Shown here one piece after another: positions 1 to 64,000 of a stretch of 64,000 nucleotides of DNA. The notes under the pieces are model-generated. The model saw nothing but the letters and a program-made list of their open reading frames with translations, had not been told where the DNA came from and searched no databases. Source of the DNA: Chloroflexi bacterium bin20 (GTDB lineage: Bacteria; Chloroflexota; Anaerolineae; Aggregatilineales; Phototrophicaceae); contig MPMG01000010.1 of assembly GCA_002238485.1 (NCBI GenBank), positions 79,765 through 143,764 of the forward strand, given 5' to 3'. The translations under genes were made by a program, and so were the position numbers. How positions within the stretch are numbered: the first letter of the stretch is position 1; each line of letters begins with the position of its first letter.

Positions 1-678
1 CTGCGGCGGTTCGGGACGGGCAAAGAGCGCGGGCGCTGGCTGAGCGGGGATCGCGCCATACAGCTCGTCGATCTTTGCCAGCATGTCGGCGCTGTCAAAT
101 GCGCCCACCGCAATCGCCGCGGCATTGGCTGGGTTGTAATGCCCCCGATAATGCGCGTACAGGTCGTCGCGGGTCATCGTGCGCAGGTCGGCCTCATCGC
201 CGATGATCTCGTGATGATAGCCATGCACGCGGAAAGCGGCGGCGCGCAACTCTTCCTGCAACCAGAAGGTCGGCTGATTCTCTGCGCCCTGCCGTTCGCT
301 TATGATGACTGTGCGCTCGGATTCGGTCTCTTCGGGGTCGAAGAGCGCATTGGTCATGCGGTCGGCTTCGGCTTGCATAGCGATATCGACTTTGTCGGCG
401 GGCAGAGTCTCGAAGTATTTGGTGGCGTCCATGCTGGTGAAGGCGTTCCATTGCCCGCCAGCGCGGTCGATTTCGCGGTCGAGCGTGCCGGCGGGGAAGC
501 GCGGACTGCCCTTGAACATCATGTGCTCGACCCAGTGCGAGATGCCGGTCTTACCCGTTGGTTCGTTGCGGCTGCCGACGCGATAAGCCAGCCACCAACT
601 GATGACCGGCGCGCTGTGCACTTCTTTGAGCAAGACGGTGAGTCCGTTGGGGAGTGTGTGGTGGGTGGGTGGGGTCAC
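1..678 (-). CDS. M16 family (pitrilysin/insulinase-like) zinc peptidase, N-terminal part, truncated by window edge
   Basis: Reverse-strand translation from GTG at 678: VTPPTHHTLPNGLTVLLKEVHSAPVISWWLAYRVGSRNEPTGKTGISHWVEHMMFKG; HxxEH zinc motif (HWVEH). Runs off the left edge, so absent from the ORF track. Confidence 0.9.
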   Translation of the reverse strand, partial: MTPPTHHTLPNGLTVLLKEVHSAPVISWWLAYRVGSRNEPTGKTGISHWVEHMMFKGSPRFPAGTLDREIDRAGGQWNAFTSMDATKYFETLPADKVDIAMQAEADRMTNALFDPEETESERTVIISERQGAENQPTFWLQEELRAAAFRVHGYHHEIIGDEADLRTMTRDDLYAHYRGHYNPANAAAIAVGAFDSADMLAKIDELYGAIPAQPAPALFARPEPPQ

Positions 679-843
679 TGCGAATCCTAAAGTTTGCGAA
701 TGTGCGCGGCATTGTAGCACAGCTCAGAAGCTACGATGGCATCTCGAAAGCGAACACGGTAATTTCATCTTTAAACCGTATTGTCATTCTGTTATAACCT
801 GTTACAATGAAGTAGCTCGCAGCCGAATACAGGAAGTCTTTCA

Positions 844-2862
844 ATGGTAATGACAACAAAACCACAGAATATAAGTGAATTGTTTGCAAGTGGTGGAGAT
901 GTCAGATATGTCTTACCGCATTTTCAGCGTGAATATGCGTGGGACAAGGCACAATGGCAAACCTTGTATGACGATGTGAAGTATATTTATAAGGCGAGAT
1001 CAGAGCATCAACCACCGCATTTCATGGGTGCTCTGGTCGTTATACAAGAAGTTGAAACCGCGGGCACAATGTCACAATTCACGCTCGTAGATGGTCAGCA
1101 GAGATTGACAACCATTTCACTACTTCTTTGTGTGATAAAAGAGCACTTGGAACTTGATTCAGAGAGACGAGTTGAAATAGAAAGACTATTGACCAACCCC
1201 GGCAGGGATGGGGAAACGTATTACAAGATCGTGCCGACCCAGAAGTACAATGATCAAAAGGCCTATTTCGCGATTATTGACGGCGAGAAGAAGATTCGTT
1301 CCGAATCAAATATCGTAAAGGCTTGGGAATACTACCGAAAGCTCCTATCAGGTGAAGATAGTATTGATATAGAAGAATTCTACAATTGCATCGTCAACCA
1401 CATGCAAGTCGTATTCATCAAGTTGGACCGGGATGATAAGCCCTTCAAGATATTCGAGAGTCTCAATGCGAAAGGCAAGCGATTAAGCCAAGCTGATCTC
1501 GTACGCAACTACATTGCGATGAAGTTGCCTCCTGATCGCCAGTTGAAGGTCTTTAATCAATATTGGGCACCTATAGACTGTAGGTTGAAGGAAAGAAATA
1601 AAGTTGCACGGATCGGCGAACTCACTGCGTTTCTACGACACTACCTTGCCATGACTTATGGTACACTGACTAACAAAGAACAAGTATATGTGCGCTTTCG
1701 TGATCATATGGAAGATAATTACTCGGATTCTGAAGGCTTCATCGGTGAACTGAAACGACTTCATCAATTCGCCGAATTCTACGACAATCTCTTGCGGCCA
1801 AAACAAGAGTCCAATCCCCGAATCCAGGATGGCATCGAACGGCTTAATATCATTGCTGAATCCGTCACGTATCCCTTGCTGCTGCGTTTCTATGACTGGT
1901 ATTCCAGTGAGGACATCTCAGCAGAAGAGTTTTCGAAGGCACTACGAGTCGTTGAGAACTTTGCCGTCAGGGTTTTCCTTGCTGGCGTAAAGTCTTCTTC
2001 ACTGACGAAGTTGTTTCCCAGCCTTCCAAGTGAATTGGACCGCAATGATTTCCTGCCTTCGCTAACAAATGTACTGTTGTCTAGGAACTATCCATCCGAC
2101 ACTCGTATACGTCAGACATTTCCGATCAGCTTTCAATATACTGCTCAGACACGGAAGAAGCTAATATTGGTGTTGCTCACCATTGATAAGCATCTCGCAC
2201 GAGAGTCTGATGGACATCCAGTTCTAAACGGTCCAGAGACCATCGAGCACATTATGCCGCAAAAGCTAAGCCCAGATTGGCGAAAGGAGATTGGGAATAC
2301 CGACCATGCTGAATACCTCGATAACGTTGGGAATCTAACACTCGTTACGCAAGAATGGAATTCGAAGCTATCTAATGGAACTTTCGCCGAAAAAAAATCA
2401 AAACTTATGTTTCATGCCTTGCGAATTAACATAGACTATTTCAATAGGCAAATTGATCAGTGGAATGCGCAGGCCATACAATCTCGCGCTGACTGGCTTA
2501 CTCAGCACGCACTAAAAGTATGGCATGCCCTTAGTAGTTTTATTCCACCGGATAGCGTTCGAGAGAGTAGTCCTTCTTTGCTATCAATAAGTGGCGAAAG
2601 ACATAAAGTTAAACAGTGGCAAGATGTTTTGGTTCGTACTGTGGAAGAATTGATGCCGCGATTTGCAAATTTCGATGATGCAGCACAGCGTTTCGAGTCG
2701 AACATTTCGCGCAGAGACTCTGGTTTCGCGATGAGTCACCAATTAGAAAATGGCTTCTATCTGAAAACAAACTTGTCAGAAAATGCGATCTATAGTTTCT
2801 GCAAGCGATTTGCCGAGGCAGCCGGGCTGGACGACCGCGAATGGCACGTTGAATACGAATAA
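844..2862 (+). CDS. DUF262 + DUF1524 domain protein (GmrSD-like, candidate type IV restriction/defence)
   Basis: N-terminal LPHFQREYAWDKAQW...FTLVDGQQRLTTISLLL (DUF262 ParB-like motif) and C-terminal ETIEHIMPQKLS...NVGNLTLVTQEWNSKLSN (DUF1524 HNH-like). Visibly more AT-rich than its neighbours. Confidence 0.88.
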   Translation: MVMTTKPQNISELFASGGDVRYVLPHFQREYAWDKAQWQTLYDDVKYIYKARSEHQPPHFMGALVVIQEVETAGTMSQFTLVDGQQRLTTISLLLCVIKEHLELDSERRVEIERLLTNPGRDGETYYKIVPTQKYNDQKAYFAIIDGEKKIRSESNIVKAWEYYRKLLSGEDSIDIEEFYNCIVNHMQVVFIKLDRDDKPFKIFESLNAKGKRLSQADLVRNYIAMKLPPDRQLKVFNQYWAPIDCRLKERNKVARIGELTAFLRHYLAMTYGTLTNKEQVYVRFRDHMEDNYSDSEGFIGELKRLHQFAEFYDNLLRPKQESNPRIQDGIERLNIIAESVTYPLLLRFYDWYSSEDISAEEFSKALRVVENFAVRVFLAGVKSSSLTKLFPSLPSELDRNDFLPSLTNVLLSRNYPSDTRIRQTFPISFQYTAQTRKKLILVLLTIDKHLARESDGHPVLNGPETIEHIMPQKLSPDWRKEIGNTDHAEYLDNVGNLTLVTQEWNSKLSNGTFAEKKSKLMFHALRINIDYFNRQIDQWNAQAIQSRADWLTQHALKVWHALSSFIPPDSVRESSPSLLSISGERHKVKQWQDVLVRTVEELMPRFANFDDAAQRFESNISRRDSGFAMSHQLENGFYLKTNLSENAIYSFCKRFAEAAGLDDREWHVEYE

Positions 2863-2865
2863 CCC

Positions 2866-3849
2866 CTAAGCCCGCACCCGCCTTTCAATCACCGCGCCAG
2901 CCGAATCCAGCCCAGCCACCCAATCCCCCACCGCTGCAACCGTCCGATGCATGCCCAGCGTGCTGCGCGCGTGACCGATAGTCGTCAGCTTGACGATGCA
3001 CTCGCCTTCTCCCGCCCGCGGCGCCAGCATAATCATACTGTGCTGCGAGATGCTCGGCTCTTCCACCACCACTTCAAACAGCGCGATACCCCGCTTGCTA
3101 TCCAGCCAGGCATGCAAAACCGCGATGTGTGCGCCATCGACAGACAGCTTCATCGGCGCGAAGCGGTCGACAATCTCGGCGGTGTTTAGGGGCGTGCGCA
3201 GGATCAAGTGCGGCATTTCCAGTTCCTTTATGACGGGCGGATGCGGCACGGGACTATCATCGCGCCGATAGCGAAAGAAGTGCCCGCGCCGCCCTTCGCG
3301 ATAGCCTTTTTCTTCGTATTTGGTAGGAAATCGCCCCGCGACTTCGTGCAGCCAAGGCGCAGCATATTCGTTCTGCAAGCCCCGCGCGCTGGACAAGATT
3401 TCATGTGCCATTTCGGCATAGTCGCGGATATCGGTGGCCAGCAGCAGCAGTCCATCCGCCGCCAGCCGACTCGTCAGCAGTTCGACCGTCCCGCGCTGGA
3501 TGAGCCGCCGGCGTCCGTGCCGCTTTTTGAACCAGGGGTCGGGATAGTTGATGTGAAATTCGCGCACCGACCGCGGCTCGAGCAAGTGAGACAAGGCGGT
3601 TTCTGCGCGGCAGTGGATGGGGCGCGCATTGCTCAGTCCGCGTTCGTCGATCTTTGCTTCGGCTTTTGCCATGGACTGGCTGGAGATTTCCAGGCCGATG
3701 ATATTGCAGTGTGGGCGCGTCGCTGCCTGGTGCAGCAGATAGTCGCCGTTGCCAAAGCCGATCTCGACGATCAGCGGCTGGATGCGCGAGAAGAGCTTTG
3801 CTTGCCGCAGCGGCCAATCAATCGTCAGCGCGCTCAGTTTGGGCAACAT
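2866..3849 (-). CDS. trmB: tRNA (guanine-N7-)-methyltransferase TrmB with about 110-aa C-terminal extension
   Basis: MLPKLSALTIDW...IVEIGFGNGDYLLHQA...FHINYPDPWFKKRHGRRRL. The track ORF 2866-4770 is over-extended; native ATG at 3849. Confidence 0.85.
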   Translation of the reverse strand: MLPKLSALTIDWPLRQAKLFSRIQPLIVEIGFGNGDYLLHQAATRPHCNIIGLEISSQSMAKAEAKIDERGLSNARPIHCRAETALSHLLEPRSVREFHINYPDPWFKKRHGRRRLIQRGTVELLTSRLAADGLLLLATDIRDYAEMAHEILSSARGLQNEYAAPWLHEVAGRFPTKYEEKGYREGRRGHFFRYRRDDSPVPHPPVIKELEMPHLILRTPLNTAEIVDRFAPMKLSVDGAHIAVLHAWLDSKRGIALFEVVVEEPSISQHSMIMLAPRAGEGECIVKLTTIGHARSTLGMHRTVAAVGDWVAGLDSAGAVIERRVRA

Positions 3850-3854
3850 GCTGG

Positions 3855-5093
3855 TCAGGCAGGCGCAAGGGGCGGCTTGCGCTGCAGGGTCTCGGGCACG
3901 AGGAAGGTGAATATGCTGGCCGCCAGCAGCCCCGAACCGGCAATCACCCAGATCGCTGAGCTGAGCAGCAGCGCATCCGCCACCACGCCCACCACCAGCG
4001 GCGCGCCCGTATGTCCGACATCGCCGATGAGCCGCCAGACTCCCAGAAACTCCCCCCGCGACCGGGCCGGCGACAAGTCCGAGCCCAAGGTCATCATGCT
4101 GCCCGCGCCCAGGCCATTGCCCAGGCCGATCAACGTGGCCGCAAACAGCAAGCCGCCGAAGCTCGCCGCGAAGGGCACGAGCGCCATGCCCAGCGCCTGA
4201 ATGCCGAAGCAAGGCACGATTGCGAACTTGCGCCCGTAGCGATCCATCAGCCAGCCAGCCACCATGAACAAGCTGAAATCCACCGCCACAGAAATGCTGA
4301 TGATCAAGCCGATCTGGTCGACAGCCAAGCCCAGCGCATCGGCGGCGAAAAGCGGAATGATGACTGTGCGCCCGGCGCGGATCATCTGCCCGAATACTTG
4401 CGCCGTGCCCGCCGATGCCAAAATGCGCGCATTCTGCTGGAACACGGCAGCGATGTGGAAGCCATGGCCATCGTCCGCGGATTTGCGGCGCGCGCTCTTC
4501 TTGCCGCGTGTGAACAGCGCGACCAGCGCGAAGCCGATTGCTGTCGCCAGCGCGACCGCCAGGAAGGTCGTCCGCATGCCCACCATGCCCGCCAGCAACC
4601 CGCCGATCGCCGGGCCAATGAATCCGCCCAGCCGATGCGTGCCGCCATACATGGATATCGCTTTGCCGCGCTGCCCCAGGTCGACATGGTTGGTGATGTA
4701 AACATGCGCCGAAACGGTATACATAGACCGCCCGAATCCGGTGATCAAACGCAGCAGCAGCACCACCCAAATGGACGATGCGAAGAAGAGCAAGCCAAGC
4801 GAAACCGCTTTGACCAGCAGGCCCATCATCATGACTTGCTTGTTGCCAAAGCGCCGCTGGATCATGCCGGTCGGCACATCGGCGATCAATGTACCGATGC
4901 CCTCGCCAGCCAGCACCAGACCAATGAGCACATAGCTAATCTCGAAGTCGGCGGCGTACAGCGGCAGAATGGGCACGAGCAAGCCGTGGCCCAAAGTGAC
5001 CATCAGCGCCGGCAGATAGAAGGACAAAATCAGCGCGCGCAAGCCCACATCCGGTTGTTTGAATCTCGGCAATCTCAGGGGGACGGTTGGCAT
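3855..5093 (-). CDS. MFS transporter
   Basis: About 12 hydrophobic segments; MFS-like N-terminus (SFYLPALMVTLGHGLLVPILPLYAADF). Confidence 0.85.
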   Translation of the reverse strand: MPTVPLRLPRFKQPDVGLRALILSFYLPALMVTLGHGLLVPILPLYAADFEISYVLIGLVLAGEGIGTLIADVPTGMIQRRFGNKQVMMMGLLVKAVSLGLLFFASSIWVVLLLRLITGFGRSMYTVSAHVYITNHVDLGQRGKAISMYGGTHRLGGFIGPAIGGLLAGMVGMRTTFLAVALATAIGFALVALFTRGKKSARRKSADDGHGFHIAAVFQQNARILASAGTAQVFGQMIRAGRTVIIPLFAADALGLAVDQIGLIISISVAVDFSLFMVAGWLMDRYGRKFAIVPCFGIQALGMALVPFAASFGGLLFAATLIGLGNGLGAGSMMTLGSDLSPARSRGEFLGVWRLIGDVGHTGAPLVVGVVADALLLSSAIWVIAGSGLLAASIFTFLVPETLQRKPPLAPA

Positions 5094-5131
5094 TCGGCTA
5101 GTCTAGCGAGGTTCGCCCATTTGCGAAACGA

Positions 5132-6328
5132 CTAATCGCGCGAGCTTTCGCGGATGACTCTTCCCAGGGTCGCAATCGCACCCTCGATTGTGGCTTCGTC
5201 CACTCGCGTGAAATTGAGCCGCATGGTAGACAAGCCGTCGGCGGGGTTGATGTAAAAATATTTGCCCGGCACAAATGCAACCTTCTGTTCCACAGCCCGC
5301 CAATACAAGTCCTCGCCATCCACGTCGGGCGGTCCTTCGATCCAGATGAACATGCCGCCTTCGGGTTTGATCCAGCGGTAGTCGGCGGGTATATGCGTGT
5401 CCATTGCATTCAACATGGCTGCCTGCCGCGGAGCATAGAGCGCGATGATCTTGGGGACCTGCCGCGATATGTAGCCGCCGCAGATATATTCTGTAGCCAG
5501 CGCCTGGGCATAGGTATTGCTGTGCAGGTCGGCGCCCTGTTTTGCCGTATACAACCAGTCGCGGATGAGTGGCGGCGCCAAGCAGAAGCCCAAACGCAAG
5601 CCCGGCGCAAAGATCTTCGACAACGTGCTGACATAGACTGTGTTGTCCGGCGCATAGGTCTGCAGGGCTGGCACCGCCTCGCCACGATAGCGCAGGTCGC
5701 TGTAGGGGTCATCTTCGATCACCAGCGCGTTCATGCGCTTGACGATGTCGGCGATCTGCTGACGGCGTTGGCGGCTCATCGTGCGCCCGGTGGGATTTTG
5801 GAATGTTGGTACCAGATAGATGAACTTGATAGCTTGCTGCTCCAGCACGGCTTGCAAGGCTTCGGGCACGATGCCTTCGTCGTCGCTGGCGATGCTGACA
5901 TAGTTGGGCTGGTAGACGCCAAATGCCGAAAGCGCGCCCAAATAACTGGGCGATTCCAGCGCGATAACATCGCCCGGGCTCAGCAGCACCTTGCCCAACG
6001 TATCCAGCACGCTCTGCGAGCCATTGAATACCAGCAGCTCATCGGCAGTCGCGGCAATGCCTTTGCCCGCCAGGAAACCCGCCAGCGCTTCGACAAAGGG
6101 CGCAAAGCCTTCTGTGCGGTCGTATTGCAGCGCCGCCGCGCCATAGCGATCCAGCACTGCTTCGTTTATTTTGTACAATTCTTCGATAGGGAAGGTTTCT
6201 GGCGCTGGGATGCCACCGGCCAGGGACACCATGCCCGGCTGTGATACCACCTTGAGGATTTCGCGAATCTGGTTGCGCTGCATACTCTGCGTGCGCTTGC
6301 TGAGCAAATGCTGAAAGTTGCGCGTCAT
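5132..6328 (-). CDS. PLP-dependent aminotransferase (class I/II, 2-aminoadipate aminotransferase-like)
   Basis: MVSLAGGIPAPETFP...VYVSTLSKIFAPGLRLGF PLP-lysine motif; start set at MTRNFQ (6328). Confidence 0.85.
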   Translation of the reverse strand: MTRNFQHLLSKRTQSMQRNQIREILKVVSQPGMVSLAGGIPAPETFPIEELYKINEAVLDRYGAAALQYDRTEGFAPFVEALAGFLAGKGIAATADELLVFNGSQSVLDTLGKVLLSPGDVIALESPSYLGALSAFGVYQPNYVSIASDDEGIVPEALQAVLEQQAIKFIYLVPTFQNPTGRTMSRQRRQQIADIVKRMNALVIEDDPYSDLRYRGEAVPALQTYAPDNTVYVSTLSKIFAPGLRLGFCLAPPLIRDWLYTAKQGADLHSNTYAQALATEYICGGYISRQVPKIIALYAPRQAAMLNAMDTHIPADYRWIKPEGGMFIWIEGPPDVDGEDLYWRAVEQKVAFVPGKYFYINPADGLSTMRLNFTRVDEATIEGAIATLGRVIRESSRD

Positions 6329-6409
6329 GATTTTCCTGTTTGCGTGATTTTGTCGCAGTACGAATTCAAGCACAAAGGGCGCAGAGGCGAGGGAAAGAGC
6401 TGAAGCCAA

Positions 6410-7597
6410 TTACACCAGATAGTCGCGCAGGTTGTGCGCCACCTGCGGATGACGCAGCCGACGCAGCGCTTCTTTCTCCAGCTGGCGGATTCGCTCGCGG
6501 CTCAAGCCAAATTTGTTGGCGATCTCTTCTAACGTGTGCGGTTCACCGCCACCCAAGCCAAAACGCATGCGCAAGATGCTGCTTTGGCGCGGGGTCAACT
6601 CTGCCAGGACTTCTTCGATCGCTTCGCCCAGCAAGATCTGGGTTGCGCTGTCGACCGGGCTGACAGATTCCTGGTCTTCGATGAAATCGCCAAACTCGCT
6701 GTCGCCATCTTCGCCGACCGGGCGTTCCAGCGAGGTGGCGTGCTGGCTGGCATCCATCATGGCGCGCACGGCTTCGGCAGCCACTTTCAGCTCGGTGGCG
6801 ATCTCTTCTGGCGTGGGTCTGCGTCCCAGGCTCTGCTCCAGGTCTTGCGAGGTGCGATACATCTGGCGGATGCGCTCGGTCATGTGCAGCGGGATGCGGA
6901 TGGTGCGGGTCTTTTGTGCCAGCGAGCGGGTGATTGCCTGGCGGATCCACCAGGTGGCATACGTGCTGAAGCGATTGCCACGCGAATAGTCGTATTTGTC
7001 CACCGCGCGCATCAAACCGACATTGCCCTCTTGGATAAGATCGGGGAAGGGCAGGCCTTGCCCCATATAGCGCTTGGCAATGCTGACGACCAGCCGCGTA
7101 TTTGCCCGCCCCAGATGTTCGCGCGCCGCTTGGCCATCGCGCACCATTTGCCGCAGGTGGCGTCGCCAGCGCTCGCTTTTCTGTTCTACTTCCGGGCTCT
7201 TGAGGTGACGCCTGGCACGGAATCCGCGCTCAATGCGCTTCGCCAGGTCGACTTCGTCAGCGGCGGTGAGCAGCGGTTCCTGCGCCATCTGCCGAAAATA
7301 CAGTCCGACTGGATCATCGGAAGAAATGTGGCTGATATCGGCGACGGCTTTCTTGGGTAAAACGATGCGCTCCGCGATCTCTGGCTCGGCGAGGTCCGAC
7401 GCTTCATTCAATAAACCGTCCGCAGTGACCACCGCATCGTTGTGGCGCAACTCAATGCCGCGTTCTTCCATCAATGTGAGCAGCCGGCGCAAGGCGACCC
7501 GGTCTTCGCGATTGTCGTCCAGCAACTCTTTAACTTGTTCGAAACTTACAAATCCCCGTTCTTCCGCAAGCTCCACCAGAGATTGAATCACATCCAA
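6410..7597 (-). CDS. rpoD: RNA polymerase sigma factor, RpoD/SigA type
   Basis: Region 2 (DLIQEGNVGLMRAVDKYDYSRGNRFSTYATWWIRQAITRS) and region 4 (TLEEIANKFGLSRERIRQLEKEALRRLRHP). Confidence 0.95.
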   Translation of the reverse strand: MDVIQSLVELAEERGFVSFEQVKELLDDNREDRVALRRLLTLMEERGIELRHNDAVVTADGLLNEASDLAEPEIAERIVLPKKAVADISHISSDDPVGLYFRQMAQEPLLTAADEVDLAKRIERGFRARRHLKSPEVEQKSERWRRHLRQMVRDGQAAREHLGRANTRLVVSIAKRYMGQGLPFPDLIQEGNVGLMRAVDKYDYSRGNRFSTYATWWIRQAITRSLAQKTRTIRIPLHMTERIRQMYRTSQDLEQSLGRRPTPEEIATELKVAAEAVRAMMDASQHATSLERPVGEDGDSEFGDFIEDQESVSPVDSATQILLGEAIEEVLAELTPRQSSILRMRFGLGGGEPHTLEEIANKFGLSRERIRQLEKEALRRLRHPQVAHNLRDYLV

Positions 7598-7769
7598 CCC
7601 TTTACTTGTGAGGTGAATAAGGCGAAAACATTATTGGTGCAGCAAAATCAAGCTTTCATTCCAACTTCCATTCTGTGCCAAAACGCTGCCAAATGTCAAC
7701 CGACATTTTTGTCGAATCTGCCACTGCCGTCCTGTGCAATCTGGCGCGACTATCCAGCCCCCAGCCGCC

Positions 7770-9005
7770 CTAGCGCCGCACAACCTTGTTCACGATGCCG
7801 AACCAAAATGGCGCGCCCTGCGCAGCCGCAACCACCGTAGCCGCGATGCCCAGCAGCTTCGTCAGCAGCAAGCCCGTCCAGCCGTCCGGATTATTCTCGG
7901 GCAGATAATTCCACAGATTGCTCGGGTCGCTGCGACTATAGTGATCGGCGGGCAGATGGGCGAGGCTCTGGAAGCCCCAGCCGATGGGCAGACTCAGCGC
8001 TTCGAGGTCGCCCAACTGATTGACGATGGCAGCGCCGCTTTCCACGGCGTCTTCCAGCTGGGTATCGCCTTCGGCATCGTTGGCTCGCAGTTCGTCGTCC
8101 GCTTCGCCAACCTGATCGCCCAAAGCGCCGCTTTGCAAAGAATAAGTCGCTGTGCCGCTGATTTGCGCTCGTTGAGCCGGGTCTTCCCAAAGCGTCTGCG
8201 CGATGTGCAGCGTGTCAATGTTGATCAGCAATGCGAAGCACAAAGCCACGATCAGCGAAAGCACCTTCATCTTGGCTGTGTAGGCGGCGCTGGCGCGATT
8301 CATGGCGCTGTTGAACCAGCCTTCCAGGTTGCCGCGCGCCTCTTGCATGTTTTCTGCGCCAGAAAGCACCGTCGCCAAGACATTGCGCAACTGGTCGTCT
8401 TCGACCTGTCGCACACCTGCGAGCAGCGCTACATGGTTTGTCTGCCCCGCGCCCAGCCGGCTGATCTCTTCGTCTATCTGGCTGACGATATCCGCCAATG
8501 CCGCCCGATAACGCCGATCTTGCACATAGCGCAGGGAATTGCGCAGCTCTTTTGTATCCTGACCGCCCCTGACCACGCGCTGAACCATCACCCGCAAGCC
8601 GCGCCGTTCGGGTCCAGGCGGCATGCCATCCACCACATTGATCAGCGCGCCAAATAACCGCTGGTCCGATTCGGCTTTGACTGTCGTCAGCACCACATCG
8701 ACGAAAGTCGCCGGCTCAATATAGTCGACAGAGGCGATCGGTCTGCGGGCGGTCTTTTCGGCTTCGGCCCGGGTGATGCGCTGGCTGGGCGCGACTGCAT
8801 CGGCTTTGACCAGTTGGATCAGCGGGTGTGTATATAGCTTGGCGCGGATGACCGGGTCTGCAATCAAGCTGTTGATAGCGCCGCGCAGGTTTCTGGCGCG
8901 CATTTTGGTAGCGCGGGCAAAGAGTGTGTTGACCTCGGTGACAACGATGCTGAGCAGAATGATGACGAAAACAAGTCCAACGACAACTTCTATGATCGCA
9001 GTCAA
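7770..9005 (-). CDS. Conserved hypothetical membrane protein
   Basis: Long ORF with N-terminal TM (IIEVVVGLVFVIILLSIVV) and further TM segments; no family recognised. Confidence 0.7.
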   Translation of the reverse strand: MTAIIEVVVGLVFVIILLSIVVTEVNTLFARATKMRARNLRGAINSLIADPVIRAKLYTHPLIQLVKADAVAPSQRITRAEAEKTARRPIASVDYIEPATFVDVVLTTVKAESDQRLFGALINVVDGMPPGPERRGLRVMVQRVVRGGQDTKELRNSLRYVQDRRYRAALADIVSQIDEEISRLGAGQTNHVALLAGVRQVEDDQLRNVLATVLSGAENMQEARGNLEGWFNSAMNRASAAYTAKMKVLSLIVALCFALLINIDTLHIAQTLWEDPAQRAQISGTATYSLQSGALGDQVGEADDELRANDAEGDTQLEDAVESGAAIVNQLGDLEALSLPIGWGFQSLAHLPADHYSRSDPSNLWNYLPENNPDGWTGLLLTKLLGIAATVVAAAQGAPFWFGIVNKVVRR

Positions 9006-9246
9006 GCCCAGCCCCTTCCACGCCGTACAGCGATCGGCGCAGTCCCAGAATTCAGTATAGTGGAGTCCATCATTCCTCGAAAAGGGGCGCTCACCTCCTA
9101 ATTATCAGGTAAGCGCGCATCCTGGATTTTCGACCTGGATTTCTGTAGCATTGGATGCGGGCGGGCGGGGTTCAAAAGCGCTCGCGGATTTGCATTTTGG
9201 CGCTTGCGCTGTAGACTGCGCCCAGGGCGCGGCTCCACACTGGTTA

Positions 9247-9639
9247 TCAGGTTTGATCCTCGAAGTCGGGCGCTTCGCCCATCTTCTCCAGATCGCTTTT
9301 GCGTTCGTCCCGCAGCATGAAGTCGTTGATGATGTACATATTGGATGTCTGTCGGCCGCCCAGGTGGCGCGTGCGCGTCTCGATGTAGCCTTTGATCTCC
9401 AGGGATTTCAGCTTGCGCCGGACAGTTTTGACTGAGGAGTCTGTTTCGCGGGCGATTGTTTTGGCGCTGGGGTAGCTGTAGAGAGGGTAGTTGTCCGGGT
9501 TGGCGCGCCAGATCAGGTAGAAGAGGATGGCTTTTTCTATGGGGCAGCCGATGTTGACTTTGTAGAGCTGTTGGAAGTAGCGCATTTTGTTGATCTTTTT
9601 GCTGGTCTTCTTCGATTCGCTTGCATATGTGTTCGTCAT
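9247..9639 (-). CDS. Winged-helix/HTH_36-like DNA-binding protein (phage replication or regulation)
   Basis: MTNTYASESKKTSKKINKMRYFQ...YSYPSAKTIARETDSSVKTVRRKLKSLEIKGYIETRTRHLGGRQTSNMYII. Native ATG at 9639; the N-terminal part of the 9247-10293 track ORF is not credible. Confidence 0.75.
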   Translation of the reverse strand: MTNTYASESKKTSKKINKMRYFQQLYKVNIGCPIEKAILFYLIWRANPDNYPLYSYPSAKTIARETDSSVKTVRRKLKSLEIKGYIETRTRHLGGRQTSNMYIINDFMLRDERKSDLEKMGEAPDFEDQT

Positions 9640-9682
9640 CCTGTATCCTTCAAGGCGAAGTGTGGGTAGACCGCTCTTCGGG

Positions 9683-9714
9683 CGCCCTGAGTTTCGGCTC
9701 AGGGCGTTTCCTTT
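9683..9714 (+). terminator. Perfect 9-bp hairpin followed by T-rich run
   Basis: CGCCCTGAG-TTTCGG-CTCAGGGCG then TTTCCTTTT. Lies upstream of the minus-strand HTH gene, so it could also be a 5'UTR element. Confidence 0.55.
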
Positions 9715-9850
9715 TGGGATTGTATACCAGCCTCGAAATCCCGCAAGCGACCACATAGAAAATATGTTCTGATTGCGGCCAGCGCAGGAAAAAAATAGCG
9801 CCGAGCTTGTGAGGGCGGGTTCTGTGGGCGATGCGAGGTTTTGTGTAGCC

Positions 9851-9900
9851 AGGTCGTCCGCGCGGAAAAATAAGCTTGCGTTTTTGAGTACGGACGACCT
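9851..9900. repeat. 50-bp nested inverted repeat
   Basis: AGGTCGTCCG-cgcgg-AAAAA-taagcttgcg-TTTTT-gagta-CGGACGACCT; a further CGAGGT (9834-9839)/ACCTCG (9917-9922) pair flanks it. Confidence 0.8.
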
Positions 9901-10057
9901 GACGGCGGAATGTCTTACCTCGTTCGCTGAGATTGAACCCGCGCACGCCCACTCTTTGTCCCAGCTGTGGCGTTTGCTTCTGCGGTTGCGGTCTCTTGCG
10001 ACTGTCGGCGAGGCTGGGCGACGTGGGACGGCGCTTTTGTCCGTTCGGGGCAAGCCA

Positions 10058-10610
10058 GGCGGCGTTCTTTGCCGCCATTGGCGCAGCCGCTTTGCCGCGT
10101 TCTTTGCGGCAAGCGGGCGGGCATTGGCGAACACGCCGGCGGCGTTTTTTGCCGCCAAGATGTTTCGCCGCCCGACATGGGGCAGGGGGAGCGCGCGGCG
10201 GCGGCGTTCTTTGCCGCAACGCAATCGCGCGCGGGGGGGCGCGGGCCGCCGCCGCCTGTTCTTTAGGCGGCGAAGCGGGGGTAGCCCCCCCATTACCGCA
10301 TCTACCCGCCCGTCATCGGCGCTTGTCGCCGAGATTTACCGCCGCTTTGACGTGCGGCGGCGGGCGGGCAGGAAGAGGGGGGGAGCGGCGGCTTGCCGAC
10401 CAGCGGGGGGGGGGGGGGCAGAACGCCGCGTGTTTTGCGGGGGGGGGGGGGGGGGGGGCGGGGGGCCGCGCCCCCCCCCCCCCCCCCATCCGCGCGCACA
10501 GGGTGGGCGCGACCGAAGCCAGCGCCGCCGCGTTCTTTGCGGCGGAGTCAAGCGACCGGCGAGGAAGCGGCGGGTGTCTTTTGCTTTTGGCGGCGCGTTC
10601 TTTGCGCCGC
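10058..10610 (+). repeat. Array of 7 short hairpins with conserved GTTCTTT (one GTTTTTT) loop
   Basis: Hairpins: 10058-10076 GGCGGC/GCCGCC; 10094-10110 GCCGC/GCGGC; 10138-10156 GGCGGC/GCCGCC (loop GTTTTTT); 10201-10217 GCGGC/GCCGC; 10250-10272 CGCCGCCT/AGGCGGCG; 10525-10545 CCGCCGC/GCGGCGG; 10590-10610 GCGGCGC/GCGCCGC. Confidence 0.85.
10405..10487. repeat. Poly-G (G14, G20, G6) followed by poly-C (C17)
   Basis: G14 at 10405-10418; G20 at 10439-10458; G6 at 10460-10465; C17 at 10471-10487. Possible sequencing or assembly artefact. Confidence 0.6.
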
Positions 10611-10700
10611 GAAAGACACCGCGCGCGGATTTTTGTTTTCAGGGGTCAGAAGGTGGGATTTCACCAGGTCATTCAGGTCGGGGGCTGTCTGCAAAATCGC

Positions 10701-10913
10701 TTAGAGGGCAACGTGGCGCTTCGACTTTTCCGGGTTTGAGCTGGAATTGGCGCATTCACGGCATACGACCATCAAGATGCTGTGGCTCATGTAGCTGGCT
10801 CTGTAGCTGTCCGGGTAGGGTCGGCGACATTGGTTGCAAAGACAGAAGCATTGCTTGGCGCCTGCCGCTTTGCAGTCCTTGCAGACCAGCTTGATCGTTG
10901 ACGATTTCATCAT
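10701..10913 (-). CDS. Small Cys-rich (zinc-ribbon-like) protein
   Basis: MMKSSTIKLVCKDCKAAGAKQCFCLCNQCRRPYP...VVCRECANSSS; overlaps the HNH stop (translational coupling). Confidence 0.55.
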   Translation of the reverse strand: MMKSSTIKLVCKDCKAAGAKQCFCLCNQCRRPYPDSYRASYMSHSILMVVCRECANSSSNPEKSKRHVAL

Positions 10914-11239
10914 GGTATCAGTGGCAGTTGCCCGGCGGCTATCAGCCGCTCTCGCTCTTGCCGCGCCGCGTTCTGTTTGCGGCGCATGATGTGTATGCGC
11001 ATGTCGTAGGTCAGGTGGCAGCGTTGGCAGAGGGCGGCCAGGTTATCGCGTCTGTTGTCTTCGGGCATGTGGTTCAGGTGGGCGACTGTCAGGATGACGA
11101 TTGATCCTGTCTGCGGGTGTGGCTCTCCGTGTTCGGCGTCGCACCACTGGCAGCGCCAGCCTGCCTGCTGTCGGATGCGCAGGGATATGGCTTTCCAGTC
11201 TGCCGGGTATCTGTGCTTGTGTTCGGGCTTGATGGGCAT
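10910..11239 (-). CDS. HNH endonuclease
   Basis: CQWCDAEHGEPH...VILTVAHLNHMPEDNRRDNLAALCQRCHLTYD: CxxC...H...N...CxxCH. Confidence 0.88.
   Translation of the reverse strand: MPIKPEHKHRYPADWKAISLRIRQQAGWRCQWCDAEHGEPHPQTGSIVILTVAHLNHMPEDNRRDNLAALCQRCHLTYDMRIHIMRRKQNAARQERERLIAAGQLPLIP
10963..10985 (+). repeat. Variant hairpin of the GTTCTTT family inside the HNH gene
   Basis: GCGCCGC-GTTCTGTTT-GCGGCGC, 7-bp perfect stem. Confidence 0.55.
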
Positions 11240-11303
11240 GGCGACAGTATATCCAGCTTGATGATGGCAGGCAAGACGGGCTGAACTGACGAGATATTCT
11301 TGG

Positions 11304-11357
11304 GCCGTTCTCTCGCGCCGCGGTTAGGTCGGGGACGGCACGGCGCGGGAGAACGGC
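11304..11357. repeat. 17-bp-stem hairpin between divergent HNH and TerS
   Basis: GCCGTTCTCTCGCGCCG (11304-11320) pairs with CGGCGCGGGAGAACGGC (11341-11357): 17 pairs with a single G-T wobble and a 20-nt loop. Confidence 0.8.
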
Positions 11358-11403
11358 AGACACCGCTGCGGCGCGGCCGCCGCCGCCCCCCGCGTAGGGG
11401 TGG

Positions 11404-11422
11404 GTCTGGGCAACGCCCAGAC
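11404..11422. repeat. 8-bp perfect hairpin upstream of TerS
   Basis: GTCTGGGC-AAC-GCCCAGAC. Confidence 0.75.
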
Positions 11423-11465
11423 AGTGGTCGCCCTTGCTCGCGATAATTTGTGGTATTGACAGCAT

Positions 11466-11475
11466 GTGCTAGAAT
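11466..11475 (+). promoter_or_regulatory. Extended -10 promoter element before the phage late operon
   Basis: GTGCTAGAAT (TGC-TAGAAT extended -10), resembling the element at 22128-22133. Confidence 0.45.
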
Positions 11476-11538
11476 GCAGGAATGTTGGCGTTTCTGCCTG
11501 CGGGCAGGGGTATAGCTCTCAAAAAATCGGGGGGAAAA

Positions 11539-11868
11539 ATGTACAGGCTCAATCCCGATCCAGGCTGGCTGCGGAAGGACATCAAAAATGCGAAACAGTT
11601 GGCAGCGGACCGCAAGGAGCTCGACTCGTGGCTCTTGGCGCGGTTGGTGCAGCTTGCAGCTGGCGATGGCTCTTCGGCTTGCCGGGCAATAGAAACATTG
11701 ATGTCGGCGCCGTCGCAAGAAGGAGTGGAATATGATGCAGCAAGAGTTGACGCGCTCGCCGAGCAATACGCCGTCCGTATTCTCCGAAGAATGGGCTATC
11801 TTGTTCAGTCACCGGCGCAGGGCGGCGAGGATGAGTCTGCTGGATTTCATCCTGTACACGATGCCTGA
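11539..11868 (+). CDS. Putative small terminase subunit
   Basis: Small ORF with purine-rich SD (gggggaaaaatg) immediately before the large terminase; assignment mainly positional. Confidence 0.5.
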   Translation: MYRLNPDPGWLRKDIKNAKQLAADRKELDSWLLARLVQLAAGDGSSACRAIETLMSAPSQEGVEYDAARVDALAEQYAVRILRRMGYLVQSPAQGGEDESAGFHPVHDA

Positions 11869-13180
11869 TTACCAGGTCGCCCGCCATCATGAATTGATGG
11901 TGGAAGAGATCGAGCGCGCTATTGCCGCTGACAGCGGCCGCCTTTATATCGGGATGCCGCCGCGCCACGGCAAAAGCGAAACCGCGACCATCCGGACGAT
12001 TTGTTGGCACATCGGGCGCTATCCTGAGAAACAGATTATGCTGCTTTGCTATGGCCAACAGTTGGCGAATGAGTTTTCGCGGCGAATCCGGTCAATTGTT
12101 CGCGACGACCTGCGCTATCGGGAGTTGTTTCCGCATGTGGCGCTGTCTAAAGAGCGAGCGCGTCTCGATGATTGGAAGACCACGGCGGGCGGCGGCTTGA
12201 AGTCAGTCGGCGTGACGGGCGGCGTGACGGGTCATGGCGCGGATTTGATGATCATTGACGATCCGCACAAGGAAGGCGACGCGGAGAGTCTGGAGCTTTT
12301 GGACAGCGTGTTCACCTGGTATGCGACGGCGGCGCGGACGCGTCTTGCGCCTGGGGCAAGCATTATCTTCATCATGACGCGCTGGCATCGGCTGGATTTG
12401 GCGGGACGGCTGCTGGAATTGCAGAGCACAAGCTCAGACGCGGACCAATGGCGAGAAGTTGTGCTGCCGGCGCTGGCGGGATCCGATGATATCCTGGGGC
12501 GCGCGAAAGGCGAAGCCTTGTGGCCGGAGCGATTCAGCCGCGAAAGTTTGTTGGCGCTGCGGGCTTTGGATGATCGGTATTTTCAGGCGCTGTATCAGAA
12601 TAATCCGCGCGGCGCTGATGATGTCATGTTCGATATTGATAAAGTCCGTTGGGTCGATGGCTACGATGCCAATGCTGGCGAGATATTCTGGACTTGTGAT
12701 CTGGCGACGAGCAGCCGGGACAGCGCGGACTATAATGTTTTCGCGCGTTGGGGCAAGATGGGCGATTCGATCTGCCTTATCGAAGCGCATCGGCTGCGCA
12801 TGGCTTATTCTGGCGCTCGGCTGCGCCTGCTGCAAATCCGGCGACAGCATCCTGATGAAATGATTGTCTTCCCCAAAGACTTGCTGGAACTCTTAATGTT
12901 CAAGCATTTACGCGACGAGCTTGGCGTGGGTCGTCTTACGACTGTGGCCATGAAAGGCGACAAGGTTCAGAAGGCGCAGCATCCGGCGATTTTGGTCAAT
13001 AATGAGCGTTTAGCGGTGGTGCGCGACACGGGCAGCGACAATGATTATTTCGTCCGCGAGCTCGGCGAATTTCCGATGGGACGCTATGATGATTGCGTCG
13101 ACGCTTTCAGTGTTGCGGCACATTACATGCGCGTGCCTGGTGAGGTCGAGCTATTTCTGAGGGGTGGCCGCAGTGTTTGA
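11831..13180 (+). CDS. Phage terminase large subunit
   Basis: RLYIGMPPRHGKSETATIRT (Walker A-like), DLMIIDDPHKEGDAES (Walker B), FWTCDLATSSRDSADYNVFARWG (nuclease). The ORF opens at 11732; MSLLDFILYTMPDYQVARHH (11831) is the likelier start. Confidence 0.93.
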   Translation: MSLLDFILYTMPDYQVARHHELMVEEIERAIAADSGRLYIGMPPRHGKSETATIRTICWHIGRYPEKQIMLLCYGQQLANEFSRRIRSIVRDDLRYRELFPHVALSKERARLDDWKTTAGGGLKSVGVTGGVTGHGADLMIIDDPHKEGDAESLELLDSVFTWYATAARTRLAPGASIIFIMTRWHRLDLAGRLLELQSTSSDADQWREVVLPALAGSDDILGRAKGEALWPERFSRESLLALRALDDRYFQALYQNNPRGADDVMFDIDKVRWVDGYDANAGEIFWTCDLATSSRDSADYNVFARWGKMGDSICLIEAHRLRMAYSGARLRLLQIRRQHPDEMIVFPKDLLELLMFKHLRDELGVGRLTTVAMKGDKVQKAQHPAILVNNERLAVVRDTGSDNDYFVRELGEFPMGRYDDCVDAFSVAAHYMRVPGEVELFLRGGRSV

Positions 13181-14390
13181 GAAGATTCGCTCGTTCTTTC
13201 GGGCGCGCGGGGAAGTCACGAACAAAGGCGCGACGGGTCGGCGTGTCAGCGACTTGCAGGACAGCCCTGAGTGGATCTGGGTGCAGTCGCCGGACTTCAC
13301 GAATGATCTGGCAATTTACGCTTACCGGGAGTGGATTAGCACAGCGATAGATCGCGTTGCCGAGCTCTGCGTATCTGTGCCGATGATTGTGCGCGAGGCT
13401 GGTGGACTTGGCGTTTATGAAGACCATCCGCTGCTGGCGCTGCTGGGGACTTACGGGCGTCCGAATCGTTTGCAGGACAGCTTTGAGTTTATGGAAGCGC
13501 ATTTTAAGCGCATGGACATCTGGGGCAATGATGTCTGGTTTTGGCAATCTGAGTTTGGGGGCGCGCCTGACGAGGTCTATCAGCTGGACATGCGCAATGT
13601 GCAGATTCGCGTTGTGGATGGCTTGCAGTGGTATTTCTACAATGTCGGCGGCGTTGAGCATCGGATTTCGCCTGAGCAGGTGACGCATTTCCGCCGCTCG
13701 AATCCGACAGCCACCGGCGTATTTTGGGGCATGTCGGCTGTAGAGAAGCTGCGCAATGTGGCAGAGACGGACCGCTTGATGACGAAGTGGAATCAGAGCT
13801 TTTTTGAAAGCGGCGCGCCCAATGGCATCATGATTGTGGACGCGGATTTGGTCGACAGCAAGCAAGCGCGGCAGATGGAATCGGAGTTCAACGAGAATCC
13901 CAGGGGCAAGCGGCGTCTGGCTGTGATACGCGCCCGCCAGGGTTCGGCAGTATGGCATGAAGCGCTGATGAAGCAGCGCGATTTGGATTTCAATGATGGT
14001 CGATTGATGACGCGTCAGGCGGCATTTGACGCTTTGGGCTTTCATGTGGGCGCTGTGTCTGAGGCATCGACTGAGGCGCATGCGCGGGTAGCTGAGGCAT
14101 TGGTGCGCGAGTCGGCGTGGATTCGCCATCGGCGGACGGCGAGCGCATTGAATACCGCGCTGGAGTTTTGGCCGGGCGCTGGACAATACCGCGTGGACTT
14201 CCATGATGTGCGCGCGACTGACTGGGAGCGCGAGTCGAAGAAGCTGCAAGCGGTCATGCCCTACATGACCATCAACGAGGTGCGCAGCCATTATCTTGAG
14301 TTGGGGCCGCTGCCGCGGGGCGATCGGTTTGCAGAAGTGTCCGTGCCGAACGAATTGGCTGTTGAAGAGAGGATAACTACCGATGCGTGA
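13164..14390 (+). CDS. HK97-type portal protein
   Basis: WISTAIDRVAELCVSVPMIV...FEFMEAHFKRMDIWGNDVWFWQ...FFESGAPNGIMIVDADL; position after TerL; GTG start. Confidence 0.88.
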   Translation: MAAVFEKIRSFFRARGEVTNKGATGRRVSDLQDSPEWIWVQSPDFTNDLAIYAYREWISTAIDRVAELCVSVPMIVREAGGLGVYEDHPLLALLGTYGRPNRLQDSFEFMEAHFKRMDIWGNDVWFWQSEFGGAPDEVYQLDMRNVQIRVVDGLQWYFYNVGGVEHRISPEQVTHFRRSNPTATGVFWGMSAVEKLRNVAETDRLMTKWNQSFFESGAPNGIMIVDADLVDSKQARQMESEFNENPRGKRRLAVIRARQGSAVWHEALMKQRDLDFNDGRLMTRQAAFDALGFHVGAVSEASTEAHARVAEALVRESAWIRHRRTASALNTALEFWPGAGQYRVDFHDVRATDWERESKKLQAVMPYMTINEVRSHYLELGPLPRGDRFAEVSVPNELAVEERITTDA

Positions 14391-14649
14391 GCCTGACGAT
14401 GCAATTTTCGTCGATGAAGGCTGCCTTGATTGCGGGCAGAGTCGGAAGATAGTCCGTGGCGATGCTTTTCCATGCGCCTGGGATTCTCTGTCTGATGGTC
14501 AGCGGACATTCTTGCGCCGGTCAAGGGTCACGCCTGCTGATTGGTGCGCATCGCGTTTGACTGCTGAGAATGCTGTAAAGCGCGAAACGGGCAGCAGCCA
14601 GCCCTATGATCTGCCCAAGGCGATACCGATTCAGAGCGACTTGCTATGA
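14383..14649 (+). CDS. Small phage protein of unknown function
   Basis: 88-aa ORF with Cys residues (EGCLDCGQSRKIVRGDAFPC), overlapping portal and capsid genes by 4-8 nt. Confidence 0.55.
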   Translation: MREPDDAIFVDEGCLDCGQSRKIVRGDAFPCAWDSLSDGQRTFLRRSRVTPADWCASRLTAENAVKRETGSSQPYDLPKAIPIQSDLL

Positions 14650-16718
14650 GTCATCTGCGTCGGCGCGGGGATCTTGTTGATGGCATTCTGGTGCCTTTTT
14701 CGGGGCCTGAGGATGACAGCTATGGCACCTGGTGGGACGCGCGGACTGATTTTCGTCTGGACATGTACGCGCCGCATCCGATTTTTTATTTTCATGGTCT
14801 GCGCGATTATGAGCAGCATGGCCGGCTGCGCAAATTTGAGCTGCGCCCGGAGGGATTGTGGGCAGAAGGCGTATTGACGGACAGCGCGAGTCCGCTTTTT
14901 GAGCTGCTGGATTCGGGACGGGCGGCCTGGTCTTCGGCGACGATGCCGCTGGTTGCGAGTCCGCCGCGCCCTGACGGGTACATCGCGGTTTGGCCGATAG
15001 TAGAAGGCAGCATCGCGGACGCTGGCGAAGTGTCTGCGCGAAGGGGATTGACAGCTGCGGATTATGCGCGCGCCGTGGCGAATCGAGAATCGTATGTGCG
15101 CAGCAAATGGGGAGGCTGGCAGATGGAGCCGCAAGATCCGAAGTTGCAGGATAACAAGGACCCGAAGGAAACTGGATCGAATGGGCAGACGCCGGAAGGC
15201 GTAGCCGCGCCTTTGCCTGATGTTGCCGCGAATGACGCGTCAGCGCCCCCCGCGCCTGATTTGAGCGAGCAAGAGGAATTCGCTCGCTGGAAGGCGGAGA
15301 AGGCCAAAGAGGAACGGCGCAAAGAGATCGAAGAGGTGGCGCGAGCGATTTTGTCGCCGCCGCCTGAGGATGCCAAGCGCAAGCTGCCGGCGGCAGGGGG
15401 CAAGAAATCGCCTGTGGACTTGAAGGATTCTGTCGTGCGCGTGTCTTCGCCCTGGGATCAATTTGGGCTGCTGGGCATGACGATGCATTATGAATCCAAA
15501 GCTGCGTTTCGCGGGCGCAACTCGAATTTCAGCGACCAATTCGATGACAAGTTCTTCCGGGCGCTGGCTTACAAGGTGGCTGAGCAGTGGAAGACCGACG
15601 AAAAGGTCGAGCAGGAATACATCCCTACGCCTGAGGGCTTGCTGGAAGTGATTCCGATGCGCTGCATCGACCAGTCTACCTATCGCAACTGGACGCGTTA
15701 CCTGCCGCACATGCGCGCTGACGAAGCCATGATGTCGACTTTGGCGAACAAGGGCGATGAGCTGGTGCCAACCTTGCTGTCGTCGTCGCTGTATTACTTC
15801 ATGCGGCTGGAGTCGCGGGTGTCGAATCTCTTTCGTTCGTTCATGATGCCCAGCCAGCCTTATGACTATCCCAAGATCACGAAAGGTCCGACTTTTGTGA
15901 GCGCCGGCGAGCTGTCTGACGCGGCTAATTTCAGTGTCTCGACCTCGAATATTGATTATTCGGATATCGGCACGGACAAGGTGACGTTTGAGGCTGGCAA
16001 GCTGGCGGCCATTACCTTGTTCAGCGAAGAGCTGGTCGAGGATTCGACTGTCGCCTGGGCAGAAGCGGCGGCGCGGATTTATGTGGAAGAGATGGCGCAT
16101 GCCTTCGACTTTGTGCTGCTGAATGGCGATACCAGCGCCAGCGCCACCAACATCAGCTTCTATGGCACGAATCCGAATGCCGCCACGGAGACCAAGCGCA
16201 TCCTGACTTTTGACGGCATTCGCAAAGGCATCGTGGCTGCGGACCAAACGGCTATCGCCACGATTGCGGATGATTCGATCTTGTCGGTCATGAAGACGAT
16301 GGGGCCGCGTGGGGTCATCGGGCGCGACATCAGGAATCTGGTCTGTATCGCGCCGCCGGAGGTTGGCTTTGAGCTGGACGCGCTGGATGCTTATGAGGGC
16401 CTGGACAAGGTTGGGCCGCAGGCGACTTTGCTGACCGGGCAGCTGGGCTTCTGGCGGTCTGTGCCGCTCGTCATCACAGAAGAATTTCCGCAGACGGACG
16501 CGAATGGTCGCGTTGATGACACGGCGGCTTCGAACACGAAGGGCGCGTGGATTGTGGCTAACCGCAATGCCATCCTGATTGGCATGCGCCGGATGCCCAT
16601 GCTCGAGCAGGGTCGCGATGCTGGCGTTGACGGTCGGTTCATTACGGCGTCTTTGCGCGCGGACATCCAGTTGATGGAGCCTGGCGCTGCGGCCATGGGC
16701 TATAACTCGACGGTGTAG
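14646..16718 (+). CDS. Fusion protein: prohead protease - scaffold-like linker - HK97-fold major capsid protein
   Basis: N-terminus GILVPFSGPEDDSYGTWWDARTDF...PIFYFHGL...GRAAWSSATMPL...WPIVEGS matches prohead-protease motifs. Charged linker EEFARWKAEKAKEERRKEIEEVARAIL. C-terminus KITKGPTFVSAGE...KLAAITLFSEELVEDSTV...FDFVLLNGD is MCP-like. Confidence 0.85.
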   Translation: MSHLRRRGDLVDGILVPFSGPEDDSYGTWWDARTDFRLDMYAPHPIFYFHGLRDYEQHGRLRKFELRPEGLWAEGVLTDSASPLFELLDSGRAAWSSATMPLVASPPRPDGYIAVWPIVEGSIADAGEVSARRGLTAADYARAVANRESYVRSKWGGWQMEPQDPKLQDNKDPKETGSNGQTPEGVAAPLPDVAANDASAPPAPDLSEQEEFARWKAEKAKEERRKEIEEVARAILSPPPEDAKRKLPAAGGKKSPVDLKDSVVRVSSPWDQFGLLGMTMHYESKAAFRGRNSNFSDQFDDKFFRALAYKVAEQWKTDEKVEQEYIPTPEGLLEVIPMRCIDQSTYRNWTRYLPHMRADEAMMSTLANKGDELVPTLLSSSLYYFMRLESRVSNLFRSFMMPSQPYDYPKITKGPTFVSAGELSDAANFSVSTSNIDYSDIGTDKVTFEAGKLAAITLFSEELVEDSTVAWAEAAARIYVEEMAHAFDFVLLNGDTSASATNISFYGTNPNAATETKRILTFDGIRKGIVAADQTAIATIADDSILSVMKTMGPRGVIGRDIRNLVCIAPPEVGFELDALDAYEGLDKVGPQATLLTGQLGFWRSVPLVITEEFPQTDANGRVDDTAASNTKGAWIVANRNAILIGMRRMPMLEQGRDAGVDGRFITASLRADIQLMEPGAAAMGYNSTV

Positions 16719-16720
16719 CT

Positions 16721-17278
16721 GTGGCTTATCCTGTTCTGAGCGACATCAAGGCGCGTTTGGGAATCAGCGACAGCAGCCAGGATGCGGCATTGCAGTCGGC
16801 GTTGAATGCCGCGCGCGGGGCGGTTGAGAATTATTGCGGCGCCCGCTGGGAGTATCCTGACTCTGAGACGCGCGAATTTCGCTTGTGGTATGGCAATTCG
16901 AATATTGGCGAGTCGGCATTTGATGTAGCTAATCCTGGCTTGCTCAGCTTCACCGCGGCGCGGGCCTGGAAGAAGTGGCAGCTGCCGGAAGCTATCGCCC
17001 TCGAAAATGTCTTGGCGCGGCGGAATCCTGTCGCTGGCGTGGGGCCTTATGAGCGATTGATCGTTCGCGGCAGTTACGATGTCCTCGAGGTTACCGGCGT
17101 TTGGGGTGAGGGTCTGACTGCTCCGGATGAAGTTGCCGAATGCGTCATGCTGGTGGCTATGAGTTTGTTCGCCGCCGGGACTGGTCAGGGGCTGGCTGTC
17201 GATGACGAGGTCGACCGCTCGATATTCGATGACAAGATGCTGGCTTTCTTGCTGCAAGGGCATCGGAGGTATCGATGA
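16721..17278 (+). CDS. Head-tail connector (gp6-like)
   Basis: MAYPVLSDIKARLGISDSSQDAALQSALNAARGAVENYCGARW, typical of gp6-family adaptors, directly after the MCP. Confidence 0.8.
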   Translation: MAYPVLSDIKARLGISDSSQDAALQSALNAARGAVENYCGARWEYPDSETREFRLWYGNSNIGESAFDVANPGLLSFTAARAWKKWQLPEAIALENVLARRNPVAGVGPYERLIVRGSYDVLEVTGVWGEGLTAPDEVAECVMLVAMSLFAAGTGQGLAVDDEVDRSIFDDKMLAFLLQGHRRYR

Positions 17279-17715
17279 CCTTGACATCGGCTTTAGGCGC
17301 GCTGGCGGCCATGCGCTGCGAGGGCATTGACGATGACCGGCATTATCCGATTGGGCAGCCCGCGCCAACCATTCTTGTGCATCCGTCCATCATCTGGCGT
17401 TACGCGCATGTGGAAGATGCTGTGTTGAAGCCTGAGATCTATGATGCCCAGGCGGGCGCGTTGGTTCTGGGCGCGCGGCTGTCGCTGCTGGTTCGGTCTT
17501 ATCAGGGCATCGCGCAATCTGACGAGTTGGCGAATGTATCTCTGTGGGGCGACCGCCTGCTGGCTATGCTGGGCGCGGACATGTTCCTGGGCGGCAGCCT
17601 GACAAAGCCGCTGTCGGGGCAGATGGCGCGCATCGGCGTCGTGTCTCACAGCGCCCGCCGTTATATTGGCGCGCAGATTGACGTGATTCTGAGCGTGCGC
17701 ATCGAGGTCGCGTGA
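17275..17715 (+). CDS. Phage head/tail completion-like protein
   Basis: Position after the connector, ATGA-type overlaps, size 146 aa. Confidence 0.55.
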   Translation: MTLTSALGALAAMRCEGIDDDRHYPIGQPAPTILVHPSIIWRYAHVEDAVLKPEIYDAQAGALVLGARLSLLVRSYQGIAQSDELANVSLWGDRLLAMLGADMFLGGSLTKPLSGQMARIGVVSHSARRYIGAQIDVILSVRIEVA

Positions 17716-19269
17716 TTCGCTTCTACCTGGACACCGATGACGATTTTGATGTCGCGCATGGTCTCGATATCAGCGAAGAGATCATCAGCTGGGAGAGCCG
17801 CCGGGCGGCTGACGGGATAAGCCGCGCCGAGACTGACGGGATTTTGGCGGCGACGGTACGGCGCGGACGGGCGCTTGCGAGCTGGTGGCGCGCGGGTCGT
17901 CTGCTGGAAGCGCGGGTCGATGACGATGTGTTCTTTCGGGGCTTTCTGCTGGATGCGATTGGCGCCGGGGACGGGCAGACGCGCATACGGGCCGCGACCT
18001 GGCTGCAGCATTTGAGCTGGCGCGGGCGAACTCCTGGCGTTGTAGGCTTGTCCGCCATAGACGCGCTGCGGTCGGTTGTGAATGCCGCGGCGGATGGGTT
18101 TCCGGGCGCCAGCCGCCCATCGGCGGCATTGATCGAGCAGACGTTTGCTGAGCGGCGTCCGCGGCGGCTGTATTGGGGCGCGACTGACCGCCCGCTTTTT
18201 TGGGGCGATGCCAGCAAGCCCTTGTATTGGCGATACGCGCCCGACGAATTCACAGGCGTTTATGAATATCTGCGTCTTGGGGATACGGATGTTCTTGGGG
18301 ACAGAACTTTGTTCGGACCGCCCCCACCGGCCGTGGCGGGCGAGTCTGCGGCTGTGGTGGATCGACTGACGGCAGTTGAATACAGCATCGAGAATTATGA
18401 ATACGGGCTTTATCGAGACGAAGTCGCTGTGCTGGCAGCAGGCGAGATTGGCTGGGTTTTCAGCGGCGGCGAAGACGACATCGCCTTCATCGGGCGCGCG
18501 AAGAGCGCCGCGCCGCCAGGCGAGCCAATGGCGGTAAGCCAGGCGGTCTATGGCCGCTATGCGTACGCATGGCAGGTTGGCGAAGATGCTGTCGGGCAGG
18601 TCGTGGGGCGGCAGCCGGACGTCCAGGAAAGCCGCGGCGTGATCTATCGGCAAGAGAATGTTATCGCGGCGCCGGGCGTCTCGAGCTGGAATGTGTCGGT
18701 AAGAGACCGCGGGCGCCCCGTAGAAGTCGCTGGCGATTTGCGCGTCGATTTCCCGATGATTTCGGGCGTCAGCATCGGCGCATCGGCAGCCTTTGGCGAT
18801 TTGCTCATCCAGGTGTTCAACAATAGCGGCGGCTCGATGACGATAGACTGGATAGAGGTATCCGGGACTTCGCGGGTCTATCAGGGCGGCTTGTACGGCT
18901 CGGCTGTGACGGGTCGCTATGGCGGGGGGGGGGGGCGGGGGGCGGGGCGGGGTGGGGGGCGTGGCGGGGGGGTGTGCGGAGCGGCGTGGCGTCTTTGGCG
19001 GGGCTGCGGGCTTGTCTGCGGCGCTGGATTACTGGTCGGCTGTATTGGGCCCTGGCGGGCTGGAATTGCGCAGCGTGACGCTGGATGGCCGCCGTTTTCG
19101 GGATGCCTGGCGCGGAGAGCTTGGCGGACTGCTGCGGGCAGACGCCCTGGCGCGGGAAGGCATGGATGGCGGGCCTGATCTGTATTGGATCGTGGGCGTG
19201 CGCGGCAGCGGCGCGCCAGAAGTTTTGACCATCACCTATGATTTGATGCGTTATGAGGAGGGCAGCTGA
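17712..19269 (+). CDS. Phage tail/baseplate-like protein with frame break at a poly-G tract
   Basis: Frame 1 (17712-19178) degenerates after RVYQGGLYGSAVTGRYGGGGG. The other frame (18919-19269) gives LSAALDYWSAVLGPGGLELRSVTLDGRRFRDAWRGELGGLL...LTITYDLMRYEEGS and its stop overlaps the next ATG. Confidence 0.65.
18924..18972 (+). repeat. G-rich tract (G12 plus further G4-G7 runs) inside tail gene
   Basis: G12CG6CG4CG4TG6CGTGGCG7; encodes a Gly/Arg-rich linker; site of the frame change. Confidence 0.8.
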
Positions 19270-19799
19270 TGGCCTGGACAGAGCCCAAGACCTGGCGCGA
19301 CACGCATGATCGAATGAATGCCGCCAATGCAAATCTTTATATCCGGGACAATCAGAATGCGCTGCGGGCCGAGCAGGCGGCGCTTGGGCAGCGGGTGACG
19401 AATGTTGAGAACAGGACAGCGCGGGCTGGTTACAGCGCGGCGACAGAGCAGGCGATTAGTTTCGACTCTCGCGGACGAAATCGGGCTGTGCTCACGACTG
19501 TCACGCCGCCGACTGATATTTTGTTCATGGAGTTTCTCTTTCGGATGTCTTCTAGCAATGTATGGGGCGCTCTTGTAAAGCTGGATTATTCGATCTGGTC
19601 GGGCTTTGCGCCGGTGTTGGCTGGCACTGTGCTCAGCAGCGACAATTCTCGTGCTTTCATAATGGATATATCTGGTGGAGGAGCGTTAGAAAATTTCTTA
19701 TTTGTAGGGAAAGGAGTAGGCGATGTCATCTGTTTGTCGACAGTGCTTTGGGAAAGTGATCGACTGCCCAATCGTTTCTCGGTGCGGTGGTATCGCTGA
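19269..19799 (+). CDS. Tail-fibre/appendage-like protein
   Basis: MAWTEPKTWRDTHDRMNAANANLYIRDNQNAL resembles the N-terminal motif common in phage tail proteins. Confidence 0.6.
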   Translation: MAWTEPKTWRDTHDRMNAANANLYIRDNQNALRAEQAALGQRVTNVENRTARAGYSAATEQAISFDSRGRNRAVLTTVTPPTDILFMEFLFRMSSSNVWGALVKLDYSIWSGFAPVLAGTVLSSDNSRAFIMDISGGGALENFLFVGKGVGDVICLSTVLWESDRLPNRFSVRWYR

Positions 19800-19812
19800 T
19801 GGGAGAAAGCCG

Positions 19813-19941
19813 ATGGACAAGTACAAGCGAAAGCGGTCTCGTTGGATTGTCAATGTTTTATGCCTCGTTCTGGGGGTCTGCGGCATCCTTGTGTTGGTGG
19901 CAGGCTTGACAGTCGATTTCTTCGGCTTCATGTCTTACTGA
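19813..19941 (+). CDS. Small single-TM protein
   Basis: MDKYKRKRSRWIVNVLCLVLGVCGILVLVAGLTVDFFGFMSY; stop overlaps the next ATG. Confidence 0.45.
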   Translation: MDKYKRKRSRWIVNVLCLVLGVCGILVLVAGLTVDFFGFMSY

Positions 19942-20279
19942 TGGGCGGGCGAGTCGGCGAGCTTGGCGTGACAGCATCAATTGTCATCTGGGCAGGGATG
20001 GCTCTGTTTTTCGTGTGGACGCTGGATAATTTTTCCAAGCTTCGCGCGCCCCCCTTGGATCCACAGCTGCACGAGGAAACCATATCCAAGAATGGCTTTG
20101 ACAGCGCTGTTCCATATCGGAAGGCGTGTCGTCGTCCAGGGTGTACAAAGACAAAGGATTTCACCCGTCAGTCACGGACAGCAGGCTTCAGGAATGCTTT
20201 TGCTGTCGCGTTGATCATGTCGCTGTCGGGTTGGATGGTTTTCGCTTTGGCGGACAGGCTGCAGGGAAGGGGCAGTTGA
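19941..20279 (+). CDS. Small protein with two TM segments
   Basis: MGGRVGELGVTASIVIWAGMALFFVWTLDNF...FAVALIMSLSGWMVFALA. Confidence 0.45.
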   Translation: MGGRVGELGVTASIVIWAGMALFFVWTLDNFSKLRAPPLDPQLHEETISKNGFDSAVPYRKACRRPGCTKTKDFTRQSRTAGFRNAFAVALIMSLSGWMVFALADRLQGRGS

Positions 20280-20431
20280 TGGCGCTGCGGGGATTTTTTG
20301 CCTTCGGCGCGTGTTTGGGCGCGAAACCGGGCGAACGTGCGCCCCGCCAGTCGATTTTACGGCATGCCCTTGACCTGGCTGGTATGCCCTGGTAAGATTT
20401 CAGGCGCTTAGACGGGAAGTGGATATCCGGC

Positions 20432-22108
20432 GTGACTGACCAGCCTGTGCTTATTGACGACAGCGACGATGGCGAAGCCATCGATGAGTCGCTGCTGGTC
20501 TTGATGGGGCAGGCGAACACGGACAACGTCTTCGCCATCGCGCTGAGCCGCCTTTTGCCCTGGCTGGGGCCGCAGCTCACGGCTGCGCTGCTGACGCGCC
20601 TGGCGGCTGTGGAAGCGCTGACCAGCGAGATCTTCATAGACGAGCTGCCGACCTGGGTTGGCGCGACTGTGGCGACTGCGGCTCTCGCTGTGGCGCCCTA
20701 TGTGGATGGCAGGCCGCCGGGCAATGACGATGTGGTCGCTTATCGGTGGGATGCGCAGGCGACGGTCAACACCGATGACAATGTGCGGCTGTACATGCGG
20801 CTTGACGGGACGCTGGATCAGTCTTCGGCGCGCATTCTTTCGGTGTACAACGACGAGACCACGCCTATCCGCGCGGCGTCTTTCCTCAAGGTCTTCACGC
20901 AGCGCCAGTATGACTATTATGTGCATGTCACGCAGGCTGGCGGCGAGCAGCTGCAGTTCATCGGCTTCAATCGCGGGACGCAGCTGCGGATGCAGACGGC
21001 GGGCAGCCTGCGGCATTTGCGCTGGGGCGGCGACCTCACGAATGCCACGATGCGCGCGGCGATTTTTCAGCGCAACGGGCTGTTGGCGGAAGACGGGCAG
21101 CTTGTGTCCATCAGCGGCGACCATTTGGAAGCTGTCGACGCGCCGCCCGGCAGCGATGATCAGGCGCGGTCGGGCGTAGCCAGCAATCTGGCGGCGATAC
21201 AGGCGCTGCAAGCGAGCAAGCTGGCGATAGCGGACGCGTTCACCCAGGCGTTGGCGGACGCTCGCTATGAGCGCCTGGGCAGTGGCGAAAGTCCTACGCC
21301 GGTTGCGCCGGAAGTCGTGTTTTTCAGCGATGTGACTGTGGGCGCGAATGCGAATTTGAACAATCTGTCGGTCAAGACAGATTCGACATCGACTGGCACC
21401 CTGGTCGAGTCGGTGGCGGCGACTGGCGTACGCCTGCGAGCTGGCGCCTACCTGCTGCACTTCAAGGGCACGGTCGATGCGACTGGCGAGCGCTTCAATC
21501 CGCAGCTGGGGGTTATGGCGGCTGGTCTTGGCGGTCTGTCGGTGACTTCGCCTGTGTATTATCGCGGCACGACAGGCGAGGCGGCGACTTCGTGGGAGGC
21601 TGCGCTGCATTTGGCGGACGCGACTGATCTGCAATTTTGGGCGCGCCAGGGGCAATACAGCACGGCTATTGGCGGCATCGGGGGGGCTGGCGTTCTGTCT
21701 GAGCTGGCCATGACGATTTTCCCGATAGGCGGCATCAAGGGCGACCCTGGGGCGGCGGCTCCTGAGCCAGCCATCGCGCCCTACGCGACGGTGGACATGC
21801 ATCCGGCGGGACTGGCGACCGGGGCAGCGCCCGCGCAATTTTGGTTTCGTCTGAGCGACAAGCAGACGACGCGGACTCTGAGTGGCATCGCCGCGAACAT
21901 CGTGGGACAGCAAGTCACTGTCTCGCCGCTGCCGGACACAGACGATTATTTTGCTGTGGCGCTGGACAGCACGCAGCAGGCGAATTTGGCGCGAAGCGTG
22001 CAGCGCGGCGACAGCCAGAAGCGCGTTGTTCTGACGTTGTCGTTCACGGATGGCTCGACCTACGACGAGCAGCTGCGGCTGTTGGTCAATAATGCGCTGT
22101 TCGCTTGA
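20432..22108 (+). CDS. Putative tail fibre/receptor-binding protein
   Basis: 558 aa, late-operon position, GIKGDPGAAAPEP collagen-like motif, beta-rich C-terminal repeats. Confidence 0.6.
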   Translation: MTDQPVLIDDSDDGEAIDESLLVLMGQANTDNVFAIALSRLLPWLGPQLTAALLTRLAAVEALTSEIFIDELPTWVGATVATAALAVAPYVDGRPPGNDDVVAYRWDAQATVNTDDNVRLYMRLDGTLDQSSARILSVYNDETTPIRAASFLKVFTQRQYDYYVHVTQAGGEQLQFIGFNRGTQLRMQTAGSLRHLRWGGDLTNATMRAAIFQRNGLLAEDGQLVSISGDHLEAVDAPPGSDDQARSGVASNLAAIQALQASKLAIADAFTQALADARYERLGSGESPTPVAPEVVFFSDVTVGANANLNNLSVKTDSTSTGTLVESVAATGVRLRAGAYLLHFKGTVDATGERFNPQLGVMAAGLGGLSVTSPVYYRGTTGEAATSWEAALHLADATDLQFWARQGQYSTAIGGIGGAGVLSELAMTIFPIGGIKGDPGAAAPEPAIAPYATVDMHPAGLATGAAPAQFWFRLSDKQTTRTLSGIAANIVGQQVTVSPLPDTDDYFAVALDSTQQANLARSVQRGDSQKRVVLTLSFTDGSTYDEQLRLLVNNALFA

Positions 22109-22133
22109 CCTTTGTGTACAGATGTGCTAGACT
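22105..22133 (+). promoter_or_regulatory. Sigma-70-type promoter before small-gene/lysis module
   Basis: TTGACC - 17 nt - TAGACT with TGTGC extended -10. Confidence 0.65.
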
Positions 22134-22349
22134 GTGGACATGAACAAAGACATTCCTGAATCATGGGTATACATGCTAGGACCCGCATACACTCACTGGA
22201 GGGATACTATGTTGGCAGGACTTATCGCCGCGGCGGTCGCGGCTTTGTTGAATCACGCGCACGAGGTCGGCGGACCTGATGCTATTCAGGAAGCCGCTGA
22301 CGCTATCCGGAAGGCTGTTGACGATCATCCGTTGGTGGATGTGGAGTGA
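22134..22349 (+). CDS. Small phage protein (paralogue A)
   Basis: LAGLIAAAVAALLNHAHEVGGPDAIQEAADAIRKAVDDHPLVDVE, similar to the following ORF. Confidence 0.5.
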   Translation: MDMNKDIPESWVYMLGPAYTHWRDTMLAGLIAAAVAALLNHAHEVGGPDAIQEAADAIRKAVDDHPLVDVE

Positions 22350-22570
22350 TGAGCGAACCAACGGTAACAGTCAGGATCGCATTTGAAGGTTTAGCGCCTT
22401 CTGCTGGACTCGCCTTTGGGGTGGTCAAGGCCTTGTTGGATCATGCGTACAAGGTCGGCGGGGCTTCTGCCATGCACGAAACGGCGGTTGCCATCAAGAA
22501 GGCTGTTTATCAGCATGCTTTGCCTGATGTTGACGATCATCCGTTGGTCGAGAAGGTCAAGCCAGAGTAG
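22346..22570 (+). CDS. Small phage protein (paralogue B)
   Basis: AGLAFGVVKALLDHAYKVGGASAMHETAVAIKKAV...DDHPLVEKV, related to 22134-22349; shared 21-bp DNA repeat. Confidence 0.5.
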   Translation: MMSEPTVTVRIAFEGLAPSAGLAFGVVKALLDHAYKVGGASAMHETAVAIKKAVYQHALPDVDDHPLVEKVKPE

Positions 22571-22683
22571 TCGCGCCGTAGAGCCTCGCTACGCTTCGCC
22601 CGCGCGCATTTTGGTACGTAGGTACATTGCGCGGCGCAAAATGGCGTGGCGGGGCGCAGCGTGCGCAGAAGAGGGGATTTATC

Positions 22684-22893
22684 ATGCATGGTATGCAGAA
22701 GTTGATCCACATGCGGTCGTTTTGGACGGCTGTGTTTACCCTGCTGGGCATCGTGCTGCATGAAGTGGCGGGCTCGGACATCATCAACGCGGACACGGAG
22801 TCGGTCTTTGTGGCGACCATCCTGGCGCTGGTGGGCGGCTCGGCGGCTTCTGACGCTGTCGATTCTCATCATGCGGGAAGGGGCGCTGATTGA
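22684..22893 (+). CDS. Holin-like small membrane protein
   Basis: MHGMQKLIHMRSFWTAVFTLLGIVLHEVAGS...ESVFVATILALVGGSAASDAVDS; two TM segments upstream of a transglycosylase. Confidence 0.55.
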   Translation: MHGMQKLIHMRSFWTAVFTLLGIVLHEVAGSDIINADTESVFVATILALVGGSAASDAVDSHHAGRGAD

Positions 22894-23147
22894 TGAGCGA
22901 AACACAGGTAAGAGCTGAGCGGATATATGCGGGGCTAGCGCCAGCAGATGCTTATGGCATCGAAATGGCCAAGCATGGGTGGTTGATTGTCTGCGCGATA
23001 ACGTTGGATGGGCTGGGCTCAATCCAGCTTCATCCTGGCTTTGACTGGTCCAACGCCAAGCATTTGATACCACTGGTAAAGCTTTTGTCTCAGGAAGCGG
23101 TTGCGGCTCTTGAAGCGGGACCGCCTGGTTCATCGGAGGCGCATTGA
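22890..23147 (+). CDS. Small phage hypothetical protein
   Basis: 85-aa ORF in an ATGA-coupled chain; N-terminus (MSETQVRAERIYAGLAPADAYG) resembles that of 22346-22570. Confidence 0.4.
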   Translation: MMSETQVRAERIYAGLAPADAYGIEMAKHGWLIVCAITLDGLGSIQLHPGFDWSNAKHLIPLVKLLSQEAVAALEAGPPGSSEAH

Positions 23148-23344
23148 TGGCGAATGAATCACGGAGTGAGGTTCTTAGGTCTATGGTTGACAGCATGTGG
23201 GAAGCTGTTTTGGAATCGTTTGCGGGCTTGTCTGAGGCAGAGCAGCGCGACAAATACGGGGAGTTGGGTTATGTTGAGCAAGACGAGCTTCGCCGTGGCT
23301 TGACCAGCCGTGGTCTCTTGCCTGAGTGGTTGGAGGCGCATTGA
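23144..23344 (+). CDS. Small phage hypothetical protein
   Basis: 66-aa ORF coupled to its neighbours. Confidence 0.4.
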   Translation: MMANESRSEVLRSMVDSMWEAVLESFAGLSEAEQRDKYGELGYVEQDELRRGLTSRGLLPEWLEAH

Positions 23345-23838
23345 TGGCTACGCGCAAGAAAGATATCCGCAGCTGGGATAGTCTGCTGCCGATTGTCGAG
23401 AAGCATGGGTTGGGCATTCCGCCGCTGCTTGTGCGGGCGCTCATCACGGAAGAGTCGGGCTTTGACGCGAATGCGTTGTCTGGCGCCGGGGCTGTGGGTT
23501 TGATGCAGATCATGCAGCAGTTTCATCCTGACAAGGATTTGACGAATGCGGCCGTCAACATTCGGGTCGGCTGCTCGGTGCTGGTCAGCGACTTTTATTA
23601 TCTCAACCACATCCGTTCCGGGTTGGATCCAAGCTATCCGGCTTCGCTGTATCCCTGGAGTGATCGTGATTTGTGCTATCGGGCGCTGGCTGGCTACAAC
23701 ATGGGGCCGGGCAATGTGGTTTGGTATGACGCGAATCATCCTGATAATCCCCCAGCCAACTGGCCAGCTGATGTTCGGGGCTATTGCGCGAATATATGGT
23801 CGATGTGGAAGCGTTATCAGAGGGAAGCCGATGGTTAG
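23344..23838 (+). CDS. Lytic transglycosylase (SLT domain), phage endolysin
   Basis: IPPLLVRALITEESGFDANALSGAGAVGLMQIM...RALAGYNMGPGNV: ES catalytic motif, GLMQI and AYN-like motifs. Confidence 0.9.
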   Translation: MATRKKDIRSWDSLLPIVEKHGLGIPPLLVRALITEESGFDANALSGAGAVGLMQIMQQFHPDKDLTNAAVNIRVGCSVLVSDFYYLNHIRSGLDPSYPASLYPWSDRDLCYRALAGYNMGPGNVVWYDANHPDNPPANWPADVRGYCANIWSMWKRYQREADG

Positions 23839-23920
23839 GCTTGTGGATGTGATCTCTTTCTGCGTTGGCGGAGGGCTGACGTTTTGCATTATGTACTATC
23901 TGCTGCTCAACGCGCCCTGA
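23831..23920 (+). CDS. 29-aa TM peptide at end of lysis operon
   Basis: MVRLVDVISFCVGGGLTFCIMYYLLLNAP; overlaps the transglycosylase stop. Confidence 0.35.
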   Translation: MVRLVDVISFCVGGGLTFCIMYYLLLNAP

Positions 23921-23955
23921 CATGGCGAGCGCGTGACATCGTTTTTGGCATGACT

Positions 23956-23986
23956 GCCGCTTTCACATCGAAAGCGGCTTTTTTTT
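23956..23986 (+). terminator. Rho-independent terminator ending phage late operon
   Basis: GCCGCTTTC-ACATC-GAAAGCGGC followed by T8. Confidence 0.9.
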
Positions 23987-24012
23987 GTCAATCCGCCGGC
24001 AATTAGGGGGGA

Positions 24013-24074
24013 CAGGCTGACCACCCCCCCCCTACCCTGTCTGACCACCCCCCCCCTGGTCAGGCTGACCACCC
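24013..24074. repeat. Three imperfect 24-bp tandem units with C9 runs
   Basis: CAGGCTGACCACCCCCCCCCTACC / CTGTCTGACCACCCCCCCCCTGGT / CAGGCTGACCACCC; the junction forms the palindrome TGGTCAGGCTGACCA. Confidence 0.8.
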
Positions 24075-24124
24075 AAGAATAGAAACTAAGAATAAGTCCC
24101 CACCCGCGTTCCGCCTCGCAAGTT

Positions 24125-24808
24125 TTAGAGGCTGACGCTGGCGGGCGCAGGATTTGGTGCAGCGCTGGGCGGCGGGGGCGGCTGCGTGCGCGTGGCTGGC
24201 AGAGAAGTCGCGGTGGGCGCTGGCGTGCGTGTTTGCGTGGGAGTGCGGGTCGGCGCGGGTGTATTTGTGCGCGTGGGGATGGCGGTCGGGTTGAGCGCGC
24301 GGATGATGTCCTGGTGCATATACACTTTCTCCAGGCGTCTTGTCAGCCGATTGTCGTCGATGAGATACCATTCAGCGCCGGGAACGGCGGCGATGACGCA
24401 TACGACCGTGCCCAGTGGCAGCGCGGCTTCAATGCGGCTGCTGGTATCGGGCTGGGCGCGCACGATGGCTTCGCGCACACTGACTTCAAAATCTTGGCAA
24501 GGTGGCACCGGCGTGAAGCTGGGCAAGAGAGTCGGCGCGTTGGATGCAATCTCGTGGATGCGCAAGGCGGTGGATGTGCTGCCCACGACGGCTTGCTGCG
24601 TAGATTCAACGACCGTCACACCTGTCGCCATGAACGTTTGGATGCCGAGCCACAGATAATAAACGCCAAACACGATCGCGATGCCAAGCAGTATGACAAA
24701 CCAAGAAGGCGGTCCGCTGTGCCGCATATGCTTGCTTCCCCCGCTTGCCGCTACATCTACAGTAGCCGATTCTCGCAGGCTTGCAATATGGGCGGCTTGG
24801 CTTATCAT
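24125..24808 (-). CDS. Membrane-anchored SH3-like domain protein with Pro/Thr-rich tail
   Basis: TM (WFVILLGIAIVFGVYYLWLG), EAIVRAQPDTSSRIEAALPLGTVVCVIAAVPGAEWYLI (SH3b-like), TRTNTPAPTRTPTQTRTPAPT. Start may be MRHSG. Confidence 0.65.
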   Translation of the reverse strand: MISQAAHIASLRESATVDVAASGGSKHMRHSGPPSWFVILLGIAIVFGVYYLWLGIQTFMATGVTVVESTQQAVVGSTSTALRIHEIASNAPTLLPSFTPVPPCQDFEVSVREAIVRAQPDTSSRIEAALPLGTVVCVIAAVPGAEWYLIDDNRLTRRLEKVYMHQDIIRALNPTAIPTRTNTPAPTRTPTQTRTPAPTATSLPATRTQPPPPPSAAPNPAPASVSL

Positions 24809-24865
24809 GCTGCTTCAACGGGTTGGCAGTCTCGCGCCCGAATCAATCAGAGATGAGACCCCGCT

Positions 24866-25762
24866 TTGTGCCTCCTGCGCCCCTTGCTGCTGCTGATTTT
24901 GTCGCTGATTGCCATGCCCCGCGCCAGCGCGCAGGCCAGCCTGACCATCTATGCAGCGACATCCCTGACCGACGCTTTTGAATCTTTGGCGACCGCATTC
25001 GCAGCGGAGCAGCCAGATGTCTCGCTGCACCTCAACTTTTCCAGCTCGTCCAGCCTGGCGGCGCAGATAGTCGCCGGCGCGCCAGCTGATATTTTCGCCA
25101 GCGCCAACGAGAAACAGATGGGACTGGTGGTGGCAGATGGGCGCATAGACGGCGAGACCGCGCGCACCTTCGCGCACAATCAGTTGGTCTTGGCCTTGCC
25201 AGTCGACAATCCAGCCGGCATCGAATCGATTCGCGACCTGGCAGACGAAGGCTACCTGCTCGTGCTGGCTGCCACCGGCACGCCGATCCGCACATATACG
25301 GATGCCCTGTTGCGATCGCACAATGACGATTTTGGTGCGGATTTCAGCCTGCGCGTCTTGCGCAACCTGGCTTCCGAAGAGAGCAATGTACGGCAGGTGG
25401 TGGCGCGTCTGGCTCTGGGCGAGGCTGATGCCGGCATCGTCTATCAGACCGATGTGCTTGGCGATGTCGCCGACCAACTGCTGGTCATCGAGATCGACAC
25501 GGCGCACAATCAATTGGCTGCCTATCCCATCGCGCCCTTGTCGGACTCGGCAAATCTCGACTTGGCAGCGCAGTTTATCGACTTTGTTCTGGACGCTGCG
25601 GGCCGAGCAATCCTAATCCAACACGGCTTTTGTCCGCCTGTTATACTGAATGTTGATCTGCCCAGGGACGCAAGTCCAGTGCCGACTAACCAAGCCGCCG
25701 ACGATGAAGATGCCGAAGCGGATGACAGCCGCTGCCTCCCCAAGCCAATTGAAAACCGATAG
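24866..25762 (+). CDS. modA: Molybdate ABC transporter substrate-binding protein
   Basis: LTIYAATSLTDAFESLATAFAAEQPDVSLHLNFSSSSSLAAQIVAGAPADIFASANEKQM. Confidence 0.9.
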   Translation: MCLLRPLLLLILSLIAMPRASAQASLTIYAATSLTDAFESLATAFAAEQPDVSLHLNFSSSSSLAAQIVAGAPADIFASANEKQMGLVVADGRIDGETARTFAHNQLVLALPVDNPAGIESIRDLADEGYLLVLAATGTPIRTYTDALLRSHNDDFGADFSLRVLRNLASEESNVRQVVARLALGEADAGIVYQTDVLGDVADQLLVIEIDTAHNQLAAYPIAPLSDSANLDLAAQFIDFVLDAAGRAILIQHGFCPPVILNVDLPRDASPVPTNQAADDEDAEADDSRCLPKPIENR

Positions 25763-26540
25763 GCTGCTGCTCTACGCCGTCAGCGCATTTGCATTCTTGC
25801 TGCTGACGACGCCGGTTTTTGTGCTGCTGCTGCATGGCTTGGCGTCACAAGCCTGGCGCGACCTGCCCGATTCATCTGCGATAGGTTCGGCGGTGCTGCT
25901 GAGTTTTGCTTCGACTGTCGTCGTCGTCTGCCTAGCTGCGCTCTTGGGCACGCCGCTGGCATTTGTGCTTTCGCGTTATGCCTTCCGCGGCAAACGTTTT
26001 GTCAGCCTGTTCATCGAGCTGCCCATCGTGATGCCGCCGGCTGTGGCGGGCTTGGCGCTGCTGCTGACCTTTGGCCGGCGCGGCGTGATTGGGTCGCTGT
26101 TGGCAGAAGCCGGTATCCTCATCCCGTTCAGCATCGCCGCCGTTATTCTGGCGCAATTCTTCATCTCTGCGCCCTTTTATATCCGCTCGGCACAAGTCGG
26201 ATTCGCCAGCATCGCCCCGGAGATTGAAGACGCGGCGCGCGTCGATGGCGCTCACGGCTGGCTGATGTTCTGGTATATCACCTTGCCTATCGCCTGGCGG
26301 GCGCTGGCCTCGGGCATGATCCTCAGTTGGGCGCGGGCGCTGGGAGAGTTCGGCGCGACTATCCTCTTTGCCGGCAACTTGCAGGGCAAAACCCAGACCA
26401 TGCCGCTGCTGGTCTACAGCGTCTTCGAACGCGACATCAATGCCGCGATCTGGACGGGGCTGATTTTGATTGTGCTCGCATTGGCGGCGCTATTCTTGTC
26501 GCAACGATTCGCTAGCGCTCAGGATCGATTGACGCGCTAG
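25722..26540 (+). CDS. modB: Molybdate ABC transporter permease
   Basis: ModB-like hydrophobic protein with EIEDAARVDGAHGWLMFWYITLP EAA loop; immediately follows modA. Confidence 0.88.
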   Translation: MTAAASPSQLKTDRLLLYAVSAFAFLLLTTPVFVLLLHGLASQAWRDLPDSSAIGSAVLLSFASTVVVVCLAALLGTPLAFVLSRYAFRGKRFVSLFIELPIVMPPAVAGLALLLTFGRRGVIGSLLAEAGILIPFSIAAVILAQFFISAPFYIRSAQVGFASIAPEIEDAARVDGAHGWLMFWYITLPIAWRALASGMILSWARALGEFGATILFAGNLQGKTQTMPLLVYSVFERDINAAIWTGLILIVLALAALFLSQRFASAQDRLTR

Positions 26541-26581
26541 CATAAATAGCCGTCTGTAGGGATGATTTTCGGGAGGATGCA

Positions 26582-27001
26582 ATGAGCGAGAAACTGCGCG
26601 TATTACTCTTGTGCACAGCCAATTCGGCGCGATCGCAGATGGGCGAAGGCTTGCTGCGGCATTTGGCGGACGGACGCTTGGAAGTCTTCAGCGCCGGCGC
26701 AGAGCCCGCCTCTGTCAATCCCTATGCCATCCGAGCCATGAACGTGCGCGGCATCGATATCAGCGGTCATAGCTCCGACCACATCGACCAATACCGGGCG
26801 CAGTCCTTTGATTATGTCATCACCGTCTGTGACAACGCGGCGGAAAGCTGCCCGGCATTCCCCGGGCCTGCCCGGCGTATCCATTGGAGCTTCCCCGACC
26901 CCGCCGCGGTCGAGGGCGCTGACGAGGCTGTGCTGGCCTCCTTCATCAACGTGCGCGACGGACTGGAAGCCAGGCTTCGTGACTGGCTGGAGAGCTTGTA
27001 A
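26582..27001 (+). CDS. arsC: Arsenate reductase ArsC / low-MW phosphatase family
   Basis: VLLLCTANSARSQMGEGLLRH (CX5R P-loop) and HWSFPDPAA. Confidence 0.85.
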   Translation: MSEKLRVLLLCTANSARSQMGEGLLRHLADGRLEVFSAGAEPASVNPYAIRAMNVRGIDISGHSSDHIDQYRAQSFDYVITVCDNAAESCPAFPGPARRIHWSFPDPAAVEGADEAVLASFINVRDGLEARLRDWLESL

Positions 27002-27068
27002 AATCGCCAAGACTTAGAAGGGTAGTTGGTAAGGCGTCAACTTAACCTCTCGGCGCAAAGGAGCGAGC

Positions 27069-27230
27069 ATGGTTCAGACCAGACACTATGATCTTCAATC
27101 CGTATTTGATGCCGATGGCGGGCCAGGCGTTTTCGGCAAACATGCAACGCAGTTAATGGAGTTGCATCGCCGTGTCTGCACGCTCGACGCGAGGACAATT
27201 CTTGGCAGATGCCCGGCACGCCAACGATAG
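27069..27230 (+). CDS. Possible 53-aa small protein with strong Shine-Dalgarno
   Basis: AAAGGAG precedes ATG; MVQTRHYDLQSVFDADGGPGVFGKHATQLMELHRRVCTLDARTILGRCPARQR. Confidence 0.3.
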   Translation: MVQTRHYDLQSVFDADGGPGVFGKHATQLMELHRRVCTLDARTILGRCPARQR

Positions 27231-27276
27231 TGGCGAATGCGCCGAGCGCGGATGAATTGTGGCGCTTCGCCAGGCG

Positions 27277-28533
27277 CTAGACGGAATCCATATTCTCGAT
27301 GATGCGCGTGGCGAATTCGCTGGTCGGTACCTTGGTGGCATTTTCCATCTGTCGCGCAAAGTCATAGGTCACATAGCGCTGGTCGATGGTCTTTTCATAG
27401 GCGCAGGTGATCAGCTCAGCCGCATCAAACCAGTCCAGGTGCTCCAGCATCATGACGCCGCTGAACAGCAGCGAGCCAGGATTCACCATATCCAGGTTGG
27501 TGTACTTGGGCGCGGTGCCGTGCGTGGCTTCAAAGAGGGCGATCTCGTCGCCGATGTTGGCGCCAGGCGCGATGCCAACGCCGCCCACTTCCGCCGCTAG
27601 CGCATCGCTCAGGTAATCGCCGTTCAGGTTGGTGGTGGCGATCACATCGTGCTCTCGCGGACGCAGCAGCATCTTCTGGAACATGATGTCGGCGATGGTG
27701 TCCTGTACCAAAATCTTGCCGTTCGGCACCTCGCCGTCATGATTCGCCGCCACCTCGTCCCAGGAAATCGTCTGTTCGGAGAATTCTTCGGCTGCCAGTT
27801 CGTAGCCCCATTTTTGGAATGCGCCTTCGGTGAACTTCTGGATATTGCCTTTGTGCACCAGGGTCACGCTGCTGCGCTTGCGGTCAATGGCGTACTGGAT
27901 AGCGGCGCGAATGAGACGTTTGCTGCCGAAGGGGCTGATGGGCTTGATGCCCAGTCCAGCATCTTCAAAGAAATTGGTCGCGTTCATCTCTTCGCGCAGA
28001 AACTTGGCCAGTTTGGCATTTTCTGGCGTGCCCGACTCGAATTCAATGCCGGCGTAGGTGTCTTCTGTATTCTCGCGGAAGATGACGACATCGACATCTT
28101 GCGGCTGCTTGAGCGGGCTGGGCACGCCATTGTACCAGCGCACCGGGCGCACACAGCTGTACAGATCAAGCACTTGGCGCAGGGTTACATTCAGGCTGCG
28201 AAATCCGCCGCCGACGGGCGTGGTCAAGGGACCCTTGATGCCGACCTTGAATTCGCGGAAAGCATCGAAGGTCTCTTCGGGCATATAGTCGCCAGCATAG
28301 ATGCCCGCCGCTTTTTCGCCCGCATAGACTTCCATCCAGCTGATCTGCCGCCTGCCGCCATAAGCTTTTGCCACGGCCGCGTCCCAAATGCGCTTGCTGG
28401 CGGTCATGATGTCATAGCCGATGCCATCTCCCTCGATGAAGAGCAGGATGGGATTGTCTGGCACCTGCATCGTCCCGTTGGCGAAGCTGATTTTCTCCCC
28501 GCTGCCGGGCACTCTGATCTTGTCGTAAGCCAT
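27277..28533 (-). CDS. icd: NADP-dependent isocitrate dehydrogenase
   Basis: IPVEGDGIG-like start ([23 protein letters not shown]), [37 protein letters not shown]. Confidence 0.93.
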
Positions 28534-28879
28534 TGCGCGCGCGCCTCCTGTTGTCGGCTTTTGAAAGACAATGCGCGGCATTATAGCATAAGTGTCGCCG
28601 CGTAAAACAGGCTTATTCAAGCGCCGAGCAGACAGCGACAGGACGACACAAACGAGGCAGCCACCGCGAAAAAACTGGTTCTATGCCGATTCGCCAACCT
28701 GTGCTACACTGCCTTCGCTTGCCACAGACCATGACATGCCAGACCACGGCATGATTAGCAGGGCATTGCAGCGGCATAACAAGGGAGCATACATCCACCA
28801 TCTGTACAGCAGCACCATAGACCCCACACGAGCCCGCGACACTGTTTGACGGGCAATTTGCATTTGGAGCAAACCAATC

Positions 28880-30538
28880 ATGGCAAGAAAAAAGAAATTC
28901 AAAATCACGCCGATCGGCGGTCTCGGCGAGATCGGCAAGAACATGACACTGTTCGAATATGATGGCGACGGTTTTCTCATCGACTGCGGCATCATGTTCC
29001 CCGCCAACGACATGCACGGAGTCGATTACATCATCCCCGATTTCCGCTGGTTGGCAGAGCGCGACGACATCAAGCTGCATGGCGTCTGCTTCACGCATGG
29101 ACACGAAGACCACATCGGCGCGACTGCCCACCTGGTAAGAGCCTTCCCGAAGCTGCCGCTCTTTGCCACGCCGCTGACAGCCGGCTTGCTGCAAGTCAAG
29201 CTCAAGAGCGCGCGCTTGCTGAAAACGACTACGCTCAACATCTTTGAAGCGGGCGACAAAATCCAGGTCGGCCCATTCAAGCTGGAAAGCTTCCATGTCT
29301 GCCACAGCATCCCCGATTGCGTCGGCTATGGAATCAATACGCCCTTTGGCGTGGTCGTGCATACGGGCGATTACAAGTTCGACAACACGCCTGTGCACGG
29401 GCGCAAAACCGACTATGCGCGGTTGGCCGGCTTTGCCCAACGGGGCGTGGCGCTGCTGCTGGCCGATAGCACCAACAGCGACAAAGCTGGCTGGACGAAG
29501 TCGGAAGCGGTGATCGCCCCGGCCTTGGACCGCGTTTTTCGTCAGGCAAAAGGGCGCATCATGGTCGCCACATTTGCCTCGCTGATGTCTCGCGTGCAGC
29601 AGGTGGTCAATGCGGCGCGCGCGCACAAACGCAAAGTCTGCATCACTGGCTACACGATGTCCGAATACGCCAAGATCGCGCGCAAGCTCGGCTACCTGGA
29701 TGTCGACGACGATATGCTGGTCACGGTGGCCAAGGCGCAGCAACTGCCACCGCACAAGATCGTTTTCATGGTGACTGGTTCGCAGGGAGAGCCATCCGCG
29801 GTGTTGGGCAAGCTGGCGGCGGGGCGGCATCGTCAACTGGATGTGCGCAAAAACGACACCATCATTTTCTCGTCGCATCCTATCCCCGGCAACGAAGAAA
29901 TGGTCTATCGCACCATCAACCGCCTCATCGAACGCGGCGCCGATGTCATCTACGACGCCATCGAATCTGTGCATGTTTCTGGGCATGCCTGCCAGGAAGA
30001 AATGCGCCTGATGCTCAACCTGACGCAGCCCAAGCGACTCATCCCGGTACATGGCGAAGTCCGCCACCTGCATCTGCATGCCAAGCTGGCAATTGACAAC
30101 GGCATGCCACCCGACCATGTCACGACAATCGAAAATGGCACGACCGTCGAGCTGGACGGGCGTGGCATCACCGTCGGCGAACGGCAGCCGGGCGGCTATG
30201 TCTTCGTCGATGGCAGCAGCGTTGGCGGTGTCGGGCGTGCTGTCATTCGCGACCGCGAGATCCTGGCGCAAGATGGCTTCGTGCTGGTCAGCGTGAATGT
30301 CGACCGGCGCAGCGGCAAATTGCTGGAGCAGCCTCGCATCGTCTCGCGCGGGTTCGTATACTTGAAAGATGCCGAGGACTTTCTTGACAACATCCGCGAA
30401 AAGGTAACGCGCGTTGTCAACAGCAACCAGCGCATGAATGGCAACCGCCAAAACCTGGTCGAAGAGAGCCTCAGCAAATTGATCTACAACGAGACCAAAC
30501 GCCGTCCCATGATCTTCAGCATCGTCAACGAAGTCTAG
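28880..30538 (+). CDS. rnj: Ribonuclease J
   Basis: TPIGGLGEIGKNMTLFEYDGD...CFTHGHEDHIGA...SGHACQEEMRLMLNLTQPKRLIPVHGE. Confidence 0.95.
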   Translation: MARKKKFKITPIGGLGEIGKNMTLFEYDGDGFLIDCGIMFPANDMHGVDYIIPDFRWLAERDDIKLHGVCFTHGHEDHIGATAHLVRAFPKLPLFATPLTAGLLQVKLKSARLLKTTTLNIFEAGDKIQVGPFKLESFHVCHSIPDCVGYGINTPFGVVVHTGDYKFDNTPVHGRKTDYARLAGFAQRGVALLLADSTNSDKAGWTKSEAVIAPALDRVFRQAKGRIMVATFASLMSRVQQVVNAARAHKRKVCITGYTMSEYAKIARKLGYLDVDDDMLVTVAKAQQLPPHKIVFMVTGSQGEPSAVLGKLAAGRHRQLDVRKNDTIIFSSHPIPGNEEMVYRTINRLIERGADVIYDAIESVHVSGHACQEEMRLMLNLTQPKRLIPVHGEVRHLHLHAKLAIDNGMPPDHVTTIENGTTVELDGRGITVGERQPGGYVFVDGSSVGGVGRAVIRDREILAQDGFVLVSVNVDRRSGKLLEQPRIVSRGFVYLKDAEDFLDNIREKVTRVVNSNQRMNGNRQNLVEESLSKLIYNETKRRPMIFSIVNEV

Positions 30539-30566
30539 CTGGCAGCGCATTAGAGAGATCGCACCG

Positions 30567-31265
30567 ATGCAGCGGCAGCCTGTTATCCGCGCCCGCGAAG
30601 TAACGCGCCAATTGAAGTTGGGGGCGCATATTGTGCACGCCCTGCGCGGCGTCAATCTGGAGATTCACCGCAATGAAATGGTCGGCATCATCGGGCCGTC
30701 GGGCAGTGGCAAGAGCACGCTGCTGGGCATCATCGGCGGCCTGGACAGCCCCAGCGCTGGAAGTGTGGAAATTGATGGCGTCGATATCACGCGCATGAAC
30801 GAAAACCAGCTCACGGATATCCGCAATCAGAAGATCGGCTTTGTCTTCCAGTTCTTCAACCTGATACCCACTTTGACCGCGGTCGAAAATGTTGCGTTGC
30901 CGATTGAATTTGCCCAGATGCGCCGTCATCAGCCCTTCAGTCGCGCCAGAGACTTGCTGGAAATGCTGGGTTTGGGCGGGCGCTTCAATCACAAACCCAA
31001 CGAGTTAAGCGGCGGACAGCAGCAGCGTGTGGCGATCGCCCGCGCTCTGGCCAACGATCCGCCCATCTTGCTGGCGGACGAACCTACCGGCAACCTCGAC
31101 TCGCATTCGGGCGAAACGGTGATGGCCGCGCTCAACACCATCCGCGATGACAACGGCACCACCGTCGTCTTGGTCACCCATGATCGGTCCTTGGCAAGCC
31201 AAATGGACCGCGTGCTGCTGCTGGAAGATGGCAAGATCACCGATGAGGACCAAGGACTCGGCTAG
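30567..31265 (+). CDS. ABC transporter ATP-binding protein (LolD/MacB-type)
   Basis: [46 protein letters not shown]. Confidence 0.93.
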
Positions 31266-31339
31266 TTTGGCGGGAAGTGTTATGTTTGCCAGCGCAGGCG
31301 TTATACTGCGCATCCCGCAGCGGAGCGAGGGGATCGGAT

Positions 31340-31897
31340 ATGCCCATGTTGGACGAGCATTATACTGTCGAAGTCGCTGGCATTCGGCGCGATCTGCCGC
31401 TGATGGATATCAAACCGGGCGTCAGGATCGCCATCCTCAACATCCTGGGCGATGCGGAATTCGTCAATGCCGCTTGCGCGAAATTGGCAGAAAAGCTGCG
31501 CGGCCGCGATATTGATGTCCTAGTAACAGCCGAGGCGAAGTCGATACCGCTGGCGCACATGCTCAGCACCGAGTTGCGCTTGCCCTATATCGTCCTGCGC
31601 AAATCGCACAAACCCTATATGGGCGATGCCCTGCAAAGCGAAACGCTGAGCATCACCACGGGAAAACCGCAAACGCTCTTTCTGGATGAAAAAGACCGCA
31701 AGAAGGTCGCGGGCAAAAGCGTCGCTATCGTCGACGATGTCATCTCCACCGGCAGCACCTTGCAGGGCATGCGTCTGATCATGCGCAAGGCAAAGGCAAC
31801 CGTCGTTGCGGAAGCCGCTATCTTCACGGAAGGCGACCGCGCCCAGTGGCACGACATCGTTTCGCTGGGACATCTGCCCGTCTGGGTTGATGACTAA
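31340..31897 (+). CDS. Phosphoribosyltransferase, adenine-PRT-like
   Basis: VLVTAEAKSIPLAHMLSTELRLPYIVLRKSHKPYM...SVAIVDDVISTGSTLQGM (PRPP motif). Confidence 0.85.
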   Translation: MPMLDEHYTVEVAGIRRDLPLMDIKPGVRIAILNILGDAEFVNAACAKLAEKLRGRDIDVLVTAEAKSIPLAHMLSTELRLPYIVLRKSHKPYMGDALQSETLSITTGKPQTLFLDEKDRKKVAGKSVAIVDDVISTGSTLQGMRLIMRKAKATVVAEAAIFTEGDRAQWHDIVSLGHLPVWVDD

Positions 31898-31949
31898 CGA
31901 ACGAGAGCGTGCCGCATATTCCGAAGGAAGATAAGTCAAACGCATCGAA

Positions 31950-32546
31950 ATGAGTGACTCGGTCTCGTCACAACTTTCTGCCAAAGCGACGATCTTGCTG
32001 TTCTTCGCCTTGCTCGGGCTGATCTTGGCCGCTGGCGCGCTCTTGCTGGCTTCGCGCCCCGAGCCAACCACCATCACCATTTATCCGCCTCCGCCCACCG
32101 ACATGCCCATGCCCACTGCCACGCCTGGTCCTTTGCAGGTGTATGTCACGGGCGCGGTCATCAATCCACACCAGGTCTATACCTTGCCAGCGGGCAGCCG
32201 CGCCGCCGATGCTGTGAAGGCTGCCGGCGGTTTCACGAGCGATGCCGACCAAACCCGCATCAACCTGGCAAGAATCCTGCGCGATGCCGACCAGATTCAT
32301 GTGCCGGCTGTTGGCGCGGACGAAATCGAATTGTCGACCCACACAGGTGGCGAGAAAGTGCCTATCAACAGCGCAACCCAATCCGAGCTTGAAGCGCTGC
32401 CGGGCATCGGTCCTGTGACCGCCGCGAGCATAATCGAATACCGCGAACAGATCGGCAGCTTTGGGGCGCTGGACGACCTGGACGAGGTGCCCGGCATCGG
32501 GCCCGCCACGCTCGAAAACCTGCGAGACCTGGTCGCCTTCGACTAA
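31950..32546 (+). CDS. ComEA-like SLBB + helix-hairpin-helix protein
   Basis: TM; VYVTGAVINPHQVYTLPAGSRAADAVKAAGGF (SLBB); INSATQSELEALPGIGPVTAASIIEYR (HhH). Confidence 0.92.
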   Translation: MSDSVSSQLSAKATILLFFALLGLILAAGALLLASRPEPTTITIYPPPPTDMPMPTATPGPLQVYVTGAVINPHQVYTLPAGSRAADAVKAAGGFTSDADQTRINLARILRDADQIHVPAVGADEIELSTHTGGEKVPINSATQSELEALPGIGPVTAASIIEYREQIGSFGALDDLDEVPGIGPATLENLRDLVAFD

Positions 32547-33628
32547 CGGATGCGCGCGCCCGTCTTGGCATCAAAGAATTGAGCTTTGTCCCAGTCGAGC
32601 CGGCAGTGTATGGTGTCGCCGGGCACATGCCTGTCTTCCAGCCCGACCTTGATGCGCCAGCGCCGCTTGCGCAGCCAGACCTCCAGCAGCCGATATTTCT
32701 CCGCATAAAAGGGAATGGAGCGGTCGACTGTGGCCGGGATGCCCTCACCAGCCGCGGTTAAATGGACAAACATCGGGCGAATCCCCAGGATGACTTCGCT
32801 GCCATCGGGATGCGGGCAGGGCAGACGCACCCGACCCATGTAGCTGCCGTCCCAGTAGCCCTGGCTGACCCGACCCCAGAAGCTGTTGATGGTCGGCGTA
32901 CCCAGAAACTCGGCGACAAAGAGGCTGTTGGGGTCGTCGTGCAGCGCCTGATAAGCGCCGCTCTGGATGATGCGCCCGGCATTGATGACGACGATGCGGT
33001 CGGCCACGCTCATGGCTTCGACCTGGTCGTGCGTAACATACACCAATGTCACATTGAATTCTTGAATCAGTCGCTTGAGTTCGACCCGCGCTTGGGCTCG
33101 AAACTTGGCGTCCAGGTTGGCGAAAGGCTCATCAAACAGCAGCAACTCCAGGTCGCGGGCAAAGGCGCGAGCGATAGAAACGCGCTGTTTTTCGCCGCCA
33201 GATAGATGCCGCGGGAATCTGCCCATCAAGCTATCGATTTCGACGCCGGTGATATTGGCGACTGTCTTGACATGAGCGGGCACTTCGTCTTCTCGGTCGC
33301 GCAGCCGCAAGAAGAAGCCGACCGTTCGGCGACTCTCCCAATGCGGGATCAGCACATAATTCTGGAAGACCATGCCGATGCCGCGCTCCTCAACCGGTAT
33401 GGCATCCAGGGGCACTTGGTTATAGAGGACCCGGCCGCTGTCGGGTTGCTCCAAGCCAGCGATCAAGCGCAGCAGCGTCGTCTTGCCACAGCCCGAGGGG
33501 CCCAGCAGGACAACCGCCTCGCCATCGTCGATATGCAGGTCGAAATCATTGATCGCCAGCACGGGGGTCAGCCGGCGGCTTTTGTCATAATACGTTTTGC
33601 ACACTTTTTCCAGCGTGATGGCGCGCAT
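32543..33628 (-). CDS. ABC transporter ATPase (MalK/UgpC-CysA type)
   Basis: GPSGCGKTTLLRLIAGLEQPDSG, LSGGEKQRVSIARAF, LLFDEPFANLDAKFR; C-terminal TOBE-like. Confidence 0.9.
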   Translation of the reverse strand: MRAITLEKVCKTYYDKSRRLTPVLAINDFDLHIDDGEAVVLLGPSGCGKTTLLRLIAGLEQPDSGRVLYNQVPLDAIPVEERGIGMVFQNYVLIPHWESRRTVGFFLRLRDREDEVPAHVKTVANITGVEIDSLMGRFPRHLSGGEKQRVSIARAFARDLELLLFDEPFANLDAKFRAQARVELKRLIQEFNVTLVYVTHDQVEAMSVADRIVVINAGRIIQSGAYQALHDDPNSLFVAEFLGTPTINSFWGRVSQGYWDGSYMGRVRLPCPHPDGSEVILGIRPMFVHLTAAGEGIPATVDRSIPFYAEKYRLLEVWLRKRRWRIKVGLEDRHVPGDTIHCRLDWDKAQFFDAKTGARIR

Positions 33629-33718
33629 CGTTTTCCCGCAGCCTGCGTATGGATAAGAGCATAGCATAAGGCACACCGTCCGCGCCCAGACTGGCAGTTT
33701 CGGATAGCGCTGCTACAA

Positions 33719-34717
33719 TTGGCATGCACAGAGCGATTGCGGAGGTCAATCTTGACGCCGACCATCCAGCCCGACACGATTCCCATAACCAGCGCGACCG
33801 ACTGGCAGCCCGATCCCAAGTCGCCGCGCCGCCGTCCGCCCTGGATTCGCGTTCGCGCGCCCAGTGGAGAAAACTACGAACGCGTGCGCGACCTCATGCG
33901 CAGCAAGACCCTGCACACCGTCTGCGAAGAAGCGCAATGCCCCAACCTGGGCGAATGTTGGGGCAAGGGCACCGCCACCTTCTTGATGATGGGCGACACT
34001 TGCACGCGCAGTTGTGGCTTTTGTGATATCAAGACCGGCCGTCCCAGCCCGCTCGACTGGGGCGAGCCCAACCGCATCGCCGAAAGCGTTCGCGCCATGG
34101 GCTTGCAGCATGTCGTCATCACCAGCGTCAATCGGGATGAACGAGCCGATGGCGGCGCGCCGATCTTCGCCATGGTCATTCGCCGCATCCGCCAGTTGCA
34201 GCCGGGTTGCTCCATCGAAGTGCTCATCCCCGATTTCAAAGGCAAGGAATTCGCGCTGAAGATGGTGATGGACGCCCAGCCAGAGATCCTCAATCACAAT
34301 GTAGAAACGGTGCCGCGGCTCTTCAAGCGCGTCCAGCCGCAAGACCGCTACGAATGGGCGCTTTCCACGTTGCAAAATGCCAAGCGCATGGACAAGCTGG
34401 TGCTGACCAAGAGCGGCATCATGCTGGGCTTGGGCGAAACGCTGGCTGAAGTGCGCGAAACCATGTGCGATCTGGTGTCGGTCGGCGTTGACATCTTGAC
34501 ACTGGGACAATATTTGCAGCCCAGCAAACGGCACCTGCCCATCGAGCGCTATTACAGTCCCCAAGAATTCGACGAGCTGCGCGAAGCTGGCTTGGCTATG
34601 GGATTCAAATGGGTGGAGAGCGGTCCGCTGGTGCGCAGCAGTTATCGCGCCGCCGAGCAAGTCCGCGAGCTATCGCGACTGGAGCATTTTCGTTTGCACG
34701 AAGCGCGTTTGGGCTAA
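33719..34717 (+). CDS. lipA: Lipoyl synthase
   Basis: [41 protein letters not shown]: both Fe-S motifs. Exact start uncertain. Confidence 0.96.
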
Positions 34718-34747
34718 TGCGCCCGAGCCAAACCAAGGGAGAGCATC

Positions 34748-35287
34748 ATGAGCGCCTTTTTTGCCAATCGCCGCGGCCAAGCCGAAGCCGACGCGCCAGA
34801 GCCGGCCGCAATCGTGCCAGCCGGACGACTCATCGGCTTTGATACCGTTATCGGCGCGAACACCCATATTGAAGGCGTCTTCTCCAGCAGCGGCAATGTG
34901 CGCATGGATGGGCAATTCAGCGGCGCGCTGGAGATCAGCGGCAATATCTTGGTGGGAGAATCAGCCGATATCCACGCCGACATCAATGCGCGAAACATCT
35001 CTATCGCCGGCAGCGTGCGCGGCAATGTCTGCGGCAACAAAGTGCAGCTTCTGCGCACCGGGCGCATCTGGGGCGATATCACCGCATCGGCGCTGACCAC
35101 CGAAGAAGGCGCATTCATTGATGGCAAGATCACCATGAGCGGGCATGCGGCGCTTCGTGGAGAAGACGATGACGAAGCCGCGCAAGACGATATGGATTGG
35201 CAGGAACCGCCAGCAGAAGCCGCCGATCAGCCGCAAGACGATGACGCAGAAGCGGAAGAATCAACCGACCCGGCTATCGGCTTATAG
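34748..35287 (+). CDS. Bactofilin family protein with acidic C-terminus
   Basis: IGANTHIEGVFSSSGNVRMDGQFSGALEISGNILVGESADIHADINARNISIAGSVRGNV. Confidence 0.88.
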   Translation: MSAFFANRRGQAEADAPEPAAIVPAGRLIGFDTVIGANTHIEGVFSSSGNVRMDGQFSGALEISGNILVGESADIHADINARNISIAGSVRGNVCGNKVQLLRTGRIWGDITASALTTEEGAFIDGKITMSGHAALRGEDDDEAAQDDMDWQEPPAEAADQPQDDDAEAEESTDPAIGL

Positions 35288-36052
35288 CGATGTCGCAGTA
35301 AGACCGCCATCCACAACGAAAACCGCGCCGGTCGTGAAATCGGACGCTGAAGAAGCCAGCAGCAGCGCCAAGCCAGCGATATCTTGCGGCTGGCCAATCC
35401 GTCCAACTGGCGTCTGCGCAAGCACATGCTCCAGGAGATCAGGATTGCCCCACAGCGCCTGCGCAAATTTCGTCTGTACCAGTCCGGGCGCGATGGCGTT
35501 GACCTGGATATTGTCCGCGCCCAGCTCCTGCGCCAGCGTTTGTGTGAGGCTGATGATCGCCGCCTTGCTGATGCTGTAGATGCCCTGGTAGCGTCCAGGC
35601 TTCAGCCCAACGATTGACGCCACATTGATGATCTTGCCGCCGCCGCTTTTTTGCAGAGCCGGCAGCGCCGCTTGTGTCAGCCAGACATTGCCCAGCAAAT
35701 TGACATCCAGAATCTTTCGCCAATAGCTGTCATCAGCCTCGAGGATAGAGCCGAAGTGCGGGTTGGTCGCCGCGTTATTGACCAGAATGTCCAACCGTCC
35801 GAACCGCGCAATCGTCCGCTCAACCAACTGGTGCAGGGCAGCCTTGTCGCCATTATGCGCCGCGATTCCCAGCGCTTGCCCGCCAGATGCATTGATTTTT
35901 GCCGCAACCTCGTCCAGCGATTCCTGCCGCCGGCTCGATACAACTACCGCGCAGCCAGCCCGCGCCAATTCCCCAGCTATGGCCATGCCGATGCCGCGCG
36001 ATGCGCCAGTTATTATGGCGACCTTGCCAGTCAGGTCGAATGCTTCGCCCAT
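35282..36052 (-). CDS. SDR family oxidoreductase
   Basis: VAIITGASRGIGMAIAGEL, NNAATNP, YSISKAAIISLTQTLAQELG. Confidence 0.93.
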   Translation of the reverse strand: MGEAFDLTGKVAIITGASRGIGMAIAGELARAGCAVVVSSRRQESLDEVAAKINASGGQALGIAAHNGDKAALHQLVERTIARFGRLDILVNNAATNPHFGSILEADDSYWRKILDVNLLGNVWLTQAALPALQKSGGGKIINVASIVGLKPGRYQGIYSISKAAIISLTQTLAQELGADNIQVNAIAPGLVQTKFAQALWGNPDLLEHVLAQTPVGRIGQPQDIAGLALLLASSASDFTTGAVFVVDGGLTATSL

Positions 36053-36070
36053 GCCACTACCCTCGTGATG

Positions 36071-36742
36071 CTAGATTGCGCGTTCGGGCGGGATGCTGCC
36101 CAGCAAATGGATGCCCATGCGGCGCAAATCGTCTTGATGATGCAGGCGTCGATCGAGGTGTTCAGCCAGTAGCGCCAATGTCAGCCCCAGCAGCAGCCCA
36201 ATGCCCGTCTGCAGCAGCGGACGCAGCCGCTCGGACATGGATGGCGAAACCGTGCCGATCCAGGGCACATCCAGAATAGAGATTTGTGCCGCTTCGCCAC
36301 GAAGTTGGGGGAAGTAATCGGCATTCCGCTGCGCCAGCACAACCTGCGCGGCATCGGCGATCATTGCCAGCGCATCGTGGTCATGGTGACTCAGGTAGAT
36401 CACGCCGACCGACCGCGAATTGTCAGCGGCGATGCCCAATCCGCCCAGCGAATCGGCTGCTTCGTCCAGCTGAGCCGCTAGCTCATCACGAAATCGCGAG
36501 CTGGGCACCCAGTCGGTGAAAGCATTCACCACCAGCTCCGATGCCAGCCAGGTGTCCATGAAGCTATCTTCGATTGCCAGCAGATCTGGCTGCTGCGCGG
36601 CGCTATAACGGATCTGCAGTGTGAATCCGCGCGGCGCATCGTCCAGCAGGGTCGGCAAAGACAAGCCAATGCCAGCGACGAATGGCAGCAAGATCAGCCA
36701 CCAGCGGCGTGAGAGCAGACGAAGTGCGCTGGTATAGTCCAT
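36071..36742 (-). CDS. Wzz/chain-length-determinant-like membrane protein
   Basis: N-terminal TM (RRWWLILLPFVAGIGLSLPTLL), C-terminal TM (LLQTGIGLLLGLTLALLAEHLDRRL). Confidence 0.7.
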   Translation of the reverse strand: MDYTSALRLLSRRWWLILLPFVAGIGLSLPTLLDDAPRGFTLQIRYSAAQQPDLLAIEDSFMDTWLASELVVNAFTDWVPSSRFRDELAAQLDEAADSLGGLGIAADNSRSVGVIYLSHHDHDALAMIADAAQVVLAQRNADYFPQLRGEAAQISILDVPWIGTVSPSMSERLRPLLQTGIGLLLGLTLALLAEHLDRRLHHQDDLRRMGIHLLGSIPPERAI

Positions 36743-36747
36743 TGCTT

Positions 36748-37893
36748 CTACCTCTTTGCTTTCGCCATCGGGTCATCATAATGATAGTTGCGATTTGCCC
36801 GTTTTGCCGCCCAGGCGCCTGCTATGAATGACTGCATTCGCTTGCAAAAGGACTTGGTGTCGAAGCGCTGCGCCTGGCTGCGAATCTGCTGGGGATTGTA
36901 GGCGAAGGCATCGAAGTTGCGCCAGACTGCCATCAAGCTGTCGACTGTTAGCCGGTCGAAGAATGCGCCCGTTGCGCCTTCGATGATTGTATCCAGCGCG
37001 CCGCCGCCTCGGTAGGCGATGACGGGACGTCCAGCTGCCTGCGCTTGCACGGGACTTATGCCGAAGTCTTCCAAACCCGGGAAAAGCAGCGCGCGACACT
37101 GCGCCATCAGCTTGGGCAAGTCGACATCCGGGACAAAACCAAGGAATTCGACAGTCTCGCCCGCCAGCGATTTCAGGCGCGCCAAATCACGCCCCGATCC
37201 AGCGACTTTGAGCGGCAGCCCCAGCTCGGACGCCGCCCGCACAGCCAGATCAATGCGCTTGTACGGCACCAGACGCGATACGATCAGGTAATAATCCTGG
37301 ACTTCGTCCACGGAAGAAGGCTGGAATCGCGAAGTATCCACAGGCGGATGGATGATGGTCGATTCGCGTTTGTAATAGTTGCGAATGCGCGCTTGCACAG
37401 CGCTGCTGATGGCGATGAAATGCGAGACGCGTTGGGCAGCTGCATAATCCCAACGGCGCAGCCAAGCCACCAGCGGACGCAGCAGCCGCTCTGGCGCCTT
37501 GCCCAGCCCTTCGCCGGCCAGGTATTCGTCCAGCTGCCAGACATAGCGCGTCGGCGTCAGGCAATAGCAGATATGCAGCGCGCGCGCATCGAATCGCAGC
37601 CCATGGCAAAAGCCGCTTTTGTTGCTCAAAACCACATCATAGTCCGCCAGCCGCAGATTGCCCCAGGCCAGCGGATACAGCGGCAGGTAGATTTGATGGC
37701 GGCGGTGAATCGCTGGCAGCTTGTCCAGCCACAGCGCGCGGATATCCCAATCCTGGTAATGAGGTGGCATGGCAGACGGCGCATACATGCTCGTATAGAC
37801 CGGGCTGCCAGGAAATTGGCGCGCCAGGACATTGAGCACATCTTCTGCGCCACCGATCTGGTTCAGCCAGTCATGCGCCAGCGCGAGCTTCAA
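36748..37893 (-). CDS. Family 4 glycosyltransferase
   Basis: LKLALAHDWLNQIGGAEDVLNVLARQFPG...LFPGLEDFGISPVQAQAAGRPVIAYRGGGALDTI; probable TTG start. Confidence 0.88.
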   Translation of the reverse strand: MKLALAHDWLNQIGGAEDVLNVLARQFPGSPVYTSMYAPSAMPPHYQDWDIRALWLDKLPAIHRRHQIYLPLYPLAWGNLRLADYDVVLSNKSGFCHGLRFDARALHICYCLTPTRYVWQLDEYLAGEGLGKAPERLLRPLVAWLRRWDYAAAQRVSHFIAISSAVQARIRNYYKRESTIIHPPVDTSRFQPSSVDEVQDYYLIVSRLVPYKRIDLAVRAASELGLPLKVAGSGRDLARLKSLAGETVEFLGFVPDVDLPKLMAQCRALLFPGLEDFGISPVQAQAAGRPVIAYRGGGALDTIIEGATGAFFDRLTVDSLMAVWRNFDAFAYNPQQIRSQAQRFDTKSFCKRMQSFIAGAWAAKRANRNYHYDDPMAKAKR

Positions 37894-38566
37894 ACGCCAC
37901 TCCTTTCTGTCGCAGCGCGGCGCGGACCGGCGCGAAACTCTGGCGATGCGCTGGGCAGGGACCATGTTGGCGCAAAGCATCGAGGTGGGCGCGCGTGCCA
38001 TAACCTTTGTGCTGCGCGAAACCGTATTGCGGGTAGCATTCGTCCAGCCGCCGCATTTGTTCATCTCGCCAGACTTTTGCCAAAATGCTGGCGCAGGCGA
38101 TGCTCAACGAGCGCTGGTCGCCTTCGACAAGGCTGACTTGCGGCAGCCTGCCGCATTTGGGCAGCAGCATATAATCCAGAAACAGACAGTCGGCCTTGAT
38201 GCCGAATTCGCCCAGCGATTCAAGCGCTCTGTGCATGGCCAGCTGCGTCGCCGCGACGATTCCGCAGCCATCAATTTCCTGCGCGCTGCTTCGCCCGATC
38301 GCCCAAGCCAGCGCGATCTGCTTGATAATCGTGTTCGTCGATTCGCGTTGGGCGGGGCTCATCTTCTTGCTGTCGCGAGCGCCACGCAGCAATTGTCCCA
38401 GATCGCGCCGCTGCAAGGGCAGGGCAACGGCAGCCGCAGCCACTGGTCCAGCCAGGGGTCCTCGGCCCGCTTCATCAATGCCAACGATGATGCGATAACC
38501 GGCGCGCTGATAATGCCGCTCATGCTGCAGGCTGGCTGTCCCGACGCGCTTAGTGGGCACGGGCAT
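37871..38566 (-). CDS. rnhB: Ribonuclease HII
   Basis: IIVGIDEAGRGPLAGPVAAAAVALP...RDSKKMSPAQRE...SIACASILAKVWRDE. Confidence 0.93.
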   Translation of the reverse strand: MPVPTKRVGTASLQHERHYQRAGYRIIVGIDEAGRGPLAGPVAAAAVALPLQRRDLGQLLRGARDSKKMSPAQRESTNTIIKQIALAWAIGRSSAQEIDGCGIVAATQLAMHRALESLGEFGIKADCLFLDYMLLPKCGRLPQVSLVEGDQRSLSIACASILAKVWRDEQMRRLDECYPQYGFAQHKGYGTRAHLDALRQHGPCPAHRQSFAPVRAALRQKGVAFEARAGA

Positions 38567-39311
38567 AACAGCCTTGTCGCCAGTTGCGCCGTATCTGCCA
38601 GATCTCGCGCAGCATATTGAGCGAATCGTCCCAGAGCCGCATGGTCGAATAAGGGTCGTAATACCAGGTGATGGGCACTTCCTTGACTGTATAGCCGCGT
38701 CGCTGGGCAATGAAGAGCAGCTCGACATCAAAGCCGATGCCATTCATGCGCTGCACGCCGAAGAGGTCCTCGGCGACAGATGCGCGGAACATTTTGAAGC
38801 CGCACTGTGTATCTTCAAAGCTGCGCAAAGCCGCCAGTTTGATGATCCAGTTGTTGACCCTGCCCATCAAATGACGATAGGTGGGCTCGCCGACCCGGTT
38901 GGCGCCCGGCGCTTCTCGGCTGGCGATGATGATGTCGCTGTCAGTCGTTTCGGGCGGCAAAAAGCGCGAGAGCTCGTCTATGCGCATGGACAGATCGGCA
39001 TCACAGATGAAGCGCCATTCGCCCCGCGCCGCCAGCATGCCTTGTTTGACCGCCAAGCCTTTGCCGCGCTGCCTGGCCGGCGACTGCATGGCGCGAACAT
39101 AGCCCAGCGATTCTGCATGCGCCTGCGCCACCTCGAACGTGCGATCGTGGCTGCCATTCTCGACGATGACGACTTCGGCCTCATAGGGCTGCTGCTGCAA
39201 GAAAGCGTCAATCTGCGCCAGGCTGGGTGGCAAGCGCGCTTCTTCGTTGTGCGCTGGGATGATGATGCTGAGGAAAGGTCGGCTCAAAGAACGTTTCTCC
39301 GCCGCTACCAT
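38550..39311 (-). CDS. Family 2 glycosyltransferase (dolichyl-phosphate glycosyltransferase-like)
   Basis: LSIIIPAHNEEARLPPSLAQI...FICDADLSMRIDEL...DTQCGFKMFRA. Confidence 0.9.
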   Translation of the reverse strand: MVAAEKRSLSRPFLSIIIPAHNEEARLPPSLAQIDAFLQQQPYEAEVVIVENGSHDRTFEVAQAHAESLGYVRAMQSPARQRGKGLAVKQGMLAARGEWRFICDADLSMRIDELSRFLPPETTDSDIIIASREAPGANRVGEPTYRHLMGRVNNWIIKLAALRSFEDTQCGFKMFRASVAEDLFGVQRMNGIGFDVELLFIAQRRGYTVKEVPITWYYDPYSTMRLWDDSLNMLREIWQIRRNWRQGCYARAH

Positions 39312-39409
39312 GGCGATTGTCGCTGGGACAGCTTTGCCAATGATACGCCAAAAGCTGGCTTTTGCGCAGGCTCTTGGTCTATCCTCGACATCCCGCGAGC
39401 GCGCGAGCC

Positions 39410-40360
39410 TCATTTTTTCGTGAGCATGCTGTCAATATACGCATCGCTGACAGTCCGCATTGACTGGATTTCGCGCCGCTTTACCAAAGCGCTGCGCAAG
39501 CTGAGGGCGCCAGCCGCCATGCCACGCAGCCTTGCCCGCGCCGCCTCTCCACGCCAGGCCACCAGCGCATCCCAAAACAGACTGGCCTGCCGCCCCACGA
39601 TGCGCCGCCAATACTTCCGCAACAGAGCAGACGGCATATTCTTGGCGATCAACCAGATGCCGTTGCGCCCGTCATAATAGCTGGCGGTCTTGCCGCCTCC
39701 AGTTGCCGATAAATGATGATAGACGACCGCGCCCGGCGCAAACCACACCGCATAACCAGCCAGCTGCGCGCGCCAGGCGATATCGACATCTTCCAGCAAG
39801 AAAAAGAAGTCGTCATCCAAAAAACCGATCGCTTCCAGCATGCAGCGCCGATAAACTGCCGCGCCACCACAAGCCGAAAAGACATAATCGCCACGATCAT
39901 ATTGCCCATGGTCGATCTCGCCAAAACCTCGATTGCCTGCGCTGCCGTCAATGGCGAAGAAATCGCCGGCTGTATGAAATCGCTCGCGCTGGTCGTGCAT
40001 CAGCATCTTGCAGGCGACTATGCCGACCTCGGGTTTCTCGTCCAGCGCCTTGATGACTTCCGCAGCCCAATCTCGCGCTACTTCTGTGTCGTTGTTCAAC
40101 AGCGCGACAATTTCACCAGCCGCCTCTTGCATGCCCTTGTTGCATGCGCCTGTGAAGCCACGATTCTGCGGCAATTCGACCAGCTGCATTTCCGGGTAGG
40201 CTGTCCTCACAAATTGCTGCGAGCCATCGGTGGAGGCATTGTCGACGATGATGATTTCGATGCCGGGCTGGGTCTGCGCGCGCAGGGAATCGAGGCAGGC
40301 AGCCAAGTAGCCTTTGCCATTCCAATTGGGGATGACCACCGACAGGCGCGGCGCAGTCAT
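39410..40360 (-). CDS. Family 2 glycosyltransferase (rhamnosyltransferase-like)
   Basis: RLSVVIPNWNGKGYLAACLDSLRAQTQPGIEIIIVDNASTDGS...LLNNDTEV. Confidence 0.9.
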   Translation of the reverse strand: MTAPRLSVVIPNWNGKGYLAACLDSLRAQTQPGIEIIIVDNASTDGSQQFVRTAYPEMQLVELPQNRGFTGACNKGMQEAAGEIVALLNNDTEVARDWAAEVIKALDEKPEVGIVACKMLMHDQRERFHTAGDFFAIDGSAGNRGFGEIDHGQYDRGDYVFSACGGAAVYRRCMLEAIGFLDDDFFFLLEDVDIAWRAQLAGYAVWFAPGAVVYHHLSATGGGKTASYYDGRNGIWLIAKNMPSALLRKYWRRIVGRQASLFWDALVAWRGEAARARLRGMAAGALSLRSALVKRREIQSMRTVSDAYIDSMLTKK

Positions 40361-41202
40361 CCAGGCGCCTCGGCTGCGATGAAGTCGCGCACCGCCTCTT
40401 GCCAGGGACGCAAGCGAATCCCAAGGCTGGCGGCGGCGATATTGGCCAGGGGACTGTGTTCTGGCGGCAGGGAAGGGCGCTGCCACTGATGGCTGCTGAT
40501 GCGCGCGATAGCCCTGTCAGTGAAGCCGGCTTCATCCAGCGCGAACCTCGCCAGCCCCCAGCGGCTGACAGAACCTTCATTGACCAAATGATAGGTTCCG
40601 AAACGTTTGCTTTCGATCAGCAGGCCGATGGCTGCCGCCAGATCGCTCGTGGAGGTGGGGCTGCTGATTTCGTTGGTGACGACTCGCAGTGCGCTGTCAT
40701 GCCGCGCTGCATTGAGTATGGCATGAATGAAATTGTGCCCACCCAGCGCGAAGAGCCAGGCTGTGCGCACAATGTAATGTCGCGGATTGACTTGCAAAAG
40801 CGCGCGTTCGCCATACCACTTGCTGCGGCCATACGCGTTGATGGGCTTGGCGGCATCATATTCGTGATAAGCGCGCCCCAGCTTGCCATCAAAGACTTCG
40901 TTGCTGCTGACATAGAGCATGGCAATGCCGAGGCCTGCGGTAACAGCGGCGAGGTTGTGCGTGCCCAGGCCATTGATTCGCAGCGCCTTTTGCGGATCCA
41001 GCGCGCAGCCGTTCACATCGGTGAAGGCGGCGGCATGCAGCAGAATATCCGGGCGCGCGTCGGCGATCAACTGTCCACAAGCCGCGTAATCCGTGATGTC
41101 CAGCGTGGACCTGTCCGTAGCGATGACATCGTGCCCAGCGCGCAACACCGTTTGCAGTGCGCTGCCCAGCTTGCCGCTCGCACCGGTGATCAGGATTTTC
41201 AT
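40357..41202 (-). CDS. rfbD: dTDP-4-dehydrorhamnose reductase
   Basis: MKILITGASGKLGSALQTVL...HAAAFTDVNGCALDPQKALRINGLGTHNLA. Confidence 0.92.
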   Translation of the reverse strand: MKILITGASGKLGSALQTVLRAGHDVIATDRSTLDITDYAACGQLIADARPDILLHAAAFTDVNGCALDPQKALRINGLGTHNLAAVTAGLGIAMLYVSSNEVFDGKLGRAYHEYDAAKPINAYGRSKWYGERALLQVNPRHYIVRTAWLFALGGHNFIHAILNAARHDSALRVVTNEISSPTSTSDLAAAIGLLIESKRFGTYHLVNEGSVSRWGLARFALDEAGFTDRAIARISSHQWQRPSLPPEHSPLANIAAASLGIRLRPWQEAVRDFIAAEAPG

Positions 41203-42230
41203 GGCGCCGCAGTCGCCGCTGCCAGCCGGTCGCTATATTGACGTTGATAATAAGCCAGGTATTCGCCCGTCTTGATCTTGCGCCACCACCATTCGTTGTC
41301 GACATACCAACGCACGGTCGCCGCCAAGCCTCGCTCAAAGTCGTATTCTCGCTGCCAGCCAAGTTCGCGCGCTTTGGCGGCTGTCATGGCATAACGCCGG
41401 TCGTGGCCCTCGCGGTCTGGCACATGGCGGATCAGCGCTGACGGCTTGCCCAGCTGCTCGAGTATCTGCTGCGTGACTTCGATATTATGACGTTGGTTTT
41501 CGCCAGCCAGGTTGTAGGCTTCGCCAGTTTTGCCGCGATGCAATATGCAATCGACGCCGCGCGCATGGTCATCGACATAGAGCCAGTCGCGGATTTGCAA
41601 GCCATCGCCATACAAGGGCAGTGGGCGGTCATCCAGCGCTTCGGTTGTGAAAAAAGGAATCAGCTTTTCCGGGTATTGATAGGGTCCATAGGTGTTGCTG
41701 CCGCGCGTTACGACAGTGTCCATGCCATAGGTAACCTGGTAGGCGCGCAGCATCAACTCGCCGCCGGCTTTGCTGGCAGCATAGGGACTGTTGGGCAGAA
41801 AGCGGTCGCCTTCGGCAGACAGACCCTCGTCAATATCGCCGTAGACCTCGTCAGTAGAGACCTGGCAGAAGCGACCAATGCCCCGCTTTCGCCCTTCGTC
41901 CAGCAGGATATAGACGCCGACGACATCGGTGTGGATGAAGGCGTCTGGCGCCAGGATGCTGCGGTCTACATGACTCTCGGCGGCGAAGTTGACGATCGTG
42001 TCGATGTTGTGGTCTTGCAACACGCTGTGGACGGCGGCGCGGTCGGCGATATCGCCGCGTTCGAATCGGTAGTTTGGCTCGTCGCTGACGGGCAGGAGGT
42101 TGTCGATATTGCCCGCGTAGGTCAGCTTGTCATAGCAGATGATAGTGTAGTCGGGATATGTTGCGACCATATGTCGGACGAAGGCGCTGCCAATGAAGCC
42201 GGCGCCGCCCGTAACCAGAATGTTCTTCAT
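41199..42230 (-). CDS. rfbB: dTDP-glucose 4,6-dehydratase
   Basis: MKNILVTGGAGFIGSAFVRHM...NFAAESHVDRSI...YAASKAGGELMLRAY. Confidence 0.95.
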   Translation of the reverse strand: MKNILVTGGAGFIGSAFVRHMVATYPDYTIICYDKLTYAGNIDNLLPVSDEPNYRFERGDIADRAAVHSVLQDHNIDTIVNFAAESHVDRSILAPDAFIHTDVVGVYILLDEGRKRGIGRFCQVSTDEVYGDIDEGLSAEGDRFLPNSPYAASKAGGELMLRAYQVTYGMDTVVTRGSNTYGPYQYPEKLIPFFTTEALDDRPLPLYGDGLQIRDWLYVDDHARGVDCILHRGKTGEAYNLAGENQRHNIEVTQQILEQLGKPSALIRHVPDREGHDRRYAMTAAKARELGWQREYDFERGLAATVRWYVDNEWWWRKIKTGEYLAYYQRQYSDRLAAATAAP

Positions 42231-42247
42231 CGCGCCTCCGCTGTGAG

Positions 42248-43318
42248 TTAGACCCACATGCTGCTGTGGTCGCCCAGATTCATTTTGATGCCTTTGGGCT
42301 TGCCGGCGCTGCGATGGATAGCCGCATTGCGACCGATCAGGCTGTCGCGCAGGGTGGCATCGATGTCGCAGACGCGGCTGTTTTCCAAAATGATGCTGCG
42401 CTCGATCTCGCAATTGCTGATCTGGCAGCCGTGATAAATGCTTGTGAAAGGACCGATGTAACTATTCTCTACCACGCTGTCCTTGCCAATGATGGTCGGT
42501 CCGCGCAAGACGCTGTTGATGATGCGCGCGCCGGCCTGCAATGTCACCCGCGCATCGACAGACGAGCAGTCATCAATCTCGGCGCAAGCGGCGATGGCCG
42601 GCTCGATCTCTTCCAGCACATAGCTGTTGGCATCCAGCATATCAGTGGGCTTGCCGGTGTCGATCCACCAGCCGCGATGCACATGCGGGAAAACGCGGCG
42701 GCCGTGGTCGACCAGCCACTGGATGGCATCGGTGATCTCATATTCGCCGCGCGCCGAAGGTTGGATAGCGTCCACCGCCTCAAAGACATGCCGGTCGAAC
42801 ATGTAGATGCCCACCAGCGCCAGGTTGCTGGGCGGGTCGGCTGGCTTTTCAATCAACTGCGCAATGCTGCCATCCGCCCGCAGCTTCGCCACGCCATAAG
42901 CAGAGGGATTATCCACCTCCTTCAAGACGATCTGGCTGTTCCAGTCGCTTTGGGCGAAGTCGCGGATAAGCTGGCTGATTCCGCCTTGGATGACATTGTC
43001 GCCCAGAAACATCACAAAAGGGTCGTCACGCAAGAATTCGCGCGAGATTTTGACCGCGTGCGCCAAGCCGTCCGGGCTGTCTTGGGGAATGTAGGTGAGC
43101 GACACATCCCACTGGGCGCCATCTCCCAGCGCGGAGCGAATTTCTGGCGCGGTATGCCCGACCACGATGCCGATTTCGCGCACGCCCGCTTCTCGAATGG
43201 CTTCAATGACGCGCACCAGCACCGGCTTGTTGGCGACCGGGATGAGCTGCTTGGCGCGGGTATAGGTCAGCGGATAGAGCCGTGTGCCCTTGCCGCCACT
43301 GAGGATGAGGCCTTTCAT
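42248..43318 (-). CDS. rfbA: Glucose-1-phosphate thymidylyltransferase (long form)
   Basis: MKGLILSGGKGTRLYPLTYTRAKQLIPVANKPVL; C-terminal left-handed beta-helix-like extension. Confidence 0.93.
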   Translation of the reverse strand: MKGLILSGGKGTRLYPLTYTRAKQLIPVANKPVLVRVIEAIREAGVREIGIVVGHTAPEIRSALGDGAQWDVSLTYIPQDSPDGLAHAVKISREFLRDDPFVMFLGDNVIQGGISQLIRDFAQSDWNSQIVLKEVDNPSAYGVAKLRADGSIAQLIEKPADPPSNLALVGIYMFDRHVFEAVDAIQPSARGEYEITDAIQWLVDHGRRVFPHVHRGWWIDTGKPTDMLDANSYVLEEIEPAIAACAEIDDCSSVDARVTLQAGARIINSVLRGPTIIGKDSVVENSYIGPFTSIYHGCQISNCEIERSIILENSRVCDIDATLRDSLIGRNAAIHRSAGKPKGIKMNLGDHSSMWV

Positions 43319-43326
43319 AGACGCGC

Positions 43327-43980
43327 TCAATAGGTCTCTTGGTTTTCGCGCGGGGCATTGGTCAGCACAGCGCCAACGATGCGCACATGCACGCGCTCCA
43401 GCGCCTGACGGGCTTGGGCGGTGTGGTCGCGGCGGGTATCGCCAGCGCGCACAGCCAACAGCGCCGCATCCAGCTTGATGCCCAGCAGCGCCGCATCGGT
43501 GGCCGCCAGCACAGGCGGGCTATCAAAGAGCACAAAATCCGCTCGCTGTTTCAGCGCGGCGATGATATCACTCATGCGCTTGCCACCGAGCAGGTCGGCG
43601 GGGTTGGGCGGCAGCTCGCCCGTGCAAAGCACCTGCAAGTTGTCAACGCTGCTGTCGTGCAGAGGCGGGTCGCTAAGGGCTGCATCGTCGACCATCATTT
43701 GGCTGACGCCAGTCCGGTTTTCCAAGCCCCAGATCTTGTGCTGCTGCGGCTGGCGCAGATCGGCATCGACAAGGATGGTGCGGTTGCCCCCTTGCGCGAA
43801 TGTAACGGCCAGGTTGGCCAACGTTGCGCTCTTTTGGTCTTCGCGCGCGGCTGAGGTGACCAGCAGGGTCTGTATGGGCTTCTCGACGCTGCTGAACATG
43901 AGGTTGGTGCGCAGGCTGCGGTAGGCTTCCGCCGCTGCCGAGCGAGGCTGGCTGAGTGTGATAAGCGCAGGCAATGCCAT
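43327..43980 (-). CDS. CpsD/CapB-type tyrosine kinase
   Basis: AAAEAYRSLRTNLMFSS, TLLVTSAAREDQKSATLANLAVTFAQGGNRTILVDADLRQPQQHK. Confidence 0.88.
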   Translation of the reverse strand: MALPALITLSQPRSAAAEAYRSLRTNLMFSSVEKPIQTLLVTSAAREDQKSATLANLAVTFAQGGNRTILVDADLRQPQQHKIWGLENRTGVSQMMVDDAALSDPPLHDSSVDNLQVLCTGELPPNPADLLGGKRMSDIIAALKQRADFVLFDSPPVLAATDAALLGIKLDAALLAVRAGDTRRDHTAQARQALERVHVRIVGAVLTNAPRENQETY

Positions 43981-44102
43981 CGTTTGTCCTGTATTCCGCG
44001 CAGTGCGCCTCTGTGTCCGCGACATTCTAACGCAGCTGTCTAATCCGCGTCAGGGTGCAATCGGTTTGCCACTGCCAGATACATTTCTCAAGCGCGAAAG
44101 TC

Positions 44103-44975
44103 TCAGTCGACCTCCGCGTCAAAATCAATGTCCAGCTTCTGCATGTCACTTGCGTCCAGCCGGTCCGCGATCTTGCGCAGGGTTTCGCCCGTCTGCGGAT
44201 GCGCATAGTCCGGCGCAAGCTCAGCCAGGGGCAGAGCCACATGCGCATAGCAGCTGATGTCGGTGTCGGGGATGCGCCAGGGCTTGCTGCCGTATTCGAG
44301 CATTTCGTCATTCCAAAGCGCGATGTCCAGATCGATGGTCCTCGGCGCGTTGATATTGCGGGGATTGCGCTGGCGTTTCAACTTCCTTTCAATGCGGTCG
44401 ATGACGCGGCGCTTGAAGTCGAGCGGAGAGCGCAGTGTGTGCGCCATGACAGCCATATTGAGGAAAGCTGGCTGCTGTGTATCGCCTTGTGGCGGACTGC
44501 GATAGACAGGCGACAAAGCCAACACAGTCGTCCAGCCGCGCAGCAGCGCAACAGCTTCGCGCAGGTTGTGCTCTGGCGCGATATTGGAACCCAGCGAGAC
44601 ATAGGCGATGTTGCGCGCATAATCGGCGGGCCGGCGCACAATGCGAATGCCGACAGAATCGGTATGCCGCAGGGCGCCCGGTTTATGTACGCTGACTTCT
44701 ACATAGGGCGCGCCAAATTCCAACGTTGCCAAGCGGGCAATCTGCTCTGCCAGTTTCTCTACCAGGGCAAAACGCCGACTCTTGACGAGTTGGATGACAG
44801 CTTTGCTGATTGGCTTGTAATTCAGCGCGTCGTCCGGGTCATCGCTTTCGCCCGCCAGCCGCATCGTGCTGCCCAGGCGCATGGTGATGACGACATCCTG
44901 CCAACTATCCAGCTCGTGCGGGCTGAACCCTATGCGCGCGCGCAAACGCAGATTCTGGAATTCAATGCTGTCCAT
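44103..44975 (-). CDS. folBK: Bifunctional dihydroneopterin aldolase/HPPK (FolB-FolK)
   Basis: N-terminus MDSIEFQNLRLRARIGFSPHELDSWQDVVI (FolB); C-terminus AYVSLGSNIAPEHNLREAVALL...RTIDLDIALW (FolK). Confidence 0.9.
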   Translation of the reverse strand: MDSIEFQNLRLRARIGFSPHELDSWQDVVITMRLGSTMRLAGESDDPDDALNYKPISKAVIQLVKSRRFALVEKLAEQIARLATLEFGAPYVEVSVHKPGALRHTDSVGIRIVRRPADYARNIAYVSLGSNIAPEHNLREAVALLRGWTTVLALSPVYRSPPQGDTQQPAFLNMAVMAHTLRSPLDFKRRVIDRIERKLKRQRNPRNINAPRTIDLDIALWNDEMLEYGSKPWRIPDTDISCYAHVALPLAELAPDYAHPQTGETLRKIADRLDASDMQKLDIDFDAEVD

Positions 44976-45163
44976 CGGGGCGCTGTCTGTTCCTGTCAGT
45001 CAATGTACCCGTCTTTTGGAGAAGGATGCGCGGCCCAAAAGTTTGGGCAACGTGTCCAGCGCAGATAACTCGCTTGCTTTTTTCATAATTGTTAGCATAG
45101 TATATCAGAAAGGCAGACGAACCATTATTCGAGGAGTCTGTTCCGCATTCTGAGGACAATTCA

Positions 45164-45871
45164 ATGACGCACCGTGGAAACAGATTGGCTGAGGCAGTTG
45201 TCAGCCATGAAACGCAAGGGGTAAGCGTAAAAAACAACGGCATTCAGCAGTTGCTGGAGTCGCCAGACCTGCAAAGACGTTACGGATTATCCAGCCAGCC
45301 GGTTGACGAAGCAGCGGTGAGGCGCGCAGTTGTCGATCTGCTATATGCGCTTGGCGAACAGCCGAGCCGCGAGGGCTTGCTGGATACGCCAAAGCGCGTC
45401 GCCAAAGCCTATCGCGAGTTGGTCAGCGGCTATACGACCGACCCGGTCAAATTGGTGAACGACGCCATCTTCCATGTCGAATATGCCGACATGATCGTCG
45501 TCAACGATATTGAGTATTTCAGCTTGTGCGAGCATCACCTGCTGCCTTTCATCGGCCGCGCCCATGTCGCATACATCCCCGATGGCAAGATCATCGGGCT
45601 TAGCAAGATCCCGCGTATAGTCGACATGTTTGCTCGCCGCTTGCAAGTGCAGGAACGTCTGACCCAGCAAGTTGCCGAATTCATCGACGAATTGCTGTCG
45701 CCGCGCGGCGTGGCTGTTGCAATGACAGCGCAACACATGTGCTCGATGATTCGCGGTGTGAAGAAGCATCACGCCAGCCTGACCACCAAAGCCATGCTGG
45801 GCGAATTTGACTGCAACCGCGACCTGCGCAGCGAGTTCATATCGCAAATCCAGCGCCAGCCCTTGCTGTAG
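45164..45871 (+). CDS. folE: GTP cyclohydrolase I
   Basis: [22 protein letters not shown]...[35 protein letters not shown]. Confidence 0.96.
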
Positions 45872-45891
45872 CAACTGCTCGGCCTGGCACT

Positions 45892-45919
45892 TTGCACGAT
45901 TTTCAGTCTGTGCTATACT
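45892..45919 (+). promoter_or_regulatory. Promoter of metK leader
   Basis: TTGCAC - N16 - TATACT with TGTGC extended -10. Confidence 0.55.
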
Positions 45920-45949
45920 GTGGTTTGCCGCGCGTCACAAGGCCCGCGG

Positions 45950-46057
45950 CACTCATCAAGAGCGAGTGAGAGAACCGGCTCTTTGAGCTCGCGGCAACCC
46001 CCGAAGCGCTCGGGACGGTGCTAAATCCGGCAGGGTCGACACTCTGGCAGATGAGCG
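45950..46057 (+). ncRNA. SAM-I (S-box) riboswitch aptamer upstream of metK
   Basis: P1 ACTCATC/GATGAGC; ATCAAGAG, CGGCAACC and GGTGCTAAATCC core motifs; downstream TTCTGCG/CGCAGAA pairing and T6 run (46100-46105). Confidence 0.9.
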
Positions 46058-46126
46058 TATCCCCACGATGGACTTCTGCGCCCGCTGCCCCGCACGGCGT
46101 TTTTTGTTGCCGCAGAAAGGTTTAGC

Positions 46127-47341
46127 ATGCCAAGCACTTTCATGACATCGCCCAAGTATCACTTCACTTCGGAGTCCGTATCCGAGGGGCATCCCGACAA
46201 AATTTGCGACCAGATCAGCGATGCGGTGCTGGATGCCATCTTGGCCAACGACCCGCTGGCGCGCGTGGCTTGCGAAGCGGCTACGACCACCGGGCTAATC
46301 ATCGTCATCGGCGAGATCACCACCAGCGCTTATGTCGATATCGAGGCAATTGTGCGCCAGACCTTAACCGAAATCGGATATACCAGCGCCGACTATGGAT
46401 TTGACGCGCAGACTTGCGGCGTGATGATCTCGGTGCACGAGCAATCGCCAGACATCAAAATCGGCGTCGATACCGCGCTGGAAGCACGCGAAGAAGCGCA
46501 GCAAGAGGACGAGCTGGAAAGCACCGGCGCCGGTGACCAGGGCATGATGATCGGCTTTGCCTGCGACGAAACCGCCGAGCTGATGCCACTGACCGCGTCG
46601 CTTTCTCATCGTGTGATGCGGCGGCTGGCGGCGGCGCGCAAGCGAGGCGAGATGCCCTGGCTGCGACCCGATGCCAAGTGCCAGATCACGGTCGAATACA
46701 GTCATGGCAAGCCCCAGCGCGTGGATACCATCGTCGTGTCTACTCAGCACGCGCCAGATATCTCCCAAGCCGAAATCCGCCGGCAGATTGTCGAATTCAT
46801 CCAGCGCGATGAAGAGTGCGCCCGCTGGGTCGATGCCGATACGATTTATCACATCAATCCCACAGGAAGATTTGTAACCGGCGGTCCCAAGGGCGATGCC
46901 GGTTTGACCGGGCGCAAAATCGTTGTCGATACCTACGGCGGTGTGGCACGGCATGGCGGCGGCGCATTTTCTGGCAAGGACGCCACCAAAGTCGACCGCA
47001 GCGCGGCGTATATGGCGCGCTATGTCGCCAAGAATGTCGTTGCGGCTGGATTGGCGCGGCGCTTTGAATTGCAGCTGTCTTATGCTATCGGCAAAGCCGA
47101 GCCGACTTCGCTGGCAGTCGAAACCTTTGGCACCGGCGCAGTGAACGACAACGTGATCGAGGCGCTGATCCGCCAGCACTTTGATATGCGCCCCGAAGCC
47201 ATCATACGTCATCTGGGATTGCGGCAGCCCATCTTCAAGCAAGTCGCCGCCTACGGACATTTCGGCCGCGAAGATGTAAAAGTGCCTTGGGAGAACACCG
47301 ACAAAGCCGAATTGCTGCGAGCAAAGGTTCAACTGGACTGA
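46127..47341 (+). CDS. metK: S-adenosylmethionine synthetase
   Basis: [26 protein letters not shown]...[12 protein letters not shown]...[19 protein letters not shown]. Confidence 0.97.
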
Positions 47342-47347
47342 CTGCGC

Positions 47348-48238
47348 ATGAGCCGGCGACCGCGTATCTGCGATTATGGCGACTCGACCTATCGCACCGA
47401 TTTTTGGGAAGGTCAGGGGCGCGATTACGAAGATGCCGTGGAGCGGCTGGCGCTGCGACGGCTGCTGAAACAGCCCGGCAAGCGCATGCTGGAAATTGGC
47501 GCGGGATTCGGCAGGCTGACCAGCGAATACAGCATGTACGGACAGGTCGTGCTGCTGGATTATTCGCTGGAACAACTGCAATTCGCTCGCGAGAGATACG
47601 GCGATGACGGCTATGTCTATGTCGCGGCCGATGCCTACCAGATGCCCTTCTGTCTGGGCGCATTTGACGGCGCGACCATGATCCGCGTCATCCACCATTT
47701 TGTCGATGTGCCGGCAGTCTTGGCGCAGATCAATCGCGTTGTGGTTGGCGGCGGACAATTCATCCTGGAATTCGCCAATAAGCGCAATCTCAAGGCGATG
47801 CTGTGGCATGCGCTCGGTCGCAACGGCTGGAATCCCTATGCTCCAGAGGCGGTGGAATTTGTTGAGCTGAACTTCAACTTTCATCCCGCCAGCATGCGCC
47901 AAGAAACTGCGGCGGCCGGCTTTAGCCTGCGCGGGCATATTCCCGTGTCGTGGCTGCGGCTGGGCGCGCTAAAACGCAATCTGCCTACACGGCTGCTGGT
48001 TTCGCTGGACACATTTTTTCAGCGCAGCGCTCTGGCCTATTCGCCCAGCATCTTTCTTGACTTGCAGCGACAGGGCGATTGTCCGTTGGCAGCGGCTGAT
48101 ACCGATGATCCCCAGGCATTCTTGCGTTGTCCGCGTACTGGATCAACCTTGCAGCGCCAGGGAGATAGCCTGGTCAGCGCGAATGGATTGCGCTGGGGCA
48201 TCAAGGCTGGCGTTTATGACTTTCGTCAGCCGATCTAA
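47348..48238 (+). CDS. Class I SAM-dependent methyltransferase
   Basis: MLEIGAGFGRLTSEYSMYGQVVLLDYS...IRVIHHFVDVPAVLAQINRVVVGGGQFILE. Confidence 0.85.
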   Translation: MSRRPRICDYGDSTYRTDFWEGQGRDYEDAVERLALRRLLKQPGKRMLEIGAGFGRLTSEYSMYGQVVLLDYSLEQLQFARERYGDDGYVYVAADAYQMPFCLGAFDGATMIRVIHHFVDVPAVLAQINRVVVGGGQFILEFANKRNLKAMLWHALGRNGWNPYAPEAVEFVELNFNFHPASMRQETAAAGFSLRGHIPVSWLRLGALKRNLPTRLLVSLDTFFQRSALAYSPSIFLDLQRQGDCPLAAADTDDPQAFLRCPRTGSTLQRQGDSLVSANGLRWGIKAGVYDFRQPI

Positions 48239-48993
48239 GCAGCCAGCCAGTCTCTGATGGCGGTGGCGGTGGCGGAAGGCTCTTCCAGGTGCGCCATATG
48301 ACTGCCGCGCGCCAGCCTGACCAGCTTGGCATTTGCGATCTTCGCGACTATCTCTTCGCTCAAGGCGGGGGGCGTCATTTTGTCCGCCTCGCCAGCTATG
48401 ACAAGCGTTGGCGCATGAATATCCCGCAAGCGCGCGCGAATATCAAACTGGGCGCAAGCTGTGAAATCCCGCTGGATGACAGACGGTGCGGTCGCCTGCA
48501 AGATCGCGGCTGATGCTGCGACCATCTCAGTTGGCGCGTCGGGCGACCACATCCAGCGCAGCAGTCGCTTTGTCGTTTCGGCTGGCTGGGCGACTATCGC
48601 ATCTATCAGCGCGGGATTAACGGGCAGCCGCGCTCCCGTGCAGATCAGCACCAACCCTTGTGTCCTGTTTCTGTGCTCCAGCGCCAGCCACTGCGCGATC
48701 GCCCCGCCCATGCTGTGTCCAGCCAGCAGCGCGGATTTAATCTCCAGCGCATCCATCAGCGCCAGCACATCCAGCGCGTAGTCGGTGATTTGGCTGCGCC
48801 CGGTCCCTGCGCTTTTGCCATGTCCGGGCAGGTCGGGCACGATAGCATTCCACGAAGTATGCCGACGCAGCTCGTCCGGGAAGCTCAGATGCGAGCCGCC
48901 AGCGCCGTGAATGAGGATCGCAGCCGGCGCAGACCGTCTCGACCGCTGGTCTGCGAACCAAATTTCGCCCCGCGCTGTCTTGATTTTCGGCAT
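48235..48993 (-). CDS. Alpha/beta hydrolase
   Basis: ILIHGAGGSHLSF, LLAGHSMGGAIAQWLAL, LVIAGEADKMTPP. Confidence 0.92.
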   Translation of the reverse strand: MPKIKTARGEIWFADQRSRRSAPAAILIHGAGGSHLSFPDELRRHTSWNAIVPDLPGHGKSAGTGRSQITDYALDVLALMDALEIKSALLAGHSMGGAIAQWLALEHRNRTQGLVLICTGARLPVNPALIDAIVAQPAETTKRLLRWMWSPDAPTEMVAASAAILQATAPSVIQRDFTACAQFDIRARLRDIHAPTLVIAGEADKMTPPALSEEIVAKIANAKLVRLARGSHMAHLEEPSATATAIRDWLAA

Positions 48994-49109
48994 GCCCTTC
49001 GCTTCGTCTTTGTCTTGTTTCCTTGCATTCTACTATCTGCGCTATTGACCGCCACCAGCGCATCGGGCAAACTAGCCCGCCACTGCCCAGACCGGCTAGG
49101 AGCAACATA

Positions 49110-50078
49110 GTGAAACCGACCGAGACCGACCTTTCCCAGCCCAGGACACTTGCCCAATACCTGCGTTTGTTCCTGACCGGCTTTGCCATGGGCGCGGCAG
49201 ATATCGTACCCGGTGTCAGCGGCGGCACGATGGCTTTTATCCTGGGTGTGTACCAAACGTTGATTGACGCGATCAAGTCCTTCAATATACGGGCGCTGCG
49301 ATTGGCGATCAGCCTGAAGTTCTCGCAGCTCTTCGACCATATTTCACTGCGCTTTTTGCTGGCGCTGGGGCTGGGTTTGCTGACAGCGGTGCTGCTGCTT
49401 TCCAGCTTTTTGAGCGCGACCCTGGATGATGAAAGCGGACGCGTGTTGCTCTTTGGCTTTTTCTTTGGCCTGGTTCTGGCTTCAATCCTGTCCATCGGCG
49501 TAAAAGTAAGCTGGAAGCCCTCGTCCGCGCTGATATTTGCGCTTGGGGCGGCAGTGGCTTTCGTCATTGTGAATATCGTGCCAGCCCAAGCCGATCACTC
49601 TGCTCCGGCGCTCTTCGTCAGCGGCATGATCGCCATCACAGCCATGATCTTGCCTGGCATCTCTGGCTCCTTCATGTTGTTGATCCTCGGGCAGTATGAC
49701 TATGTGCTGACGGCTGTCAGCGAGCGCGACTTGCCGCCTGTCATCATCGTCGGTTTGGGCGCGGTCGTCGGCATTCTCGCATTCTCGCGTATATTGAGCT
49801 ACCTGCTGGCGCATTATTACAACTTGACGGTGGCGCTGCTGGTCGGCTTTATGGCGGGCTCGCTGTGGAAGATATACCCGTGGAAAGATTGCCTGGAAAG
49901 CGACCTCGACCGCCATGGCGACATTCGCTGCCTGCTGGAGGCAAATGTCGCGCCCAACCCCGGCGATGACACCTTCGTGCTGGCTGTGCTGCTGCTCTTG
50001 GCTGGCTTTGTGCTGGTGAACGCGCTGGATCATATGCAGACGCGCGCCAATCCCTTCTTTCGTCTGTTTATCCGCTGA
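49110..50078 (+). CDS. DUF368 family membrane protein
   Basis: GFAMGAADIVPGVSGGTMAFILGVYQTLIDAIKSF and MILPGISGSFMLLILGQY. Confidence 0.88.
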   Translation: MKPTETDLSQPRTLAQYLRLFLTGFAMGAADIVPGVSGGTMAFILGVYQTLIDAIKSFNIRALRLAISLKFSQLFDHISLRFLLALGLGLLTAVLLLSSFLSATLDDESGRVLLFGFFFGLVLASILSIGVKVSWKPSSALIFALGAAVAFVIVNIVPAQADHSAPALFVSGMIAITAMILPGISGSFMLLILGQYDYVLTAVSERDLPPVIIVGLGAVVGILAFSRILSYLLAHYYNLTVALLVGFMAGSLWKIYPWKDCLESDLDRHGDIRCLLEANVAPNPGDDTFVLAVLLLLAGFVLVNALDHMQTRANPFFRLFIR

Positions 50079-50095
50079 GCATTCAATAGGTCGGA

Positions 50096-50530
50096 CTACT
50101 GTCCGTCTGTATGGTCGCGCCGCTGCTGCGTTCGTTCCAGCGCTTCCACGATTTCATCCAGCCGCGAGCGAGATAGAACCGCCGTTACATCGGCCACGAA
50201 GGGAGCGCTGTCATCGTCATCGCCCGGCTGTCGCTCATCGTCCAGTTGCTGGGCGATCTCGCGGCGTCTATGCACCGATGCGGCGATGGCGTGCGTGGCG
50301 ACAGGACTGGTAAGCAACACGAATAGTCCCAGCACCAGCAGCCGCAAGGCGGTCGACGGCATCAGCAGCGCCCCGCCAAGCAGCAAGCCAAACAAGCCCA
50401 GGGTGGCCACCTTGCCAGACGCATGCAGGCGAGTCAACGTATCGGGCATGCGGATCACCCCCAGCACGCCTATTGCGCAGAAAAACGCCCCAAAACCCAA
50501 AGCCGCCACGCCCAACGTTTCTAGCAACAC
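50096..50530 (-). CDS. mnhG: Na+/H+ antiporter subunit G
   Basis: GAFFCAIGVLGVIRMPDTLTRLHASGKVATLGL. Confidence 0.88.
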   Translation of the reverse strand: MLLETLGVAALGFGAFFCAIGVLGVIRMPDTLTRLHASGKVATLGLFGLLLGGALLMPSTALRLLVLGLFVLLTSPVATHAIAASVHRRREIAQQLDDERQPGDDDDSAPFVADVTAVLSRSRLDEIVEALERTQQRRDHTDGQ

Positions 50531-50812
50531 TTAGAAATACCTGCCTTCGGAGATGTAGCGCGCGATTGTGATGGTGCCGATGAAGGCGAATGCCGCCAGT
50601 GCAATGGCCATATCGACCACCACCGGCGTTTCTTCTACTAGCGCCAGCAGCACGATGATGCCCACCAGCAAGGTGGTGATGAGGTCAACCGCGCTCAGCC
50701 GGTCGGGCAAAGACGGACCCACGACAACGCGATACGAAGCGGGTATCAGCAAGATGACCAGCGCCAGCAAGATCAGCCTGACAGCGCTTTGGGCAAATTC
50801 GCTTTCAATCAT
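50531..50812 (-). CDS. mnhF: Na+/H+ antiporter subunit F
   Basis: PSLPDRLSAVDLITTLLVGIIVLLAL; Mrp operon context. Confidence 0.88.
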   Translation of the reverse strand: MIESEFAQSAVRLILLALVILLIPASYRVVVGPSLPDRLSAVDLITTLLVGIIVLLALVEETPVVVDMAIALAAFAFIGTITIARYISEGRYF

Positions 50813-51350
50813 ATCCCAATATCTCCAAGATTCGGCGCAAACGGGTCTGCTGGTCGGCATCGAGCTGTTGCGATGAGGTTTCGATATTCAAGCTGTGCAC
50901 GATCATGGTTACACCGTCCGGGCTTTCGTCGAAGTCGACTACCAACTCGCCCGGCGTGATTGTGATGCCATGCGCGCTGGCGGCTGAAATCAACTCGCTT
51001 TGTGTGCTGTCCTGCGTATCGACTCGCGACAAGCCTGGGTCGATGGGCAGGCTGGGGCTGAGGATGATGCGCGCCACACCAATGCCTGCCAGCAGCACTT
51101 CGCTTGCCATGTACAAGGTGTACGTGAGCAGATTGTAGAGCTGCCGGGGCGGATTCTTCAGTCGAAACGAGACGCCGCGGAAGCCAGTCGCGCTAACCAC
51201 CGCGATGCCAAAGATATAACCCAGCAGCAGATTGCCCGGCGTCGGCTGGGCAGTATAGATCGTCCAGCCCAGCGCCAGTGGCAGCGCCATGACCAGCCGC
51301 TTGTTGATGCCAGTTCGCTTCCTGCGGGTTTCCTTTGTCTCAGCTGCCAT
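50805..51350 (-). CDS. mnhE: Na+/H+ antiporter subunit E
   Basis: GLSRVDTQDSTQSELISAASAHGITITPGELVVDF; operon context. Confidence 0.88.
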   Translation of the reverse strand: MAAETKETRRKRTGINKRLVMALPLALGWTIYTAQPTPGNLLLGYIFGIAVVSATGFRGVSFRLKNPPRQLYNLLTYTLYMASEVLLAGIGVARIILSPSLPIDPGLSRVDTQDSTQSELISAASAHGITITPGELVVDFDESPDGVTMIVHSLNIETSSQQLDADQQTRLRRILEILGYD

Positions 51351-52845
51351 TGCTCAGCCCCACGCCCGCGATATAAATCTGCGGATCCATCATTTGACGC
51401 ACTGTTTCGCTGATCAGCTGCAGCAACGGCTCGGCGAAGACCGTGCCCAGCAGCAGACAAATCGCAATGAGCAATAATGGCGCGGCCATGCTGTCGCCGA
51501 CCGGCTTCGTTTCGGTTGTGCTCGGCAGCGGCGCTTGCTGAAAGATCTGTTGCCAGGCGCGGATCATGTACATCAGCGTCAAAATGCCCGCCGCCACCAC
51601 GATGATCAGATTCACCCAATCGCCATTGTCCACGCCACCCTGGATGAGCGCCAGCTTGCTGATGAAGCCGTTCAGCGGCGGCACGCCAGCCAGTGCCAAT
51701 CCGCCCAGCAGCACCAGCCAGCTCAACAGCGGGGGCAGCTTTGTGCCCAGCCCGCGCACATGCACGAAGTCGGCTGTTTTGATCTTGGTATAGCTGGCCA
51801 CAACGCCCATCAGCATCAGCAGCGCCGATTTTATGAAGGCATGGTTGAAGGCATAGACGATCGCGCCAACCAGCGCCAGTGTGCCGCCCCAGCCGATTCC
51901 CACCAGGATGAAGCCGATCTGCGCGAATGTCGAATACGCCAGCATACGTTTGGCATTGTACGTGCGCAGCGCGCCCAGGCTGCCGAAGACGATGCCGATG
52001 ACGCCCAGCACGCCCAGCAGCCGCTCCAGCAAGAAGGCTTCTTCAATGAACAGCAATGTTACCAGGCGAAAGATGCCATAGACGCCGACCTTGACCACGA
52101 TGGACGAGAGCATGGCGCTGATCGGCGTGGGCGCGGTGGTGTGAAAGTCGGGCTGCCAAAAGTGAAAAGGAAAAACGGCGCTCTTCAGCAAGAAGGCGCA
52201 GAGCAGCATCAGCGCGGCGGCCGGCGCCAAGAAAGGTCGCTCGCCAGTTAGAAGGGTCTGCGCGATCTCGGCCATGTTCAAGGTGCCAAATGTGGCATAC
52301 ATCGCCGCAATGCCCAGCAGCAGGAAGAGCGTGCCCATCGAGCTGATAAGAATATACTTGAGCGCCGCTTCCAGCCCGAATTGATCATCGGATATAGCTG
52401 TTAGCGACACCGAGGCCAGCACCATCAACTCCATGGAAATGAAGAGCGTGAACAGATCGCCAGTCAGCATTGCGCCGACCAAGCCCACCTCCATCAGCAG
52501 GAAGAGCGGCACGAAGGTTGGATAGGTCATGCACTTGTCGTGGCAGTGATAGGTATAAAGCAAGCCAGCAACCATGATAGTCGTGACCATGAAGGCGAAC
52601 AGCGCGCCCAAGGCGTCCGCCACCAGCACGATTCCATAAGGCGGCTGCCAACTGCCCAGCGCATAAGTCTGCACGCCGAATTCGTGCACTTGCGCCAGCA
52701 GCCCGGCCGCAAAGATCCAGGCGATTAGGCCCGCCGCCACGCCGATGGCTCGCTGCCTTCGATTGGAACGCGCCGAGAGCAGCGCCAGGATCGCCCCGAT
52801 CAGCGGTGTCGCCAGTGCGCCCAGCAGCAACGGGTTGTCTGTCAT
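51340..52845 (-). CDS. mnhD: Na+/H+ antiporter subunit D
   Basis: Proton-transporting membrane subunit (NuoM/N-like): SAVFPFHFWQPDFHTTAPTPISAMLSSIVVKVGVYGIFR. Confidence 0.93.
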   Translation of the reverse strand: MTDNPLLLGALATPLIGAILALLSARSNRRQRAIGVAAGLIAWIFAAGLLAQVHEFGVQTYALGSWQPPYGIVLVADALGALFAFMVTTIMVAGLLYTYHCHDKCMTYPTFVPLFLLMEVGLVGAMLTGDLFTLFISMELMVLASVSLTAISDDQFGLEAALKYILISSMGTLFLLLGIAAMYATFGTLNMAEIAQTLLTGERPFLAPAAALMLLCAFLLKSAVFPFHFWQPDFHTTAPTPISAMLSSIVVKVGVYGIFRLVTLLFIEEAFLLERLLGVLGVIGIVFGSLGALRTYNAKRMLAYSTFAQIGFILVGIGWGGTLALVGAIVYAFNHAFIKSALLMLMGVVASYTKIKTADFVHVRGLGTKLPPLLSWLVLLGGLALAGVPPLNGFISKLALIQGGVDNGDWVNLIIVVAAGILTLMYMIRAWQQIFQQAPLPSTTETKPVGDSMAAPLLLIAICLLLGTVFAEPLLQLISETVRQMMDPQIYIAGVGLSNGS

Positions 52846-52869
52846 AAGCTGTTGCCGCCCCGCCTCGAC

Positions 52870-53214
52870 CTAATGCTTCAACTGCGTGACATCGTTGGAA
52901 TCGACCGTGTCATATCGTTGCGAGATGATATTGACGATGCCGAGCAACAGCGAAAAACTGCCAAAGCTGACCACAATGGCAGTGAGAATGAAGGCTTGCA
53001 CGAGCGGGTCGCTGACGGAGCGCCCGGCTTGCACATTGCTGAGATAAGGCGCGAACTCGCCTTCAAACGCGCCGGCTGCAACAAAAAACAGGTTGATGGC
53101 CGAAAACAAGATGGCAAAGCCGATGGCCGCTTTGATCAAGTCGCGGCGCAGCAACTGAAACACGCCGATTCCAAACAAAATGCCGATCGCCAGCGCAAAC
53201 ATAAACTCAATCAT
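52870..53214 (-). CDS. mnhC: Na+/H+ antiporter subunit C
   Basis: MIEFMFALAIGILFGIGVFQLLRRDLIKAAIGFAILFSAINLFFVAAG (NuoK-like). Confidence 0.9.
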   Translation of the reverse strand: MIEFMFALAIGILFGIGVFQLLRRDLIKAAIGFAILFSAINLFFVAAGAFEGEFAPYLSNVQAGRSVSDPLVQAFILTAIVVSFGSFSLLLGIVNIISQRYDTVDSNDVTQLKH

Positions 53215-53227
53215 GCCATTTCGCCTT

Positions 53228-56152
53228 TCAATTGCCAATGCCCGCAGCCGACAAGCCTTCGTCAGCAGCCGCGCGACTCTTCGGATACGCAATCGCTTCT
53301 ATGATGATGCCCAAGCCACCCATCACCGTGATGGCGATGGCGATTTCAAAGAACAGGGACGAGGTGATATGCAAACCAAAGGAACCGACCAGGTCATAAA
53401 TCCCCAAGGCCTTGTCAAATTGAACATGGCCCATAAAGCCCTTCCTGAACAGAAGCGGCACGAGCGCGTTGACGATGCCGATGACCAAGCCCAGCCGTAC
53501 AAATTGCTCGGGACGAAACCAGGGCAGCTGTCGCCGAGCTTCGTCATAACCCAGCACCACATACCACAACGAAACCGCTAAGCCGATTGTTACGCCAGCC
53601 GTGAAGCCATCGCCGGGCCCGCTGCCGCCGTATAAGATCTGGGCGATGCCAATCAATATAGCGATTGGCAGCACAAAATGCGTAACCAGCCGTGTAAAGG
53701 GCGTCGACAAGCTGGTAGCGTCCTGGATCTCTTCGACCGCCTCTGCATCAATTTCTGGCAGCCTATCGACCGATGCCTGGCTGGGCACGAGCCGGCCGCC
53801 GCCATTCCGTCCGCGCGCCAGCAAGGTCAGCACGCCCAGCGCCGCCGTCGTAAAAACGGCGATCTCCAGCAAGGTATCTGTGCCGCGGAAATCCGCCACG
53901 ATCGCGCCGACCGCGTCTTCGCTGTTGACCAAGCCCGTATTCGCCAGATGCCACTCGGCGATGCTGCGGCGCTCTGGACGATTTTGCAGCGCAATCAGCG
54001 AGAATACGAATACCGCCGAGCCGATCACGATGGAAATGCCTAAATCGCGCAGAAAGCCGAAATTGTAATCGTGCCTGCCAGCCCACAAGCTGTGTATGAC
54101 TTTGAGCCGAGCGCCTGAACGGATCTGCCCCAGCATGATGATGATGAGCACAGTCGCCATCGTCTCGACCAGCATCTGCACCAGGGCGACATCGGGCGCG
54201 TGGTCGATCAAAAAGATGACGCCGATGGCATAACCAATCACGCCAAAAGCGATGGCAGCCTTGACATGCTCGCGCAGCACCACTGTCAGCGCGCCAGCCA
54301 CAATGGTCAGCAGAAGCATGAAAGTCTTCGCCAGGTCGGTCGCAGTCATCGACAAATCTTGCGGAAGCAGGGTCTGCCCGGCTGTCACTGTCGACAAGGT
54401 CCCCGAGGCGACCAGCATCAAGGACACGGAACCGAGAATCCAGACCAGGTAATAGCGGACATAACCGGATTGAAAATGCAGCAGAGCGTTGCCAGCCCAA
54501 TCGATGTAGTCGATGATCTCGCGAAAAACGGCATCGCCCGATACGGGAAAGGTGATGCGCTTTATGAGCGGCTCGCGGACGAGATAGAGCAGCGCGCCAG
54601 CCCCTATTACGCCCGCGCTCATCCAAAAGACTTCGTTGAAGCCGGCGAAGAGCGGCAGCGAAAATGACTTTGGCACAGCCAGCCGCAGCAGCGGTATGAC
54701 CAGCGGATCCAGCAAGAAGCCCATGACCAGCGAGCAAAACGCCAGCAGAGCCGGGCCGAAATAGATGGGATTTGGCGGTTTGTGGATGCGCAGTCCGCGT
54801 GGACGCTGCCCCAGGAAGACCTCTCCGATCAGCATATACGCTGCCAGCGCAGTGAGCGCGGCGCTGACGAGAGCCACCAACATGATCAGCCCCGTCCAGG
54901 GCGCGGAGTAGTGCAGCAGCGCGTCCAGCAAGGTTTCTTTGGCCACGAATCCCATCAAGAAAGGCAGACCAGCCATGGACAGCGCGGATATCACGGTGAC
55001 CCAGAACAAGACGGGCAGCTCTTTGCGCAAGCCACCCAGGCGGTTGATGCGGCGTGTGTGCGCGACGTGGTCGATCGTGCCGGCGACCATGAAAAGTGCC
55101 GATTTGTATAGCGCATGGGCGATTATGCCGACCAGCGCAGCTTTCAGTCCAGCCTGCCCCGGCAAGCCCAGCAGCGCCATGAGCGCGCCCAATTTGCTCA
55201 CCGTCGCGTATGCCAGCAAGCCTTTGAGATCGGATTGCTTGACGGCAAAAACCGCGCCGACCAGCATGGTCAGCAAGCCCATGATCAGCAAAGCGTTCGT
55301 CCAGAGTTCATTTTTGTACATGGCTGGCGAAAGCCGCGCCACCAGATAGATGCCCGCTTTGACCATGGTGGCGCTGTGCAGATAAGCGCTGGCCGGCGTT
55401 GGCGCGCTCATCGCTCCTGGCAGCCAGAAATGGAATGGAAATTGCGCGCTTTTAGTGAAGCAGCCCAGCAAGATCAGCGCCGCGAATAGTGGAAACCAGC
55501 TGTGCTCGTGCAGGCTATTCAGCCCCAGGATAACATCCAGCTCGGTGACAAATCCGCTGCCCGCTTCGGGACTGACGACCTGCCCAGCTGCAGCGCCCAG
55601 CATCACCAGCCCGATAATCAAAGCCAGCGCCCCGCCACTGGTCACGAATAGCGCCTTGAAAGCCCCTTCGCGCGCTGGAGCCTCCTTCTCGCCTTTGAAG
55701 CCAATCAGCAAAAACGATGTCACGCTGGTCAGCTCCCAGGCGATGAAGAGCATCAGCAGATTGCCCGATAGCACCAACGCCAGCATCGCGCCGGCGAAAC
55801 TTGCCAGCCAGATCATAAAGCGGTTGTATTCCGCGGCGTCATCGAAATAAAAACCAGCAAAAAAGAAGATCAGCGCCCCTATGCCTGTGATGATCAGCCC
55901 GAAGAGCAGCGACAAGCCATCCAGATAAAACGACAAGCGAATGCCCAAAGACGGCATCCACTCCAGGCGCTGGATGATCACCTGCTCGGCTTGCACCAGC
56001 GGGAAAGAGCCGACCAGCCAGGCGAATAGCGCCGCCATCAGCGCAGTGCTCAACAGGGTCTGGGCAGTTTTGCCAAGATGCGAGCGGGTCTGCGGCAATG
56101 CCAGCAGCAATGCCAGGCAAAAAGGCGCTGCGGTGATGAAGGCTAGTTGCAT
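53228..56152 (-). CDS. mnhA: Na+/H+ antiporter subunit A fused to subunit B
   Basis: NuoL-like N-terminal part (AQFPFHFWLPGAMSAPTPASAYLHSATMVKAGIYL) and MnhB-like C-terminal part (YGGSGPGDGFTAGVTIGLAVSLWYVVLGYDEAR). Confidence 0.92.
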   Translation of the reverse strand: MQLAFITAAPFCLALLLALPQTRSHLGKTAQTLLSTALMAALFAWLVGSFPLVQAEQVIIQRLEWMPSLGIRLSFYLDGLSLLFGLIITGIGALIFFFAGFYFDDAAEYNRFMIWLASFAGAMLALVLSGNLLMLFIAWELTSVTSFLLIGFKGEKEAPAREGAFKALFVTSGGALALIIGLVMLGAAAGQVVSPEAGSGFVTELDVILGLNSLHEHSWFPLFAALILLGCFTKSAQFPFHFWLPGAMSAPTPASAYLHSATMVKAGIYLVARLSPAMYKNELWTNALLIMGLLTMLVGAVFAVKQSDLKGLLAYATVSKLGALMALLGLPGQAGLKAALVGIIAHALYKSALFMVAGTIDHVAHTRRINRLGGLRKELPVLFWVTVISALSMAGLPFLMGFVAKETLLDALLHYSAPWTGLIMLVALVSAALTALAAYMLIGEVFLGQRPRGLRIHKPPNPIYFGPALLAFCSLVMGFLLDPLVIPLLRLAVPKSFSLPLFAGFNEVFWMSAGVIGAGALLYLVREPLIKRITFPVSGDAVFREIIDYIDWAGNALLHFQSGYVRYYLVWILGSVSLMLVASGTLSTVTAGQTLLPQDLSMTATDLAKTFMLLLTIVAGALTVVLREHVKAAIAFGVIGYAIGVIFLIDHAPDVALVQMLVETMATVLIIIMLGQIRSGARLKVIHSLWAGRHDYNFGFLRDLGISIVIGSAVFVFSLIALQNRPERRSIAEWHLANTGLVNSEDAVGAIVADFRGTDTLLEIAVFTTAALGVLTLLARGRNGGGRLVPSQASVDRLPEIDAEAVEEIQDATSLSTPFTRLVTHFVLPIAILIGIAQILYGGSGPGDGFTAGVTIGLAVSLWYVVLGYDEARRQLPWFRPEQFVRLGLVIGIVNALVPLLFRKGFMGHVQFDKALGIYDLVGSFGLHITSSLFFEIAIAITVMGGLGIIIEAIAYPKSRAAADEGLSAAGIGN

Positions 56153-56318
56153 AGCGAGTGATGTCGGTAGTTCAGCTTGCCGCGCCGGGTTGCGCGCGCG
56201 CAGCTTCTGAGGCGAGCCTTGCCAAAAGCTAGTCCTGCAATGTGCTTTTCACTATGGCGAAATGCGCCAAGTCGGGAACGAGTGTTTCTGTTAGAACTTG
56301 ACAACAGCCCAAACCTCA

Positions 56319-57353
56319 TCAGCCCAGACGCCGCCGCAACGCCGCTGTCAATGCCGGCACGACTTCGTACAAATCGCCGACTATGCCATAGCGCGCCAGC
56401 TTGAAAATGGGCGCTTGCGCATCTTTGTTGATGGCCACGATGATCTTGCTGTTGCGCATGCCCGCTTGATGCTGGATCGCGCCGCTGATTCCGCAGGCGA
56501 TATACAGATCCGGATTGACCACCTTGCCGGTCTGCCCGACCTGATGCTCGTAGGGGATATAACCCGCATCCACCGCCGCGCGACTTGCGCCCATGGCCGC
56601 TCCCAGAATATCCACCAGCGGCATCAGCGTGTTGGCGAAGCCGTCTTTGGCTTTCCAGATAGCTGCCGCCTCGCCATCCAGTCCCTCTGGGGCGCCGCGC
56701 GGGTTGTTCGCCATGCCCCGACCGCCGCTGACGATGATGGCCGCGTCGGTCAGGTTGACCGTGCCGCTTTCCGTCGCGAAGCCTTCGACCAGGCTGGCGA
56801 TTGAATCGGGCGCTTCGACCGCCGGTGCATGTTGAATCGTCGGCGCATTGCCCACTGCGGATGCTGCTGGCGGGAAGGCGCGGGCGCGCAACGTCACAAA
56901 AGTCGTCTCTGTGTGCGCTGTCATCTCCATCAGCACTTTGCCGGCGTAGGCGGGTCGCGTGCCGATGAGTTGCCCGCCATCCAGCCGCAGCTCAATGACA
57001 TCCGAGATCATGCCGCTGCCTGTATCAGCGGCGGCGCTGGCCAGCAACTCCCGTCCGCGGTTGCTTGCGACTGCCAACACGGCTTTGGGTTTGTGCTCGG
57101 CTACCAGTTGGCTCAGCAAGGCGGCATAAGTCTCCGGGCGATAATCGGTCAAGCTCGCGTCGCTGCAAACGATTGCCCCCCGCGCGCCATAGCCGGCTGC
57201 TTCAGCGGCGATCTCCTCTGCATTCGCGCCAAGTACGATCGCTGTGACTGCGCAATCCAGGTCGGTGGCGAGCGCATTTGCAGCCCCAAGCGCTTCCCAG
57301 CTGCTGGACAGGGCGCGTCCGGCGAAGCTTTCGATCCAGACGAAGACGGTCAC
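56319..57353 (-). CDS. etfA: Electron transfer flavoprotein alpha subunit
   Basis: IIVSGGRGM...GASRAAVDAGYIPYEHQVGQTGKVVNPDLYIACGISGAIQHQAGM. Confidence 0.95.
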   Translation of the reverse strand: MTVFVWIESFAGRALSSSWEALGAANALATDLDCAVTAIVLGANAEEIAAEAAGYGARGAIVCSDASLTDYRPETYAALLSQLVAEHKPKAVLAVASNRGRELLASAAADTGSGMISDVIELRLDGGQLIGTRPAYAGKVLMEMTAHTETTFVTLRARAFPPAASAVGNAPTIQHAPAVEAPDSIASLVEGFATESGTVNLTDAAIIVSGGRGMANNPRGAPEGLDGEAAAIWKAKDGFANTLMPLVDILGAAMGASRAAVDAGYIPYEHQVGQTGKVVNPDLYIACGISGAIQHQAGMRNSKIIVAINKDAQAPIFKLARYGIVGDLYEVVPALTAALRRRLG

Positions 57354-58132
57354 AATACCTTTTCCTCAAACAAGCGCGCGACCAGAGTTTCGACCTTGTG
57401 GTCCACTCCCTCGCCAGCGATGATTTCTGTGCTGACTGCGCGCGCCGGCGGGTTGAAATAGCGCAGGGCAGAAGTAACGGGCTCTGGCAACTCGACTCCC
57501 AAATCAGCCGCTGTCCAAACCGGTATCTTTGCTTTGGCGGCTTTGCGGATGCCCAAGAAATTGGGATAGCGCGGCTCGTTTATGCCTTTCATCACCGAGA
57601 TGACCGCGGGCAAACGCGCGCTGAGAGTCTGTTTGCCTTGTTCCAGGGTCTTCTCGACCTTGATTGTGCCCGCCGTGATATCTATGTCCAATATCGCCGA
57701 TACGAAGCTGAGCATCGTCCAGCCCATACGCCGCGCCAATTGCATGCTGTGCTGGTCGGTGGCGACATCAATGCTTTCTTTGCCAAAAATGACCAGGTCG
57801 ACATCACCCAGTTGCTGCAGCGCGCCAGCCGCCAGCCTCGACCAGACCAGACTGTCGTGGCTATCCGCGCCGACTTCTTCAACGCGGATGGCGTTTTGAA
57901 TGCCCATTGCCAAGCTATGCTTCAAGGCATCGTCGTGCAGCGCCACGCCAATAGCGATGACTGTCGACATGCCGCCGCTGCTTTTTGCAATCGCGATCGA
58001 CTCTTCCAGCGAGTATTCGTCCCAGGGATTGACTACGGTCGCGACATCGCCCCAGCTAACCTCGCCGCCCTCATCTACCCACACTTTGGCGGCTGTATCG
58101 GGCGTGCTGCGCGTAAAGGTAACTACATGCAC
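57350..58132 (-). CDS. etfB: Electron transfer flavoprotein beta subunit
   Basis: VNPWDEYSLEESIAIAK...LVIFGKESIDVATDQHSMQLARRMGW. Confidence 0.94.
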   Translation of the reverse strand: MHVVTFTRSTPDTAAKVWVDEGGEVSWGDVATVVNPWDEYSLEESIAIAKSSGGMSTVIAIGVALHDDALKHSLAMGIQNAIRVEEVGADSHDSLVWSRLAAGALQQLGDVDLVIFGKESIDVATDQHSMQLARRMGWTMLSFVSAILDIDITAGTIKVEKTLEQGKQTLSARLPAVISVMKGINEPRYPNFLGIRKAAKAKIPVWTAADLGVELPEPVTSALRYFNPPARAVSTEIIAGEGVDHKVETLVARLFEEKVL

Positions 58133-58167
58133 TTGGCTCGACCTCCTGCTCGCTCGTTGCGGTCATT

Positions 58168-58767
58168 CTACTCGCTGCTTGCGGAAATGCTTATGCCCAT
58201 CTGGCGCAGCATTTCGTGTTGGCATTCGCTGAAGCGCGCCCCGCGGATTTCAGCCTCCCACAGATTGATGCCGCGAATATCGGCATCGCGCAGGTCGGCT
58301 GCATGCAAATCGGCGCGAGCAAAATTGGCATTGCGCAAGTCGGCGCCTGCGAAGCCTGCCTTTTCCAGCCGCGCCTCGCGGAAGTGCGCATCTTGCAGGT
58401 TCGCCGCGCTGAAATCCGCGCCAAGCAACTGCGAGTAGGCGAAATAGGCGCCCGGCAACTGCGCACAGGCAAAGCGCGCATTCTTCAGTTGCCAGGCTGC
58501 CATCTGGGCACGCTGCAAGTTCATGCCCGACCAGTCGACGCCGTCCAGGCTGCCATCTTGATGCGCCAGTCGCTCTTGCAGCGCATCCAACACGGCTTCA
58601 GCAGCGGCGCCAAGCGCGCCACCAGCTTGTCTGTCGGCTGCATCGCGCGCCAACGTTTGCCGAGTCTGCGTTTGACGCCGTGGAGCAGGGGCATCGCCGT
58701 ATCCAGAAAGAGCTGCTGGGCCATCATCATAGCTTTGGCGGGTGGCAGCGGCAAGGCGCGGTTGCAT
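58168..58767 (-). CDS. Pentapeptide-repeat protein
   Basis: ANLQDAHFREARLEKAGFAGADLRNANFARADLHAADLRDADI. Confidence 0.88.
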   Translation of the reverse strand: MQPRLAAATRQSYDDGPAALSGYGDAPAPRRQTQTRQTLARDAADRQAGGALGAAAEAVLDALQERLAHQDGSLDGVDWSGMNLQRAQMAAWQLKNARFACAQLPGAYFAYSQLLGADFSAANLQDAHFREARLEKAGFAGADLRNANFARADLHAADLRDADIRGINLWEAEIRGARFSECQHEMLRQMGISISASSE

Positions 58768-58880
58768 GGTGCAATGGCAGTTTAGTAAGATTGACGGGCG
58801 ATGCGCAGGTTTTTTTGTGCGATTGTGCTATGCGGTCGTGGATTGCGACTGTGTATGCTTTTGCACTGTAGACAAAGCAT

Positions 58881-59426
58881 ATGAGTGCCCGCATGGCAGT
58901 CGCCACCCGCAGCGCGCCCACGCTGATCACCAAATACCTGGAGATGACCAGCCGCGCAGATTTCGCGCCGGCTTTTGTGCGCGCAAGCGATATCGAAATT
59001 GTCCTTATGGAGATGCCCGACCTGAGCTTTTACAAATTTCTATATCAGTCTGTCGGCGAGGAATGGGCATGGCGCGACCGCCTGCAAATGTCCAATGCCG
59101 AGCTGCGCCGCATACTGACCTCGCCCGATACCCAGGTGCATGTCATGTATGTCAGCGGCTCGCCGGCTGGATATGTCGAGCTCTTTCGTCACCCCGACGA
59201 CTCGGTAGAAATCGCCTATTTTGGATTGCGGGGCGACTATATGGGGCGGGGTCTGGGCAAGCATTTGCTGAGTTATGGCGTCGACCGAGCCTGGCATATG
59301 GGCGCGCGGCGCGTCTGGCTGCACACCTGCAACCTGGATGGTCCGCATGCGCTGGCAAATTATCAGAAACGTGGCTTTCGCATATACGATGTGGTCGAAG
59401 AGCCCATGCCGGCGCTTTATGCCTGA
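58881..59426 (+). CDS. GNAT acetyltransferase
   Basis: VSGSPAGYVELFRHPDDSVEIAYFGLRGDYMGRGLGKHLLSYGVDRAW. Confidence 0.9.
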   Translation: MSARMAVATRSAPTLITKYLEMTSRADFAPAFVRASDIEIVLMEMPDLSFYKFLYQSVGEEWAWRDRLQMSNAELRRILTSPDTQVHVMYVSGSPAGYVELFRHPDDSVEIAYFGLRGDYMGRGLGKHLLSYGVDRAWHMGARRVWLHTCNLDGPHALANYQKRGFRIYDVVEEPMPALYA

Positions 59427-60430
59427 CGCAGCCCGCTGGAAATCGCCGAGCGTGTTACGCTGTCAATCCCGTTCCAATCCAGGCAAATGCGGTCGGCCAG
59501 CCCGGCATAGCGCTGTTTGATCTGCGGCAGCACTTCGTCCGGAGCGGCAACAATGGCGATCTCGCGCAGCAGTTCGTCTGGTATCAGCGCCGCCATGTCA
59601 TTCCACTGTCCCGCGCGCGCCATAACCGACAGCTTGTCTGCAATCTCGTTCCAGCCCTGCGACGTCATGACGCGCCTATAACTGGGCGTGCTCGCATAGA
59701 AGGCGATGCGAGAGCGGGCTTCTGCTTCGGCGCGGCGGCGGGCTTCGTCATTCGCGCCACTGGCAACGAATACCGGCACTGTCAATGCAAAGTCGCTTCG
59801 TGCGCGCCCCGAGACGGCCAAACCAGCCTCGACAGCCGGCAGGACAAGGTCGCGCAGGTACGATGCGGTATGGAAGACATGCGCGTGCAGGCCAGTGCAA
59901 GTTTCACCGGCCAGCCGACACATGCCCGGGTTCACGCCGGCCAGAAAGATCGGGATGTCGGGCTTTGCGTTGGGGCCAGGATTGAAGAAGGGCGACATCA
60001 AACGAAACTGATAATGCTTCCCGCGATAGCGCAGTCGGGCATCATGCTGGAATGTATCCCAAATTGCGAGCAGACTCTCGATGTATTCGCGCATGCGTCC
60101 GATTGGGTCCGTCCAGGCTTCGCTAAAGCGGCGTTCAATATGCGCTCGCACCTGCGTACCCAAGCCCAGCACAAAGCGACCATTGCTCTGCCGCGCCAGA
60201 TCCCAGGCGATCTGGGCTGTTACCATCGGGCTGCGCGGAAAAGCCACGGCGATCTGTGTGCCCAGCAGGATAGACTCGGTGGCAGACGCGGCGATCGTCA
60301 GTGGCAGGAAAGGGTTGCGCGCTGTTTCGGCTGACCAGGCGGCACAGAAGCCCATCTGCTCGGCGCTGGCGACAAGTTCCGCGTCCGCTTGCAGGTTTCC
60401 CGATGGGAAGAAGGATAGATCAATATTCAT
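59417..60430 (-). CDS. LLM-class (F420-dependent-like) oxidoreductase, paralogue 1
   Basis: GTQIAVAFPRSPMVTAQIAWDLARQSNGRFVLGLGTQVRAHIERRFS. Confidence 0.88.
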   Translation of the reverse strand: MNIDLSFFPSGNLQADAELVASAEQMGFCAAWSAETARNPFLPLTIAASATESILLGTQIAVAFPRSPMVTAQIAWDLARQSNGRFVLGLGTQVRAHIERRFSEAWTDPIGRMREYIESLLAIWDTFQHDARLRYRGKHYQFRLMSPFFNPGPNAKPDIPIFLAGVNPGMCRLAGETCTGLHAHVFHTASYLRDLVLPAVEAGLAVSGRARSDFALTVPVFVASGANDEARRRAEAEARSRIAFYASTPSYRRVMTSQGWNEIADKLSVMARAGQWNDMAALIPDELLREIAIVAAPDEVLPQIKQRYAGLADRICLDWNGIDSVTRSAISSGLRQA

Positions 60431-60636
60431 CCGCTGTTTGTCCTTCGCCACTTCTTCTTGCGTTTGTATATTCTGTTTTTGCTGTGCGTGATCCCGAGTT
60501 CGGCTGGTTGGCGATACTTGTATCGCCCCTACATCATACCCTGCGCCTTTGTGTCTTTGTGGCAAAATCTGTGCGCGCTGTAGTTCAAATTGTGCCTATT
60601 GATTTCCTTGCTGGCTTTTCAAGGCTGCGCGCCTGT

Positions 60637-61353
60637 CTACAATTTCAGCATGCGCCCGTTTTCTTTGAGCCAGGCTCGCCAAAGCTGGTACTTGGGGCAG
60701 CATTCTGCCACCAGCTGCCAGAAAGCCGCGCTGTGATTCAGCTCGCGCAAGTGGCACAACTCGTGAAGGATGACATAGTCAATGACTGCATCTGGCGCCA
60801 TCATCAGTCGCAGATTCAGGTTGAGATTGCCCTGCGCCGAGCAGCTTCCCCAGCGCGTCTTCTGATGCTTGATGCGCAGCTTGCCATATTCAAATCCATA
60901 CTCGGTCGCCAATTCTTGTGTGCGCTCGGGCAGGTAGGCTTTGGCTTGCGTCCGATACCAGGCGACCACTGCCGCGCGCCGGTCTTGCAGTTGCGCAGTC
61001 TGCGGGCATTCCAGCACGAGCGAATCGCCTGCGAGCTGAACGATGCTGCGCGCAGCATTCGCCGAAAATACCAAATTCAACTTGCAGGCTTTGCCGCGAT
61101 AATGAAAGACTTCGCCACTTTGATAGCAGCGTCTGGGCCGGCGGTCCGATTCCTGCGCGATCCGCGACATCGTGCGCAAGATCCAGTCGGTGTTGCCCCG
61201 CAGCACATCTTCGGGCGCAGGCTGCCGGCGGCGGCTGGGATACACCACCTCTAAGCCCGTGTCTGTCGTGAACTTTACGAGCACTCGTTTGGCGCGTTTG
61301 CTGGTGCGCACAGTATAGTCAACGAAGCGCCCCTGCAATTCTAGCTGCGGCAT
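60637..61353 (-). CDS. YgjP/SprT-like (M48-related, DUF45) metallopeptidase
   Basis: YVILHELCHLRELNHSAAFWQLVAECCPKY (HExxH-like HELCH). Confidence 0.9.
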   Translation of the reverse strand: MPQLELQGRFVDYTVRTSKRAKRVLVKFTTDTGLEVVYPSRRRQPAPEDVLRGNTDWILRTMSRIAQESDRRPRRCYQSGEVFHYRGKACKLNLVFSANAARSIVQLAGDSLVLECPQTAQLQDRRAAVVAWYRTQAKAYLPERTQELATEYGFEYGKLRIKHQKTRWGSCSAQGNLNLNLRLMMAPDAVIDYVILHELCHLRELNHSAAFWQLVAECCPKYQLWRAWLKENGRMLKL

Positions 61354-62372
61354 CAGCGCGCCATGGCTTTCGCTGCGTGCTGCCAAACCAGGCTTTTGCT
61401 GCTGTCCGAAGCGTCATAAGGAAAATAGAAGCCGGCGCGGTCCAGCAAACCGTCATAGCGTTCGCGCAGCTTATATGGCAATTCCTCTGGTGGCGCGATG
61501 ATGGCGAACTCCGCCAGCATGTCATCGCTGATCAACGTGTGCAGCTCCTCCCATTTGCCGCGCCGCAACAGGGCATTCAATCGCGGCGCCAGGTCTGCCC
61601 AGCCATGCAATTCCAGCACCGGGCGATAGCTGGGTGTGCTGGCATAGAAGGCGATCTGCGACTTGGTCATCATCTTGCTGTCTTCCAGTTGTGCTTGATT
61701 TTCGCCAGTGACCACGAATATGGCGCTGGATAGTTGCAGGGGTTTCCGCAGTTGGCTTTTGGCGCGCCCTTGTTGAAAGGCGGGCAGCAACACCTCGCGC
61801 AGGTAACGTGGACTATGATAGGAATGCACATGAAAGCCATCGCAAATTTCTCCGGCGAGACGAGCCAGCCCCGTGTTTACGCCAGCGATATAGATTGGGA
61901 TGTCATGCCAGGGCATGGGCGGCGGAGCGAAGAAGGGCGTCAGCAGCGAAAACTGATAATAGTCGCCTCGATAGCGCAACGGCTCGCCGGTTTGGAAGCT
62001 GTGCCAAATTGCTCGCAGTGCGTCAATATATTCGCGCAGTTGCTGCACTGGCTTGCCCCAGTTGGCGCTGAATCTTTTTTCGATGTGCGGCTTGACCTGG
62101 GTGCCCAGCCCCAGCACGAAACGTCCGCGCGACTGCTCTGCCAGGTCCCAAGCCGTCTGCGCCATCATCATCGGGCTGCGCGGGAAGGCGATAGCGACTG
62201 CTGTGCCCAGCGAGATCTGTTCTGTTGCCAACGCGGCATGCGCAAGCGGCAAGAAAGGATTGTTTGCCGTCTCCGCGAGCCACAAGCCGTCGAAGCCATC
62301 AGCCTCGACCATTCGCGCTACGTCGCCAACCGCGCCCAGATCCTCGCTGAGAATGCTGACTTCGAATCTCAT
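61353..62372 (-). CDS. LLM-class (F420-dependent-like) oxidoreductase, paralogue 2
   Basis: GTAVAIAFPRSPMMMAQTAWDLAEQSRGRFVLGLGTQVKPHIEKRFS. Confidence 0.88.
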   Translation of the reverse strand: MRFEVSILSEDLGAVGDVARMVEADGFDGLWLAETANNPFLPLAHAALATEQISLGTAVAIAFPRSPMMMAQTAWDLAEQSRGRFVLGLGTQVKPHIEKRFSANWGKPVQQLREYIDALRAIWHSFQTGEPLRYRGDYYQFSLLTPFFAPPPMPWHDIPIYIAGVNTGLARLAGEICDGFHVHSYHSPRYLREVLLPAFQQGRAKSQLRKPLQLSSAIFVVTGENQAQLEDSKMMTKSQIAFYASTPSYRPVLELHGWADLAPRLNALLRRGKWEELHTLISDDMLAEFAIIAPPEELPYKLRERYDGLLDRAGFYFPYDASDSSKSLVWQHAAKAMAR

Positions 62373-62542
62373 TTTTCTGCCGCGCCTCGGTCTAGATGCA
62401 GGCGGAATTGTAGCCGGCGACTAGATTGTGAGCTAGGGCGCATCGCTTTTTGTGGCAGCGTGTTGTAATGGTTACAATCTGCACAGGAATCTATGAAGCT
62501 GGCAGGGTCTCCATTCTGGAATCCAGCGGCAAAGAGGTCTCG

Positions 62543-63697
62543 ATGAGTGTGCGAAGCGCAAGGTCTGTCAACATTGGGTTGCGAAATATCGTAGCCACAA
62601 TTTTCATCGTGCTTGGACTGGTCTTCGTCTGGGAGATCCGCGGGACGTTGATGCTGACTTTTGCCGCCGTCATCCTGGTTGTGCTGTTTACCATGCCGGT
62701 GCGACTGCTCATTCGCCGATTTCAGATCAATCGTCTGGTAGCGATTTTGGTTAGTGTTATCGGCTTTTTCGCGGCTCTGGGCTTGATCGGCATGCCGGTG
62801 TTGCGCACCATCATCACCCAATTCGATGTTCTGGCAACCGATGTCGTGCCACAAGGTTTTGAACGGGCACGCGAGTCGATCACCCGTGAAGCGCTGGTGA
62901 CTGCCATTCCCTTGCTCGACGGCGTCATCCCCGAAAATGCCAACGACCTCATCAACGATGACCTGATCAATCAGTTTATCTCCCAGGTTACCGATGCGGT
63001 CGGTCGGCTGGGCGGCACTGTGCTGCCAGTGGTCGGCGGTGTGGCCAATACGATCTTGAGTGCGCTCATCATTTTTTTCCTGAGCATGTATTTGCTTGCG
63101 GAGCCAGACTTGTATGTCAATGGCATCATCAAGTTGACGCCGATCTGGTATCGCGAGCGCATGCTGCTGGTGCTGCAGCGCATAGACGCTACGCTGCGCG
63201 CCTGGCTGACAGTGACTTTTGTGTCGATGGTTGTGGTGGCGATTTTGACCGGCTTGGGCTTGGCGCTGCTGGGCATTCAAGAGTGGCTGGCATTGGGCGT
63301 GCTGGCAGGCTTGCTATCATTCATACCCAACTTTGGACCGCTGGTGGCGCTGGTGCCATCGATGGCGGTTGCGATCGTGCAGGCGCAAGAGAATGTAATC
63401 TGGGTGGCGGTCGTCATTTATGGCGTGTCCTTCTTTCAAAGCCAAGTGGTCAGCCCTGTGCTGGCGAGCGAGCGCATGAACATGCCGGCGATTTTGATCT
63501 TGCTGGGGCAGATCATTTTCGGATTCTTTTTTGGTTTTTTGGGCTTGATGCTGGCCGTGCCGCTGAGCGCTTGCTTTGCCGTGTTGGTCGATGAGATGTA
63601 TGTGAAAGACATTTTGGGCGATCGTGCGCAAGCAGAGGCACAGGAAGAGATTCCCGGTGAGGCGCTGCCAGACAATGTACAGCCCGAGCCAATTTGA
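62543..63697 (+). CDS. AI-2E family transporter
   Basis: Multi-TM protein; C-terminal VVSPVLASERMNMPAILILLGQIIFGFFFGFLGLMLAVPLSACFAVLVDEM typical of AI-2E/PerM. Confidence 0.92.
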   Translation: MSVRSARSVNIGLRNIVATIFIVLGLVFVWEIRGTLMLTFAAVILVVLFTMPVRLLIRRFQINRLVAILVSVIGFFAALGLIGMPVLRTIITQFDVLATDVVPQGFERARESITREALVTAIPLLDGVIPENANDLINDDLINQFISQVTDAVGRLGGTVLPVVGGVANTILSALIIFFLSMYLLAEPDLYVNGIIKLTPIWYRERMLLVLQRIDATLRAWLTVTFVSMVVVAILTGLGLALLGIQEWLALGVLAGLLSFIPNFGPLVALVPSMAVAIVQAQENVIWVAVVIYGVSFFQSQVVSPVLASERMNMPAILILLGQIIFGFFFGFLGLMLAVPLSACFAVLVDEMYVKDILGDRAQAEAQEEIPGEALPDNVQPEPI

Positions 63698-64000
63698 AGC
63701 CGACGGCGCACAGGACGTGTTGAGTAAGGGCAAGTGCAGAGCTGGCAAGGCATCCAGGACGCGTACGGTGGATGCTGGGCTGGTCCGCGTGGGTTGATGG
63801 TGCTATCGCGGAGATTCTTGGCACTTGCTTACGAGATTCTGACAAATCGCCCTTGACAAGGGCAGTTGTTGGCTGTTAAGGTAAAGGCAAGTTGGGCGGG
63901 GGGCAATATCTCCTGTTTTTTGTCGCCTGCGGCAGTGGGTGGCGAGTGCGGATTAACAGCAGAATAGCAGGTTAAGACAGAGCGAAATCAAACCCCTGAT

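Follow-up and report, generated by a model that had tools for sequence, protein, structure and literature searches.

Seven perfect hairpins that present a common 7-base loop in a single orientation lie in the non-coding region of a phage-like element of ~15 kb, and the explanation preferred here, at a probability of roughly 0.37, is that they are multivalent recognition sites, read through the loop, in an origin-like region of that element. The window, by which we mean the whole stretch of DNA that was analysed, comprises 64,000 nt of Chloroflexi bacterium bin20 (GCA_002238485.1, contig MPMG01000010.1, positions 79,765–143,764 of the forward strand). According to this origin-like explanation, we infer that the element replicates from the array region, which would form all or part of its origin; when the region is single-stranded or extruded, a replication protein would meet the same loop of 7 bases on each hairpin, an initiator, a helicase loader and a primase being the candidates, and the several copies would permit multivalent loading, as in single-strand initiation hairpins. 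For the stems, pairing alone would matter; their sequence could drift while template switching of the DNA preserved perfect pairing, and selection would keep the sequence of the loop.

Table 1. Hairpins, genes and other features of the element (window coordinates; scores are those of the hairpin covariance model).
Feature	Position	Strand	Description	Score (bits)
Prophage-like element	~9060–24100		~15 kb, approximate extent; host-type genes on either side	
HTH_36 protein	9247–9639	-	130 aa, replication-initiator type; HTH_36 8e-9; phrog_428, phrog_270 1e-12	
Terminator-like hairpin	9683–9706	+	CGCCCTGAG-TTTCGG-CTCAGGGCG; T-rich tail; ~45 nt upstream of HTH start	
Conserved non-coding block	9745–9970		AGAAAATATGTTCT, A-tract, GAGCTTGTGA, inverted repeat CAGGTCGTCCG/CGGACGACCTG at 9850–9901; common to the circular relative	
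Hairpin 1	10058–10076	+	6 bp stem GGCGGC, loop GTTCTTT	29.9
Hairpin 2	10092–10112	+	7 bp stem TTGCCGC, loop GTTCTTT	32
Hairpin 3	10138–10156	+	6 bp stem GGCGGC, loop GTTTTTT	28.4
Hairpin 4	10201–10217	+	5 bp stem GCGGC, loop GTTCTTT	28.9
Hairpin 5	10250–10272	+	8 bp stem CGCCGCCT, loop GTTCTTT	27.8
Y-shaped structure	~10306–10371		approximate ends; outer arms CCCGCCCG/CGGGCGGG; read directly	
G and C homopolymer tracts	10405–10487		long, mutually pairable; assembly length uncertain	
Degenerate member	10427–10441	+	CCGC-GTGTTTT-GCGG; weaker, read directly; additional to the seven	
Hairpin 6	10525–10545	+	7 bp stem CCGCCGC, loop GTTCTTT	33.3
Hairpin 7	10590–10610	+	7 bp stem GCGGCGC, loop GTTCTTT	33
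Cys-rich protein	10701–10913	-	70 aa, no family match	
HNH endonuclease	10910–11239	-	phrog_1571 6e-26	
Outlying hairpin	10963–10985	+	GCGCCGC-GTTCTGTTT-GCGGCGC; inside HNH gene; additional to the seven	23.8
Terminase large subunit	11732–13180	+		
Portal	13164–14390	+	after terminase	
Protease-like/capsid protein	14646–16718	+	after portal	
Transglycosylase-type lysin	near 23.3–23.8 kb			

Structure and Covariation of the Hairpin Array

As shown in Table 1, the seven stem-loops of like orientation given in the preliminary description at 10058–10610 all occur on the + strand and pair perfectly in the stem, the loop being GTTCTTT in six of them and GTTTTTT in one. The closing GC/GC pairs are identical in six of the seven, hairpin 5 alone being closed by T-A, and hairpin 7 sits within an outer stem (GGTGTCTTTTGC/GCGAAAGACACC). 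The Y-shaped structure encloses two hairpins with other loops (10316–10332 and 10339–10360), and the segment 10300–10380 that contains it folds with z = -2.6 (+) and -6.4 (-). Long G/C homopolymer tracts are found in the element's non-coding DNA at 24015–24075 as well as in the array region, and their length may be a matter of assembly or slippage.

The array is real, and chance is excluded. GTTCTTT occurs 11 times in the 64-kb window against 4.2 expected, with 6 of the 11 in the array, and in 1000 dinucleotide shuffles of 10030–10640 at most two hairpins shared a loop, compared with the six observed. A scan of 3.0 Mb, nearly all viral, for at least three hairpins with the same loop and different stems returned the array, tRNA T-arm-like loops (TTCGAAT) and one cluster with a 4-base loop, the last of which is likely due to chance.

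Two-sided changes occur at all seven stem positions with pairing mostly kept, values matched by none of 500 shuffles, and the covariation signal vanishes once the stem register is slid. Pairwise identity between copies is 0.96 in the loop, 0.51–0.52 in the arms and 0.24–0.32 in the flanks, the last being the chance level; since the flanks are unrelated, the shared unit is only ~17–23 nt and was not spread via duplication of larger pieces. The unrelated flanks and the covariation of 7/7 columns thus uphold the original view of a fixed loop with covarying stems that did not arise by simple duplication. The statement that the stems differ is correct but needs softening: next to the loop, three of the seven share the GCGGC type, and nearly all stems consist of G and C only, so that the number of stem types is four or five instead of seven.

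The Host Element and Its Relatives

The array occupies a non-coding region of 1.06 kb (9640–10700) between the HTH_36 gene and the Cys-rich and HNH genes. For the ~15-kb element no clear att repeat was found, no integrase was found among the element proteins searched, and its major capsid protein has no relative among plasmids and one remote match among phages. The interval separating the HNH gene from the packaging genes holds a long inverted repeat (CCGTTCTCTCGCGCCG/CGGCGCGGGAGAACGG, 11302–11357), and a GmrSD-type restriction endonuclease is encoded at 844–2862, a few kb to the left of the element.

The nearest elements are two IMG/VR records, whose terminases are 63% and about 70% identical to that of the window; no terminase relative of at least 40% identity was found in 396 genomes of the class, and a terminase scan of GTDB contigs gave distant relatives only. 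The relative L016 seems not to include a comparable non-coding region. The sole complete relative, IMGVR_UViG_2619619053_000002 (records L015 and L341), ends with the same 90 bases with which it starts and is therefore apparently a circle; its 15,496 bp agree with the size of the window element. Its genes run in the order HTH gene, folded region of more than 1 kb, Cys-rich ORF and HNH gene, the last oriented opposite to that of the window, and it also encodes a terminase and a transglycosylase. The HTH protein next to the equivalent region matches phrog_270 (3e-4). The window element, L015/L341 and L016 form a small group of phage-like elements, possibly tailless or satellite-like.

Part of the folded region of the complete relative is homologous to window positions 9745–9970, and the remainder is not alignable; in the inverted repeat that the two share, two pairs are changed on both sides. 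GTTCTTT-loop hairpins are absent from the region in the relative. The covariance model finds there a GC-closed hairpin with the loop GTTTTTCA (record E 0.003), a second hairpin with the loop GCTGTTT lies in the same orientation, and a core of ~50 nt is carried twice within different perfect outer stems. The habit of keeping a core while changing the paired stem is common to both elements; the loop is not shared. Homologues without the hairpins, or with random loops, had been named at the outset as evidence against a functional array, and in this respect the complete relative speaks both ways, as it has hairpins in the same place and the loops are others. Within the conserved block, the near-palindrome AGAAAATATGTTCT (9757–9771) is kept in the relative and is a candidate repressor operator. 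The terminator-like hairpin also has a counterpart (L341 2318–2345), and both are plus-strand hairpins placed ~45 nt upstream of the minus-strand HTH start of their element, as if an antisense initiator-leader transcript stopped there (cf. plasmid copy-control RNAs).

A Second Occurrence of the Loop and Searches Elsewhere

An unrelated viral record of 77.8 kb (L162) contains two hairpins with the GTTCTTT loop, whose 9-bp stems differ in sequence and pair perfectly; they end ~85 bases from the gene of a 129-aa HTH_36 protein (phrog_1032, phrog_270). Iteron-like GGTTCTCTTTTATTTAT repeats lie between the hairpins and this gene, and the replication module to which they belong also encodes a primase-type zinc ribbon and a DnaB helicase. 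In all three elements, namely the window element, L015/L341 and L162, the HTH gene and the T-rich loops are on opposite strands, and BLAST detects no similarity of the window HTH protein to the HTH proteins of the other two. No other same-loop pair with different stems of at least 7 bp occurs in the 3.2 Mb scanned, which bounds the background rate of such pairs only at roughly <1 per Mb. Because L162 came up in a search for the loop, and 3.2 Mb is only a small part of the whole collection, its loop could match that of the array by coincidence, but the presence of the hairpin pair is not due to chance. The gathering score is narrowly missed by two hammerhead type II-like matches in the same record (803–872 and 3943–4008, minus strand) and exceeded by two int-alpA RNA matches (5063–5133 and 5168–5235, minus strand).

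The covariance model built from the seven hairpins recovered, at E<=0.01, the array and no copy elsewhere in the 3.66-Mb host genome, and nothing in 153 other genomes of the order. The preliminary description knew of no described element with this loop, and Rfam has no family matching the array; across the whole window, a SAM riboswitch (45950–46057) is the sole match above gathering score, and near the array there are only weak matches (E 2–5). No description of a GTTCTTT loop or of such a hairpin array was found in open-access text, and phages and plasmids gave no credible BLAST match to the non-coding region. Several candidates from pattern searches were set aside. Among the single GCSGCGTTCTTTGCSGC matches listed from IMG/VR, one per stretch, 52 of the 120 listed are unpaired at the third position, and most of the others stop at 5–6 bp; all of these are taken as chance matches, probably in coding DNA. 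The two- and three-copy matches among those listed, besides L162, L191 and L160, are direct or coding repeats without stems; L160, with two imperfect hairpins in an AT-rich contig, is probably unrelated. Apart from the window, the phylum-wide search returned repeats based on GCGTTCTTTGCG and no hairpin arrays, and a 29-nt match in a genome of the same family lies inside a coding gene and is due to chance.

Function of the Array

The preliminary description had offered a replication origin as one of several guesses, and this one comes out strongest, since an HTH gene of the replication-initiator type lies next to the region in the window element, its circular relative and the unrelated contig alike. 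In its favour are the matches of the window HTH protein to HTH_36 and to PHROGs for replication initiation; against it, this protein is a bare DNA-binding domain, the loop is changed in the relative (GTTTTTCA, GCTGTTT), and the array does not include the block conserved with the relative (9745–9970), where an origin would naturally be sought. A wider proposal must be regarded as doubtful, namely that small circularising phage-like elements use a multivalent hairpin array which their own replication protein reads, as single-stranded DNA or RNA, via a fixed 7-base loop and two closing pairs, with drifting stems repaired by template switching and with loops switched in relatives, implying co-evolution of loop and protein.

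It is possible, if tentatively so, that the region instead encodes a large structured non-coding RNA of the minus strand, whose seven A-rich loops (AAAGAAC) would be recognised by an RNA-binding protein in the manner of a CsrB sponge or an ornate phage RNA. Transcription of the region probably runs in the minus direction, since the flanking HNH, Cys-rich and HTH genes all have that orientation; the region 10030–10640 folds with z = -8.9 (-) and -7.5 (+), and that of L015/L341 with z = -11.9 on the minus strand; and the helix common to the two elements has two double changes, a third change being G-U on the minus strand. Shorter stretches give -5.1 and -4.6 for the two strands of 10030–10390 and -7.1 and -5.9 for those of L015/L341 2690–2990, while coding stretches of the element, used as controls, stay close to the chance level. 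However, when the G-run is omitted, both strands fold about equally well with no consistent difference, and this parity does not favour RNA over DNA. None of the five inner pairs of the stems is G-U, which is what DNA palindromes would show, and the wobble pairs point both ways between strands, the outer stem of hairpin 7 having G-U pairing only on the + strand. The lack of an Rfam match and the reversed HNH gene of L015/L341 also count against an RNA. The composition of unpaired bases was tried as a strand test and is not diagnostic, since coding controls are alike. Given the initiator-type neighbours in three elements, an origin-like DNA role is preferred.

Covariation alone does not prove selection on structure, because template switching during replication creates and mends perfect stems with multi-base compensatory changes (PMC8794818), and it may explain the persistence of perfect stems in the array. 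That the stems are nothing but such a by-product, their arms rewritten in GC-rich, slippage-prone DNA and their shared loop left over from recent common ancestry, is nevertheless unlikely. The long G and C tracts of the region and the doubled core of L015/L341 in its different perfect outer stems fit such a process, but the loops are held (identity 0.96) as the arms change (0.51), the unrelated flanks give no sign of recent segmental duplication, and the uniform orientation is left unexplained. Loops held while arms drift, together with the single orientation, are not accounted for by template switching and favour a loop-read site.

A role in packaging, in which the small terminase or virion proteins would recognise the hairpins, has a low probability. 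The array lies ~0.9–1.4 kb ahead of the first packaging genes, and a further record, L191, has two weaker hairpins ~5 kb ahead of its terminase; against this, the hairpins of L162 belong to a replication module in a record with no Terminase_6N match, and no cos or pac feature was identified. A non-autonomous mobile palindrome family inserting copies without flanks, another of the early guesses, would suit a shared unit of only ~17–23 nt with unrelated flanks, but it is very improbable, as the 3.66-Mb genome and the relatives hold no further copies beyond chance.

Comparison with Known Systems

If the loop is a docking site, the array would be a rare clean separation of recognition from stem sequence, repeated seven times, and would offer an exceptionally simple means of studying how hairpins are recognised, be it at an origin or in RNA. 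It is also a natural test case for the question, raised in PMC8794818, of whether perfect covarying stems result from selection or from template switching during replication. Among the known systems, REP-like palindromes do not fit, as there are no dispersed copies and the array is the only occurrence in 3.66 Mb. In lambda, the N/boxB hairpin has a GNRA-like pentaloop and is normally present once per nut site. The array resembles boxB in consisting of phage hairpins that would be read through a loop and differs from it in its seven copies and in its 7-base loop, which is found on either strand in place of the pentaloop, so the early suggestion of a boxB-like antitermination site is not supported. 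tRNA arms do not apply, as ARAGORN finds no tRNA in the window and the loop misfits the T-loop TTCRANY; nor do integron attC sites, whose core GTTRRRY the loop GTTCTTT misfits, or hairpin promoters of N4-type virion RNA polymerases, as the ~15-kb element has no ORF >690 aa and no giant polymerase gene.

CsrB/RsmZ-type sponge RNAs likewise combine many hairpins, one loop motif and variable stems, but their motif is GGA (CsrA review, PMC7652899), which neither the loops GTTCTTT and GTTTTTT nor their complements AAAGAAC and AAAAAAC contain; as RNA the array would show AAAGAAC or GUUCUUU. GOLLD and ROOL are large, ornate and strongly folded bacterial non-coding RNAs, some of them phage-associated (PMC12286853). 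The array region is like them in its strong folding and phage link, whereas it has one known relative and no covariance-model match, gathering or weak, to these, nor any above gathering score to other Rfam families. Single-strand initiation or primosome hairpins, such as the n' site of phiX174, G4-type sites and the ssi of RSF1010, are single or paired sites of defined sequence. The array would be like them as folded single-strand DNA near rep genes, non-coding and read by replication proteins, and non-coding DNA beside an HTH gene matching replication-initiation PHROGs is found in the window, L015/L341 and L162; it is unlike them in having seven copies that share only the 7-base loop and the closing pairs. 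By this comparison, the array would come closest in its working to single-strand initiation hairpins.
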